NCBI GenBank assembly: GCA_002205965.3
Contig: NADL03000596.1
Location: forward strand, 62,001-126,000
Length of the DNA stretch: 64,000 nt
Direction: 5' to 3'
Source: Kappaphycus alvarezii
Lineage: Eukaryota > Rhodophyta > Florideophyceae > Gigartinales > Solieriaceae
A program made the translations under genes and the position numbers. Shown one piece after another: positions 1 to 64,000 of this stretch; within the stretch, counting starts at the first letter, position 1; every line of letters starts with the position of its first letter. The notes under the pieces are model-generated. The model was not told the DNA's origin and did no database searches. It saw nothing but the letters and a program-made list of their open reading frames with translations.

Positions 1-1140
1 TTGGTATGCGTATATTGGAATTAATTGTGGGAAGGTTAAGTTTTATATCAATGCCTAGGTATTTTACAAAAAGAGCGGGCTTGCTATTAGAGTTAGCCCT
101 CATTTCTAGTTGATTTAATTGTAAGTTTCCCTTTTAGTCACTGTACGATATTATTTTCATACTTTACATAATTTTTCTTTTGTTTTTTTATGGATCATTG
201 CGAAATGACCAACAGTATTTCACGGGCAACCCTTGTTGCCAGAATACATTGGCTCTTTCGGAGTATCCCTCATATATGGTAGATGGGTCTAATGTAAAGG
301 ATTGGCAATAGGAAAAGCTCGAGGGGTAAAAATACCGAGGCATTTTGACGGTGAGGTATGACAAACCGAAGAAATACCGGGAAATTATTTTCCTTTCCAA
401 TTTCATATCACTGGTCAATAAAATAAAAAATAAGAGAAATATACCAGTGTTGTTGCAATTGACGACACAGGAACGGGGAACCTAGGTGCATAGCATGGAA
501 AATTGCCGCGGAAAATCAGAGCTTGGTTCCACTGGGCAAAAAAAGTTCCACAGTTCCAAACAAGTCCACTATATATGACGATGGAAAGTATCAGAAATTA
601 TGTATGGAACAAGGACACAGTGACACTTAAACATGTCAAATACATGTCACCGGAGAAGGTGGAAATTTCATGTAAGTGCCACTAACGACATCTAAATTAT
701 TGCAGTCAAAAAACTGCTTCCAGCAATTTCCCACGTACCAATTGCATAACGAATTCTATATCAATACCGAATCCCTGTGAGCGTGCCACAATTTTGCCGG
801 AATATCTCTGGGTGAAGGGGTTCCCCCTAACCGTCAAGAAGAATACATGTGGTCTCACGTCAACGGTAAAATGTAAATGATTATGCTGATATAAACAGTG
901 CAAGAACTTGCTTCGCATAACGGTCAAATTTGCACCCTCGCCACTCCACAATTGCCTTATCTCCTTTTAATAATGGCTTCCCCCACTGACCCCCCTGTTT
1001 TCTCCCTTTTGCACCCTCACATCTGTACAAACGCCGTTTCTGCACATCAACGTGCAATACAGATTGCTTGTTTACGCTATTATATGCACTTCTATCCCTT
1101 TTGAAACCTCCTGCACACCGTGTAAAGGTTATATCCGACA
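1..1140. other. No supported gene
   Basis: AT-rich DNA with only short overlapping open frames on both strands. The minus frame at 706-870 (reading through RGNPFTQRYSGKIVARSQG) looks mildly protein-like but matches nothing I recognise. This is probably the left flank or the outermost part of the large element that follows. No terminal inverted repeat could be identified here. Confidence 0.4.
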
Positions 1141-1154
1141 CTTCTCCGTCAAAA

Positions 1155-1500
1155 AGTGCTTCCGATCTCCTTATCTCTCCTTTACGGATCGGCCAGTCCG
1201 AATTCCTTGGTGCATTTGTGCAGATATACTAATTTCTCCGCAGAGTTATTGACTTTTTTCCTTGAAATATGGCGTATCTCCCTTCCAATATCAGCCAGTC
1301 CGAGTCCTTTGCTGCACATGTCTTTGTAATTGGTGTTGTCACTCTTTACCAAACCTCAGAAGTTCTTTCCGCGGAACGCATCACGCCACCCCTATTCTCT
1401 CTCCATTGAGACCAGCCAGTCCGAGCACCTTCTCCACCGCTATCGTGAGCGAGGTACCAACTAAACATTCATATTCTATTTGATACTGGCCAGTCCTATC
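1155..1500 (+). repeat. Diverged tandem repeats carrying the GGCCAGTCC motif
   Basis: Four units spaced about 75-120 bp apart each contain a CAGTCC-type core: GGATCGGCCAGTCC at 1186-1199, ATATCAGCCAGTCC at 1288-1301, AGACCAGCCAGTCC at 1409-1422 and ATACTGGCCAGTCC at 1483-1496. The first three continue with CCGAATTCC, CCGAGTCC and CCGAGCACC and are preceded by pyrimidine-rich ATCTCYCY-type sequence, so they look like diverged copies of one unit. They lie directly upstream of the first ORF of the large element. A promoter or protein-binding array is an inference. Confidence 0.6.
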
Positions 1501-1509
1501 GAACGTGTG

Positions 1510-2724
1510 ATGCAGATGTTTGGAAGTGTGTTGCTGTCTTTGGGTATGAAAGGGGATCGGAAAGATATCAAAATACTCGCTAAGGCTACCGCACCGAATG
1601 TTTTTGGAGAACTTGACAAATCAGGAGTGGTAGAATTTTTGTTTCCGGAATTTGAAATCTTCAAGGACCGAGTAGAAGAGAGTGAAGAAGGTGGGTTACT
1701 TTACAGAGGTCATTGCGACAAGATAAAGGGGCTCTCGATTTTAAGTAGACCACTTATGGAAACTGAGTACGTCTTTTACCGATCTGCAAGGAAGAAATGC
1801 TGGGTTCCGAACATATCAAGGTGCCGTCTACCCTTCTCTAGCGTTAGCTCATGTAATGGGACGATTACAGAAGTTCTACAGCAGCACAACAAGGAACGTC
1901 TGTGTAAGACGAACCCGCAGTTGTTTATGTCTTCGGAAGGCGGTTTCTCCTCATGCTTCTATCGAGATGAGCGGAAACCCTTGTATCGGGTGTTCCTATA
2001 CTTGGGAGGGAAGTATGAATATGAGAGTGGAGAACTGTCTGCGGCCTCTCAATATTTGCTGCTTACGTATGGGAAGAAGGACGAGGTTTGCGAGTTGGAC
2101 GGAACGAAATGTCTCAGTATGGAAACGTGCAATGAAGGATCTCGTACCATTGTAATGTATCTCGGTGACATTGTAGTACTTGATGCGGACAAGAATCCGG
2201 CTTGGGCAGTGTCCCTGCCATCGTTTCGAACGAGAAGGTCGACTTTTTTATCCTGGTGTGTCATGCATATGAGGTCATACCGAGCCCAGAATGACTCATC
2301 CCTCTTATTTCCGATCTTTCCTAGGATTACGAAACCGATTCTACCGATTCAGATGTTTGCCGGAAACAGCGAGCAAGCGAAGGAACTTTACAAGGAACAG
2401 GTGGAGGATGTTAACGAAACGGTTGTGGGGGAATATGTCGAGATTGGAGCGATGAAGAATGTGATGGAGAGGCTTCGTATTGTGCCTGGTGGATACAGCG
2501 AGACGGAAATCAGGAGCTCGATTCAGAAGAGTAAAGTGTTTGATGTGAAAGATAAGAGGTTTTGGACGGATTCAATGTTTGGGTGCAGGACTTTGAACCG
2601 GAATACGTGGTCCCTCGAGAAGAAATTGAAGAGAATAGGAACCTGTTGTGGAACGATTGGAGAATCCACCGCGGGACCGGCCATTCCCGGAAAAAAACCA
2701 GAGCCAGTCCCGAAAAAAACCTGA
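1510..2724 (+). CDS. Unknown protein of the large DNA element
   Basis: This is the longest intact frame of the first element, about 405 codons from the ATG at 1510; the frame opens after a stop at 1462. I recognise no family. The protein is mixed alpha/beta in composition, with a region around CFYRDERKPLYRVFLYLGG in the middle and a long charged C-terminal half. Past about 2560 the two other forward frames look more natural: FNVWVQDFEPEYVV from 2569, then a basic tail. The true C terminus is therefore probably reached through one or two frameshifts or an intron. A palindromic motif copy sits in the coding sequence at 2674. The motif array at 1186-1496 lies immediately upstream. It could be a structural or DNA-binding protein of the element; no function is assigned. 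Confidence 0.6.
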   Translation: MQMFGSVLLSLGMKGDRKDIKILAKATAPNVFGELDKSGVVEFLFPEFEIFKDRVEESEEGGLLYRGHCDKIKGLSILSRPLMETEYVFYRSARKKCWVPNISRCRLPFSSVSSCNGTITEVLQQHNKERLCKTNPQLFMSSEGGFSSCFYRDERKPLYRVFLYLGGKYEYESGELSAASQYLLLTYGKKDEVCELDGTKCLSMETCNEGSRTIVMYLGDIVVLDADKNPAWAVSLPSFRTRRSTFLSWCVMHMRSYRAQNDSSLLFPIFPRITKPILPIQMFAGNSEQAKELYKEQVEDVNETVVGEYVEIGAMKNVMERLRIVPGGYSETEIRSSIQKSKVFDVKDKRFWTDSMFGCRTLNRNTWSLEKKLKRIGTCCGTIGESTAGPAIPGKKPEPVPKKT

Positions 2725-2962
2725 GGAGACGAAAACTGACAACCCGAACCCTAGAAGTCCGCGTGGAGGGAGGCGTATTTTTCGGAGGCGATTTGGTGGA
2801 AAGGTAATGGAGGATAGCGCGCTGGAAATTGAGAAAATGGAAGACAAAGTAGCACAAGACAACATACTACCCACAGGACCGAAGAAGGCAAGGGCAATCA
2901 AGGCACCTAGGAAGTTTCCTCCTAAAACTGCTGAATTGAATCCACCGAAAGTGGGGGCGTGA
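2648..2962 (+). CDS. Charged C-terminal extension in a shifted frame
   Basis: A 104-codon frame overlaps the 3' end of the 405-aa ORF and encodes a Pro/Lys/Arg-rich segment (for example RSPRGGRRIFRRRFGGK) followed by KKARAIKAPRKFPPK. A further frame downstream (2960-3090) continues as an acidic Glu/Asp/Ser stretch, ELEEEEEVEDSDD. The pattern of basic then acidic disordered sequence suggests one long tail of the upstream protein broken by indels. This could equally be an independent short protein, but no start context supports that. Confidence 0.4.
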   Translation: MERLENPPRDRPFPEKNQSQSRKKPEETKTDNPNPRSPRGGRRIFRRRFGGKVMEDSALEIEKMEDKVAQDNILPTGPKKARAIKAPRKFPPKTAELNPPKVGA

Positions 2963-3290
2963 AGGCTGGCGTCAGAATTGGAAGAGGAAGAGGAAGTAGA
3001 AGATTCAGATGATAATATTCGGTGTCGGAAGAGGAATCAGGCAGCCAGGACTACTCTGCGGACCAGGACTATTCGAGGAAATGATTTAGGGTGATGATAG
3101 ATGACGCTCTTTATGTTGGTGCGGTGTAGAAATTAAGAGAGTTGAAAATGTATCCAAAGAGGTCCTCTAAGCGTAGCGATACACTAGTTCGAGAATCAGT
3201 ACTGCGCATTTGTCTTTTTCTGAAGATTCTTCACATGTATGGAACTATATCCTTCTAAATTTGGATGGCGTATTTCTCTTCTTCTTAATC

Positions 3291-4810
3291 CTACTTGATC
3301 TCCTTAATATGCCGACCTCCGACTCTGCGGCCTTCCGTTTCTGCGAATATGTAGGCTTGGAGGATTGCTCTTGGGCAGAATCGGGAATAGGGCCAGAAAC
3401 CCGCAAATACTGCTGCACTTTGCCTTCGAGCGCCTTGCACCTGTTGTGGTGTTGCTTCTTCGTCGACATGCGACACTGGGTGGGACTGGATGGTCCCACC
3501 AGACTTCAACTCCAACTCTACTTCTGGGCGTTGACCTTGTTGCGACGGTTCTGCTTGCTCGACAGGGGTTGCTTCTTCAGAAACATCCGACACTGGGTAG
3601 GGCTGGCCCGTCCAACCGTTCTTAACATCCACCTCGCCACTTGATCCAGTTAATTCATCGTCACTTCTTTCATCTCCGAATGGGTTTCCGGACTGTCCAG
3701 TCTCCTGTACATGTAGAGATTCCTGTAATATAACCAATGGGTCATGAACACCCTTGTTTCGTATGAAAAGCTCCGTTCGCTTGCGTAAGAGAGTGATATC
3801 GTCCTGTGCGAATGATGGATGACAACCCATTTCAACGAACTCTAAATCCCCATAGAATGAAGATACCACAAGAACTCTCGTCGCGCTGAGCCGGTAAGTT
3901 CAGAACCTGTCGGAAAGACCAGGTATCCATATTTCTGCACCTGGGCTCCATGTCCGGAATCTTGGGCATGATGAAGCGCTCTTCTTCCTGAAGGTACTTG
4001 AAGACGTACGTTTTTTCCTTTTCATAGTACGTGTTTTCCACAAAAGCCTTGTCCTTTCCATTCACCATTGGATCATATACTGATACGTACCTCCCTGTAA
4101 TGTCCACGAATATTGCAGCCCAGTGTGAATCACTAGCGTGGTATGAGGTCAGGATCGTATGGACATTAAGAATGGTGTACTTTCCTCTCTGCAACCAGGA
4201 CTTAACATGCTCATGACAATTAACATGCTCATGACAATGCCTCCGTCTACCTGACATCAATCGAACCATGAAAAATGAACTGAACACATGCACCCTTCGC
4301 TTCGCGTCCTTGTTCTCCATATCAACGCGATCAACGTTTCTTGAATTCAGCGACATACAAACGAATTGACAATTTGGTCATCAATCCATCGGTATTCTTG
4401 AGGTTCTAGAAAGGAGCCAATTCGAAGCATATGTTCGTCGTGTAAAACAATTGTATCCCAATGCAACTACATCGAATGTTGCATTTCCTCTTTTCAGTAT
4501 ATCTATTTCTTCACGATTGAGAAGCCGTAGAACTCGATCCTGGGAAGTGCACATCTTCAACTGATAGGGACCGGCGGGTCTCGGTGACCGGATAGGGTCT
4601 CTTTCCACTATCGAGTGGAGAGTTAGATTCAAGTCGGACATTTTCCCTCGGAGTGGGGGAGGTAGGTTCAGGAGGGTCCAAGGGAAACTGCAAAATTGAG
4701 TCGAAATTTTGATCAGTTTCGCGGGTTTTCGCCATCGGCTTGACAACATCTTCACCTTCATGAGGGTTTTCAGGATCGATTTCATCCACAGAGGGGAGGG
4801 GCTTCTTCAT
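3291..4810 (-). pseudogene. Ulp1-like (C48 family) cysteine protease, frameshifted
   Basis: Read on the minus strand from 4810: an acidic N-terminal region (MKKPLPSVDEIDPENPHEGE), then RWIDDQIVNSF near 4350-4375, which matches the WLNDxxI substrate-binding signature of Ulp1/SENP proteases. Next come VHVFSSFF, the catalytic-His segment DSHWAAIFVD, the Asp in VYDP, and the Gln/Cys segment AQRDESSCGIFIL. After one more shift YGDLEFVEMG and DDITLLRKRTELFIRNKG follow, the normal end of the fold, and then a Glu/Gly/Pro-rich tail. At least three frame changes break it: near 4545, at 4345-4355 and near 3865. All catalytic positions are present. Such proteases cleave Ubl conjugates or precursors, and are common passengers of large eukaryotic DNA transposons and of adenain-bearing elements. 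The gene is divergent from the ParB-like gene. Confidence 0.8.
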
Positions 4811-5311
4811 ACATATGAGCCGTTAGTTGTAACACCACCGATTACTGTCTTTAATGGGGAGGTTGTTAATCTTCAGTATTACGTTTTGAATGGCAACCAG
4901 AGGATTGCTGCCGTGCGGGATTCACTTTGCGGTTATGTAACCGCTCATGTCATCGATGAGAAAAGTTTCATTTTGCTATACGAAGCTGCTGAGAAGGGAG
5001 AAAAGAAGTACACTCAGCCTACCAAGAAGACACCCAACGTGGTCCGTTCCCGGCTATAGCAGGTTATGAAGACTCTCATGATACAAGCGAATCTTCAGGT
5101 ACCGAACCCAAAGCCGATGACACCTCTTGCACGGGCGAGCATAATTCGTACGGAGCTTCCGAAAGATCCAACGATACCGAAGTATAAGGATGGCGACGCA
5201 TATTGGGAGCAGGTCCGAGTGAGATGTTACGGAGCTATGCCCCTTGATGGAAATGACAGGCAAAATTTCCTCATGGGACGCAGAAGTAGACTAAAAGAAT
5301 CGGCTACTTAG
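4808..5311 (+). CDS. ParB/sulfiredoxin-like domain protein, one in-frame stop
   Basis: The frame reads EPLVVTPPITVFNGEVVNLQYY followed by VLNGNQRIAAVRD and AHVIDE, which resembles the ParB/Srx core pattern (x-hydrophobic-DGxHRxxA…VxxxVID). A single TAG at 5057-5059 interrupts the frame, which then continues to 5311 with a Pro/Lys-rich linker. The N-terminal part of the domain is short, so the start is uncertain. It may lie in an upstream exon, because the divergent protease gene begins at 4810. ParB-family proteins bind palindromic sites or act as CTPase clamps or nucleases; in eukaryotic elements the role is unknown. The assignment rests on one motif and overall spacing, so it is moderate. 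An alternative frame across 5045-5170 encodes a Ser/Asp/Glu-rich stretch that could be the real linker. Confidence 0.45.
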
Positions 5312-5317
5312 GGGGAT

Positions 5318-5939
5318 TATGCATGTTATTGGAGCCAAAGTTCAAAGACCCCCGCCTGTTCTTCATGGATGGAAGGGAGTCCTGGATGCCTTTATGCATT
5401 GGGAAAATACCATGGTGATACCAACAGTGTCCTAGAACCATGTACAGAATGCTGGGATGCTCCCAGCTCGAAAGGTACCAGAACTCATACAAAATCATGT
5501 GGATATGCTCGATGATGTCAATACGAACTGGGTTACCGATGGCCGTTTCAAACTTCCCCCATTGGGAGACGGTAGGATGATGAGAGACGGTATCCCTAAG
5601 GCATCCGGTGTGGAGAGAAGATTGTTGGCCATCCAACGACTCAGTGAGGACAAGTGGGCAAATTATCAAAAGCAGTATGAGGGAAGTCGGACCAACACTA
5701 GGAAACGCAAATGGAAGGGAAAAGACGTTTGCGGCTCCAGTAAGAATGTTAAGGTGCACTATAACAGTGAGGATGGTGTCCGAGGAGAAGATGCTGGTGG
5801 TTCGAAGAAAGGTATCGGTGCAGGACCGGCCAGTCTTGAAGGTACGGATATCACTGTAGGATCCCAGCACCCAGAAGATCGGGGAGAAACAAGGGTATCA
5901 GAAGACCTGAGCGAAACAAGCAGTCGGGTAGACTTTTAA
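5318..5939 (+). CDS. Continuation of the ParB-like gene region, unknown domain
   Basis: From about 5318 the frame reads RGIMHVIGAKVQRPPPVLHGW, passes one TAG at about 5432 and continues to 5939. The segment MLPARKVPELIQNHVDMLDD is followed by a Lys/Arg- and Gly/Ser-rich disordered region. Composition and the near-continuous frame suggest real coding sequence. No family is recognised. A copy of the palindromic motif (5823) is embedded in the reading frame. Probably part of the same transcript as the ParB-like region and the coiled-coil region downstream. Confidence 0.45.
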
Positions 5940-6640
5940 ATGAGTCTAAACCAGATGTGGATATTATCAATTCACCCTCACCTCCCGAACCGGGCAATTC
6001 TTCGGAACAAATTGCAACCACACAAGCTGAGATTGTGGAGGCATCCGCGATAACCACCAGCGACGTCCAGCTTGCCAAGTCCACCAACTCGTAATAACTT
6101 ACCACCCAGTAATAGTGCTGGCGGACAAGGAACACACGAGATTAAACCTGAAATGGTTGAAGGTCATGTGCTGAAGGCTGATACTCCTGTAAAGAGCTAC
6201 GGGAAATCATATCTACAAGTATGTCAGAGGTGTTGACGTTAACCCAAGCGTTAAAGGACAAGGATGCGGTTATTGCAAGGTTGAATGTCCACTCTGGAGG
6301 TTCTGCAGGGGTTGCAACTCAAGCGATGGAAGTGACAGGACTGCGTAATTTGCGCGACAAAGTAGCTTTGTTCGAGAAAAAGCGTGAGGCTTACAAGCAG
6401 AAAATAGCGAGGTTACGTCTTGAGGGTATCGAATTTAAGAGACTCCGTGAAAATTATCGTTCATCCCGAAGGCCGAAGAGTAATGTAGCGGTAACCACTA
6501 GGACAGTTGATGACTTCGCTAATCTCACTTACGACGATCTCAAATCATGGAAACAACAGTTCAGGCAGCTATTTCGCGCAAGGTTGGTGGTTGATATATC
6601 ATCTGGTATGGGAATAAAATTGGACCGGCCAGTTCCTTAA
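5940..6640 (+). CDS. Disordered and coiled-coil C-terminal region
   Basis: Three short frames chain together. The first is a Ser/Pro/Glu-rich segment (SPSPPEPGNSSEQIATTQ) at about 5935-6090. The second is a linker at about 6095-6230. The third is a 139-codon frame at 6221-6640 whose heptad-like content (EVLTLTQALKDKDAVIARL, then NLRDKVALFEKKREAYKQK) predicts a coiled coil. The last codons, encoding KLDRPVP before the stop, coincide with a palindromic motif copy at 6622. It converges with the PIF1-like gene on the other strand. Function unknown; the coiled coil suggests oligomerisation. Confidence 0.45.
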
Positions 6641-6869
6641 TCTCTATGCTCTAGGAAAAAAATTGTTTGGAAATGCGTAAATATTGTCAGTTGAAAACAT
6701 TACTCGAGTCGTACAAGTTTCGTCTGTCTATGTTCTTTGGTCGATCTCCCTCTATGCTCTTTGGTTGAATTTTCGCCAAGATTTATCACACGATGTGGGT
6801 CGTAAATCGCCATATACTGTATTCTTGACATATAATGGTCACCAGTCTGAGGGCTTCGTATCAAATCCT

Positions 6870-8366
6870 TTCTCAGTCCCCTACCCACAAACCTTCAAGT
6901 CTTGTACACCGCTATATAGCTACGTAAACCATGTCGCCAGGCTTCCATCGATCACATGCACGAAAGTCAATGGCTACCTTTGGTCGTGTTAATCCTTGGC
7001 GCTTTTGTATCGTTACAGCATAGCCAATGATGAACAGAAACTGCCTTCGAGAAGCTAGAACTTCAGCATGACGATTGTGAATACTAAAACACATCGGTTT
7101 TAGGCTGAAGACTTCTTGGCTTCCGCATGGTGTACATATCACGGAGACCGTCCGGTCTCCCTCCACCGCGACTTTTTCGATAGTGCATCGAGTCCCTGGG
7201 GGTATTGTCCTACCGTCCTCGTAAGTATTATCACAACTACCTTCTTTATTTGGAGTACAGCATCCGCAGTTCTCAGTAATCTCCGCTTGTCCTGATATGA
7301 GCGATATCTTTTGAAAGAATCATAGTATCTGGATACATACAACTTCCCAGGGAGACCTCTTAAAGTACCTTGATTCATCTTGTTAACTTCAGAAACTTAC
7401 AAACATAGGCTAGTATGACTGGAATTCGATATGTCCCTCTTCCCGGTGTTGTTAAACATTGCAATATCATAATCAGTATGTAACCCCATTCGAATTCTCC
7501 CAAGTAGGGAATTAAACATCGAGTCGTCCATCTGACAGTGGTTACTGTGTAAGTTGACAATAATTCCATTTCCAAACCCACCAAAAACATGCTTCCATGC
7601 CCTGGGCATAAAAAATTGTGAAGCTTCCTTGTTCTGGTCTACAATCTCCTCAAGTTGGTATGGGTCACCCGAAAATACAACTTGACGGCCGCCAAATTCA
7701 CACATTGACTGCATAGTGTCTTTTGTCAATCTCCTTAGCACATAATCCATAGCATCATAATTAATTGATCAAGCATTAATTGCAGTGGAAAGCATGGTAC
7801 ATTCGTCGACTGCTAATACCTTCAGATTCATCAGCTACTCGCGACGTTCTCGGTCTCTAAAACAATCTCCCATAGTTTCTCTTCACTGAAGGACCAATGC
7901 GGTGGTGCCCAAATAGTGCATGGACTGTAATCCCCTCGAATTGGTTTGCCACGGAGTTCGACAGCGCGCAAATTTCCAAATTGAGAAATGGTCCGTGCTT
8001 CACTCTCGCATGGGAAAGCATCTCCCTTAGCACGTAACTCTTCCTGCTTCGAGCCGATCCCAGTAATGCCACAGATTTACTACCACAAAATGACGGAACG
8101 CCTCCAACTGCGTCTTGTCGAGCATTCCATTCTCACAAGGAATGGCCGGTCTACTCCAGTTGCTGACTGACATCGGAACATAACCGATAACTTTGAGAGT
8201 GACGTTCGAATTTCAATGCACTAATACACAGTGTAGTGGTTTCGACACACTTTCCACATACCAGAGAGGAGAGCTGGAATCGTTGATATAAGCACATGGT
8301 GCCAGCGAGATTTTCGGTTTTGCAGTGTTTCGTTTTCTCAAATCCTTCCGCCAATTCCAGTTTCAC
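6870..8366 (-). pseudogene. PIF1-like superfamily 1 DNA helicase, degraded
   Basis: Minus-strand reading from 8366: a Cys-rich stretch (CGKCVETTTLC…YRLC), the Q-motif-like LDKTQLEAFRHF, and the Walker A equivalent LLGSARSRKSYVLRE. In that segment Arg replaces Gly of GKS, so it would be weakened. Then come ANQFEGITVHALFG, Walker B LAVDECTMLS (near 7790-7822), VVFSGDPYQLEE, HSNHCQ, IRMGLHTDYDIAMFNN, GRTIPPGTRCTIEK, and motif VI YAVTIQKRQGLT with KPGDMVYVAI. The final helicase motif is readable as (S)RCTRLEGLWV with the Ser codon turned into TAG. Indels near 8075, 7840 and 7375 plus in-frame stops break it. Order and spacing match a single ~430-aa PIF1 core. PIF1-type helicases unwind DNA 5'-3' and occur in Helitrons and other self-replicating elements. 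No HUH Rep domain was found next to it. Confidence 0.85.
7143..7160. repeat. 18-nt perfect inverted repeat inside the helicase gene
   Basis: GGAGACCGTCCGGTCTCC: arms of 8 nt around a 2-nt centre. It is a variant of the dispersed GACCGGCC-type palindrome and sits within the coding sequence (minus strand GDRTVS). Confidence 0.6.
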
Positions 8367-8725
8367 ATGCCACGCAGGTATTTTTGTCAGATAAGTCTTG
8401 CTAATTTCTACTACGTTCCATTACACGTGTAACGCAATGCTCAGGTAGATTATTACTGACCGTTACGTTGTTGATATTTTACTGTTACTCTATTTAGGTG
8501 GAACAGGTCACAATATTCTGGCGGTCTTTGAAGCTTCTCGTGAATTCATATATTGACATCTCTTCTGATCTCCACGGTAGCCGTAAATAGGACTACATTC
8601 TGCTATACTATGTTGACAAATGTGGGTGTATTACATATTCTTACATTGATTTGCAAATATTTCTCTATTCCCTAAACACATCAAAGTCCATTCTATACAA
8701 TTCGTTGCATTCACTACTCGAGTAA

Positions 8726-11700
8726 GTGCCTTTCCTAATAACAGTGGAAATGTGGAAAGATTACTTGCCGCATATTGTCAAAGCCATATTCAAGGACAAA
8801 AGGCCTGGCTCATCTCGTAACATTCCTCTGTCGTGGGAAGAACAAGCAGACTGGCCAGTCCCTGGTGTCACCGGATTCATTTACATTGAAAAATCAACAC
8901 ACATATCCTACAACAGCCCTCCAACAGGCTCATGCAACAACTCGTCAGTACCTCCCCAGCAATTTCATGTCCACACTACGTCACATCAAGATCCAGGAAG
9001 TATTTCCGATGCAACTCACTTTCAAGACTTGGCGTTGGTGACGTCTCCCATTCCGTTACCCTTCGTAAACGGTGTTCGTCCTCTACTTCCTAGTCTTCAA
9101 AGAAGAACTGAAGCACAACACGGTAGAGGGGGGAGAAAAAGGGTCTATCAGCTGCATTAAGACAAGCAAATCTCCCAAAATGGATCGGTGCCCATTTCGT
9201 AACAAGTTTCATTCAGATAACTGGTGGAGCTTCTCTCCTTCTGATTGATGAAATTGGTAGGGAGTTGCAAAGTCATCTCGTCTACAACGGCTGGCGTAAA
9301 TCATTACAAGAAATTCTTGAATATTCTTCATCTGTCCCGTCTTCTATTTGCAAGACTTTTAACTCTTTCCCAATTGTGCTTATTTCGCCTGTACTCTCAA
9401 AGTAACTTTTTCTCATACGGGGTTAGACGGACACGTTATGGATCGAAACTTTGTCACCTATTGGATGGATGAAAATGTCTCTTTCATTGCTCTTGTATCG
9501 GAAGTACTGCGTTTCGCATTCGGCAGTCCTCCTCGTCCGCCAACTGCGTTTTTGGGACCGACCAGTCCCTTACTGTCTACGTTGCAAGTCGTTGACCTCC
9601 ACTTTATAGCTCATTTCTACCTCACTTTCTGTTCCCGAAAATCTCGTGTCCAAGCTTTCAGTAATATTTACAGGATTTGGTCTGCATAGTACTTGGAAAT
9701 GGGACCTTGACCGGAAGATTGGAACATTACCGCTCATGCGTAACTGCATCTGTTGACGCAAAAGTAGTACCAATAACGCCAACTGTACGATCCGTAGGTA
9801 CAATTCGAACTCTATGCCAAATGATGTTGCGACTTATGACAGAGAAGCCCATATTATCCCTTTTCTCATGCAACTCTTGTCAAGTGGATGGCCGCCCTAG
9901 AGTCATCTGTGTTGATGGTATTCAACAAGGTTATTGCAGAGCCAGACAAGTGCAAACTCCTAATCTATCACAACGATGTGAACCTATTCCAGCGAGCGAT
10001 GCAGTGTCTTTCGGAGGAACAAGCCGTCCAGGATCAAGGTTCTTCCGAAAGGCAAGCTTTGTGGAAGTGTTGAGGGATGCGTTACGCGGGACAGTTCTAT
10101 GTTGCAAGAAGAATTACATTGAGGATTTCGTTCATGTCATCAGGATGTTTGATGACTCCATATTACCTCTATCGTTTTTCGCAAGTTCTATTTGCGGTCG
10201 CACTCCAAATGATCACTCCAATGATATCGGTGACATTTCTCATGTCATACCAATGCGCGAGCTAAACAGAGATATTTTTCATTCCTTACTGTTCTCTTCA
10301 GATTGCTGAAGCCTCTTCATGATTCTCTAAAGTTTCATTGTTCGCATAGTCAAGGTTACATATAAGATCACGGTGGTATTATCTCTTCGGTGGAACAAGG
10401 CATTGCTTTTTATCCATATATGAATACCTCCATACCAGGACCGGCCAGTATTGAGCCAGACAGAGATCCCACTCGCGGTATGCACATCAGTTCGGGAGAA
10501 AATTCGTAGGGTGGGACATGTCCAGCAGATTCCAATATTATCGCTTGTTTCGTACCTCGTTTCTTTCCTTGAAGGTCCTTGCCAGGATCATCTGATCGCG
10601 GATGGTGTTTATTGGCTACCGCATTTCATGGTTGGGGGCCCATGCGAAAGGGTTTGTCGTCGAAAGATGTTTGATGCCTACCTCATGTTTGCAATGGGTC
10701 CACGTACCCATTTCATACCAAGAGTGAGGTTATTTCTCTGGAAAATTTGGGTTACGGATGTCTGGATGACAGTTCTTTCACTTCGAAACCTGGTGAACAA
10801 CCCTACCCTCATCGAAGAAACACATCAACGCTCAATACTCCACACAAATAGATTACTTTACACTGCGTTGTTAAATGTCACTCAACTGGAAACATTGTTT
10901 CCATTTGACGGTAAGCAAATCCGGAGGGGATTGGTAGGGTTTTTCTGGCAAGTGTATTGTGTGTCCGAACCTTTTACACTTACTATGATGCTCCGCTTCG
11001 CAATTCATCACCAATATCGTATGCAGCAACATGGAACCTGTTCCTTAAGGATCAATTAAGGGTTCTTATGGCTACAAAATTTCCGGACCGCCCAGTCTTC
11101 CCCTCCCATCTTGATGACGCACTTTCTACTGGGAACTATTTCCCAACTTTGGAATAGGTTCGTCTACTTCCCTTCAATCCAGAAGAGGTCATTGAAAATA
11201 AGCTATCCGATCAACTGGGCCCTTGCGTTAGGACTTTTACCAAGCCCAAGACTCCTATACACCAGGTGCAGTTCTCGTTACTTGCCCTTGTCCACATCCT
11301 GTATGTTACGAATTCAAGGTATTGTATCGAAATGAGGGACCAAAAGTGGTTTGGATATTCTCATATCAAGGTTTCTTCAGCTTCCCTGGTACATCATTTA
11401 TGATTTCGCTTGTGGTTTGTATGCAAGCGCAATTAATTGTCTTTGGTGGGCATTGACTGACACTATTATTGTATCCGACAGATTTCATTCATCAAATCAT
11501 AAGGGTTGTTCCCCGGCTTCCTTCCCATCGCCCACTCAGATCTCGACAGGAGTAACAGTGTGTCACACGAACAACGAAACAGGGGGATCAAACTTCTTGG
11601 TAGGAGTTACGAAATTTGACCAGGAGCTCTACACTTCTCTCCTCGCATATCACAACGTGATTGACAATATACGGGCAAAAGCTCAGAGTACTCAAGAATA

Positions 11701-11788
11701 TGACCAGGATCATAGACTTTTTTATTACTACGATTTAGAATGGTGCTACTTTCATTGTTTGAAGTTGCTTGCCAGTTTTGTTAATTAA
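8726..11788 (+). pseudogene. DDE-type transposase with C..C/DG and YDFACGL…DRFH…H..CS signature, fragmented
   Basis: Several forward frames chain together. 8726-9160 gives an N-terminal segment. 9136-9405 is a long open frame without an ATG (…AHFVTSFIQITGG, LLLIDEIGRELQSHL). 9677-10309 contains CNSCQVDGRPRVICVDGIQ, a C..C plus Asp-Gly motif as in the first catalytic block of this transposase type. 10451-11160 follows in mixed frames. 11145-11400 reads FNPEEVIENKLSDQLG and HQVQFSLLALVHILYV. 11351-11788 contains IIYDFACGLYASAIN, IVSDRFHSSNHKGCS and TNNETGG, matching the YDFAC…DRFH..NH..CS…NxE arrangement of RNase-H-fold transposases related to KDZ/HMGXB3-like proteins. At least four frame changes are needed; some could be introns. 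It probably mobilises the 1-14 kb element. The exact superfamily is uncertain. Confidence 0.6.
8848..8861. repeat. Palindromic motif copy
   Basis: AGACTGGCCAGTCC; the 12-nt core GACTGGCCAGTC at 8849-8860 is a perfect palindrome. Confidence 0.7.
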
Positions 11789-11961
11789 ACATGTTCTCAT
11801 TTTTAGCTCCACACGTCATAACCTTGTTTGCTCCACATCCATAACATTACTCTGTGTTAATATCTCGGACTTGCCAGACCCGGAATTGACGGCGTTCTGT
11901 TCAAATAGTGATTGATTCTCGCTTCTTGTTCATATTACCTACGTACAGTTCATTCTATAGG

Positions 11962-11975
11962 GGACTGGCCAGTCT
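11962..11975. repeat. Palindromic motif copy
   Basis: GGACTGGCCAGTCT, matching the palindrome at 13 of 14 positions, located in non-coding DNA just after the transposase region. Confidence 0.65.
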
Positions 11976-12105
11976 CAGATAACCTTAGTTGTCCGATGTT
12001 TATATTGTTCATGAGACTACGTTGAAACTCATATCCAGACTCCATCGCAACAGTATACCCTCTATTTCATAGAGATGCGCGAGTTCCAATCAATCCTTTC
12101 ACAGT

Positions 12106-13920
12106 TCAAGGTATCTTTCCATCAAAATTGACCTTCCTGTATTTCTCAAAACATGTTCTTCTGCTAGTAACATTCTGAGAAGGGATAAAATGCTCCGTCA
12201 ATAAGTTGCGGGTCTCCTTCCTTTCTGCTACATGTCCATTGAAAGTCGGATAGAATAGCAGCAAAATACGGATGCTGGTTGATCTGTTTCTCATTGCTTG
12301 GAGGTGGGTCCATATTCGCAAAACAATACTTCTCCACAACAATCGCGCTCACAAGGAGAATTCCCTCAAATTCACCACGAAGATTTCACTCTACTAATGT
12401 GTGTTCGAGGAACCACATGCAAATTTCTCATCACATCGTCAGAACTCTTTCCTTCATAGTGCGTATACATAGTTTCTCTGTTAACCCTTCCGTAAGAACG
12501 ATAATATCAGTATTAAGTACCTCCTCTCCATGACTTTATGTCGAATAGGGTCCACAATACCCTCGCAATGCAGTTTGACACAGAGTGTGTCGAACTCGCG
12601 TAAATACTGACATGACATGGTACTTGCTTACATTCAGAGTGATCCTGTTCATTTCCACCAACATACTGCATCATTCAGGTGCAGTACCCTTCCGAGCTCT
12701 CGATTTCATAATCCCTCTCACATCAAGTTCAAAAATATCGTTTTGATACAACGTCAAAATAAGTGCAAGCTTCACATTTTTCTTGCATGCTGCAGATTTC
12801 TTGATCATCTGAACTTTATCAGTTCCAAGCACCCTGTATCCTTTTCCGTACTTTCAAGAAATTAAATCCGAGGGAATACCACATACTTTTTCAATAAGTT
12901 GATCGGAACGATTCCTTCATATTTGAGCCCGCCAACATGGTGGCGGCCATTCCTCATCTTCTACTTGTACTTCTCAAAAATCTCAGTACAATTTCAGTCG
13001 GAACAGTATTTCTCATGGATTAGTACATTCTGCTTTAAGGTCCTCCTATGCGAAGTCATCCCCGATGCATCAAGCATAAAAGAAAAGCATCTAACACTGA
13101 ATCTCTCCAATTTTCATACGTATCGTCAACAACATCAATTACACTCATTTTCCAGTCTTGTTCACGTGTTTCCGGTGGGGTTCCAAAAAAGGATCAGTAC
13201 CAACAGCAATAGGACCGGCCAGTCTTCGTTTCGTTAATGAAGATGTATTACTTGACAACCCTCCCAACCGGAGCTGTTCCCGTGACGCAGTCGCTGCATA
13301 TCTTCTCTTCATCCTTTTCGGTCCCAGCATAGGTGGGAATGCTGCAGGAGCTATCAACGCTGAGTTCGATTCGGGTCCAGCCATTCGATCACCATTAATT
13401 CGGTGCACACCAGGACTCTTAAGATCAACAGTCTTTCCTGGACTGGCCAGTCCTCGATCAGAAGTCTTTCCCGGACCAGGCAGTCCTAGACTCCCTTCCT
13501 CTATCATGACTGGTGTTTTGAACACCGTCTGAAATATCTGTGTCTTGTGTATCTTCTGTATATCTTTGTGTTTTTGATTACTTCAAACTTGTTCTTTCTG
13601 ATCTTCCAGCTCCACTCGTCTTCTTTTCCTGACGATACCTTTCTAGGCACATGGGGTCATTTCAAGGTAAACACATTCGCTTCGCGGGGTTGTCCACATG
13701 GACATGCCTTGACATATATTGCAACTTCTATGTTTCCTGCTAGAGACTTCGTTTCAATAAATGATTCGAGTGCACAAGCATTGTTAACGATTCCTCTACG
13801 ACGAAACTGGGTACTTCTTCTAACAGATTCTTCACACGAAATATACCTAGCGCATTCCTTCACCACATCCAATGCTGTAATTTCCATCATGAGACAAAGA
13901 TCGAAAACAGGATGAAGTCT
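12106..13920 (-). pseudogene. Unidentified broken gene of the large element
   Basis: A chain of protein-like minus-strand frames. 13890-13660 reads MEITALDVVKECARYIS and ACALESFIETKSLAG. 13525-13145 gives a Gly/Pro/Ser-rich disordered segment (GLPGPGKTSDRGLASPGKTV). 13145-12860 includes MSVIDVVDDTYENWRDSVL and GGLKYEGIVPINLLKKYV. 12860-12660 reads KGYRVLGTDKVQMIKKSA and YQNDIFELDVRGIMKSR. 12620-12540 reads YLREFDTLCVKLHCEGIV. 12352-12164 contains NQHPYFAAILSDFQWTCSR. Frames alternate with indels and stops. I do not recognise the family. Replication (polymerase, primase) or capsid functions are possible for such elements, but no diagnostic motif was seen. Antisense frames in the same interval are less protein-like. 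Confidence 0.35.
13440..13453. repeat. Perfect 14-nt palindrome of the dispersed family
   Basis: GGACTGGCCAGTCC is identical to its own reverse complement. A diverged neighbour copy (GGACCAGGCAGTCC, 13473-13486) lies 33 bp away in a tandem duplication that also repeats the flanking GATC…GTCTTTCC sequence. Confidence 0.8.
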
Positions 13921-14249
13921 CCTGCGAATTGAAGCATAAGGGACACAGATGCGACATTAGAAGGAAGGCTGCGGACAATTCCAGTACGTTTACAAAGAAT
14001 ACCTCTCCTCTTTTTACTCATCCTTACAAGGGTGCTTACAAGCTAGTACTACCTGAACTCTGAACGGATCAACGGAAGGGTGGACGGTGCCTTGAGTTGA
14101 TTCATGTATGATCACTGCCCGTCATTGTTTTACACGTCAAAATTGTCGGGTAAAACAATGCATGTTTCAGAGACAGTTGTCCTTCTAAAAAAAGCTTTGA
14201 TTTCCATCCGTATTTTGACTCACGACTTCGAGACCGGGCCAGTTCCTTA

Positions 14250-14985
14250 CAGCTTTAATACTGAACATTGTAATACTTCACACGCACTTTCCTACCTGCT
14301 TTCTTCGCACACATTACCTAGTTGCTCTCATCAAACAGCTCTCCCAATTTATTGCACTAACATTACCACCTCTAATAGTGAATAGCATAGGGGGGAAAGG
14401 CTTGGGTCGTTTACAATTTGAAAGACATAATGCGTTATATTCCGGAGTGGAGTAGGTAGTCAATAGCACAGAACTGCATGGAATCCCACACAGTGTTCCC
14501 TTACATGCATAGTGCACCTAGAAGTGTAGAATATTAATCAGTATTATAAACTAGGCATAGAGTATTCACACTTTTAACAGTACCATTGTGTAACCGCCAA
14601 AACTGGTGCCGCATTGGCCAGTTCTGGCCAAGAGTGGCATATGCGCCAATTTCATGACAGTGCAGTTGTCATTATGAGAGAACGACATTGTCGCTGTCAT
14701 TCCAGACATTTCCAATGAAATTGCTATTGACAGTTGCATTGGCATTGTGGACATGGAGGTTGTCATTGTCACTCCATTCCACACTGCCATTCCATCCTTC
14801 TTTTTTCACGATTCCAAATTCTGCTCCACTTCGTTCCCAGCAACTTATTCTTCCACTATTATACGCCTTTTCCACTACTTCTTTTCTTTTATTTCTACTT
14901 AATTTTTCTTTTTACTTTTTACCTGATAAATTTGACCGGTAACATTCTCTTTACCACCTTTTTTTACCCCTCGAGTTTAAATGGT
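14250..14985. other. Non-coding, simple ATTGYCATTG-like sequence
   Basis: No supported gene. About 14640-14800 consists of irregular repeats of CATTGTC/ATTGACA-type words followed by pyrimidine-rich DNA. The palindrome family ends just before this interval (last clear copy 14231), so the right boundary of the first element probably lies here. Confidence 0.4.
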
Positions 14986-15180
14986 TCAGGATTGGCGAGA
15001 AGCCGCCAAAACGCGAGGAAACCGGCTGGAGGCCGTCCAAAAGGCACGCCGCATTGGACATCGCTGCCGCTGCGCATGACGCTGTGTTAAGACTTGTTTA
15101 ACGTTTGCGTAGGTCTCCCTTGCCCTCGTAGCGACGTTGCGTGCGACGCCGTTAACAACGCGTGGGCGTCCGGGTGCCAT
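14986..15180 (-). CDS. Short CpG-rich ORF, hypothetical
   Basis: A 64-codon frame starting MAPGRPRVVNGVARNVATR, strikingly richer in CpG than its surroundings. The N terminus is basic and Arg/Ala-rich and the start sits in a good purine context (GAGAATGG). It could be the first exon of a transposon or host gene whose remainder is not visible. I do not recognise it. Confidence 0.25.
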   Translation of the reverse strand: MAPGRPRVVNGVARNVATRARETYANVKQVLTQRHAQRQRCPMRRAFWTASSRFPRVLAASRQS

Positions 15181-16362
15181 TCTCCGAGGGTAGAGATAGG
15201 GACGGGCACCAGCCTACTTCTGGCGAAAAGACGCGATAAAGGTCTGTGTTTAGATCAGTACTGTAGTAAGTAAAAATCTCTAAAAAATAAGAAATGGACG
15301 AGATATACCGTACTCCAGCTTCACCTCAAGACCGCATTTACTCAATGACCTACATACCACCCTGACAATGGATCTGGGTCCGTCTTCCGCAAACGAATGC
15401 TCCCTTTGAGAAGAGAGTTACAAAACTCGAAAGTCGCAACACTGTTTACGGTAAGCTCCAAAATTTTGCATAGTAACTTCAATGTCGCGTGCGTGATTCA
15501 GTGCGTCAAGACCGAGTGAATATTTCTTATCAAGAACCACCAAGGCGGACCTGTGTGCAATGTTATGCACAGATAAGTAATATTTCATTGGAAATTCAAA
15601 CCTCGTTTCAAAATCTAGGGCACCAGATTGATTATTCACGGGTAAATACCTTTCTCTGCGCCGTCACTTCGGATCAAGTTTGATAACCAATATGATGGGC
15701 CATTCCTAGGCCAGGCTGCATGCCCTATTTTATTTTTCTAGTGGCAGGGCTAGCACAGGTATACTGATACTGGCCGTTTTTCCACTATATCCTTTTCGGG
15801 GACAATACGGCGGAGATGGTGCAATAAGCAATAAGCTATCCTTCAAATGAGCAAAGACAATAAAAGAATTCGAAGCCATATCAAGGAAGCCGGTGCTCTC
15901 TGATTTATTTACAACATCTAAAGGGACACATCTAAGGTGTAAAGATATTACTAGTGGGCTGCTGAGCCTTACGTTGCTAAAGACCGGGTGTGAGCGAACT
16001 CACCGAACTCTGTCAAAAAGCTGTATCCTCACAATGATCTGATTATAAAGGTCGAGCTGATTTTCGACGCTCGTTTGATTCGACCCTGCTCATGACCCAA
16101 GCGTCCTAAAGAACTAGCAATACAGTGTGGCGTTATAAAGTCAAAGTGCCGTTTTAACACAACGCTGTTTTTGCATGGCCCTGCAATGACCGATTAAAGC
16201 ATGTTCCGCACCCACAAATTCACGGATAACTCCCTGAGGCAGGGCAACATATGGCCAACGGTGGCATTCCTAGTGACATTCCGCATTGCAATTAACAATT
16301 CGCAATATACCGGACAGTATACTTGTGCTTTTGTCAATAGACTACGGAAAGTGCAACTTGCA
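15181..16362. other. No supported gene
   Basis: Only short overlapping open frames without recognisable motifs. No long repeats seen. Confidence 0.35.
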
Positions 16363-17187
16363 GGGCCACTAAAATTGACTAGCTTTGAGGCCGGAGGCAA
16401 AATTCTGCATGTTGCGGGCTACGACCAATCGCTGAAGCTGCACACGTGGACCAAATGGCATAGCTGAGCTTCTGATAAAGCCGAAATGACACCTTCGCCT
16501 TCGAGCTTCCGATACAGGCCGCGATGGCAGCCGCATACTCGTCGACCACCTTGGATATGGTCTCCGACGGGCATCCCAGGGAATCAAAGGCTAGCGGGAC
16601 AAACTGCCAGCCGAGTTGCGGGCGTCCAGGTGAAGCATGGCCAGGAATGGCAGCGATTTTGGTCGCGAAGTCTCTCAGTTTTTGTCGTTCAGCCGCATTG
16701 GCGGCAGCACGCGCTTCCCGCGCTCACTTGGATAGGAAGCACTGTTGGAAAGGTGAGGAGACTGTGATGTCATAGGTAACCGGGAGAAGGGGAGTAGTGT
16801 TTTCCGGAGAGGTAGTCGGTGGACCAGGATGTCGGCAGGTCGGCGTCAAGTCTGGAAGTAAATTTGGGACTTCATAGTAGACGCCAGCTCCAGCGCTTCG
16901 AACAATTCTTTGCCGAGTACAGTACTGTACAGTATGATACAGAAGTATTGAGGAGCTCTTTTAGTTATAGATGTAGTGCTGAATGCTGTATTGTACAGCA
17001 CTGTACAGTACAGTACAGTACAGTACGCGGCTCGTATCGGAAGCTTTAAGGCGAAGGTATCCCTCTCGGCTTTATCAAAAGCTCAGCTATGCCATTTGGT
17101 CCACGTGTGCAGCTTCAGCGATTGGTCGTAGCTCGCAACATGCAGAATTTTGCCTCCGGCTCCAAAGCTAGTCAATTTTAGTGGCCC
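16363..17187. mobile_element. Non-autonomous inverted-repeat (TIR/foldback) element
   Basis: The left arm 16363-16523 is the reverse complement, with scattered mismatches, of the right arm 17027-17187. Both ends start GGGCCACTAAAATTGACTAG when read inward. The arms are about 160 bp and the interior about 500 bp. The left end reads CAGGGCCAC, reminiscent of hAT-type termini, but no convincing 8-bp target duplication is visible in the flanks. The interior encodes no recognisable transposase, so it is a MITE-like passenger. It ends about 530 bp upstream of the GH6 coding sequence. Confidence 0.75.
16918..17027. repeat. GTACAGTACTGTAC microsatellite tracts
   Basis: Two tracts of alternating GTACAGTAC/TGTAC words (16918-16940 and 16987-17027), themselves self-complementary, lie at the inner edge of the right inverted-repeat arm. 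The same words recur at 17226, 18690, 20598, 27696-27760, 34411 and elsewhere. Confidence 0.7.
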
Positions 17188-17633
17188 TTTACAAATATTG
17201 AAGAAAATTAATGAGCAAAATTAGACAGTACTGTACAGCAGCACAGCACCGAACCAAACCGTGCAGGGCAAAATGAAAAAATTTGGCATTGCTCTGTCCT
17301 CACAAACTCGCTCAAATGTTGTCCTGATGTTCGGCGACTGTGATTGCAGGAATCTGTTTAAACAGCACTTGCGGACGGAAGAGTAGATGCGATCAAGGTA
17401 ATGAGTGTTGGCCATTCTCTGGACACTTAATCCGGGTGCTGACGAACCGAGCACCATCAGTCCAGTTTACTTCCGCTAATTGTTTGAGCCCGGGCCCAAA
17501 TTCATCGCGCTGGAAGTTTGCGTTGTAACCAACGAGACGAATTCCAAACATGATAACACATCAGGACAAATTCAATTGACTAACCAGTGCTCACAGTTAG
17601 GTACTAAGCCCCTGCTTGTCCCATAACTAAACT

Positions 17634-17712
17634 GTAAGTATAGTTCATACCTACAAATACGTACCTTGGTACCGCCAGGGCACTACCTGGTACAAATTTC
17701 TCTCTTCCGCAG
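17634..17712 (+). other. Putative spliceosomal intron before the GH6 coding region
   Basis: The donor GTAAGTATAG at 17634 and the acceptor CTCTTCCGCAG ending at 17712 bracket a 79-nt intron-sized segment immediately upstream of the GH6 reading frame. The upstream exon and signal peptide were not identified. Confidence 0.45.
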
Positions 17713-18708
17713 AGCGACTTCTCGGTGTCTACTAGTATCGCGAATTGTGTCCACGGGGTAATGTTTCGCAGGAACACGCTCCAAATACCTCCAATGGCCT
17801 GTCGGAAAGGCTCTGCACATATCCCCCTTAGCAGTAGATTCATGGATTCAAGAAAACAAGTACGAAAGACCAGAGTTGGCACAGCTATTCAAAAGCACCT
17901 TGCGAACAAACCTGTATTTCAGTGGATTGGAGATTGGACAGTTGACCCGAGAAGCAAAGCCAGGGAGCTCGTTGAACAAGCCAAGGCGAACAAAGCGTTG
18001 TACCAGATTGCTGTGTACAATATACCAAATCGAGATGCCGGGGGGTTCTCTGCCGGTGGCTCTGGCTCGAGAGACGTCTACCTTCGATGGATTGATCAAG
18101 TCGCTGCCGGTATTGGCTCTGCGGGGGGAATTGTTATAATAGAGCCTGACGCCGTTCCTCACGCAGCGGAGTTCAGCAGTCATCAGAAAGAGCAACGACT
18201 GGAACTTGTGAGGGAAGCCACATTTCGACTTCGGAAGAAGTGCAAGGCTGCTCACATTTACATCGACGCAGGTCATCCCGATTGGTTAACCGTTCCGGAT
18301 ATCACTGCATTGCTTCTAGGCCGGAATTCGATATGCAAACGGCATATCTTTGAACGTGTCTAACAGTCAGCGGACAGAAGACTGCTTCAGGTACGGGGAG
18401 GAAAATCGTCCAGAATATTTCTATGGATCACGGAATTGTCATTGACACATCCAGAACGGAGCCGGGCCCCCGCCACCAAAGGTGACGGGTCCTGATGCCT
18501 GGGCGAATCCACCATCAAATCGAATCGGTGCGGCACCACGCTTCGTGTGGAACCACCGAACATCTTTACGTCCCGACTGCACGCACTTGTGTGGGTTAAA
18601 CCGCCTGGAGAAAGCGATGGAGCTCATGCTGGGGCACCCCTGCAGGCGAGTTTTGGCCAGAGGGAGCCGAGCGCCTGCTCAGCGACGTACAGTAGACTGT
18701 ACAGATGA
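17713..18708 (+). pseudogene. Glycoside hydrolase family 6 (cellobiohydrolase/endoglucanase), frameshifted
   Basis: From 17713 the frame reads to 18363. It shows KPVFQWIGDWT, IAVYNIPNRDAGGFSAGGSG, and VIIEPDAVPHAAEF with the catalytic-acid Asp of the GH6 EPDAxP motif, then YIDAGHPDWL. After a shift near 18330 come VSNSQRTEDC, GIVIDTSRTEPGP (the NGxGP-type loop), AWANPPSNRIG (the WCNPPGRxLG equivalent) and LHALVWVKPPGESDG, ending at 18708. Together these are the complete catalytic-core signature in the correct order at about the normal length (~300 aa), split over three frames. GH6 enzymes hydrolyse beta-1,4-glucan and are normally secreted. No CBM or signal peptide is visible; the first exon may precede the intron at 17634. 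The three frames suggest a pseudogene or indel errors. Transfer from a bacterium or fungus is possible but untested. Confidence 0.85.
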
Positions 18709-19123
18709 GTTGCCTAGTACCTCTGTGTCATGAATATCTGTAAAATTACCTCAGTGTTTATTGCGCTGCCTCCCTCCTCTGCAGCCTTGACCTGTACGAT
18801 TGCACGAGAGGCTGGCATCGGCTCTGTATCGAAGGAGCATAATTCGCAAAGAGACTTTCATTGGTCACCTTGACAGTATTTGACTTTTCTGATTTAGAAC
18901 CAACTTGATGTCTGAAGTTCTGAAAGGAGGAGAGTGCCCGATAATATTTCCCGTCGAGGAAATACTTATTCGCACCAGACGCGCTGTGATGTAAAAAAAA
19001 AGTCGCATCGAGAATTCCCTCTCCTCTCAGAATCACTGCAACTTATTAGAAATTGCGTGGTACCGGTGTGATTTCCTGCTCGCTTCGCATAATTACTACT
19101 CTCATTTTAGTATTTGACAACAG

Positions 19124-19759
19124 ATGCCCTCTCAAATAGACCGCGGGAGGAGCCTCTTAACATTCGCTCCCCTGGCTCTTCCCCTGACAATTTTGGGGCT
19201 GTCCCAGGAGCTTAAAAGGGGAAAGGTACTGTCATTCTCGAACGTAACTGCGCCACCTGTCTGGTTTCATCTTCTTCTCTCAATCCAACGACTTGAGAGG
19301 CACTCAGAGGCCAATCCAAGTATTGCGGTACTGGCGCACTCTCAGATTTTTCAGTACACTCTGAACCACAAAAGAATATCCAAAATTGTGTGCTCTTGCC
19401 AAGCAAGAAACTCATCCCCGTCAATACCCACCTCTCAGCATGATGATGATTCCGCTCTTGGCACTGTTGAACAGGCGTGGGGTGGAAATGGAAGTGCATC
19501 TGAAGGTAGATATGAAAATCAAAAGAGGAAAAAAGTCAACGAAACCGCTGCAGCCGACGCTGGGGCATTCCTCGAAAAGGCTACGTCCAAGATATCGCCG
19601 CGTTCGCGCGTACATGCTGCCCACAAGAAATCTTCCCGGAGAAGGCGAAGCCGGGACCTCTCGAAAATGCACCGCGGCAAGAGAAAGAACAATTCGCGGT
19701 TTCCCGCGGATAATTTTTCCTCACATGCTCACTTTGGTGAACGGCAGAAGAAACTCTGA
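19124..19759 (+). CDS. Hypothetical 211-aa ORF with a basic tail
   Basis: An open frame of 211 codons from an ATG in weak context. The N-terminal third is hydrophobic. The C-terminal half is Ser/Arg/Lys-rich (KKSSRRRRSRDLSKMHRGKR), like a nuclear-localised disordered tail. No family is recognised and an overlapping frame (19386-19823) is similarly open, so coding status is uncertain. Confidence 0.25.
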   Translation: MPSQIDRGRSLLTFAPLALPLTILGLSQELKRGKVLSFSNVTAPPVWFHLLLSIQRLERHSEANPSIAVLAHSQIFQYTLNHKRISKIVCSCQARNSSPSIPTSQHDDDSALGTVEQAWGGNGSASEGRYENQKRKKVNETAAADAGAFLEKATSKISPRSRVHAAHKKSSRRRRSRDLSKMHRGKRKNNSRFPADNFSSHAHFGERQKKL

Positions 19760-19784
19760 GAAGAGGGTGCTATACCGAAAAAGT

Positions 19785-20350
19785 TCAGGCTTTTCCCAAC
19801 TGCCCACTGGGCGGCCAATGTAAACAATGCGTCAGTTGTCCAGCGGATTCAGGACACAGAAGGGTTATCACAGATGACGATTCTGTTTGCATCGGTGAAC
19901 AAGTGCCCACTTTCCGCGTAGTGAGCGGCTTGGAGCCGTTGTCGCCAAATTCGTTGGACCCGCGTCCAGTAAGCCCACCAAGAGTAAATTTGTGATCATA
20001 GCGATTACTGCAGACATCATATGCAAAATTCTTGGCCCCTTCCTCCACAATTCTTCTGCCTCATAATGCGCATCAAAATGCTTTTGAACACTAGAAAAGA
20101 CAGCGATGTTCTCAAAGTCCCCTTGTGTAGCACGACTTAAGCCATTCCCAAGCGAACAATCAGCCCACGCACAACGTCTTTGACTTGCCCATACCAAGTA
20201 GCTCGATTTTGAAATACGTTGTCCTCAGAAACTGAATTACTTGTGAAGCAATATTGACATTGCGAAATCCGCGATCCTCATTAGGAAGACTTTCCGCGTA
20301 GCGCATCGAAGCGTCCTGGCACGACTTCAAACTAACCCCTTCTCAATGTG
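19785..20350 (-). pseudogene. Unidentified minus-strand coding remnant
   Basis: Read on the minus strand, RGFRNVNIASQVIQFLRTTY (about 20290-20220) is followed after a shift by SLGNGLSRATQGDFENIAVF and, after another, by KNFAYDVCSNRYDHKFTLGG and SNEFGDNGSKPL. Composition is protein-like over about 180 residues but no family is recognised. It ends against the left LTR of the copia element and might be a gene interrupted by that insertion. Confidence 0.25.
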
Positions 20351-20656
20351 GCCAATGAGCACGGAATCCCGCCGAACAAGTCAATCAGCACGGAGCAACA
20401 GGTAAGATGAAGCGGGCTGCTGCGGTGCGTTGCTCACTGTCAAACACGTAACAATACTGTAAATACAGGTACAAGGACTTGTATCGTCGTGGTACTTCAA
20501 AGATTGGCGGCGCTGTACCAGTGGCAGTGCGAATGTCACGAATCGTTAGCAGAAGCCCTGCAGTAGTATGTACAATATGTATGTAAAATAACTTTACTGC
20601 ATGTACAGTACAGTAGTGTCGGAGATCCAGTGCAGGAGAACCGACTATGTTGCTAA

Positions 20657-21067
20657 TGTTAAATACAGTGTACATATAGTTTATTTATGTACTATTTACA
20701 GTCCTTTAGGATAACTAATTTGCCCTTACTACTATTTCTATCCTACGTAGTCTATATTTTCTCTATCCTATTGTACTGTTAGCGATGCCTGTTAGGACTT
20801 CTATAGTGTAAGGGTCACTAGGACCGTCCGCAGGACTATCCGCTAGGGAATGTAGCTAGTAGTAAGTAGATGTGCTAGAGATAGTCGACGGCATCTACTG
20901 CCTATAAAAGGCCTCACCGCCTTGGGCACTGAAGTAAAAAGAGTAACCACAATTTTATTCTCAACCTACTCAACTGTTCTACACTAGCAAAAACGTGTAC
21001 GTTTTTTTCAGACTCGCCGCTAACGCCGCCGTCTGCTTTTTACTCTAACCCTTGAATTTTCGCGACA
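20657..21067 (+). repeat. 5' LTR of the copia element
   Basis: Begins TGTTAAATACAG and ends TTTTCGCGACA. Matches 26984-27398 along its full length apart from four single-base indels. Confidence 0.95.
20903..20910 (+). promoter_or_regulatory. TATA box in the 5' LTR
   Basis: TATAAAAG inside the LTR, the likely core promoter of the element; the transcript would start some 25-35 nt downstream. The same box occurs in the 3' LTR at 27231-27238. Confidence 0.6.
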
Positions 21068-21229
21068 ATCCGGATTTACCGTTTTTCGGGGAATTTAAGA
21101 AGTAAGTCTATTCGCTATTCGATAGTGAAAATATACCTATTTGTCCTATTTCCGCGTTGTTTCAAGCCACGTGTAAGCCGGTAAATACTGACACATACGT
21201 TTATTTTTGATTCTTTTTGAACACTATCC

Positions 21230-21963
21230 AGTGGCCAATAAGGGCAACGATTCGCTCGCGGTGCCACGTAGCCAACCTGGCCCGACCGAATCAAGAACAA
21301 GATCGGAATCCCGATCGACTTTGTGTAAGCTGCCACTTTCTGTCAGCATCACCAAGAACCGACTGTAAGCACCCAAAATACCACCGTCACTCCTTTTGCC
21401 AAGTGTCCCTGTCTCTTCGACCAATCAGGACCCTCCACGTGGCACTCAAAAATCGCCGACCCAGACCAATCAAAGGTCACTTTCTGCAACCAATCAAATA
21501 TCGACAGGTGTCCCTACAGATTCAGGTTCAAGTTCAGGCAGTCCAGGTGTGAATTCAGATTCAGGGGAGTTCAGGTCTCAGATCTACCACGTGTGCCACG
21601 TCGTCCCATTACAGTATCGACCTTACAGATCGTCCTACCGCTGACAGTGTTTACAGACCTACCTCTAGGGCTCCGCTACGCCTACGCCGCAAAGCTGACC
21701 GTCGATTGGCTGATCGCGCTGGGGTTACTAAGGCTACTTCTACACGTGTGGCTGTAAAGAAGAGGACCTGTAAGCTCTGCAAGGTCACTTGCAACGGCTC
21801 TAAAACCTACTTTGATCATTTACAGAGCCGTAAGCACAAGAATCGCTTACAGAACAAGAAAAATCCGCCGTACTGTCAGGAGTGCAAGCGCAGCTTCGAG
21901 AGCCATTCGCATTTACAGCGCCACAAGGCAGGAAAAAATCATCTTAAGGTAGTTTGCAATTAG
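21230..21963 (+). CDS. Extra first ORF of the copia element: disordered region plus two C2H2 zinc fingers
   Basis: An open frame at 21230-21365 and, after one stop, at about 21370-21640 encodes a Ser/Thr/Pro/Gln-rich segment (TNQRSLSATNQISTGVPTDS). After a frame change (about 21590) it continues as YRPTSRAPLRLRRKADRRLA and then two fingers. Finger 1 is CKLCKVTCNGSKTYFDHLQ… with H-x5-H (HLQSRKH). Finger 2 is CQECKRSFESHSHLQRH…H. The first has the longer His spacing of the JAZ/U1-like type that binds dsRNA or RNA-DNA hybrids. The ORF lies between the 5' LTR and gag, where copia elements usually have nothing, so this appears to be an acquired or element-specific nucleic-acid-binding protein. The start codon is uncertain; the ATG proposed for the finger part (21706) is internal to the longer frame. 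Confidence 0.7.
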
Positions 21964-22029
21964 ATTTAATTAGATCCAATCTGGATATTCGATCTTGTTC
22001 TGAGTAAATTGAATTATCAAATTAATCGT

Positions 22030-22215
22030 GATTCTTGCTTGAAAATTAAAAAAAGGGAAATTGAAAAAAAACACAAGTTGAAAACAGAAAAAACAAAAAA
22101 AAAACAAATTGAAAAATCAAAAGTTTACAGTGAAAGGAAAAGCAAAAAGCGAAATAATAATAGGCCATCCAAAAAGGGCATATAGTGCTAAAAAAAAAAA
22201 AGGAACCAAAAAGGG
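22030..22215 (+). other. A-rich leader between zinc-finger ORF and gag
   Basis: Long A tracts interrupted by G/C (for example AAAAACAAAAAAAAAACAAATT) separate the two ORFs. This could support internal initiation or simply be an untranslated spacer. Confidence 0.4.
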
Positions 22216-22274
22216 GCCAAATTTTCGAAGCATTAAATCACTATTAATTTGTACTTGCAAAAGGGTATATTGAT

Positions 22275-23430
22275 ATGGTTTTCGGTCAAGGTATTAGACA
22301 GACCACAGAGTTGCAACAATCTTTGGTGGACTGCTTCAAAGGTTATGTTGAGGATAGTTCCCTCGCTGGTGATGAATTAAGGGCTCGGTTACTTGAGGAC
22401 TTCCCTATACCAATGCTTTTCTCGGGACAAATTCTGAGTAATCCCTCCATTATCCGCAAGGTGATTTTGTTTCTCGCGGAACGCAATGTGCCAACTGTCC
22501 GCCATGAATCTGCTGTCCTTTCGAAGACTTTTGCGTCAACTATTCTTCGCAATGGTGACCTCAACAAAGCTTTAAACCAAATTGATGCATATTTCAACTC
22601 TCTTGCTTCACCGACCGGATCACCGATTAGACTCGCCCCAAACCCGATACGTTCCACTCCAATGTCCACCCAACCCCCTGCACCATCTGAAGACAAGGTC
22701 TCACACTACATGTCTATGCGCTTCAGAGAAGAAAATAAGAAATTTTCTGGAAGCCTAGCCGAATGTTGGAACGAGTTCATAGCTGAGTACAAGTATGCTT
22801 GCCAAGATTATATGCTCAATGACGAACAAAAGCTCAAGTATCTCCACCATCTCCTTACAGGAAATGCGAAAAGATTCTACATAACGAATATTGAAGGTGT
22901 GTATGAGCATTACTCTCAAGCTCTAAAAGCTCTGGAAAGTGAGTATAACTCAGTCTCAAGGCAAAACAGAATTGCTGCGTACCTTCGCAACATTCGTGTC
23001 AGTCAGTATATTTCTCCACTTGCACTGTAAATGATGCTATCGAGAAAGTCCACGAGGAGATCTCTAAGCTGACTCCCCAAGCACCACCTCACTGCCGCTC
23101 AGAAAGGCACAAGATTGAGTATCTTCAGTCCGCCGTTATTGGATTCTCCTGGGCTCGTGATCCTTGCAGCAGGGCAAATTCGGGTGACTTAAGTTATCAA
23201 TCATTCTACAGTCAGCTCATTTCTGCCGCTCAATTCGAGCAAGAGGAGAAAGTTGGACGAATGAGAGATCAGAGGAACCTACGTATGACATCAATCTCAG
23301 ATGCAGACCCTGCACTACGTAGCCGTCTTGCTGACACATTGTATACGGACAACCTCAATACGGCCGTGACCCGCGTTATATCAAAGTCAATCGTCACGAT
23401 GGTAACTCACGTAGCAACAGCGATTACAGC
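22275..23430 (+). CDS. gag: Copia Gag
   Basis: The frame from the ATG at 22275 runs to 23030 and, after a 1-nt shift near 23010, continues in the next frame to about 23430. Signature-like segments are MSMRFREENKKFSGSLAECW, YKYACQDYMLNDEQKLKYL and HYSQALKALESEYNSVSRQN, typical of copia Gag (UBN2/retrotrans-gag-like). A CCHC knuckle lies downstream. Gag packages the RNA into virus-like particles. The break is a single-base change near the end of the first frame, possibly artefactual given the LTR comparison. Confidence 0.8.
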
Positions 23431-23461
23431 TTGAGGAAGAACAAATTCGTGATGATAGATT

Positions 23462-23503
23462 TGTTGGGGTTGTGGTAAAAAGGGCCACATTCTTTCTCAA
23501 TGT
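23462..23503 (+). CDS. CCHC zinc knuckle of Gag
   Basis: CWGCGKKGHILSQC, a C-x2-C-x4-H-x4-C knuckle in a frame not preceded by an ATG. It belongs to the Gag-Pol reading line through upstream frame changes. Confidence 0.8.
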
Positions 23504-23920
23504 CGCCAGTCAATGGCTGAGAATGTTGCTAGGAAGGTACAATACTACCAGAGAAACTCTTTAAAGATCCGGCAAAGGCCACCAAGCGTGTACTTTTTGA
23601 GCTCTGTCAAGAATTGGATCATGATGATCAATCAATTGAGAAGAAATATTCTCTGCTCAGGATTTCTTCGGAGACGTCAACAATGATGATGACATTGAAG
23701 AAAACGAAAACGAAATGAATGAACGATGACTCAACGTATGTCCTGAACAATTTTTCAAAAATTACAGTTAAGGATCAACCGTTTTTGGATGACGAGGATT
23801 TTTAATTAGGGGTACTCAAACAAGCCGAAGTGCTCCTAACCACGGGCAAACTGTAAGGGAACGTGACAAGCCTCCCATCTATAACGTGAGACACGTATCT
23901 TTTCCACGGAAACAAAGAAA

Positions 23921-26883
23921 ATGGCGAATGAACACGTAAAGATCCATGAAATTTTAACTGCCAAAGGCAGTAAATTACCAAGACACTCCAACTCTGAGAA
24001 ATTCCACGGAATGTGTCTCGACACTGGTGCCCAAAAATCTGTGATCGGAAAATCACAAGCAAAGGCATATTGTAACCTAGCTGGGATTAAGATAAAACGT
24101 AAGCACGTGACAACTGCTTACAAGTTTGGTGATGGAATCTTTCCAAGTATTGCGCAGATTCCAATTCGTATTCCAACGCCTGATGGCGCTTTTATCCCGC
24201 TACATGTCGATGTAGTTGATGCCAATATTCCATTTTTGATTGGATTAGAAGCTTTAGACAAATTTGGACTTGTTGCCGACAACGTTGACAACCTACTTGT
24301 CTCCAAAAGACATGGATGGACTATACCTATCATACGCAAACACGGTCATCTTTACGTCGTGTGGGATTTTTCTGAAATACTTTTCACAAAATCTCAGTTA
24401 AAGCGCCTTCATTTACATTTTTTTCATCCGTCTGCCTCGAAGCTGTACAATCTGATTAGCAGAGCTAGACCAGAGGAAGCAACGCCCGAGACACGAGACT
24501 TGATTACAGAAATATCCAAACAATGCCGCACATGCCAGCATTTTGAACCGAAACCCAGATCATTTCAGGTTAGCACGCCCAATGGAATCATATTCAACCA
24601 AGAGTTAGCTCTTGATATTATGTTTCTTGACAAAAATCCTGTACTTCATATCGTGGATACGCAAACTCATTTTGGAAATGCTGTATTCCTACACAGTCAA
24701 AGTACGGAATCTATTTGGAACTCTTTTCTTGAGTGCTGGGCTACAATATACACTGGATTTCCTGACAAAATGAAAGTGGACCAAGGCAGCCAATTTGTTT
24801 CCAAAGCGTGGAAAGATTTGATAAAATCGAATGGAATCAAACTCAGCCTATCTGGAGTTGAAAGCCACAATTCTATTGGTTCTGGTGAACGTTACCATGA
24901 TCCGTTACGCCGTATTTACCACAAGATTCGCCATTCAGAGCCTGACGTTGAAATAGAACTCGCTCTACGTCTCGCCGTTAAGGCTATGAACGATACTATG
25001 AACCCAGAAGGACTGGTTCCATCGTTACTCGTCTTTGGAGTTTTGCCGAGGTTTCCGGCCATGAATAGCGAACTTCCAAATCAAATGGAACGAATGAGAG
25101 CGCTCCAAATGGCAAGAGCTGAGATGGAAACTATCACCTCAGAAATCAGACTCAGAACCGCTCTGAACTCGCAGCTTCCAAACACTGCTCAACATGAACT
25201 TAATGTTGGAAGTAAAGTTCTAGTCTATCGTGAGAAGTCCAAACCTAAGTGGACAGGACCTTACAAAATCACGAAAATTAATGACAGACAAGTCTTTATT
25301 GACAGAAATGGCGAGGAAGTGCAACACTCACGCTCTCAAGTAAAACCTTATTTCGAAGATGCATTTGAAACACTAGTCGAAGCTTTATATTCAACATTTA
25401 AAGGGGTATATTCTAAAAATCTCCAACTCATTGACGTCAATATCAATGAAGTTTTACACCCACGAGATCCCAGATCCAATTCTGCTGAGTTTCTGAAAGC
25501 GAAACAGAAAGAAATAGAAGGACTCGTTGAGAGAAATACCTGGAAAATCGTCGCTAAAGACGACATACCAAAGAATGCTAATATCCTCTCTGGAAGATTC
25601 GTTCTGTCAATCAAAAATAAGAATACTGACAAAGAGATGTATAAAGCACGGTTTGTAGTACAAGGTCATAGGGACAAAGAAAAGAACTATCTCGTACACG
25701 ACACTACGACTATACGCCAGCGTTCCACGCTTGTTAGTTGCAATTGCCGCAATGCTCGACTTTAGGATTTGGTCTCAAGACGTTAAACAAGCGTACTTAC
25801 AGTCAGCTCAAAGTTTGATGCGCAAAGTTTACCTTAGGCCAACCAAAGACTTTGGATTACCTGAGAACCACTTACTTGAGTTACTGAAACCTCTTTATGG
25901 ATTATCCGATTCAGGAGACTATTGGAATCGCACTATGAATTCCCACCTGAAGAATGATCTCGGTATGATGCCAACCAATGGAGATCTTGCACTCTTCGCA
26001 AAGCGTACAGACGCAGAACTTCAGGGATTGGTCGGAAATATGTGGACGATTCTCTACTCTGTGGCAACAATGACTTCGTTAAATTGTCCCAAAAGACTCT
26101 TGATAAGTTTGAATCGAGAGAGAGGGAGTTCGATGACACTATTTGCAGGTGTCAGAGTAAAGAGAACTGATTATGGATTTGAGTTAAGTCAGGAACAGTA
26201 TGTTAAAAATTACGCATTCTGCCAATGGATGCCTTTTTTCTGAGTTCAGATCTTTAAGGCATAGATTGGCTTGGTTAACACATACAAAGCCTGAAATATG
26301 TTGTGCCGTGAATATGGCCGCGCAAGTAACTGATACGAAATTCTCAGTGGAAGCAATCAAGCAGTTGAACAAAGTTGTAAAGCATGTGCAGAACAACCCT
26401 AGTTCTTCGCTTAAGTATTACAAGTTGGACAAAGATTCTCTAAAGTTGAAAGTATACTCTGACTCGTCATTCGCAAACAACGACGACAACACTTCTCAAC
26501 TTGGTTACATTGTCTTGCTCACTGACAAGACCGGGACTTGTAATGTGCTGAGTTATTCTAGTCACAAGAGTCGCAGAGTAACTAGATCAGTACTAGGCGC
26601 CGAAGTTTACGCTTTCGCTGATGCCTTCGATATTGGATACATGATCAAGCACGACCTTGAATCCTTGCTTGGAATCAAAATTCCACTCTCGATGTTTACA
26701 GACTCCAAAAGTTTATTTGATGTTATCACCAAGTGTTCCTACACCTTGGAAAAACGCCTCATGATTGATATTAGTTCTGTAAGAGATGCATATGCAAAGG
26801 AGGAAATATCCAATGTTGGATTTGTACGGACTGCGGAAATCCCGCTGATGCCTTCACGAAGATCGCAAAGTGCCAGGCACTAA
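23921..26883 (+). CDS. pol: Copia Pol: protease, integrase, reverse transcriptase, RNase H
   Basis: The first frame (23921-25765) carries the protease motif CLDTGAQKSVIG and the integrase zinc motif (HLHFFHPSASKLY … CRTCQHF). The integrase core follows: ALDIMFLD, KVDQGSQF and NSIGSGERYHDPLRRIY, supplying the D, D and E. Next is KWTGPYKI, then the start of the RT (GRFVLSIKNKNTDKEMYKAR). The second frame (25731-26243) has WSQDVKQAYLQS and LLKPLYGLSDSG. The catalytic YVDD is readable at 26039-26050 only in another frame. The third (26200-26883) has the RNase H motifs VYSDSSFAN, SVLGAEVYAF and FTDSKSLFDVI. Three frame changes split an otherwise intact pol. Since the LTRs are identical in substitutions, these may be sequencing indels. 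Confidence 0.92.
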
Positions 26884-26967
26884 CTTACGTACTGACAACA
26901 AGTAAGTGTGATCTACCTGTTCAGCAATGGGTAATTCGTGACTAAGGATGGAGAAAACAATAGGTCA

Positions 26968-26983
26968 GGGCAAAGAGAGGGAG
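26968..26983 (+). other. Polypurine tract of the copia element
   Basis: A purine-rich run (AGGGCAAAGAGAGGGAG) immediately before the 3' LTR, the expected plus-strand primer site. Confidence 0.75.
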
Positions 26984-27398
26984 TGTTAAAATACAGTGTA
27001 CATATAGTTTATTTATGTACTATTTACAGTCCTTTAGGATAACTAATTTGCCCTTACTACTATTTCTATCCTACGTAGTCTATATTTTCTCTATCCTATT
27101 GTACTGTTAGCGATGCCTGTTAGGACTTCTATAGTGTAAGGGTCACTAGGACCGTCCGCAGGACTATCCGCTAGGGAATGTAGCTAGTAGTAAGTAGATG
27201 TGCTAGAGATAGTCGACGGCATCTACTGCCTATAAAAGGCCTCACCGCCTTGGGCACTGAAGTAAAAAGAGTAACCACAATTTTATTCTCAACCTACTCA
27301 ACTGTTCTACACTAGCAAAAACGTGTACCGTTTTTTTCAGACTCGCCGCTAACGCCGCCCGTCTGCTTTTCTACTCTAACCCTTGAATTTTCGCGACA
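26984..27398 (+). repeat. 3' LTR of the copia element
   Basis: Begins TGTTAAAATACAG and ends TTTTCGCGACA. Collinear with 20657-21067. The four differences are each an extra base in this copy, at A-run, C or T positions. Confidence 0.95.
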
Positions 27399-27695
27399 AC
27401 TAAGTGCTAACCGGTTGGTCCACATAGGGAACAGTCTCAAATACTAAATAAAGTACTCAATATTGTTGTCTGCACCTCTGCATCTACATTTTGTTCAAAT
27501 AAAAGAATTTATTTATTTAAAAATTGACAACATTACTAATTTACTCAATTATTCAGCAACTCGGCAAATCAACGGCCCCCTCATGGAAATATAAAAAACC
27601 TACATATGTTCAGTCCAAATAGTTACAGCATTTGAGTAGTTCTTGACCGTATGTACAGCGAAGGAGTCAAATTGAGGGTAAGTAGGGTTTTTAGA

Positions 27696-27760
27696 GTACT
27701 GTACTGTGTAGAGTACTGTACTGTACTTTTTCTGAGCGATGAATGGTACTGTACAGTACA
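27696..27760. repeat. GTACTGTAC microsatellite
   Basis: Runs of GAGTACTGTACTGT and GGTACTGTACAGTAC, the same self-complementary word family as at 16918-17027. Confidence 0.65.
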
Positions 27761-27822
27761 TGGGTTCGTATGATAACGATCCGACTAATCGTCAGTCGAG
27801 TCGCGATCTGTAGTCGGGTTGC

Positions 27823-29087
27823 TTGGGCTTGTGTCAGCGCAGGCAGATGATAGGCAGGGGGTCGGAGTATGCAGGTAAGCCGAGGTGCCTTTGGACCATC
27901 ACGGGCTATTATCTGTCGGGATCCCGGAGGGAGGAGGCGGGGTGTACATTAAGGAAGGTCGCATCGAGATTAGGCCGGAAGGCTTGGCCCCGGACGCAGA
28001 GCAGGATGTCTTCCTCATGCTGGAAAAGGGTAGGACTGGCCTCCCAGTCCGCGCCACGCCAATGGAGATGGGCCCGCGCGTTTTGCTGCACCCTCTTTAC
28101 TGTCACCATTTCCCACGAATGCCACCTGCAAGAGATCCCTCGGTCAGCCATCTCGCTCTTATCCTCCTACCATCCGCAGCTTTCTTCGTCGTTTCCAGCT
28201 ACGGCCCTTTTCGAGCGTTGTTCTTCGCCGGACCCTGGTGACAGGCTGCTGTCTGCGATCACAACTGAACTCATGCTTTCGAAGTCTGACAGTTTGTTCT
28301 TGTCTGCAGTAGCACCCGACCGAGCACGGCTCCTCCCGGTGCGCGCATCCTCCTCTTCTGTTTTCTCTTCGCTTCCTCACCCCACCGCTGTACGTACATG
28401 TCCTCCTCTTTGCGGAAGGTCGCTCTGGCTCTCCGTCTCGGCATCGCGCTAATCCCTGGATCTACTCGCTGCACAGTCTGCTCCCGGCCCTCGGCCGACG
28501 TCGCACACGTCTTAGATCAAAGCGGCCAATACGCTTTGAACTTCAAATATGAAGGCTGCATGACTCCTCGACATGACGTCCTCCGTAACGTTCTCGCCCG
28601 CTTTTGTAAGGAAGTTGGGATCGTCGCTGTCTTCGAGCATCCGCTCCTGTACCATGTTCCCAACTCGTCCGCGCATTCGGAGTCCCCCGCGTTACAAATG
28701 GACATCTAAGTTCCCGCTACCTATGGGTTTCACAGTATGGGTTTCACAGTACTGATATCGCCGTCGACGTTACTGTTGCCCACCCCTCTTCTCGCCGCCA
28801 CATCGTTCTAAGTACTGTTACCACACGCGCTGCCGCGATACTGGCAGAGCGCGAGTCGTCATTATGTCAATTACTGCGACCAAAAAGATATCCCTCTCTC
28901 CCCTGTCGGGATTGATATCTATGGCGCCTTGGGCGGCGGCGTGCAGGGTTTCCTCCGCCGCCTTGCTTCCTTCGCTGCTTCCTGTCGCAGTTCCTCCCCT
29001 CAACAGGAGCTTCGCGACTTCGTTACCTGTTTTGCGTTTAGTCTCCAAGTGATGCAGGCGCGACAGGCTTCCACCCGGCGCCTGCAT
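27823..29087 (+). pseudogene. C-terminal part of a non-LTR-type reverse transcriptase ORF
   Basis: 28398-28709 reads LRLGIALIPGSTRCTVC, then a DQSGQYALNFKYEGC-type segment and TPRHDVLRNVLARFCKEVGI. This is the Cys/His cluster plus RHN-type block that ends many non-LTR RT proteins (C..C…G.HAL.C…RHN..R). After a shift, TDIAVDVTVAHPSSRRH (28753 onward) is the usual DvtV segment that follows, then RAAAILAERESS. The frames at 27823-28241 upstream are GC-rich and may hold the preceding part but lack a recognisable RT core (no YADD seen). So this is a truncated or strongly decayed copy. GC content is clearly higher than in neighbouring DNA. Confidence 0.6.
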
Positions 29088-29649
29088 TCGTAGTTAACTT
29101 CTAAATACCCTTCGCTCGCTTCTGTGCCATACTGTACAACTGGTAAAGATCTACCACCACCTTCAGTGTAGATTGGGTGTTTCATGGAGATGCAGCAAAG
29201 ACAATGGGGTCAACGTCTCCGAGTGCGGCGGGGTCGCGATGTCCGGGGATACCGTCCACCAAAGCATGACAGAGCAGATAGGCTTGACCAAGGAAGGAAT
29301 GTCGGTCTGCCGGGCTCGGGAAATGGAGGAGGTCTGCATTTCGGGGGGAGGGAATATGGCGCTGTGCGACCCCGAGCACAGGCGGCGTCAATGATGCTGG
29401 CTGCGGCACTCTGATCGAGGAGAGGGCCAGATTCGCAGATATCAAGTCCGCCGAATTGGATAAGTAGTACTATTACTGATGGCGTCTGATTTGGTACACG
29501 CCGGAGTTGCGAGTGGCGACTCAGTAGTGACTGTAATGCAATATAGTGTAAGCAACAATCAACAATTTATAACCTAAGTGCAGAAATTCTTTTGAGATTT
29601 TGATGCACTATTGTCCATCGAAAACCGACTTTCCTTTTCTTTGCGGCTT

Positions 29650-30494
29650 TCACGTCGGCTGAAGTAAGTGATGCTCAAGGTCGTGGACCGATGGAAGTGG
29701 CATTTCACAAGCACGACAATACGGGGTATCCTTCTCTTCCCTCTGGTGCTGTGCTACCCGAGCCTGTGCATTAGAGGCGCGGTAGAACTCCTTTTCACGC
29801 AGAGTGCTGAAGAACTTATTACAGGGACCTCCGCCTCTTGTACTTATACGGCTGTGTCCGATGTTCCCCGTCGATGGCGACTTTCTGCGCTGTTCTACAA
29901 CAAAGTGCTGTCCGGGGGTCCCCTTGATCGTCAAAAAAATCAATTTCCTCTTGGGTACCTTTGTTTGATATTCGGGAACACTTGACTGCCATCGCTGAGG
30001 TCTGTTTCGAACGGAACCTTCTGTTGCAGTTTCTTTCCGTAGAACTAAGGGACTATCGGGGTCTCTTCTTTGTTCCTTTTGAATCTTCTTTTCGCGCAAC
30101 TGCACAAAAGTCCCTGTTTCTTTGCTAGAGAACTGAGCAAGTGAGTAGCCGTGTCGCCTGTGCCTCTCATTGAGTTCCTCCCAAGGCTTTGCATCTGCTT
30201 GGGAGCCGAATATGTCAGCGAGATTCTTTGGGGCAGCCGCAAGATCCGTTGTAGACGTGCAATTAGATCTCGAAGCCGAAGACGATTGAGGTGCAAGGTT
30301 GAAATCAGACTCAGTTTCCGTACTTTGACCTTCGTACTCGGAGAAACTGGCTTCCCTAGCCTCGTTGTCAATAATGGGTGGCCGAAGATAGTGGGCATTA
30401 TTGGATCCATTATTGGTATGCTGCTTAGCCTCCGGCTTATTACTAACTATGCACTGAGTTGTTACGCAGGTAGACCAGAAAGCAAAACCTCAAC
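29650..30494 (-). CDS. Zinc-finger-containing protein, long exon-like open frame
   Basis: On the minus strand one frame stays open from about 30494 to the stop at 29650 (about 280 codons) with no indel, unusual in this window. It is Ser/Thr/Glu-rich at first (IIDNEAREASFSEYEGQST), then Lys/Arg/Gln-rich (VQLREKKIQKEQRRDPDSPL). It ends with YCRACEMPLPSVHDLEHHLL, a C..C…HH group like a partial C2H2 finger. The first ATG is only at 30105, so the upstream part may be entered by splicing; a TTTGG…CAACTCAG acceptor-like stretch precedes it. No family is recognised beyond the finger. It could be a host gene exon or a transposon accessory protein. Confidence 0.45.
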
Positions 30495-30562
30495 ACCAGA
30501 TTAGAATTACTGCATTTTCCGGGGTTTCCTAGGAGGCAGCAGGTTTTCCTATAGATTTGGCA

Positions 30563-30684
30563 AGGGTTTCACGGTAGGGCAGCCAGAAAAGACAGGCTGT
30601 CAGATAAATTTAAGCAGGGTTCCTCGGTAGGGCAGCCAAAACAAGACAGGCTGTCCGATAAATTTGAGCTGGGGTTCCCCGGTA
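30563..30684. repeat. Tandem repeat, ~54-bp unit, 2.3 copies
   Basis: The unit contains GGTAGGGCAGCC … GACAGGCTGTC … GATAAATTT, with a CAGCC/GGCTG inverted pair inside each copy. The third copy is cut after the first 14 bases. Confidence 0.75.
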
Positions 30685-30780
30685 CCAACCCGAAATTTAC
30701 AGTTACTTACAATAAATTTGACCTGGGCTTCGCTCCTTTAGATCCAAGTTCACCACTTGAGCCCCCGTTGGAGTAACCGG

Positions 30781-30936
30781 CACGGCACACACTAGCATCT
30801 GTGTAGTACAGTAGACTAGAGTGTGGCGGAGGCCAACTCAAGTCCCTCCCCTGAGACTGCGAAAGCAGGCACAGGCACGGCACACGACAGCCTTTGTATC
30901 GCACAATAGACTATCGTGTGGCGGAGGCCCACTCAC
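30781..30936. repeat. Direct repeat, ~61-bp unit, 95-bp period, 2 copies
   Basis: GCACGGCACAC … TAGACTA … GTGTGGCGGAGGCC … ACTCA occurs at 30781-30841 and again at 30876-30936 with about 20% difference. Confidence 0.75.
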
Positions 30937-31100
30937 GAGTAAATCCAGCAACACCAAAGAAAAGCGAGCAACAAGCAGTAGTGGAATCAGCGAAAGTAAC
31001 CGCGAACGACGGCAGCAGTAGTGATGCTCGGTGGTGTAGTGCTCGGTGGATGTAGTGGTCTATGGTGGTCGGTGGGTGGTGCAATATTTATGCAACTTTT

Positions 31101-31134
31101 GTAGGCCTGCATCGTAATTATGATGCAGGCCTAC
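31101..31134. repeat. Perfect 13-bp stem hairpin
   Basis: The arm GTAGGCCTGCATC, an 8-nt loop GTAATTAT and the exact reverse-complement arm. A second hairpin (GGCTGACCCC … GGGGTCAGCC) follows at 31149-31178. Both lie next to the Harbinger-like transposase and could be its end or a terminator-like structure. Confidence 0.75.
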
Positions 31135-31148
31135 TGTGTTGTGTTTAA

Positions 31149-31178
31149 GGCTGACCCCTTGGACCAATGGGGTCAGCC
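31149..31178. repeat. 10-bp stem hairpin
   Basis: GGCTGACCCC and GGGGTCAGCC arms with a centre TTGGACCAAT that is itself nearly self-complementary. Confidence 0.7.
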
Positions 31179-31306
31179 CAAAAAAGATTTGAAATCTCGA
31201 TGTTCTTACAGGGGATGATCCCTGCCAACCATGCAACAATTGACACTACAGTTTCCTTTCCTGCTCCAAAACTCTCAATTGCACAAAACATTATCTCTTT
31301 TTATTA

Positions 31307-31780
31307 TCAAAAACACCGACTAATCTGTGTTTGGATTCTATGCTGATGTCTTCTAAACTGCCGATTGAGCTGCGCACGGTACCGCTCAAGGGAGCACTCC
31401 AATACACGCCTGCGCCTCTCAGTGATTTCATCAGTAATACCAACCTGCCTGTTCCTCAGCCTGCAAAACTTCTGACAGTCAGGCTCTCGCAACGGATACC
31501 ACTTCGCATGTAAGTTTGTTAAACAAAGAACGAACTTAAAGAAGGCCATGAAGTGATTCTACCTGAGAAAGCAGCGCCCACTGGCCATAGAGTCGCCAAA
31601 AAATAATTTTCAACAATTATGCGGTCCCCGCTAACTTTTCGGTTATACTGCTCGTCGCTCAGAGATAGTAACCCGAGCTGCGGCCTTTTCTTAGGATTTA
31701 TGGGATAACCTATTTCGTGGGCCCCTTGGTAGCCTTTGCCGACTAGAACACCCAAGAATTTGGGTAAGTTCCGGATTATA
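31307..31780 (-). pseudogene. PIF/Harbinger-like (DDE_4) transposase, C-terminal part
   Basis: Minus-strand reading: VLVGKGYQGAHEIGYPINPK, then SDEQYNRKVSGDRIIVENYF, the conserved D.GY.G … N..LS..R..VEN.F block of HARBI1-type transposases containing the last catalytic Glu. After a shift FFKFVLCLTNLHAKWYPLR follows, the normal C-terminal helix. NVFKWGSPG upstream may be the SvFkGS block. The N-terminal half is missing or unreadable. Confidence 0.75.
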
Positions 31781-32229
31781 ACCCTAAATCAGGCCAGCTT
31801 CTCCCTCCCTGCGATTTATTCAGCTCTTTTTCATGCCAGGGGAGCCCCATTTGAAAACATTCGAATCCGATAACGAACACGGATGTTTGTTGCTGGACCC
31901 AAATACAAAGCTCGTTAGGTAAGACTGGAACCTCAAATTTTAGGCCATACATTTTAGTTTACAGGTAAAGTAGATTTTCCCCTCCTCAACACTGCAGCTG
32001 GGCCGAAAAGATTTCTGAAAGGTTACGTCAGTACAATAACGAGCCTGCGGGAATTTTTCGAACATCTGCCCGTCCTTCTTAAGCCTGTTCGGTACATACT
32101 ACACCTCTTCCCTACTTCTGTAACGAATGATTCATATGAAAAATCTGCAACTGAAATCAAAAACTTTGTACTTAATCTTTCAAACTTAGGGGCTTTCATA
32201 TTAAAGACATTGGCTAAGACATTGGCTAG

Positions 32230-32455
32230 GCATAGTATTGGCGGGTACAGATGGTACAGAGGCTTAGTAATGCCGAGGTGTGATTGCGGCGAGGCTTCGT
32301 GGTGCCGAGGCCTAGTGGTGTCAAGGCGTTGCAGTAGCGAAGCGTAGTAGTGCCAAGGTGTGCTGGCGGCTAGGCTTGGTGGCCACGAGGTCTGGTGGTG
32401 GTTAGGCTTGGTAGGGGCAAGTCGTCGGGGTGGCGAGGCGTGAATGTGTAGGCGG
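32230..32455. repeat. G-rich minisatellite
   Basis: Irregular copies of a roughly 20-22 bp unit resembling GGYGAGGCKTRGTGGTGCCR. Strong strand asymmetry (G/T on the given strand). Confidence 0.55.
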
Positions 32456-35300
32456 TGTTGATGTGACTATTATATAGGCTGATCCGGGTGATGGGATGCT
32501 GAAGGCAGTTCATATTTTGCAGTGGTACTGTGCGATACCCATTTTACCATTTCTGAATTGATGATCGCTTATGTAACGATGGTTATACAAAATTACTGTA
32601 TGTATTCGTTTTTAACCGAGTGCCTTCTGAAAGCACGCTCTGTATTCAGACTTATTGTGTTCCCGAAGTATTACGAGGTAAATTATTTATTTGCAACGCA
32701 TGAAGCAAATGCTGTTTTCTCAAAAGTCTGTAATGTAGTTGTGAAATTCGTATATTTTTCATATTTAGCGCCTAAGCACAATCGTATTGTCTCTTTCTTG
32801 TGTGCCCACTTATATGATTATATGATCGATTTCTCTAGTGGCAGCATTTGATGCACGAATGGAGCAATTGGTGAATGCTGGAGTGTTGCACACTTTCTGA
32901 CTAGCGATGGGAGGTTAGTGTCGGATGTTCTCAGTGGATTGGCGGTAATCATTGAAACTTTTTTTGAACTCCTGGCAATTGAATGAAAAAGTATGAAGCG
33001 AGGAGGTGAAAAAACAGCAGTAATGGATTTAAACTTTTGTGCGAATCATAGGACGTGAGGTGCAGTTCGACCCGATGGTTGAAGATCGATCGCGGTGGGT
33101 AACCAACTAGTACAGTATCTGAATCTTCGCCTAGGGGTGAGATAAACAGCGTGCGGCGTGCTTTCTGTTACGCAAAGTATCTATGCTTTCTGGAGACACA
33201 ACATCTGCGCAATAGCCAATCCTTGAGTCAGAAAAACACGACGGATTTTATCGATCAATATGATAACTACAACCAAAGAACTGTTTATTTGCCCTGCATT
33301 CTCTTTCATATGCGGTCTTCATTAATTTACAGTATTGGTTTGGCCCAGTGCAGTATCTACAGTACCCCTCCAGATCGGGTCAATTTTGGACAGCTATCAC
33401 AAACACCCCTAAAAGTAGTGAAAAAATAGCCCGATCACCTAAAAATCAACGCTGGATGACAGTGCGTACTGTATTCGTTGGAAAGGACAAATAAAACCAG
33501 TTCACTGAGCAATTTATATTTTGTCGACTACTAAAATTAAAAGTTGAGGAGAAAGGCAATTCAGGAAATTGAAAACGGCATAATTTTTTAGGATCCCGTA
33601 GACTACTCAAGAACACCCACAAAGAAACTGGCGATAAACAGAGAATCTAGCCTCTTTCTCCTCACATACAATTTCCACCCTCCTGCACATAGTAAGTACC
33701 TTTGATGTCTTAAACAATTCTCTCCCTTTCGAATTCTGGAATGTTTTTGTTCAGACATCCTAACAGCCACTATTGCTGCTTCATCTTGCTTCTAACTGTA
33801 CTCTCGGCTTCTTCTGAAAAGTCACTGTTGCGCTGCGGCTTGAAGGCGAGCAAAGGCTTCGTCCAGAGTGACATATTCTGCTGTCGTCAGCGCTGCATGA
33901 AGCACATTACTGGGACTGGAGCTTATTGTCGTTGATAAAGTTCTTTGGTCGCCTTTATACAAGCAGATATTATTAGCCGTCTCAGTAGCGTGTAATATTG
34001 TATTTATCTTTTAACAGCTGTAGCAGGTCAATGTTTTTTCTGCATTGCTTCCTTGATTAGTAAAGGCTATGCTCGTCACTTTTACATCTCACATTCATCG
34101 AAATTAGACCACATTCACGCGCCTCATCAAATTTTGTACCAAAAAAATTTCGAAAAAGTTTTTGTCAAATGGGACCAGACCTGCTTCTTCAGAGCTTCTT
34201 TTTATTTACGGCGCTTTAATCCTTGAAAATTCGTGTACTCCGCATATGAGGCTGAAGTTCTCCTTCCTTGTACCGGCTGTTCACTGAGAACAAAAAAAGT
34301 CTCTCGGTTCCCGAATGTAGTGCAATTGGCACTCAAACTGTGCTGCCATCGGAAGAGCTGATTTGATGATCTTTTTTGATCTGATTCACTGCTAGCCAGC
34401 AGGCACTGTATTGTACAGTAAGGGCAATTTTCTTTTGTCGCCCACTATTATTCCTAGTACTGTATACTCACCCGATGGGGTTTGAGGGCTTGCAATCTGG
34501 ACCACGCGGTCCCCAAATTGGACCTGATATTTTCGCAGGTGAAAGGCACCTATTGGGCCAAGTGTCGAATTTACTTATCTCTAACTTGGATCTCTCTAAC
34601 TTGGCTGACCTTAACTTCACTCACTCCCCCGTCGTAGATAACTCTAACCTAGTTAACTAGTATTTATACCTACCTGGCCACTAGGGCCACAGATTAAACA
34701 GCCACCCCGGTGTTGGCTCTGAACTTGACTCCCAACTTTCGCCTTTGCAGAAACCTTGCCAACGGCAACTTTGGCTTTAGCCACGTTTATCCGCCCGGGT
34801 TTCCCTTTCTATTTCCCCCTCTCTATCCAATATTTCCATATCCCTTTTGTTTTTTGTTTGTGATATTTACTCACGATTGGCACCCCGGACTCCGGCGTCT
34901 ATATACAAATAGGAACTTCAAAGTTGTCGTCGGTGACAACATCATTATCTCTAAAGGAGACATCCAGCACTGCTGACCCACTACTACATCTTCTTTGTCC
35001 AGTATTACACCCTGGTGTATACGGTTCTTTGAAATCGACCCATACCAAGTTTCTAGCATTCCGCGGACCACGGCCGGCCTTACAACCTGGAGGACAAGTA
35101 TACCGTCCAGCCGTCCAAGGAATCCCCCCCCACTCTTCCAATCACATTTCTCCTCGCCGTCGGCGAGCTGTGCTACTGCATCGCAGGGTGCTTAAAGAGA
35201 AAGAGGGACAGCGAACACCCTGTGGATCTTCGTGTGAGTGTGTTGGGTTTCTCATTGTCTGACGGTGTTCCGTTCCTAGACGAAAGGAACTGCGCACCGC
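32456..35300. other. No supported gene
   Basis: AT-rich DNA. The 109-codon frame at 32522-32851 and the 112-codon frame at 34924-35262 show no motifs or coding-like composition. Short GTACAGTAC words recur around 33340 and 34411. Confidence 0.35.
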
Positions 35301-35319
35301 GCATTGCACTACACCGAAA

Positions 35320-36371
35320 TTAGAACTTGAATTCCATATTTATGTATATTTTGCATGGAAACAAGATGTCACACAGGTTAGAATGTGCAATCACTGCTTT
35401 AATATTGTTCTCCTTGCATTCTTCAATCCACCCTATTTCGTTTAGAGACGCATGTCCATCAAGAGTTAGAAATACAATCGCGTCCCGTACAGTTTTCTGA
35501 ATGAAAATGTTGATGTGTATGATGGCCCCATAGAGTATACCCGTTTCCATCGAACTGTTTTCGGTTACCTTCGCAACAGCCGAAGGCGAAGTGCACCATT
35601 CTTCGAAGAAAAACATGAGGCAACACACTTAACAGCTTCCCTGAAATTGCCCTGAACAGAAAGAAACCAGCGCTCATTGAGTCTCTTCCTTTTCACAATC
35701 AAGAAAATATCAATCTTCAACCACTGGTAGAAACACAAGAAAACAGCTGTGACAAGTTTATAGGCTTTCTCTGTGCTTTTGCATGCCTTTTACTATCCTG
35801 AGTGACTATCTGCCTCAGTAAAGACCTCCTCCTTTGCGCCCCATGTTCCATCAACTGCTATTTCGTCTATGTTACGAATGCAGTGGGTGCTGGCAAGGAT
35901 ACCGGGGTGTCGCTCTTCGATCTCCAAAAGTGTATGAAAAAAGCGTTCGACATGCTTGTAACCCTCTCCATTTATTTTTGGGTGCTTTTTGCTCTCTTGG
36001 GCTCGAAATGTCAGTTCGAAGACACGTACGCGAAAGGCCCACAATATATACTGACAAAGGATATATTTTTTCAAACCAGCATGGCCATCCGAAGCAATTG
36101 TTGCGGTCATATATTGGAGTGAGTCATACCCTTGGGTAGCTCCACGATTCGTACAAAATAGAAGGCGTTGGACATATAACTGCTTCCGGTCTGCTCTCAA
36201 CATATATTTTATTCCCGGTAAATGCTTTCCTCCGAGAATCCTTAACAAAATTTCTTCATCCCCCTTTTCCAAGCACTGCTTCATTTCTCCAACGACACTC
36301 TTGCTGGCAGATGAGATGCCTTCTATCGCTCTGATACAAAGTTGCTTCCTAGCGTTGGTAGTCCTCTTCAT
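35320..36371 (-). pseudogene. pogo-like (Tc1/mariner superfamily) transposase
   Basis: The minus frame 36371-35793 ends with HIRNIDEIAVDG-type sequence (read as CIRNIDEIAVDGTWGAK), the first catalytic Asp block of DDE_1 transposases. The second frame 35628-35320 has FLTLDGHASLNEIGWIEECK and ENNIKAV, the LLLDGHxSH…CxENNI block with the second Asp. The third block is not clear. The upstream 110 residues lack an obvious CENPB-type HTH. A gap of about 165 bp with shifted frame separates the halves. Confidence 0.65.
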
Positions 36372-37052
36372 GTTCTATCGTAATGATGCAAGCGCAGTTT
36401 CACGGCACCATTCTGACTGCGTGTGTGGCACCTACCTTTGCTTTAGTTCCACGCTGCATCTTCATGGATTGAGGCATCGTTCTCTGGGACTGTGCATAGT
36501 TAGTGCTTGTACTCACGGACCGAGGGGTACCAAGAAATTTTATCGTAATGCAATTTCAGATGGAAAGTCGTGTAGGGAAATCGTGGGGCGCGCTCCAGTA
36601 GTTCGTTTTTGGCAGATGCGCAATGCTTTTTTCATGAAAATTTTCTCCCTTCCAAAAATGACCCGTTCTGGGAAAGGGGTACTTAACAAAGCTGCCAAAC
36701 CAACAAACTACACTACAGTATACGTAATGTACTGTAAACTCTGCTGTATGTGTTCCGTAACAAACCAATTATGCACAATATGAGAGGATTAGATTTATTT
36801 CCGAGCGATCTGGCATACGAGCCGTGAAAGCTGCTGCAAAAATAGACCACATGCCGTAAATTAGGTGTTTTCTAATGCGATCTAAATGGGTCTTCGTGGA
36901 ACAACTAATGCGAAAGGAATTCGCCACTGGCAACGCGAGGAATGGGTTCGTGTGTGCCTAGGGACTGTGCCGCAAATTTGTCAAATACAAAGGGATTGAA
37001 TGAAAAAGGTAGATTGAGAAGCGGGTCTGAGTCCGTGAGACGATACGCAGAC

Positions 37053-37139
37053 TGTAACCAGCTTATGTTTGTTACCGTAATGCGTGACTATCAAATTAGC
37101 TAGCTTACAGGACAAGCTGTCACCAAACTTTTGGGCAAA
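37053..37139 (+). repeat. 5' LTR (alignable part)
   Basis: Starts TGTAACCAGCTTATG and contains ATTAGCTAGCTTA and TCACCAAACTTTTGGGCAAA, collinear with 41937-42023 without gaps. The LTR probably extends to about 37320, but the 3' copy is lost beyond 42023, so the end cannot be set. Confidence 0.75.
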
Positions 37140-37366
37140 GGTTTATATTTGCTGACCAATCGTCGACGTCACCCGACCGTGAAGGGCACGCCGACTCCAC
37201 CAGCTCCGCATGCCCGAACCACTACTTGATGAGAATAGACCAACTGTTGAGCATCAAGAAAACGACTACAAGGTTTTTTGGTGATTAGACCACGCCTTCC
37301 ATGTTAAAATTTGTAACATCGCGTTGTGATGGAGTTTTTAATGGATGGTAGTGACTTGTAACTCGT

Positions 37367-38480
37367 ATGTCTCAAACCCGGATCCCTCGACCGCCGAAAC
37401 GTATTCAAAGATCACGTAGGTCAAAGGATATATCCCAGTTAGGTCGTGCACGGCAAGTAATGAGGTGGACCGGTACCATGAAAGTTGCAGATGACCCCGA
37501 GACGCAGTCCAAAGTGGGTGTATCAAGCAATCACGAAGTCTGTTACAAGTTGATGACAGAAATACAGACTATATGCTAGACCATGGCTGCGCAAGATGCT
37601 CGCATCGATATTTTACTCACGCTAGTAGAGCAAAGTGCGGCCAATCCAAGCTCTTCCGGAAACACTGGACGAAGCTCTTATGATGTTCTATCAATTAAGG
37701 CACCTCAATTTCGAACTAAAACGGCAATTATGATGAACGTAAGTCCACGAAGGTCAAGTTATTCATTTACAATGTGAAAAATATTGGACGTCTCAGTGAT
37801 TTTGATGACCAGCAAATGATAGAATTGGCAGAATGTTACTTACAGGATCGTGCTTCTGTTTTTTATTATTTTTTTTATGGTGGGACTGGAGAGAATTAAT
37901 CAGAGGCCGGACGCAGTGGAAGAGCTTCGGATTCCAATGCTTCGTGAATTTTTTCCTAAAAATGTGTGCGACCGTGCTAAGGCAAGGCTCATGAAGATCA
38001 GGCAGTCCGCTACAATGAACATCTACATATACTAATTTCGTGACCTTGTAGAATTATGCGATACCACTCTTTCAGAATTGTACCTATTCCTTTCCAATGA
38101 ACTCACCAATCTTTCCAAAAAGTATTTTTGCAATGAGTAACCTGCAGGAGAGCTGACTAATCTCCAGGAGGTATGCGATCATGCCCGTATTTTGGATTTG
38201 GGGAAGCAGTAACTCTCAGGGAACTTGTATAACTGCGCAAAGGACCATCGTTCCGAGACCGAGGAACAAGAAAGGAATGCAACGCCAACAAATCCCGTGG
38301 TGAGAAGACAACATTGCCTGAGAAAGATCCTAAGGATCCTGTTTGCGGTCCAGCGGATTCCAAAGAAGGCAGCTAATACCGCAAGCATAGCCGTTGTTTT
38401 GACTGTGGTGCGTCGTGGGACCAAGACACAGATGTTAAAACGAAGAAATCAACCAAAATGCCTTCAAGGTAGTAAACCGT
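37367..38480 (+). pseudogene. Gypsy gag region
   Basis: Short frames at 37367-37579, 37583-37777 (QDARIDILLTLVEQSAAN), 37850-38035 (FFKNVCDRAKARLMKIRQ-like reading near its end) and 38225-38485 chain into a gag-like region. FDCG near 38400 (minor frame) may be a knuckle remnant. Highly degraded. Confidence 0.45.
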
Positions 38481-38554
38481 ATTGAAAAACCAAAAGGCCA
38501 GCGCCGCCGTTAGAGGCCGCCTATGTTAAGCTACACGAGGATGAACCCCATCGT

Positions 38555-38941
38555 TTGTCTAAAATTGGGACAGAAAAGCATACAACAATAACATATGTTT
38601 TGATTTTTGTTGTCGGCTCTGTAAAGTCTGTTTGTCATCTCGACCCAGGGGCCACTGAAAATTTCGTAACCTCCGAGCTAGCTCAACGAGCTGGTATTAA
38701 ATTTCGAGTGTTTGTCACAGAGGTGGAGCTGGGACACAACTCCAAAACAAAGACTACGGGTATCAAGAGTGGTATCCTTGGCCTAGGCGATTGCTTAAGC
38801 GAACAGACTCTGTATGTAATCAAGCTACCGGAGCACACTCCTTTAGTGGTGGGCCTATCATTGTTAATGGACCATAACATTATTGTTAATTTGAGTAATT
38901 TATCTCTAAAATTAGGTCGGCCAGGCGGATCCACAAAATGA
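38555..38941 (+). pseudogene. Gypsy aspartic protease
   Basis: VCHLDPGATENFVTSELAQR corresponds to the D(S/T)GA active site with Ser replaced by Pro, followed by PLVVGLSLLMDHNIIVN, equivalent to the ILG-type flap end. This is the retropepsin upstream of RT. Confidence 0.7.
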
Positions 38942-39217
38942 TCCAGCCTAAACGAGAACAGCGTCATCACCGCATATCCCTGAAGACAATCCCCATCAAA
39001 CGGATGAGAAACATGCTCCGAAAGGGGAAGTTAGAAATGTTTGCAGTACGTGTGACCTCCGAGAACTGCCAGGTTAAGGTGGCCTCTGAATTGAAGGAAT
39101 TAGTCGGAGAGTACGAAGAAATTTCCGAAATGAGTTGCCAAACGAGCTACCACTGCACAGAGATATCGACTTCGAAATCAATCTGAAGAGTGACTCAGTA
39201 CCTGATGAGCGACCTTT

Positions 39218-40420
39218 ATGAGGCTATCAACTGAGGAGTTAGCAGAGTTCAAACGAAAGTTGGAAGAGTTAGTCAACAGAGGCTTTTACGACCCTCAATT
39301 CACCATATGGGGCACCAATATTTTCTTGTGCGCAAGAAATTCTGGAAATCTTAGAATAATTTGCAGCTTCCGCACCCTAAAAAAATCAAGATCCCAGATG
39401 GGACACCTCTGAAATTCATATCTGTGGCTTTAGACCACGTGAGTGGTGCTACTGTATTTTCCAAGGTGGATCTTGTTGATGCATACCACCAAATGCGTGT
39501 TCGGGACGAGGATATTCCGAAGTCCGCTTTCGAACACGATTCGTATGTTATGAATGGAAAATACTTTATTTTGTACTTACCAACGCGCTAGCTGCTTTAC
39601 AGCTCTCTTGACCACGCTCCTACGATACCTAAATGGGTAATGTTGGTTTGTATTCCTAGACGACGTAATTGTGTATAGTCGCAATATGGAGGAGCACAGA
39701 AATCATTTACGCGCTTTATTTGATATTTTGCGAAGGGAATAATTGTTTGCCGAGCCGTCGTTGCGAGTTTGGAAGACCGATTGTCCAGTTCCTCGGACAT
39801 GTATTTAGTGGAAGCGGGATTGATATGCAAGCGGATTTGAGATCGGCTTTCCTGACCTGACCAACACCAAAATAAAGTACGTCATCTACAGTAATTCATT
39901 GGAATGGCTAACTACTACTAAAATTGGTTAGAGGGAACGAGAATATCCTTCAACCGGTGTCAGACATCTTAAGGTCGAACAAATTCGAATGGGCGAAGAG
40001 CAAGAGCGTTCATTCAATGCTGTAAAGAAGGATCTCATAACTGCACTTTTACTGGCTCAACTCTTATCGGACAGAGCAATTTGTTATATCGACGGATACT
40101 TCTCAACTAGCTGTCGGAGCGACGCTAGAACAAGATGGAAAACCAGTGGATTATCTCTCTCATCGATTGACGAGCAGAAAGTCGATGGTGTGTAAATGAA
40201 CAGTAACTACTGGCTTTTATGATTGTTTTGCGAGATTAGGAGGTCTAATTGAAGGTACGAAAGTTCACATTCAGGACTGACCAAGAACCTATCCGCTGTC
40301 TGCAGTCTAAGGCCAAAATTTCAGGCCATCAAGCTCGCTGGCTTTATATTTTAAAGTTTTTTACATATTAAACGATACATGTTGCGGGAAAGAGGAGTAT
40401 CGTCCCAGATGCCATGAGCT
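39218..40420 (+). pseudogene. Gypsy reverse transcriptase and RNase H
   Basis: STEELAEFKRKLEELVNRGF, FSKVDLVDAYHQMRV and FLDDVIVYSRN (39653-39685, catalytic DD) are RT motifs. RNase H remnants follow: EEQERSFNAVKKDLITA, the TDQEPIRCLQS frame near 40280 and GHQARWLYIL near 40330. At least five frame changes or stops are present. Confidence 0.85.
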
Positions 40421-40639
40421 GATGGCCGAATTATGACATTGCATTGTGTTGCGTTGCGTTAGGGGGCGTCTTGATTGAAATTAGGAAAGCATACCAACGT
40501 GACGTGTTTGGTAACGAGATGATTGAGTTCTTTGAGGATGAAGAGCCGCTAAGCACACTGCAGTGCAAGCAAAAGGCGCATAACTTTAAATTTGAGAATG
40601 TGACTTTGTTATGGGTCGCAAAACATTTGAGAGTCTGTA

Positions 40640-41240
40640 TCTCGAACTTTGGTACGCTGGGGACGAATACTATCAGTTCATTCCATGAAACTTCTCACTT
40701 AAATGCAGATAAAATGTATAGTGCAATGAACATGAACGCACATTGGCGAAAGATGTATGGTGCAGTAAGTAGCTACTTTTCCGATTTCATGGCTGTCAGG
40801 CGAATAAGACTCAAAATGGCCCATCTGGAGGTAACTCGTAGCCTCGAGACATTCTGAAGTGATGCTGATACACGGTTTCTATGGATTTCTTGACCGAGAT
40901 ACCTATGGATGAAGAAGATTTTGAATCAATATTTGTTGCCGTGAACAAACTCTCCAAGATAGCAATCTTAATTCCAACGACGAAAACGATTGATGCGCCT
41001 GGTGCAGCTAAGCTTTTGAAGCAGTGTTTGTTTGCAAAACAAGGAGTACCAAGAAGTTCACCGGCAATCTGGATCCTAAATTCAGATCTAAGCTTTGGGA
41101 AGTACTGACAAGTGCTTTTGAAGTCGACCTAAACATGTCTGCTGCTAACCACCCAGAGGCAGATGGTCAGTCAGAAGTCACGATCAAGACAATATCGGGA
41201 ATTCTACGGGCTAGCATTCGGCGATCACCGAATTAGTGGA
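40640..41240 (+). pseudogene. Gypsy integrase
   Basis: MDFLTEIPMDEEDFESIFV supplies the first catalytic Asp; DPKFRSKLWEVL the second block; SAANHPEADGQSEVTIKTI the catalytic Glu. The HHCC finger upstream is blurred. Ends in a Tf1-like C-terminal region that is unreadable. Confidence 0.8.
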
Positions 41241-41936
41241 GTCGTATGCTCCAAGTTCTGGAATTCGAGTGTAACTATTATCGAGGCGATATTACCGGCC
41301 TTTACCCTTTTGAAGTTGAAATTTGCCGGGTATCGTTTAGTTTCAAGACCAGACTCTATTCAATTGAAAGCTTTTCCAGCCAGTCAGCATGATAATTGGT
41401 CGACCGTCTGGAAGCTTACCACATACTCGCACCTTACAATATCGCCATAGCCCGCGCCACGCAACAACACTACGAGAATATCCGTAAGGATCCAAACCTG
41501 TGTTTTGAGGAGGATGAATTGGTTAATTTAGTTCTGACGGCCTGAGCAGCTTTAACAAATCATACCTATCATATTAGCGCCATCTGAAGTATTTGGGCCA
41601 TTGCGAGTGTTAGACGTGATAAGTCCTGTTACTGATCTCTTTGAGATGTCACGAACACATAATTATTTCATGTTTCAAAGCTCAAACGATCTCACCGCCC
41701 TGCGAGTACTAATGGGCCTCTTCCAGCCGTCAGATGCAGACGGGACAGTCAATCACGAATTGGAACGTATTCTGGACAAAACTCCAGAGATCGCATAGTT
41801 TATTATCTTGTCAAGTTCACATGGGAGTATGAGTCCGAGGCAGAGTGGATAGCAAAATCAAATTTATGACACTGAAAGGATCGCATTAAGGAGTATGAAG
41901 AAGCGCTGAGGACATCGCTTTCAAAACGGGGGCGAT

Positions 41937-42023
41937 TGTAACCGGCTTAAGGATCTTACTGTAATGCGGGGCTTTCAAATTAGCTAGCTTATACTACAAG
42001 CTGTCACCAAACTTTTGGGCAAA
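41937..42023 (+). repeat. 3' LTR (truncated)
   Basis: TGTAACCGGCTTAAG onward, matching 37053-37139. Similarity ends abruptly after GGGCAAA. Confidence 0.75.
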
Positions 42024-42207
42024 TACGAGAATAGTTAAATTACCATCAAATACAGGAGCTATTTCCTTACCATAAAAGTAAAAAGGAAAATGAATGAAAG
42101 TAAATGAAAACTGCGTTATTCAAAGGAAAGACGAATTGATTAAAATTAATTAGTAAAATTCTTATGGCGCAGTAAATATTGATAACCCTAATCTCTTTCG
42201 AATTCGT

Positions 42208-43354
42208 TTGGTCTTCTCAGAATTTTTTCATCTTAAAACTAAATTGATCAACCTCCGCGATATGGCCGCAATATATTCTCCAGTACAGCAATCCAAACAG
42301 TGCACCTACCACAACCCTACCCGACGCAACCGGAAGATTGATCCACCATCCCCACATTTCATGTACCGCCAATCCATCATAATGCCGAAAAATCACCGTA
42401 CTCTCATGTCCTCCCAAGTGAAGGGTGGATTGGCGCCACTAGTAAAGGCTGTGGAAAAGCGGCGTGCAGAGTTCGACGTGCATAACTCTACTCGGAATCT
42501 GCCCGATTCTGACGAGAAACAGACAGTGATTCTCCGTGTTTTGGGTCATTTTATAATGCATGAGGGTCCCAAAATATCGTTGTAATGACCTACTTCACTG
42601 CAAAGAGTTCTAGTCCATATAAGGAGCATTTCTTGATTTCAATTTGGCCAACTACAACGTTGAAAGAGGATAAAGATCACAGTTTATAGGAAAATATGTC
42701 TTTTTGATGATTCTGAAATTGGTAAGGTATAGGGGAGCTTGGGAATATATTGGAAAGGCGGTAGGAATAAGCAAACCTACATTAGAGCGTACAATATCGT
42801 CACTTTTACTTTGCTCTCATCGTAGATTTACCGCTTGTGTGTCAGTGGCATTGATGATGATTGGACTTTTGAGAAATCGGGACGCAGTAAAAAACAATTT
42901 GAAAATTTCCTTATGCTCGGTGCGCTACATATGTTACCTTTAAGAACTGAAACCGGCCCAGTGGAAGTTTGCAGGAGGTTTCAAATGGTGTTGCGATTTG
43001 TTTTACTTCGCCATACCACGCGTCGGTCTCTGGCATAGATATTTTTCATAAGGACTTCGAAAGGCATGAGTAGCAGCGAGCCAAAACGGACAGTCAGATA
43101 TCTGAGCCTGGTAAGAGATTATTATCTTTTTGTTTGAGAACTGTTGGGCTGTACTTTTTGATAAGGGGTACTGGGGGCCCATGCAGTTCAATAGGACTGT
43201 GCATTCCAAAAAGAAACCTCTTAACCGCCAACTAAACATGGATGAATTATTATTTAATGAGACCGTTGCGAGCGACAAGATATTTTTTGGGAAATTTTCT
43301 TGTTGCCCGCGGTCGTCTTTGTACCTTATGGGGTGTTTTGTGGCAGAAGTTTAG
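42208..43354 (+). pseudogene. Second PIF/Harbinger-like (DDE_4) transposase
   Basis: 42704-42943 reads RGAWEYIGKAVGISKPTLER, an N-terminal HTH-like block. 42835-43038 follows (SGIDDDWTFEKSGRSKKQF). 43130-43354 gives VLFDKGYWGPMQFNRTVHSK, then LNMDELLFNETVASDKIFFG, the D.GY.G … LS..R…FG block. Three frames. The 125-codon ORF 42208-42585 just upstream may be its N terminus or an accessory protein; its family is unknown. A different copy of the same superfamily lies at 31307-31780 on the other strand. Confidence 0.65.
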
Positions 43355-43399
43355 GTGCAATAAGAAGTTATGCGCTGCTTTTTCGTTAAAGTATTGAGA

Positions 43400-46300
43400 T
43401 GACGGATATTCTTGAAGGTTGGCACCCATTTCGTGCCAGGAACCAATTGTATTATGCGAAACCACTGCTCCAGCAACAATTTTTAATGCGAAAGGAAAAA
43501 ATGCCTCGACGCGGTTGGTGAGGAGACCACATTGAGGAGGGCGAATGCTCAGGCCAGATGCCGGAACAAGCGTTGGGAGTGAATGGAGGTGCAGTTAAGG
43601 GCCCGCAAGACATCATATTACCATTCTGATGACAAAAATCAGTCAAAATGATTTTTTCAGTAAATGATCTATTCATATTTAGGAAATATATTTTTGCAAT
43701 AAACGCGAATGAGTTTGAATTTCTATAAATCATTTCCTATTGCTCCTATCGCTTCATTATATGTAGATGAGAATAGAGAGAATGTTGTAACTGCGGGTGG
43801 ACCAGTTAATTCCGTATTCAATCAATAACTGAGGTAGACATCTAATATTTTGATATTCAAATTAAGTTTAATTTTTCCCTTGAGACACGCTGTCGCCCCA
43901 GGAGATCATGCTCCCGTTCTCCTGGGCGGCATATTATGTCACATGTCGTACTTTTCATGGTCGGTCGCCCCTAGTACATTTCTGTACACCTTGTGTCTCT
44001 GGATGTGCACTGATTGGCCGACTTTGGGACTATTGTCCTGATATTAGGAAATTATTTGGGCCAGGTTTGCCCGGCGCCGCCGCATCGTCTTTGCCCCATC
44101 CGTCGCATCACCGCGTCCACATTCTGGTGCGGAAATTTCAACCCACTCCCCTTTTGCCGCTACTTAAACAATCGCCACTCGGCTTAGGAAAGACTTGACC
44201 ACGCTGTGATTTTTTACTCAAACACTTACCTTTTAATAGAAATGAAGCTCGATCGAAACAAAACGTTTCGGTAGTTTTAAAGCTGATCAGGGTACACTTC
44301 CCACACGATAACCTTCCATAATACTGTTAGTTTGCCAATTTTTTCTTTTGGTATCTCTAGGTAGAATGCTTGTCCTTAATTATGTAGAATAGAAGCTACT
44401 AAGCAACTACGTACTGTAATTCTGTATTTTCCAAAGAACATTTTAGAGAATAATTATCCAGAGGGCCGTTTTTAGAGAATAATTACTAGCCCAAAAAATA
44501 TTCTATTCGCAGCAGTTATTTTAAATATTCTTTACAGTAACTGCTTACTATTACTATGATAAAGGGTTTCTTCATCATAAGTGCACGAAAAATATATATG
44601 CACAGGTATTTTAGCTATATTTTGTTAAAAAGAAAACTTAATCATAAAATTGCTCAATGTGGATCTCTTTTAAACAAACATTAAGTGAACAACTTCAAAA
44701 AATTCATACAATCTTCAACAAAAATTTTAAAAAGAATGTACCAGGGAGATTGATATATACCTATAGATACAGTGACTAATTTAAAGTTATTCCAACAATT
44801 TGGGACCAATGAATGGTCTTTTGCCAATCTGAGATAAATCACGTCCAAGTAGAGCCATTGTGCATAACCAACGGACATTATGGCATAAACCATAAAATTT
44901 GGGTCATGACTAAATAATTGCGCCCTTCAGCTTCTCGAAAATAGTATTTCTTCAACTCACGATAAACAGCCCAAAAAGAACTCCCTAGAATGTTTCAATG
45001 GTGTTGAGTTAGGGTTTTTGAACGTCTAATCCATAAAAGGTGTGTCACTGGACTCAAACTGCTCCTTCGTCACATTCTTGAAATGTATGCTACCGTTATT
45101 TTGGTGTTCTTTTTTACATTCAATATTTCAATTGGGGTCTCATCTTTCTGTTAAAATTGCTCAAATCATAACCGACCCGCCGTCGCATTAAAGCTCCGAT
45201 AGGAGACGTGCTTCTCGACAAAAATCATTCCAATTATACTGAATTCCAACTGGGCCATCTAGACTAAACTCTTTTTCCTCGGAGAAGATAAGCTTGCGCC
45301 ACTGCGACATTGTCCATAGTTACTTCTCACAAGAATACTTCATGCAGCTCTACACATGTGTTTTCTTCATCACAGGGCCTTTTAAAATATTAGTCTTTTG
45401 CTAAATTAGATATATATGGTAGTATTTTTTACGTATTAAAAAGTTTATCTTTGTGTATTTTCTTGTGCCGCTGATTCTACTGAGAAGACTTTCTTTCAAA
45501 TTTAGTAGACTATTTTCGGGTTTCCGGAAATCAGTTCACAGGTTTAAACTTTCAAGTGTATGCAGTAAACTACAAAAAGCTATATTAGGACCAAAATACC
45601 AGGGTGCTATAGCTGCAACCAGCATAATTGTCTTTCATAAAGTATCTTAACCTAAATATGAATTTTTTCCCATAGTAAATTTATATCTTATTTACTTTCA
45701 TTGTAAAATACATTATTAATATAAGCTCCAATTTAAGTAAGGACCAGAAATTCGGCAAAATCAATTGTTGGACCAAAAATACATTCTTTTAATAATAAAC
45801 CATCCCGAATGAGTACAAGCTATGCTTATCAATACACTTTCTGCAACGACTGGGAACAGGTATGATAAGCGACTTTAAAATGACCATTCTATACTAGACC
45901 AGGTAATTTTAACACCGTTTTCAATTAATCGACGCTAATAAGTTTTAAGTTACTTTAATGCTCTTTCCTCTCCAAAAAATCTCAAATTTTCTGAACATTG
46001 TTAAGATGGATCAATTTATCTGCCTAAAATCGAGTTTAAAAATCAATAATGTCCATCCATAATTTGAAAAGTCCTTCCTCTGAGTTTCAACATTGTTTTG
46101 CTCCAAAAAATCTCTCAGACTTCATTCTTTGCAAAGTTCAAAGCTTAGAATCATGTTTCTCTATAATGTTTTTTGTTAGAGATACGTTTATTTAGTATTC
46201 CCTAAACTGTATTCCAGTAGATAAAGCGTATAAAAGCTCGCCTCTGCGTTTCAACGTTTTTCGGTTGCGAAGTTTTTCGGCATTCTGCCTTTCTCGTTTT

Positions 46301-49300
46301 CAGCTATGTTTCGGTTGGGTTCAATTTCGAGATAATACCATAAAGAAAACCCTTTAAGAGGCGCCTAATGATCTATTTGATCTTCTTTTCCGGCACATTA
46401 ACATAGAAAAGGCAAGAATTTACTTCTTTGTTGGTCTGACAAAACCTCTCCTCAGCCATTTCAAGCTTTCTTGTCGCAGTCGCGTTGGTTTTAAGTTCTT
46501 TGTAACATCACAACAAATTCAGATCTTTGAATAATTTAATATATTTTGCTAGTCTGCAAGGCTGTTTTTAACCGTTTTCCCAAAAACTTTATCCCTAAAT
46601 ATTAACAGGACCAAAAAAATCTATTAACTGTATTTTAAATGAAGGAAAGGTTTCCATTTCAGTTTTACTTGTAATTTATTGGCGTCCATAATTTCCTCAT
46701 CCTTTTTGTTCTCCGAACTGTGTTCCGTTGGTACTGGAGTTCAAATTCCGGAGGTGGCGCAACATCAATTAGGGTAATATAATAATAATCTAGAGTGCAA
46801 AAAATTATATTTGAACAGTACGCCGGGCTAATAGTCACTCCTAAAACTTATTTTAGTTTAATGGGCCACTATCTACTTTTAAATAGGTGTAAACGCCCCG
46901 TTATTTGTACTTTCGATCATTGGACAAGGTTTTTGAAGTACGCAATAATGTAGAGTAGTTTAATCCCCACGTATTGATGCTGCACATTTGCAGAAAACCT
47001 TTTTTTGCGCATTTTGATAGCGTTCAGTGGTAAAGAATATAGACAGTGGCAAGCTTGAAAGGTACCAAAGTACCCGCTCTGCCTCGAGACTTTCAGTCCG
47101 TGTGATCTCCCTTCGTTTCCGATATTGACAAGCTTTAGTTTACTCCTTTTGTACTGATTCGGTTACTTCAAACTGAATCTTGCAACAATTGCCTAGGGTT
47201 TTATTTTTCGTGTAACACTCAAAGAAAGGGTAGATGTAAATATCAATGCCATGTGGATCTTCTTCTCCCTTTTAAGTTTACTGAAAGTCGCCTTTCTGAA
47301 TTATACTGAATTTTTTGTATGAAGGATTCCCCCATGTGCTTCCATGCAATTCGGGTTTTAAAAATTCCCGGATAACAACGGCAGTTCCCAGTAAATTTCC
47401 TTCAAACCCTCCAGTAAATTTGAAGCCTCCGAAATTGTTCCATGCTACGGACTGGATCTACTATACTGCATCCCGGATAGATATATAATTAGTTTAGATG
47501 TTGTTCGTATAACTTCGTCAACAATCTTTAAGAAAGAAACGAGTATACTAGAATCTTTGATAAAATTTTCAAGAAGCTAAACTAAACATTTCATTGGTTG
47601 GACCTCTAAGAAGCAGTCATATTCAGACTGACTACTAACCCGTGGGTATTCACAGAAGGGACAAATTTCGTAGATTAGGAGTTTCTTTCTGCATAAAATT
47701 ATCAGTATCCTTTCTTTATGAGAAATTTACTGGCTATTCCCCTCATTATGGCTTCAACTCCCAGTTAAAATCATATTATACAAATATATCGGAAAATAAC
47801 AATACTTTATTTTCCTCCATTCATAATGATATTTTAATAACCTTCAGTTAGCAGCTTTTTTACCGCATGCGAAACATCCATTTTTTCGCTTCCTCACCAT
47901 TTTTTCTGCACTGTCAGTATGTTTTAATTTCAAGATACTTCCATGAAGTTTTCGATTGTATTATGATAAATTAAAAGGTTTTTTTTCAGAAATGATATAT
48001 GAACCTTCACAATAGAATCATGTAGAGATTTAAAAAAAACATACTACATCAGCTAAACCTCTCATTTCTAATTCATATATAATTGAATAGGTCCGAAAGG
48101 GATCAAAGGGTCTCAATCCATTAACAAAATAAGTCTTTTAACAACTGATGCAAACTTTCTTACTCTGGGACTTACCTGGACGTTAAAACCTTCTATGCTT
48201 ATACGTATAGCCGTGTCTAAGACTAGAAATAACAAACAGTAAACCATTAATATTGCTGAAACATAACAAGAACACCGGAATTTGACTAAGAATTAGCAGC
48301 TTTATTGGTGATTTTTTGAGAACGAATACCGTTGACGTAACTTTTCTATCATTTTTGGTCAAAAATTCCCTTAAGCTACTGACTAGCCATGTCTAAATTG
48401 TTTTTTTGCGTATCAAACTAGATAATAATGGCCAACATGCTTAACCTTGGACCTAAGACGATGTTCTCCGAGGAAAAAAACTATCATACTCCTCAAAATA
48501 TGTATTGTATCCAAATTACATGTATAAATAAGACGAGGATTCAATTAAAATCAGTTAAACATAATTAGGCCTTCAAAAGATAGTTTTTTCAATAAAATCA
48601 AAGTAAAAGTTTACACAATGGAGTGAAAGGAACAAAAATTTGCATGAAACTTCATATATTATCTTTCAAGTCTCTAATTGTCTACTATACACTCATTTTT
48701 ATTTGATATTTATGATCGAAAAATGTTATTTCATTTCCTCCAATTCATCCCGGATTTCAAATGCAGAGTCTTTTTCAACTATATTCAAGTTTGAGTTATT
48801 TAAGCACATATATTTTGGGGACATGTATGGTATTTAATTCATAAAAACAAATCTAAGATGTAGTTGTCTGTTCGTCGCAACGCAAGATAGTTTTTCTATA
48901 ACTTTCAGCATAACGAAAACATTATTTCAGTTATATTTTACGACCGCAGAGTTTAGTAATTATATTTCTTCTGACATGTCCATCGAAAGCTTTAAAATTT
49001 TACTCCCTATTCTAAGATGGATTTCTGATAAAATCGATGGGCTGTAAATGCTGCATAAGATACGCGAGGGTAAAATCTCGTTGTTTTAGAAAATTTGGTT
49101 TTTAGCCCAGAAGATAAATTCTTATATCAATTTAAGTGTCTATACGGCTTTTATTTTTAATAATCGCGTTGATTATGTCCTATTTGCAGTGAAAAAAGTA
49201 ACAAATCTTACTTTTAGTTTAAAACACTTGTACCATTTGCGAATCCTTAAACGTGAACGAGTAAGGCAAAATTTCAGAAAAAATAAGAATTTCCATCTTC

Positions 49301-49775
49301 GGCAAAATTTTTATCATAATTATGGTCAAATAGGGACGCATCTTTCACTTCGAATCGCCAAAAAGGCATCATTTCCACTTCAAAGGTGGATGAAACCCAT
49401 CTTAAATTTCTCTTAATGCGACCATCAAACCACTTTTAAATATCACTGTATGGATGCGATAACTGCACAGGAACCGAACTCGCTCTCGAGGAAGGACTTA
49501 CTAGCTTTACCTTGGCCCTCTCTAAAGTATTTCTCACTGGGTCTGTTATTTTATATTGATAAATGCACTTGGTAGGATCAAACAGCCGGAAGAATCAATA
49601 AAATTCACTCCGAAAGCCCAAAATTCGAAATTAGAGACTCTGGAAAGGATATATAAGTAGTTCATGTAGCTATAAAATTGAAATAATTACCAATAAATAC
49701 AGAAAAAAACCCGTTTCAACTTCAGTATTGACAAACATTAACTAAAGCAATACCGACCTAAGCAACAGAAATGTC
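43400..49775. other. Long AT-rich interval without supported genes
   Basis: No frame above about 96 codons and no recognisable protein motif over 6.3 kb. A small direct repeat (TTTAGAGAATAATTA, 44441 and 44471) is visible. Composition is clearly more AT-rich than the rest. Probably very old decayed repeat or intergenic DNA. Confidence 0.45.
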
Positions 49776-49779
49776 AACA

Positions 49780-51460
49780 CAAATATCCTGATGAATTGAG
49801 GAAAGTCATCATTCCTTTGCTCATATGTACCACACCCACATCGAAGCTTGTTCTCCGTATTTTGTAGTTTGCTGTCTTAAATTGAGTTTCTTCCATCGAT
49901 TTGTGGTCGCGAACTATTACAGGGAGCTCAGATATGCTTTTGATAAATGACCAGGTCTGATTTCGATTTTAGGGTTCGAAAAAGTGACCATCTTTCCTAT
50001 TTTTCCGAGAGAGCTGTCAAAAGGGCCTAACGCATCCATTTTGATCTCACTTAGTTGTTACAGTGTCCTATCTGGCGCTGGTCTGATGGGAGCTTTCCCC
50101 GTGGGGCATTGAATGCATTCGATGCTGTAGAGCTGCGACTGATCGAAAGATGGCACATCAGATCGCTGGTAAAGTAACTACATGTAGCGGTCTGTCGCAA
50201 TTTATCCGATCTTACGGTGTCATTGCATACCCTAAATTTCATGGAGTTACTTTATAGTGCTTAGACTTGCTTCGTATTGTCGCCTAACTATTATGGGTAG
50301 AATCACTCAACGCCCTCGAAAACCCAGACGATGTTTGTATTGTCCAAGAAACCGTACTTAAAGATAAATCATCCATTGCATTCGAACAGGGATTCTGAGA
50401 TATATCTCGTTGAAGTGTTTCGTCAGCAACTTAGCAGCCAGGATGTTCGAATCGAAATTGGGTGCATGTTAAGCTTCGACATATGTCCATCCATGCAGTG
50501 GTAACCACACCAGTCCCTTACCAACTAGATGTAAAGTTCTGGCTGCTGCCTGTGCAGCATCTTTGGTAATTGGGCTATAAGACTTAAATGACCAGCGACT
50601 ATGGAAGAGAAAATGGTGTGTTGCACCAGAGTCCATGAAAGAGGTCTCAATTTTCGGTCCTCCTAATTTATTCACCCGACTTCTGAATTTCCCTTTACAA
50701 CACTGGCGTGGAAACGAGGTTCTCCATCGAAGCTTGACTGTATTTGGAACTGAGGCTGTTTTCTGTGACTAAAAAACTGGTCCGTATCCGTGAAAACCAT
50801 GACAGTGTTTGCTGAAAACACGAATGGACGATTAGGAGGTAATAGAGATCCGCAATGGTCATAGTTATGTTGTAATTCCCATTCCCGGTCAGCTCGTGGG
50901 AAGTGACACTATCCTCCACGACCACGTCAGGGTTTCCGCATTGGATCGATTTATTCAACCTCTAGGCGTTTTCGACATATTTCTATGAATGGCCAGGTTT
51001 TGTATAGCAATAGCAATTTCTTAGTGGTCTCGTTTGCCCGGCGAGGCGTGTACCGCGATATCTGTCACGAAAATGTCCATCTACAGCGTATGAAGAATCC
51101 CAACCGCGTTCACTAGCCAATCCTCGAGTGGTATAAGCCATTTTGGATTGGATAATCCTTCCTGTGAAGAGCGTTGTTCGGGTTGCCCGGGTTCGACCTC
51201 GGGCGAGTTCCGCTTAAACAGCGTTCACGGCATCTCAAATGATGCAATAGTGAGAGGAAAAACCATGGAGAGGGCTGCAGTTCTTTTACCACTCTAGTAG
51301 CTCTGCTTCATATGTTGCGTGTTCTCCGCAAGTACTATTGAACTGGGAAACACTTCTGATACACTTTTTTCGTCAAATACCAGCGTGTCCAACATATATC
51401 TCATGTTTTTAATAGCCTGCTCCTTAGAAGCTTTACATATGAGCTTCATCTCATTTCAAA
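49780..51460 (-). pseudogene. Decayed Ty1/copia fragment (gag knuckle, protease, integrase start)
   Basis: Minus-strand reading: QAIKNMRYMLDTLVFDEKSV (Gag-like, about 51420), NCYCYTKPGH (degraded CCHC knuckle, about 51030), then SFMDSGATHHFLFHSRWSF with LHLVGKGLVWLP (aspartic protease, 50640-50500). It continues with SDLMCHLSISRSSTAS (pre-integrase HLS block, about 50160) and DALGPFDSSLGKIGKMV (integrase start, about 50030-49980). Stops and shifts throughout; no RT follows, so it is truncated. Confidence 0.65.
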
Positions 51461-51877
51461 GATCTAAAGCGGTTCCAAATCATCGTCGGTGATAATTCTG
51501 ACCTTGGGCATAGCAAAGCCTCAAACGTCCAGAGTGATTACACTTTTCGCTTTGCAAATCTTTTTAAAGATTCATTTCTGGCAGCTTGTGAGTTTGATTA
51601 TGGTTTTTCGAGCATTCCGATCATCTCGCGATCGTCTGTTCTCAGGATGGCCCTGATTCTTCTCGCCTAAACTGTGTTGTCAGAGTTATTTTCGAAACGT
51701 TAGGTTCAAAAAGATTCGAGAGTGTCTGGAGGAAACTATTCTGATGCACCAAATGTTTAGACAAAACAGTAAGTTGTATTTTTTCCTTAGAACATTTTTT
51801 AGGTTATGGAACTTGCCAGGCATTCACGGCAGTGACTCTTTTTTTAGGCTTCTTACTACTACTATTCTACGTATATA

Positions 51878-51980
51878 ATCGCTTTCTGTTTTTCTTCTTC
51901 TTTCTTTTTCTTTTCTTTCTTTTCTTTTCTTTCTGTCTTGTTTTTGTTTCTTTCCTTTTTTCTTTCTTCCGTTTTTGTTT
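51878..51980. repeat. Polypyrimidine (CTTT)n tract
   Basis: About 100 nt of TTCTTTCTTTTCTTTT-type sequence on the given strand. It creates a spurious Phe-rich frame. Confidence 0.85.
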
Positions 51981-52089
51981 TAAATTTTATATAGGGGCGG
52001 TTGGAACCAAGGCCTCCGGAAAGACTCTCCAAATAAGTAGATTTTTCTTGAATTGGCTATCTTTTGCCTGCGCAAATTCAGGTGGAGCT

Positions 52090-53020
52090 TAGCGCACCGA
52101 CATTACTGAGGAGGATCGTCCACAGCACGGACTCTCGTCCATAGGTAGACTCTCCAGGTGTGATGCGAGCTTTAGCCACAACTAACTATCCCCACGGAAA
52201 GGAGAGGCAGATGCAAATGATCTCTTTTAAAGGTTACCCCGACGTATTACCAATTATAAGACTTTTCCTCTTTTAAAGTCGGTATGGCTTCTTGCAAAAA
52301 GGTTCTCAGTGCTTCTAAGCTTGTCTTCAGTACAAAATCGGGTCAGAACTCCCGCTTGCTTTCCACAAGATCCCTTCGTCAACACCATTATCGGCCGAGC
52401 AAGCTCAACCGACAGGGGCAGCACTTCAATGAGGTCAAATTACTTCAATCTGCTTCCTTTTCTTGGTGGTTCCTTGGCGTCCAGAGGAATCTTATTCATG
52501 TCCGTCGACTTGCGTCCAGCATTCCTTGCCCTCGGATTTCCTGTTGCACCGGAGCAGTCTAAGACAGACACCCAAGCATATACCCTCGTAATGTATTTTG
52601 GCCGGTATGTGGCTCTATTTTAACGTCGTACCGGTCAATGGTAGTTTATAATCTAGGAGTCTCTTATTTAAAATCTTTCGACTGTAGTCTATAATCCTGG
52701 GGACTATTGTTTAAAGTCTGTCGATTGTGAGGTATAGTATGATGTGGTGGTAGTAATTTTGCGGGTTTTGGGAGATGGGAGGGGGGTCGACTCAGAGCGA
52801 TGCTACCATGTGGGAATTTGGAGCAAGGGTAATTTTTTCTCTCGGGTCCCACAGGGGACTCAAATGTCCTTTACACGGTATACGGCGTGAAATATAGTTA
52901 AATACGAAAGGATATCGTACTGTAGCCTCCGAAGGAGTGTACTGTAATGCACATTGACTCTCGATGATTCATGATTCAGCACAGTATCCTGGTAATCAAA
53001 TGAAACCCAGAATAATGCTG
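52090..53020. other. No recognised gene; contains a tandem duplication
   Basis: Two overlapping open frames at 52284-52623 have no recognisable motif. A 43-bp unit (GTAGTYTATAATCY … AAATCTTTCGACTGT-like) is tandemly duplicated at 52641-52728. Confidence 0.35.
52641..52728. repeat. 43-bp tandem duplication
   Basis: GTAGTTTATAATCTAGGAG… and GTAGTCTATAATCCTGGGG… follow each other directly, both ending TCGAYTGT. Confidence 0.7.
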
Positions 53021-53024
53021 CAAA

Positions 53025-53558
53025 TCAAGAGAGGATTCGTTCATACGCTTTGTGCTGGAATAAATATTTTGTGGCAGTACTTTTGCTTTCAATTCCTGCT
53101 CGGGTCAAGCGTAACCACTGCCTTCCTTCTTTATTCGAACTCCACGCGTCCCCCCCTTCCTTTTTGCATGCCGCCAAGACAGTTGCGGCATACAGTAGCG
53201 AGCCATCCTGGGCCTCCTGTCGGGACATCTGTCCCGCCAATATGCCCTCCGCCTGACTGTATGCCACTCTCCAGCATACAGGTGCACATCTCCCTTCCTT
53301 TCCTTTCCTTTTTTTTCCTGACTCTGCTGTGCTCCCTCGAGCTCCTGCCACCTTTACTCCGTTACCCAGACGAGCCTCTCCATCTCGCCCTACTACTCCG
53401 ACACGCTCCTCCAAATCAGGCCCTGCTGCATCGGCAAGCTCCTCCACTTCAGGCCTTGCTGCACCGGCAAGCTCCTCCACCTCAAGCCTGCTACGCCCTT
53501 CTCCCCACCCCACCCTCCGGCAACGGCTCCCTGTGCCCGCTCTGCGACTTCCACACAC
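53025..53558 (-). pseudogene. Gag N-terminal fragment of a second gypsy copy
   Basis: A 177-codon minus frame. An Ala/Glu/Gly-rich repeat region (EVEELAGAARPEVEELADAA) is followed by AQDGSLLYAATVLAACKKEG. The DNA 53087-53235 is a direct repeat of 59757-59912 in the gag of the neighbouring gypsy element, same orientation, about 85-90% identical. Sequence on both sides of the repeat differs between copies, so it is not an LTR. Likely a fragment of a related element. Confidence 0.55.
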
Positions 53559-53741
53559 TACGTCCTCCTACTGACACTAGTGAACGACTGAAGTGTGGTC
53601 CAAACCACCGGTATACGCAGTTGTCAACAGGCTGCGTAGCAGTGTGCTTGGTGGTGGGGTGGTGCTCTTGATTCCGTTTCGTCGGATCGTGGCGTGTGTT
53701 GCCAGGTATCGCAGCAGGAACCCACACTATCGTCGTCCTTA

Positions 53742-54966
53742 ATGGCGCGCACTAAACAGTTGGCGCGAATCGGTACCATCGGGCGAGTACCCTGTGTGGA
53801 ACTGGCGAAGAAGGCTACGCGTACCCCGAGGGTCGCAAAGATGCCGCCACCGAAAAGCCATGTCTCGTAAGCGGCGCTTGGAGGGAAGGTCAGACATCAC
53901 CAAAGTCTTATTACTCGGAGATGATTTCCAGATGCCCTAGGCCATCTACACCTCCTTAGGGGGATGCAAGGTGTATCGAGTCGATGCAGACGAACTCGAA
54001 GAGTTGTTTGGCCCTCACGTAACCCCTAAGTTACGCAAAGGTGCGGAACAGAGCTCACCCAGGAAGACGCCTTTCGACTTGGCTTGACGGAATCCTTGCA
54101 CGACCACCGTTTCTATGCTGAGAGGGTTGAAGAAGAGTAGGCGATTCGCGCCCTGCACTGGGACGAGGAGGAAGGTTCCTACAAGGCGGAGGATTCTGGC
54201 ACTGTTGATAATAATTCGGTCCTTCTTTACGCTCTTGCCTTTTCTGGTAGTAGGGCGGACAATGATCATTCAAAAGCTCCAAATGGTGAATTCTCCATCG
54301 GAACTGGGGGCCGCCTTGGAGCCGTCCGCTACATCCATGGTTGGTCTTAAATTCACAAAGTAAGGTGTCTCATTCTCTCGTGCGCACGCTCACGTGAACA
54401 GCGGGTTCTCTGCTCTATCCTTCTTGCAGATCCGTACACCGAAGTTATCTTCCGGGACAAATCCGACTCGTGCCTTGGCTATGAGATTGCCAACGCCCCG
54501 TGGCAACTCGGGGAACCTTTGACCGCCGGGAGCGGGTTTAAATCTTCAAAAAAATACCCAGGAAGCCAAGGCCGACTTCCAACGAGGAGGTCGTGTCCAA
54601 AGTTTTAGGGACGGACAGAAGCTTGCCCCACCTCTTTTGTTCGTCCTTCGTCAGGTACTACCCTTTTATCCTTTCCTCACGGAAGTACTGTCTTTACCTC
54701 CAGATGTGCACGTCTTCACCTTTCAGGGGTCGCATGGGGTCTCCCATTGTGTGGCGATGAACGGCAAGACACGCCAAATTTGGGATTCGTGCGAGCCTCT
54801 TGCGTTAGCCCTTTCCCCCGAGGCACAGAAAGACTGTGTCGGACAGAACTCCGTGTTTATGTCCATCGAAGAAGTACACCGGTTCCTTATTGGTAAGGGC
54901 GGGAAACCTCGAAATCGCCGCCCCGGCAGTAATTACCTTTCGGCAGGAAGCGCGAGCGAGCCATGA
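53742..54966 (+). pseudogene. Gene with histone H3-tail-like N terminus and protease-like C-terminal region
   Basis: The ATG at 53742 starts MARTKQLARIGTIGR and runs to the stop at 53870 (42 residues). Aligned without gaps to the conserved H3 tail it keeps A1 R2 T3 K4 Q5, A7 R8, T11, G13, P16, L20 A21, K23 A24, R26, A31, K37 and H39. K9, K14, K18 and K27 are replaced. The next frame continues directly (MSRKRRLEGRSDITKVLLLG), with no histone fold. It passes through a Glu-rich region (ELTQEDAFRLGLTES; YAERVEEE stop AIRALHWDEEEG), then DNNSVLLYALAF, NPYTEVIFRDKSD and VSHCVAMNGKTRQIWDS. The last resembles the His…Asp part of papain-fold proteases; a Ser stands where the Cys nucleophile would be expected. 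A possible intron lies at 54360-54429. The gene is convergent with gypsy pol. Confidence 0.6.
54360..54429 (+). other. Putative 70-nt intron in the H3-tail gene
   Basis: Donor GTAAGG, pyrimidine-rich 3' half and acceptor TTCTTGCAG. Removing it joins a frame into NPYTEVIFRDKSD. Confidence 0.35.
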
Positions 54967-55099
54967 AGAAAAGCAAAGGGGCAAAGTCAAGCTGGTTGAA
55001 TCTTCCCGCTGCCACTAGCTCCTCGGAGTTCTCTGCTGGGCCCTGAACCTTTCATTGCCCATTCTTTGAACTTGCCGCTGGTCGGGCATATTCATCATT

Positions 55100-56120
55100 T
55101 TCTTTAGTACATCTTATATTTTCTCCTCCTCTTTGGTATCCGTTAGAGACTACTTGAGTAAACGAGCAGGGCTCTTACTGTAACGAACTAGCCTTCGAGA
55201 GTTAATTTCTTGGCGCATGACGCGACCCGTAGACGAAAACAATTCGTACCGTAGGTGATCAGCTTTGGTTACTCTGCACGTTTCGTAGAAGTAAAAACTC
55301 AAACCGGCCCATTTGCAGGTCTTTTGAATGCCGGACCATGTGCTACCAGCACTTCATCTCCTATATCGAAGTTCTTCTCCTTCTTCTTACTTTCCTTGGT
55401 TCCTTGGACTTAGCGGCTGCAGTAGCGCGCTAGTCCAGGGAACCAAGGCACGCTCGACTCGCCGACAATCTCTAGTAGCCTGTAATGAGGGCCTGCATCT
55501 GCGAGGGGCACTACTGGGTCGTTTGCTAGCATCCTTTTGTTGATGCCATACATCATACGAACGGAGAGGGAATGGGGCACGATCACGACGACGACAAATG
55601 TGAAGAACTTTTGGAAGGCGTTTCCGCTCATTCTCCTCTACTTTCCACAATTACTTATTAATAGCATGCTTGATCGTCCCTACCATCCTCTCCGCCCTCC
55701 CGTTCGCCATCGGAGCGTAAGCGAGAACTTCCTTCCATTCCTCGCCCTTACTACGCATGAATTGCTGTACCGAAGCGGCTATTAAGGCGGTGGCATTATC
55801 TGAGACAATCCTACTCGGTCAGAATCGAATAATTCTCATCTGCTGGATGAACGTACAACGGTACTTGCTTTCGAATCCTCCGTTGCACTTGCGATCAAGC
55901 ACCCTTCATATGTTCCACTGTGATCAGTACAAACCTTTTCCAGGACTTGTACGTCTTGAACGGGCCAGAAAGGTCAATAGATAAAGTCTCGATTAACCAG
56001 TGATTGGAGCTCGCAGGCTCTTTTTGTACGTCGGAAGCCTCCTCGCGTGTTGACAACGGTCGCATGAACTACAAATCTTTCACGTCTCAATAAACTACGA
56101 GCCACCCAAAGCGATCCCTT
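55100..56120 (-). pseudogene. Gypsy integrase
   Basis: CSSCDRCQHARRLPTYKK (zinc finger end), SIDLSGPFKTYKSWKRFVLI (first Asp), IVSDNATALIAASVQQFM (second Asp), AYAPMANGRAERMVGTIKHA (catalytic Glu). Then a GPY/F-like end with RVTKADHLRYELFSSTGRV and INSRRLVRY near 55200. No chromodomain is visible after it; instead the convergent H3-tail gene begins on the other strand. Confidence 0.8.
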
Positions 56121-56517
56121 ATGAACTTTCTTGTCGATCCCACATCTCAATATCCTAGGTCGTCATAGAACGTAGCCAGAATTGCCGCGCGCTGGCCCGG
56201 AGTCGCACGACTCGAAGTCCATCCTTCTCCCTACGTAACAATTGTCGCTCTACAGTATCAACTTCTTTGCGCTTCGCCTTACAGAGATTTTTCTGTTCGG
56301 ATATTTCTCTTGAACCTGGTGCCCCGCAAAGAAACTTGTCTCGTCCAGCAATTGTGGCTCGAAATCGGATACCTTAGGGTTTGCCAATTGAACGTTGGCA
56401 ACGAACCCCTCCGTCAAATTTTCATATCCCTCTTACTCTGTTCCTCTATAAGCTGATGAGAGAGATAATGAACCGCCCCATTGGAAGACCCCGGCGGTAC
56501 TTAACCTCTAAGTTGTA

Positions 56518-57447
56518 CTAGGCCATCAGATATAACCAACGTGCCAACCGTCCATGGATAACCTTCTTCTTACACGCTGTTTGCAAAGCATGGTGATCGG
56601 TGTAAATAACAGAAGTTTTCTCGGAGAGTAGGTAGACCCGTACCTTCTTCAACACGAACACGACACCGAGAGCTTCTCTTTCGCTAGTAGAGTACCAGCG
56701 CTCTTGCTCGGTCATTGTACGGGACGCGAATTAAATCGGAAGTACCTTCTCATCCTCCTTCTTCTGGGCCAGCACAACTCTAAAGCCACTCAAGACGCAT
56801 CCGTTTCAACAAGGAATGAGGAGTCAAAATCGTGAAAGGCAGTAATGCGCCGTTGTCAGCTTCTTCTTGAGATCTTCGAAATCGTCCTGCTCTTTCTGTC
56901 CGTTTAAAGGACTCCTTCTCGGTCGTAGCAGCATGTAGCACTGCAGATGTTCTGCTAAATTCCTTATAAACTGTCGATAGTGTCCGGCCAGACCGAGGAA
57001 AATCCTGAGCTCGGTTACTTTCTTTGGAGCCGAAGCCTTCAAAACGTCCTTGATCTTATCTTCGTCCACTTTAACCGCAGCGTCATTGACGACGTGGCCG
57101 AGCAGGTTCATCTTCGAGTGAGCGAAGCTGCACTTGGTCACCTTGATCTTCATTTTTTCTTCCTTAATCCTTTCGAAGACTTCCTTGCAAAAGCCGACGT
57201 GTTCTACCATGCTTTTGGAACCTTTAACCACTTCATCAACATAAACCATTGCGAACGACAAGCCTTGAAGAATGTCGTGCATCATCTTCTGGAATATCGA
57301 ATGTGCGTTCATTAACCCGAACGCATCACTTCGAACTTTTACGTTCCATAGCGATATACGAATGTCTTCATCTCTTTGCACTCCTCCGACATCCGCACCT
57401 GCCAGTAGCCCATATCGAGATCCAACATCGTGAAGACCTTGGCGCAC
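56518..57447 (-). pseudogene. Gypsy reverse transcriptase and RNase H
   Basis: NAHSIFQKMMHDILQGLSFA, the catalytic block MVYVDEVVKGS (YVDE instead of YVDD), NLLGHVVNDAAVKVDEDKI and LRIFLGLAGHYRQFIRNLAE are RT motifs. STSEREALGVVFVLKKVRVY and IYTDHHALQTA are RNase H motifs. Confidence 0.85.
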
Positions 57448-58099
57448 GCGATTACATCGAAGAGTTACTCAATCTTCGGCAACGGGCAACGGTGAGACTT
57501 CATGACTCTATTCAGCTGGCGGTAGTTGACAAAAAAACGGGGCCTTCCATCGTTCTTTGTCTCTATAACGGCAGGGAGTGACCACTCTGAGCTAGCAGGC
57601 GTGATTATCCCTGCTTCCAGAAGCTCTTTTCCCTACTTCTTCGCGACGTCATTGTGCTTGGGGGCACCCGGCGCGCCCTTGAGTGAATCGGAGAGTTTTC
57701 CGTCAACTCAAAGGAATGCACCACCGGGACGTTGGCCGGCTCTAGTTCGTTGATGTCCCAAGCAATGACGTCCGTGTCCTGCAGTGCCCTCACCAGTACG
57801 CTCTAGTACTTTCCTTCCAGATGCTTAACCTTCGAGGAGATTAGAGCAACCTGTTCTGCATCCCCGTCTTCCCACTAGACTCTCTGCCCTCTACTTTTCC
57901 TCAAAAATCCGGCTCGTAAGGTTCCTTGTTCAGGATTTCAAGCACCAGCTCATGCTCAGTATCTGATCCACTATCACTGCCCCCCGCGACCCTGATGAGG
58001 ATGTAGAGGGAAACTTCTCGTCCTCCGTCTCGTCGGAAGATGTGAAATACTCACTGTCAGTGCGCGTCCCATCGATCACGGGAGGATCGCTGAGTAGTG

Positions 58100-58500
58100 T
58101 CAAAGTACCTCCCTCTCCCCAACCGCCAGTGTGACCTGTTGACGTATGTAGCCAAGGTTCGCCTGCAGAGACTCCAGGGTCGGACTTCTGATAATGGCAT
58201 CGAACGGGGCTTTACACACTACCAAGAAATTCAACGGCACGACCAACCATCCACAAGACACCGGGACCTCTTCCACGCAGCCGAAAACTTCGGCAACCAT
58301 CCCGTCCGCGACGGTCACTTGAAAAGCCGTAGCGGTAGGGTCTAGTACCATTATCTTGCATAAATCCCATGACGTGATATTTGAACGGCTCCCGTGTCCG
58401 TCCCGTGCGCCTTTACCGCGATGACCTTCAACTGACGAGGGCTACCCGGTGGGTTAGCTACAAAGGCTTGAGTCATGGGAACAGTCTTCGCAATAAATCT
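58100..58500 (-). pseudogene. Gypsy aspartic protease
   Basis: KAHGTDTGAVQISRHGI carries the DTGA active site. After a shift FQVTVADGMVAEVFGCV and PFDAIIRSPTLESLQANLGY give the rest of the retropepsin fold. Confidence 0.7.
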
Positions 58501-58849
58501 TTTGAGTTGCTTCCTAGCTTCATCCCCATTCCCACGAAGAATTCGCCCAAAGTTCATCCCTGTATGGGCAGATGCAAGCTCCACGACCACATTATACTTT
58601 CCCACGTGGTCCTGCAAGCTGCTTGTTGCTTTCTGAGCTCTCCGGATCTTGCTCATTTTCTTAACGGTAGTTGGGAGAACCAAAGGTGGACAAACAATCT
58701 GTGCCTTGTTTATAAAAAGATCGATGTCCATTATGTTTTCCCTCCTCTGTTTTGGCAGGGCCTGACCCTCAGCATTCCTTTTGGCTGCGGCGACCGAATC
58801 ATTGTTCTGAGACTCGCGAACGACTGCCACGGGCTCTTCGTCTTCTTTT

Positions 58850-59915
58850 CCTTCAACTTGAGCTCTTCCCCGGAGTCGAACCTAGCCGCTGCCACCCCGA
58901 CTCGAAGATCGCTGTTGTGCTGCCCTTGAACCTGCAAGTTTTCTCGGAATGCCCCCTTCTCTGACAAAAGGTACAGTGAGTGTTCTTGTAGGGATTTTGT
59001 GGCCATTGGGTTGCGCAGTGACCCTTCTGCCAGCAATAGCTGCAACTGAAGTCCTCTTCGACAGGCGCCGCCGGTCCAGCCCTATCCATCTGCTTCTTCA
59101 AGAACAACGAGAGCTTGGCGAGGTGACCAAAGAGCTGATTGACCTTTTTTTAGAGCTTTTGCGTGCTCCTCTTGCGAAAACCCGGACGCTGTAGAATCTT
59201 CTTCAGGTCCAAAACCGCTTCCGATCCTTATCCGGTGGTTCCGAAAAATGCCTTCTGGTCGATATCAAATTCTCCTATCGCCTTCTTCAGTCTATTACGG
59301 TCCGCTGAGGCCCGATACATCAAGAGCTGCGCCAACCCCGGGTGTCCCGAGGCAGCTTTCCGAAGCAACCCGAACGACGCTGCATCACTGAGGCCCACCC
59401 TTCTGTATAGGGCGTCAATTCTTGCTAGTCAGCCTCTTATATCCTGTATCTCCAAACAGGCGACCAACACTCCGTTAACTTTTCCTCCGGGTTGGTCTTC
59501 TTCGTATCCTCGACGAGAAACTTGCTTTTCACTACGTCGTACTTCTGAGTCTCCTCGTTAAGGGCTTCATCCTGCGCGAAATTTTCGTAGCACCATTCAT
59601 ATTCCTTCCAGTCCAGATGCCAAAGAATCTGGAGAGCCTTCTCGATCGTTTTAGCCGCGTATCGCGAAACGTCGGACGACGAGGATCCGTCAAAGGAGAC
59701 ATGGGGGAATTGTTTTTGTTCATAATGCTATACCTTAGTAGTAGTTCCATGAAATTCTCGTGCTTTTACTTCCTGTTCGGGTCAAGCGTAACCACTGCCT
59801 TCCTTCTTTTTTCGAACTCTAAGCGCCCCCCCCTTCCCTTTTGTATGCCGCCAAGATAGTTGCGGTATACAGTAGCGAGCCATTCTGGGCCTCCCGTCGG
59901 GACACCTGTCCCATC
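58850..59915 (-). pseudogene. Gypsy Gag with double zinc knuckle
   Basis: An ATG-less minus frame from about 59735 reads EKALQILWHLDWKEYEWCYE, then VVKSKFLVEDTKKTNPEEKL. After shifts it reaches LFGHLAKLSLFLKKQMDRAG and two CCHC boxes, CSYCWQKGHCATQW (last Cys lost) and CTFCQRRGHSEKTC. The N-terminal ~150 bp (59757-59912) is the segment duplicated at 53087-53235. Confidence 0.75.
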
Positions 59916-59920
59916 AACAG

Positions 59921-62340
59921 TATCCAGGCCGCTGGGAGTGCGTTGCTCTGGACAAGTCGTCACTGTGTAACACAAAATAACGCGCACTGCATGTAGGGTG
60001 GGTTTCCCAGTGAACTTGATCATCTTAAACAAGAATTCCGATGCAAAAGACAACTGCCGTACCTTGCCTCTAGTCCGAGTCCATGCACTACCTCTTCTGT
60101 ACGGAGCACTAAATATCCTGTAGGGACAAACCAGTGGCTATCCCCGTGGTCTTAATAGGTTCACCCGCGCGCGGCCAGTTGACGCCTTCCCATACACGCC
60201 CTCGGGATTTAATGTGATAGGGAAGGCTTGTGTAGAGGAAAGGGGCTGCTCTTCACCGAATTATGACGTGCCAAAGCGTTCCGGCAGGCAAGAAGCGTTC
60301 ACCGCAGGCCTGTTGGTATCGGGTGAGTCGCCGTAATGCGCATGTTTTGGACGTTCTGCGAGAGTAGCGGCCGCTGAACGAACCAAGATGCTAGCATTAT
60401 GGGAACTTCTGCCGTCGTCGCCATATTCTCCTAGTCAGCATGGACGTCTACGGGGCGGTAGGCGACGAGAGTTCCAAGTTAGTCCGCCATCTCGCTACCC
60501 ATCCCGCATCACGTCTTAACAACCACCGCCCACCAAGAGATCAACGACTTCTCTACGTGTCTCGACTTCGGCTTGCGGGAATGCAAGGCCGTCAGATTCT
60601 TTACACGCCGTCTCCCTAAGTGGTTTACACTATAACTACGCCCTGCGCACACGAATATTTTCCCGTTAAATATATTCCCTCCGGGATACTTGGATGGATT
60701 AAAGGGCAAGTACCTTGTAGAAGGGGAAAATAGGGGGTGTGTTTACTGTGGTAGCTCCGAAGGCTGAGAACCAGGAGAGTTTGTGGGGAATTCGTCGTGC
60801 AGCAGAGGAGATAGTGGACGACCTCATTCCTTCTAGGAAGATTGGGAGAGAGAAGACAACATACAGGCCGCGTTGGAGAAGACCACTAGTGCGGCGTGCC
60901 GTTGCAAAAGAATTCATCTTGTCCTCAAGGAATGCTCCATGTCTCTATTCGCAACAGCTTTTGCCACCCCCTTGGCAACGGAAAAAGCTTCCGGATGCCA
61001 TCGTCTTGGGGAGGAGATTGGAATCGGGAGGAGCCTGGCTCTGTCGGGCGGTACAAAAATGAAACCTTGGCACCTTCTGTGCTTGTCTGAAATGGCGGGG
61101 TTAAGACTAGTGAAGGGGATGAAATTTCGAATCCTGCTATGGGAGAGGGCTAGTCGGTTGACGAGCGTGAAGTGGAAGTAGTCCGTGCCACCTGTCGCTC
61201 CAGCTGCTCGATGTCTAGCTTTTTCGTGTGGAATGTTGCAGGTAGAGGCTCTATGAGGGATGCCTTGCCGCGCTGGCGAGGTCGCTTCCAAAAAAGCAAC
61301 TTGGTTGTCATGCCGGACGAGTGCTCTCTTTCGTACTGACAATGCGCAAGGTGATCCTCGTGAATGTCGAAAGTTTCGGGGCATTGACTTTTTCGAGCTC
61401 GGGGCCCCTGGTGCGAGCTCTGGCACCTGGCAGAAGTACTGCAGCTCGATAGAGAACTGTTTCTTCGAGATGTCTGTTTTCAAACCTGACAAGCTACGCA
61501 AAGGATTTTTTTTCGTAACTTAATTTCATTGATGCCTGAAAGGCTCGCGTACGATTGTGATTCTGGGGTACTCCACAGTATAGTAATTGCTCCATGAGCG
61601 CCACCTGGACATCGTTTACAAAAGAGTCAGGGTATTCAGCGTGAAAGGCTTATCGGAGCAGAAGCTGTAGCACGGATCTGTCTGAGGCCGTAATATAACA
61701 AAAGAAATTCTGAAACTATGAAATTGTGAAAACCCTACATCATAATTTTTCAAAATTTTCATTGCCATTTCATTATTAGAGTTTTGTGAAATACAATGAT
61801 AATGAAACAGAACCCAACAGCTTGGAGTAGTTTTCAAAAATTACTGGAGGCTGCACAGTCGAACTTGTTCAGGAATATGTGATGATTTACGTATGAATCG
61901 AGCGTCACCCAGGATCTCCAAGCGCTCGAGGCCGACCATGAAAGCAATAAATTCCTCGACATCGAAAAAAGGCGTTAAACACATCTGTATTGCAAAGCAC
62001 GAGTAGCTAAAGGCGAAAGCACCGGATACTTTCGCAGGAAACAGAATGCATACATATATAGGTCTTTCCATTTGCGAAGAGACGAAGCCGTCAGGGTAAC
62101 CCTGTCCTGATGCCTCATAATTTCTCTCGCATATGCCGTACAGACTTTTGAATTCGGCAAAAATCTCGCTTCAGTACGCCCGCGGGCCGTTCATGCAGTC
62201 TCAGTTGAGTAATAATACCAGCAATATCAGAATGCGTCACACCTCCAGCTGGAAATTCAACAGGTGAAGGTTCAAAAGCGCTGTCATTAAAAGTAGTGCA
62301 ATGTGATCGGACCAAGGATCTAGCGTCTCAGCGTCAAGTT
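59921..62340. other. No recognised gene
   Basis: Includes overlapping open frames on both strands at 60739-61523 (up to 195 codons on the minus strand). Neither strand shows a motif I can assign. The rest has short frames only. Part of 59.9-60.7 kb should be the missing LTR of the gypsy element, but no matching copy was found. Confidence 0.35.
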
Positions 62341-62341
62341 C

Positions 62342-62830
62342 TTATCTGCTCCTTGATTCTAGTAGTAGGGCGCAAGCTGTAGTCATGCGGTCATCAGCGA
62401 GTACATGAAGTAATCTACAGTACTCACAAGCTCCAAATTCTGGTTCTCTCGCGGTCAAGTTTAGACTGGCAACTTCCCCGCTTTGTGGATCTCCATTCTG
62501 TACTACTTCTCCATCGAATACAGGAACATCACCTCGAATCCATTCAACTTCTTCGTTACCTGCTGTAGTTTTCCTGATCCTGACTGCTGTCGGTGAAATA
62601 CATGCTAGACGGGGCGTTGCACTAGTCTCTCCTGCTTCAACAAATTCCAAGGCCTGTAATGCGTTATTGATGCTAATCTGTCGTTGCACCATCTTGCGAC
62701 AAGCACCCTCATTTTTGTTTTCATCTTACTGTTTTGAACGCCCGTTACCTTCAACGATCGCAGAAGAGCCTTATAGGTCGCATTATCAAGCGGTGATCAC
62801 CTGAACAATTCCTTCCCTTCCTCACCTGTA
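62342..62830 (-). CDS. Unknown ORF downstream of a copia RT
   Basis: Minus frame of 116 codons (AGETSATPRLACISPTAVRI … CEYCRLLHVLADDRMTTACA) preceded, after a shift, by NATYKALLRSLKVTGVQNSK, which loosely resembles a SAP-type helix-turn-helix. It lies between the copia RT and unassigned DNA. Not recognised. Confidence 0.3.
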
Positions 62831-63090
62831 CATGGTGCGACAGTTCTCGGATCTCGATCAGTGTTGTTTATGAATCGTGCTCCTCCGGGAGCTGGATAAG
62901 AACCCACATCGTGACCACTGAATAGAAATACGCGTAAAGGTGTATATCGATGCCGGAAGTCCCTTCGATGTCTCCTGAGGCACGTTCAGGCAGTTTCTCT
63001 TGAGAATAATCTGTCGGATGATGACATCGCTGTTTATATATGTCACATTGTCCTGGTGAGTAAATGGAGACGGTAGTAATGTCATACTGT

Positions 63091-64000
63091 TCACTTGTAA
63101 AGGACACAGATTGTGACATGAAATAACAGGAAAAACAGGCAAACATTTGTCGCATTGCTCACCTTTGGGTAGCGCACTGTAGAGCTTAGGTTACGTAGTT
63201 CCGCCAACATGGTATTCGCATTGACCAAATGTGCCACTTTGAGTCTATTGACTCGTTGCTGCATCAATGACACCAAGTAAGATGCCTGCGGTAATGTACC
63301 ATTCCCGAGATAAAGAAGTGTTCCTGCTAATGTTCTGTATTGCTGTATCTCTGCAGCTGTGGCCATTGAATCTCTTGCTTTGCGTCTAAGCCTTGTCAGT
63401 GTGATGGGTTTTATGCGCTTCCAATACTCTAACATGGAGAGCTGTATGCTTCCGTCGCGCTCCACTCTGATTTCGCATCCGCCGAATACGAATTGAGACC
63501 CTTTGTTTATCATCCCGATCTCAAACCGCTGCTGCATGCCGCGAAGAATCTATCCAAGTCCTCCTTCAGTCCTGCTGCCAAGAAGTCATCACTGAGCTTC
63601 GCTACTAACAGTCGTATTTTCCCTGAATCGTCTCTTCTGACAAAGAGTTGGCTTATGCCGAATACGTGCTCTAGTCCACCGTCATTCAGCATCCATTCCT
63701 CGACTACGATCATCCATTGTCGTCCTGCCTCGACTATCCCGTAAGGGAGCTTTAGGAGTTTCCATAGTACCCCTTTCCTGTAGCCATTCGCGTGGTGCCA
63801 CTCCGTGGTGGTCTTACGTATATGTCTCTTCCTTATGGGTCCACTTTGCAAATACGCACCTTTAATGTCGGCTGTCCAGACCGTGAAGTTCAAGAATGTC
63901 ACCAACGAAAGTAGCAGTCTCACGATACTAAGTTGGGCATTCGCTGAGTCCTTCCGTATGTTATCCTTTTCGTCATCTTCGTTCCCGTGTGGGCAGAGTC
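63091..64000 (-). pseudogene. Copia reverse transcriptase, continues beyond the window
   Basis: Minus strand: KDSANAQLSIVRLLLSLV, VWTADIKGAYLQSGPI (RT motif), LWKLLKLPYGIVEAGRQW, VAKLSDDFLAAGLKEDLDRF (the catalytic region, DD retained). After a shift near 63520, GTLLYLGNGTLPQASYLVSL and VAHLVNANTMLAELRNLSS follow. A GTGAGC donor-like site directly follows the last conserved codons (about 63165). RNase H is not visible. Different copia lineage from the element at 20.66 kb. Confidence 0.85.

Follow-up and report, generated by a model that had tools for sequence, protein, structure and literature searches.

Why should an open reading frame (ORF) in the genome of the red alga Kappaphycus alvarezii begin like the tail of histone H3 and then continue as something else? 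The frame in question occupies positions 53742-53870 (+) of a stretch of 64,000 nucleotides (GCA_002205965.3, contig NADL03000596.1, positions 62,001 to 126,000 of the forward strand), which we call the window and whose numbering is used throughout. It translates as MARTKQLARIGTIGRVPCVELAKKATRTPRVAKMPPPKSHVS followed by a stop codon, and 18 of the 40 residues after the Met are identical to the H3 tail in an alignment without gaps, as opposed to a mean of 3.98 identities (s.d. 1.85) and a maximum of 14 in 200,000 shuffles of the residues of the ORF. A PDB search with the 42 residues returned 111 distinct sequences at E≤10, the best of them at E 0.014 (weak, for a short query), and the matches among the 60 listed were histone H3, H3 peptides, H3/CENP-A chimeras or Cse4. 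The match to H3 that an initial annotation of this DNA had pointed out is therefore real, and the lysine pattern that it described was read again by us: K4 is retained, while positions 9, 14, 18 and 27 (all Lys in H3) are occupied by I, R, V and T, respectively. The annotation was also right that the globular histone fold is absent, since no such fold follows the window tail and an ordinary H3 gene nearby was excluded; the body of the ORF is unrelated to H3, and the H3 genes of the host lie at separate places.

The surroundings of the tail show what kind of gene this is. The Met and residues 1-26 of the H3-tail mimic (MARTKQLARIGTIGRVPCVELAKKATR; 53742-53822, +) form, as judged from translation, shuffles and related copies, a decayed copy of a tail lineage that we call A. 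They are followed by the remainder of the 42-residue open frame and its stop (53823-53870, +), after which the frame shifts, and by a decayed body interrupted by frameshifts and stops (53871-54882, +), recognised by tblastn and in a six-frame view. The initial annotation had seen non-histone sequence in the next frame; such sequence is present, but it is the same protein continuing past a frameshift, because positions 53742-54518, tail included, align by tblastn with residues 1-260, and positions 54553-54882 with residues 273-382, of P0002, an open copy at another locus of the genome (L031). The window copy seems to contain an intron (GT..AG, ∼54360-54430), but this was rejected: its splice signals are not kept by 15 aligned relatives and the ORF frame is kept across it in most lineage-B rows, so that the pattern is accidental.

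Antisense to the H3-tail ORF lie remnants of a Gypsy integrase (zinc-binding region and core; 55901-56333, −; 47–48% identity by tblastn with the integrase of a relative), of a Gypsy reverse transcriptase (56983-57590, −; tblastn, 66–68% identity) and of a Gypsy protease region (58103-58626, −; tblastn, 58–59% identity), and the ORF at 56824-57444 matches Pfam RVT_1 with an E value of 1.8e-11. The whole is bracketed by a 152-bp direct repeat (90.8% identical), whose two copies are the remnants of the 3′ LTR (53084-53235, −) and the 5′ LTR (59761-59912, −) in the retrotransposon's own sense. The order protease–reverse transcriptase–integrase, also seen in relatives, identifies the element as Ty3/Gypsy, which makes the tie to a mobile element proposed in the initial annotation more specific; read in the direction of the element, the H3-tail gene is antisense and lies between integrase and 3′ LTR. 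We conclude that the window ORF is a degenerate copy of an antisense accessory gene of a Ty3/Gypsy LTR retrotransposon, encoding a protein of ∼400 or more residues.

Tails of this kind recur throughout the assembly (336 Mb in 884 contigs). With the window tail as query, at least 34 places were found (best 150 of 155 candidates scored), and with full H3 at least 86 (best 150 of 399 candidates scored). Ten rows of the full-H3 search were set aside, namely five near-full H3 genes (87–97% identical), another H3 tail exon and, from two genes for which the label CenH3-like is ours, four exons. When tails of two other lineages (D and B, see below) were used as queries, all 150 scored candidates matched in each case (best 150 of 450 and best 150 of 452, respectively), three rows of the lineage-D search being host H3 and likewise set aside. 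The window-tail, full-H3 and lineage-D searches combined yield at least 181 distinct tail places besides real H3 genes; in 12 of the 181 the match starts no earlier than query residue 8, which leaves 169 that take in the very start of the tail. A standard tail with K4, K9, K14 and K27 is found in the host's own H3 (C655, L071). Such genome-wide copies exclude a chance resemblance, they include intact frames such as that of P0002, and along with the shuffles they support the proposal of the initial annotation that the tail descends from or imitates that of H3. No relatives outside this genome were found among plasmids (DNA, distant mode), viral contigs and prokaryote genome contigs, all of them collections without eukaryote genomes.

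Twenty of the copies (L031-L050) were read at 10 kb each. The element common to them starts ∼0.8 kb before the tail and carries pol on the opposite strand, and LTR-sized direct repeats were present at places comparable to those of the window in L050 (268 bp) and L047 (274 bp), with short LTR ends in L043 and L044 and with candidate PPT and PBS, read by eye, next to the LTRs. The remaining 16 loci showed no LTR pair, most of their 10-kb stretches stopping inside the element. A lineage-B integrase query matched in 150 of 150 scored candidates (best 150 of 7936). In 24 of the 25 pairs of tail and integrase within 6 kb of each other, the integrase lies 0.7–2.7 kb downstream and is encoded by the strand opposite to that of the tail, where chance would yield 0.8 pairs. 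Fifteen of the tails in these 24 antisense pairs came from the window-tail search, and the nine others include one of lineage H (C458) and one of lineage G (C92). Two minor features were noted in the same loci. The 40 bases before the tail ATG contain a strongly pyrimidine-rich tract in the lineage-B copies (0.65–0.925, compared to 0.57–0.65 further upstream; for lineage A, 0.80 in L033 and 0.525 in L042), which perhaps serves the antisense gene as an initiator or leader. In L043, a lineage-B element has as its neighbour, within a few kb, a divergent lineage-C copy (K9M; near locus position 9131, +), which points to insertions in clusters or inside one another.

Is the frame maintained as a protein-coding gene? 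In the 23 lineage-B copies, the minor-base fraction of the tail was 0.040, 0.038 and 0.171 at codon positions 1, 2 and 3, the third position thus being about fourfold more variable, and the seven lineage-A copies gave a weaker signal (0.110, 0.161 and 0.198). Among 16 lineage-B copies, the whole ORF gave a dN/dS of 0.28; its tail (0.214) is not clearly more constrained than residues 40-100 (0.201). The same measure was 1.18 and 1.39 in the other forward frames and 1.07, 1.43 and 0.34 in the antisense frames, the last value being expected from, if not necessarily due to, third positions held in common with the ORF. Stops amount to 33 of 5948 codons in the ORF frame, compared to 117–298 in each of the other five frames. 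Moreover, near-identical young pairs gave a dN/dS of 0.5–0.7 and an old pair 0.19, as expected for a gene that is selected while active and decays after insertion, and the tails of lineages A and B agree in 28 of 39 residues and in 68 of 117 bases. Comparison of the copies thus supports the interpretation that the encoded tail peptide is held by purifying selection, the outcome that the initial annotation had suggested looking for. That the tail resembles H3 by chance, or is what a captured H3 gene has left behind as an inert relic, might be argued from the broken state of the window copy, but the shuffle test, the 181 or more places, the codon-position pattern and the dN/dS values all contradict it, and we regard it as barely credible. 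Conversely, we are highly confident of the identity of the ORF and of selection on the peptide.

The initial annotation had also named copies of the ORF without the tail as an outcome that would refute its reading, and we therefore searched with the body alone. All 150 scored candidates matched (best 150 of 261), and 67 B-type bodies at ≥60% identity were retained, i.e. the top 70 rows less C137 and C693 (split pieces with tails) and C553 (51%). A tail was detected at the expected place in at least 56 of the 67 and in none of the remaining 11; two of the latter were read, one of which is rearranged and has truly lost its tail (C75), while the other carries a decayed tail that the search had missed (C780). 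At least 41 of the remaining 83 body rows, many of them split pieces, have a tail. For the 57 rows below 60% identity, a tail was detected in at least 19 and not in 38, among the tail matches listed. The tail is thus usual in lineage B and, as only 19 of the 57 divergent bodies have one among the matches listed, may not necessarily be universal in the wider family.

The bodies of lineages A, B, D, F and H are homologous, with all ten pair scores (local alignment) above those of 300 of 300 shuffles (z 5.3 to 44), and the body of lineage C is linked to them by a 34.5% match over residues 89-254. Lineage G is without the first part of the body, its scores against this part in A, B, D and H not being significant, and is linked to B through the C-terminal part (z 8.5, 0 of 300 shuffles); lineage E was absent from the comparison. 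Between lineages, identity is 44–81% for the tail and 25–37% for the body, the tail exceeding the body in 15 of 15 pairs, although this comparison is biased towards conserved tails, since tails or H3 had served as the queries that located the places. The body could be assigned to no Pfam or PDB family. A papain-like cysteine protease was considered for the C-terminal half on account of a Cys...His...Asp order seen by eye only, and was discarded as Pfam, PDB and profile searches gave no credible match.

An antisense gene at this position has precedents. ORFs termed aORF-3R are known in Grande (gene23), Retand, RIRE2, PvRetro13 and Boty (PMC7264820), and the excerpts of that source give the function of their proteins as unknown and describe no clear similarity to other proteins, bar SMC and transposase-28 domain hits. 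Akin to these ORFs, the gene described here lies antisense between integrase and 3′ LTR (24 of 25 pairs), is present in many copies and has a selected frame, its conservation being evident from the tail in at least 56 of 67 B-type bodies and from the dN/dS of 0.28 over the whole ORF. As opposed to the H3-like tail found here, none of the aORF-3R in the excerpted account is described as carrying a histone tail (PMC7264820).

To see which features of the H3 tail are kept, we read 50 tails, 30 of the 34 from the window-tail search and 20 of the 61 further places from the full-H3 search, and sorted them by eye into eight lineages and one single (L059). Lineage A, that of the window, has K9L, K14R and K27T or N (I9 and T27 in the window copy itself), and lineage B, which makes up 23 of the 50 tails, has K9L, K14R and K27V. 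Lineage C is characterised by R8S, K9M and K27V; lineage D by K9L (F in one tail), a retained K14 and K27M (six of seven tails; V in one), with ATKAARMS in five of seven; lineage E by R8N, a retained K9 and K27R; lineage F by R2H (AHTKQ), K9R, K14R and a retained K27; lineage G by K4N with K9 and K27 kept; and lineage H by K4R, R8A, K14A and K27I. Across all tails, K4 is kept in 44 of 50, the retention noted in the window copy thus holding for most of the others, and R26 in 48, while K9 is kept in 8 and K27 in 7; these counts are over tails that are not independent and are biased towards H3-like tails, tails or H3 having been the search queries. No tail among the 50 keeps K4, K9 and K27 together, and exact ARTKQ is present in 31. 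One of L, I, M and F occupies position 9 in 38 tails, and one of V, M, F and I occupies position 27 in 32; counted by lineage, residue 9 is hydrophobic in four of eight (A-D) and residue 27 in four of eight (B, C, D and H). The exact oncohistone- or EZHIP-type substitutions K9M, K27M and K27I are present in lineages C, D and H, respectively, with Leu/Val in A and B, and such substitutions are absent from E, F and G.

Conservation is not confined to charged residues: T11 and A21 are each found in 30 of 30 tails of lineages A and B, and the uncharged STGG, T11 and A21 are as conserved as the basic positions. This bears on the possibility that the tail is a basic nuclear-localisation or nucleic-acid-binding leader derived from a captured H3 gene, with no mimicry as such. 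The abundance of Lys and Arg would suit a leader of this type, but a basic signal needs neither the conserved uncharged residues nor an ungapped register, and we consider this explanation improbable.

What could an H3-like N-terminus do for a retrotransposon? We think it rather probable, from the sequence comparisons above, that the ORF encodes a Gypsy accessory protein whose H3-like N-terminus engages the H3-tail-binding machinery of the host as a decoy; the decoy mechanism, judged on its own, is close to evenly balanced, tilting slightly towards doubt. Removal of the initiator Met would expose an H3-like free N-terminus in the nucleus, this end would contact host binders of the H3 tail (readers, writers and erasers), and the tail decoy, itself unsilenceable, would draw the H3-tail-binding silencing machinery off the element. 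A decoy appears the most likely of the readings because ARTKQ and R26 are mostly kept, while the silencing lysines K9 and K27 have as a rule given way to other residues, in many tails to Leu, Met, Val or Ile.

The nature of the replacements raises the possibility of a pseudosubstrate inhibitor, whereby tails with K9L or K9M and with K27M, K27V or K27I would occupy the active sites of H3K9 and H3K27 methyltransferases, in the manner of EZHIP and of the histone mutants K9M and K27M, and thereby block silencing of the element; such tails could not themselves be methylated. In light of published work, as excerpted, Met or Ile at position 27 inhibits PRC2, as opposed to Lys or Arg, and PRC2 prefers Arg at −1 (PMC6513997), while K9M and K9-norleucine peptides bind G9a more strongly (PMC5030085). 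Consistent with this interpretation, 39 of the 50 tails have L, I, M, F, V or W at position 9 or 27, 48 of the 50 retain the Arg that precedes K27 (R26, at −1), and M27 together with the ATKAARMS motif in lineage D, M9 in lineage C and I27 in lineage H correspond to the forms concerned. However, the commonest forms, Leu at 9 and Val at 27, differ from those tested, and lineages E, F and G as well as the single tail L059 do not fit, having K or R at 9 and K or R at 27. Four matches to the VEFS-box (PRC2 SUZ12) were found in the genome (C474:1632382, C744:524577, C119:213421 and C635:188003), in favour of a PRC2 target, and there are 43 matches to the SET domain. A search of the genome for H3K9 methyltransferases of the Pre-SET type gave no match, and neither did the control genomes; the same holds for the chromo-shadow domain (HP1), without a match in this genome or in the control genomes. 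The VEFS-box scores on C119 and C635 are identical, perhaps reflecting uncollapsed haplotypes. On balance, we treat pseudosubstrate inhibition, which is argued by analogy, as a tentative alternative.

The initial annotation had favoured binding to chromatin readers. In a role of this kind, the free ARTKQ end would bind H3K4-type readers (such as PHD and WD40) and thereby guide the protein, or else the integration complex, to particular chromatin, and K9 and K27 would have been lost to escape heterochromatin marks. Retention of K4 in 44 of 50 tails and of exact ARTKQ in 31 of 50 is what such a tether or recruiter would require. Yet K4 is lost in lineages G (K4N) and H (K4R), lineage F reads AHTKQ, and a tether does not predict Leu, Met, Val or Ile over Arg or Gln at positions 9 and 27, so that we hold this role, too, to be possible but doubtful. 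The two alternatives cover different parts of the tail: pseudosubstrate inhibition explains residues 9 and 27 in lineages A-D and H, tethering explains K4 in lineages A-F, and neither explains lineage G. Mimicry of the H3 end is also known from SNAG-type motifs, and by analogy the tail could fill the pocket of an H3K4 demethylase (LSD1) or co-repressor and redirect the enzyme. The first residues of the tail, mostly kept, would agree with docking of this sort; SNAG motifs, however, are much shorter, and conservation here extends to residue 26, making it an unlikely explanation. Coming back to the decoy, a more specific version would combine both ends of the tail: a whole superfamily of Gypsy retrotransposons would carry natural 'oncohistones', in which replacement of K9 and K27 by Leu, Met, Val or Ile traps H3K9 and PRC2 methyltransferases while ARTKQ holds or diverts binders of the H3K4 end, and the lineages (K9L+K27V, K9L+K27M, K9M+K27V, K27I and K4N/K9R types) would represent different arms-race solutions against host silencing. 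We put this forward, as a whole, as a speculative suggestion drawn from analogy.

Parasite proteins that resemble the H3 tail have been recognised before. Influenza NS1 has a short H3-tail-like motif at its C-terminus, as opposed to the N-terminal, in-register ∼27 residues here. EZHIP/CATACOMB and H3 K27M or K9M present a peptide resembling H3 in which the methylatable lysine is exchanged for Met or a different hydrophobic residue and the Arg at −1 is kept (excerpts of PMC6513997, PMC5030085 and PMC12713659), a pattern to which lineages C, D and H fit most closely. According to the same excerpts, EZHIP is a mammalian gene product in which ∼12 residues round K27 are internal and for which inhibition has been demonstrated, whereas the ORF described here places ∼27 residues at the N-terminus of a retrotransposon protein. 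The VANC proteins of Arabidopsis VANDAL transposons are likewise transposon-encoded accessory proteins proposed to counter silencing (PMC10398659, PMC5735166); they are sequence-specific DNA binders of DNA transposons, and histone mimicry is unmentioned in the excerpts of these sources. In the open-licence literature, subscription papers being mostly outside its scope, we found no retrotransposon protein described as carrying a histone tail. The gene is thus an aORF-3R by position and EZHIP- or K-to-M-like by principle, with a feature not described for any such ORF. If the decoy interpretation is true, transposable elements use full-length H3-tail mimicry against chromatin silencing, with the same kinds of substitution (K27M, K27I and K9M) as are studied in human tumours and model systems, and the role of antisense accessory ORFs in Gypsy elements becomes a testable question. 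There would also be many naturally selected variants of the H3 tail at hand, in which the kept and changed positions may reveal the contacts that matter to host readers and writers.

The window holds other features of note. A 416-bp direct repeat (20657-21068 and 26984-27399, 99.0% identical) flanks ORFs with an rve integrase core, as well as aspartyl protease and RVT_2 matches below the Pfam cut-off, and the interval 20657-27399 is probably a young Copia-type LTR retrotransposon. An ORF at 3832-4353 (−) has a Ulp1-type C48 peptidase domain (Pfam E 8e-17) and possibly belongs to another mobile element, whereas that at 17725-18360 (+), with a glycosyl hydrolase family 6 domain (Pfam E 3.7e-24), is probably an exon of a host gene. 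Between 16362 and 17188, an inverted repeat of ∼163 bp (16362-16523 and 17026-17188, 92.6%) perhaps marks the ends of a small DNA transposon.
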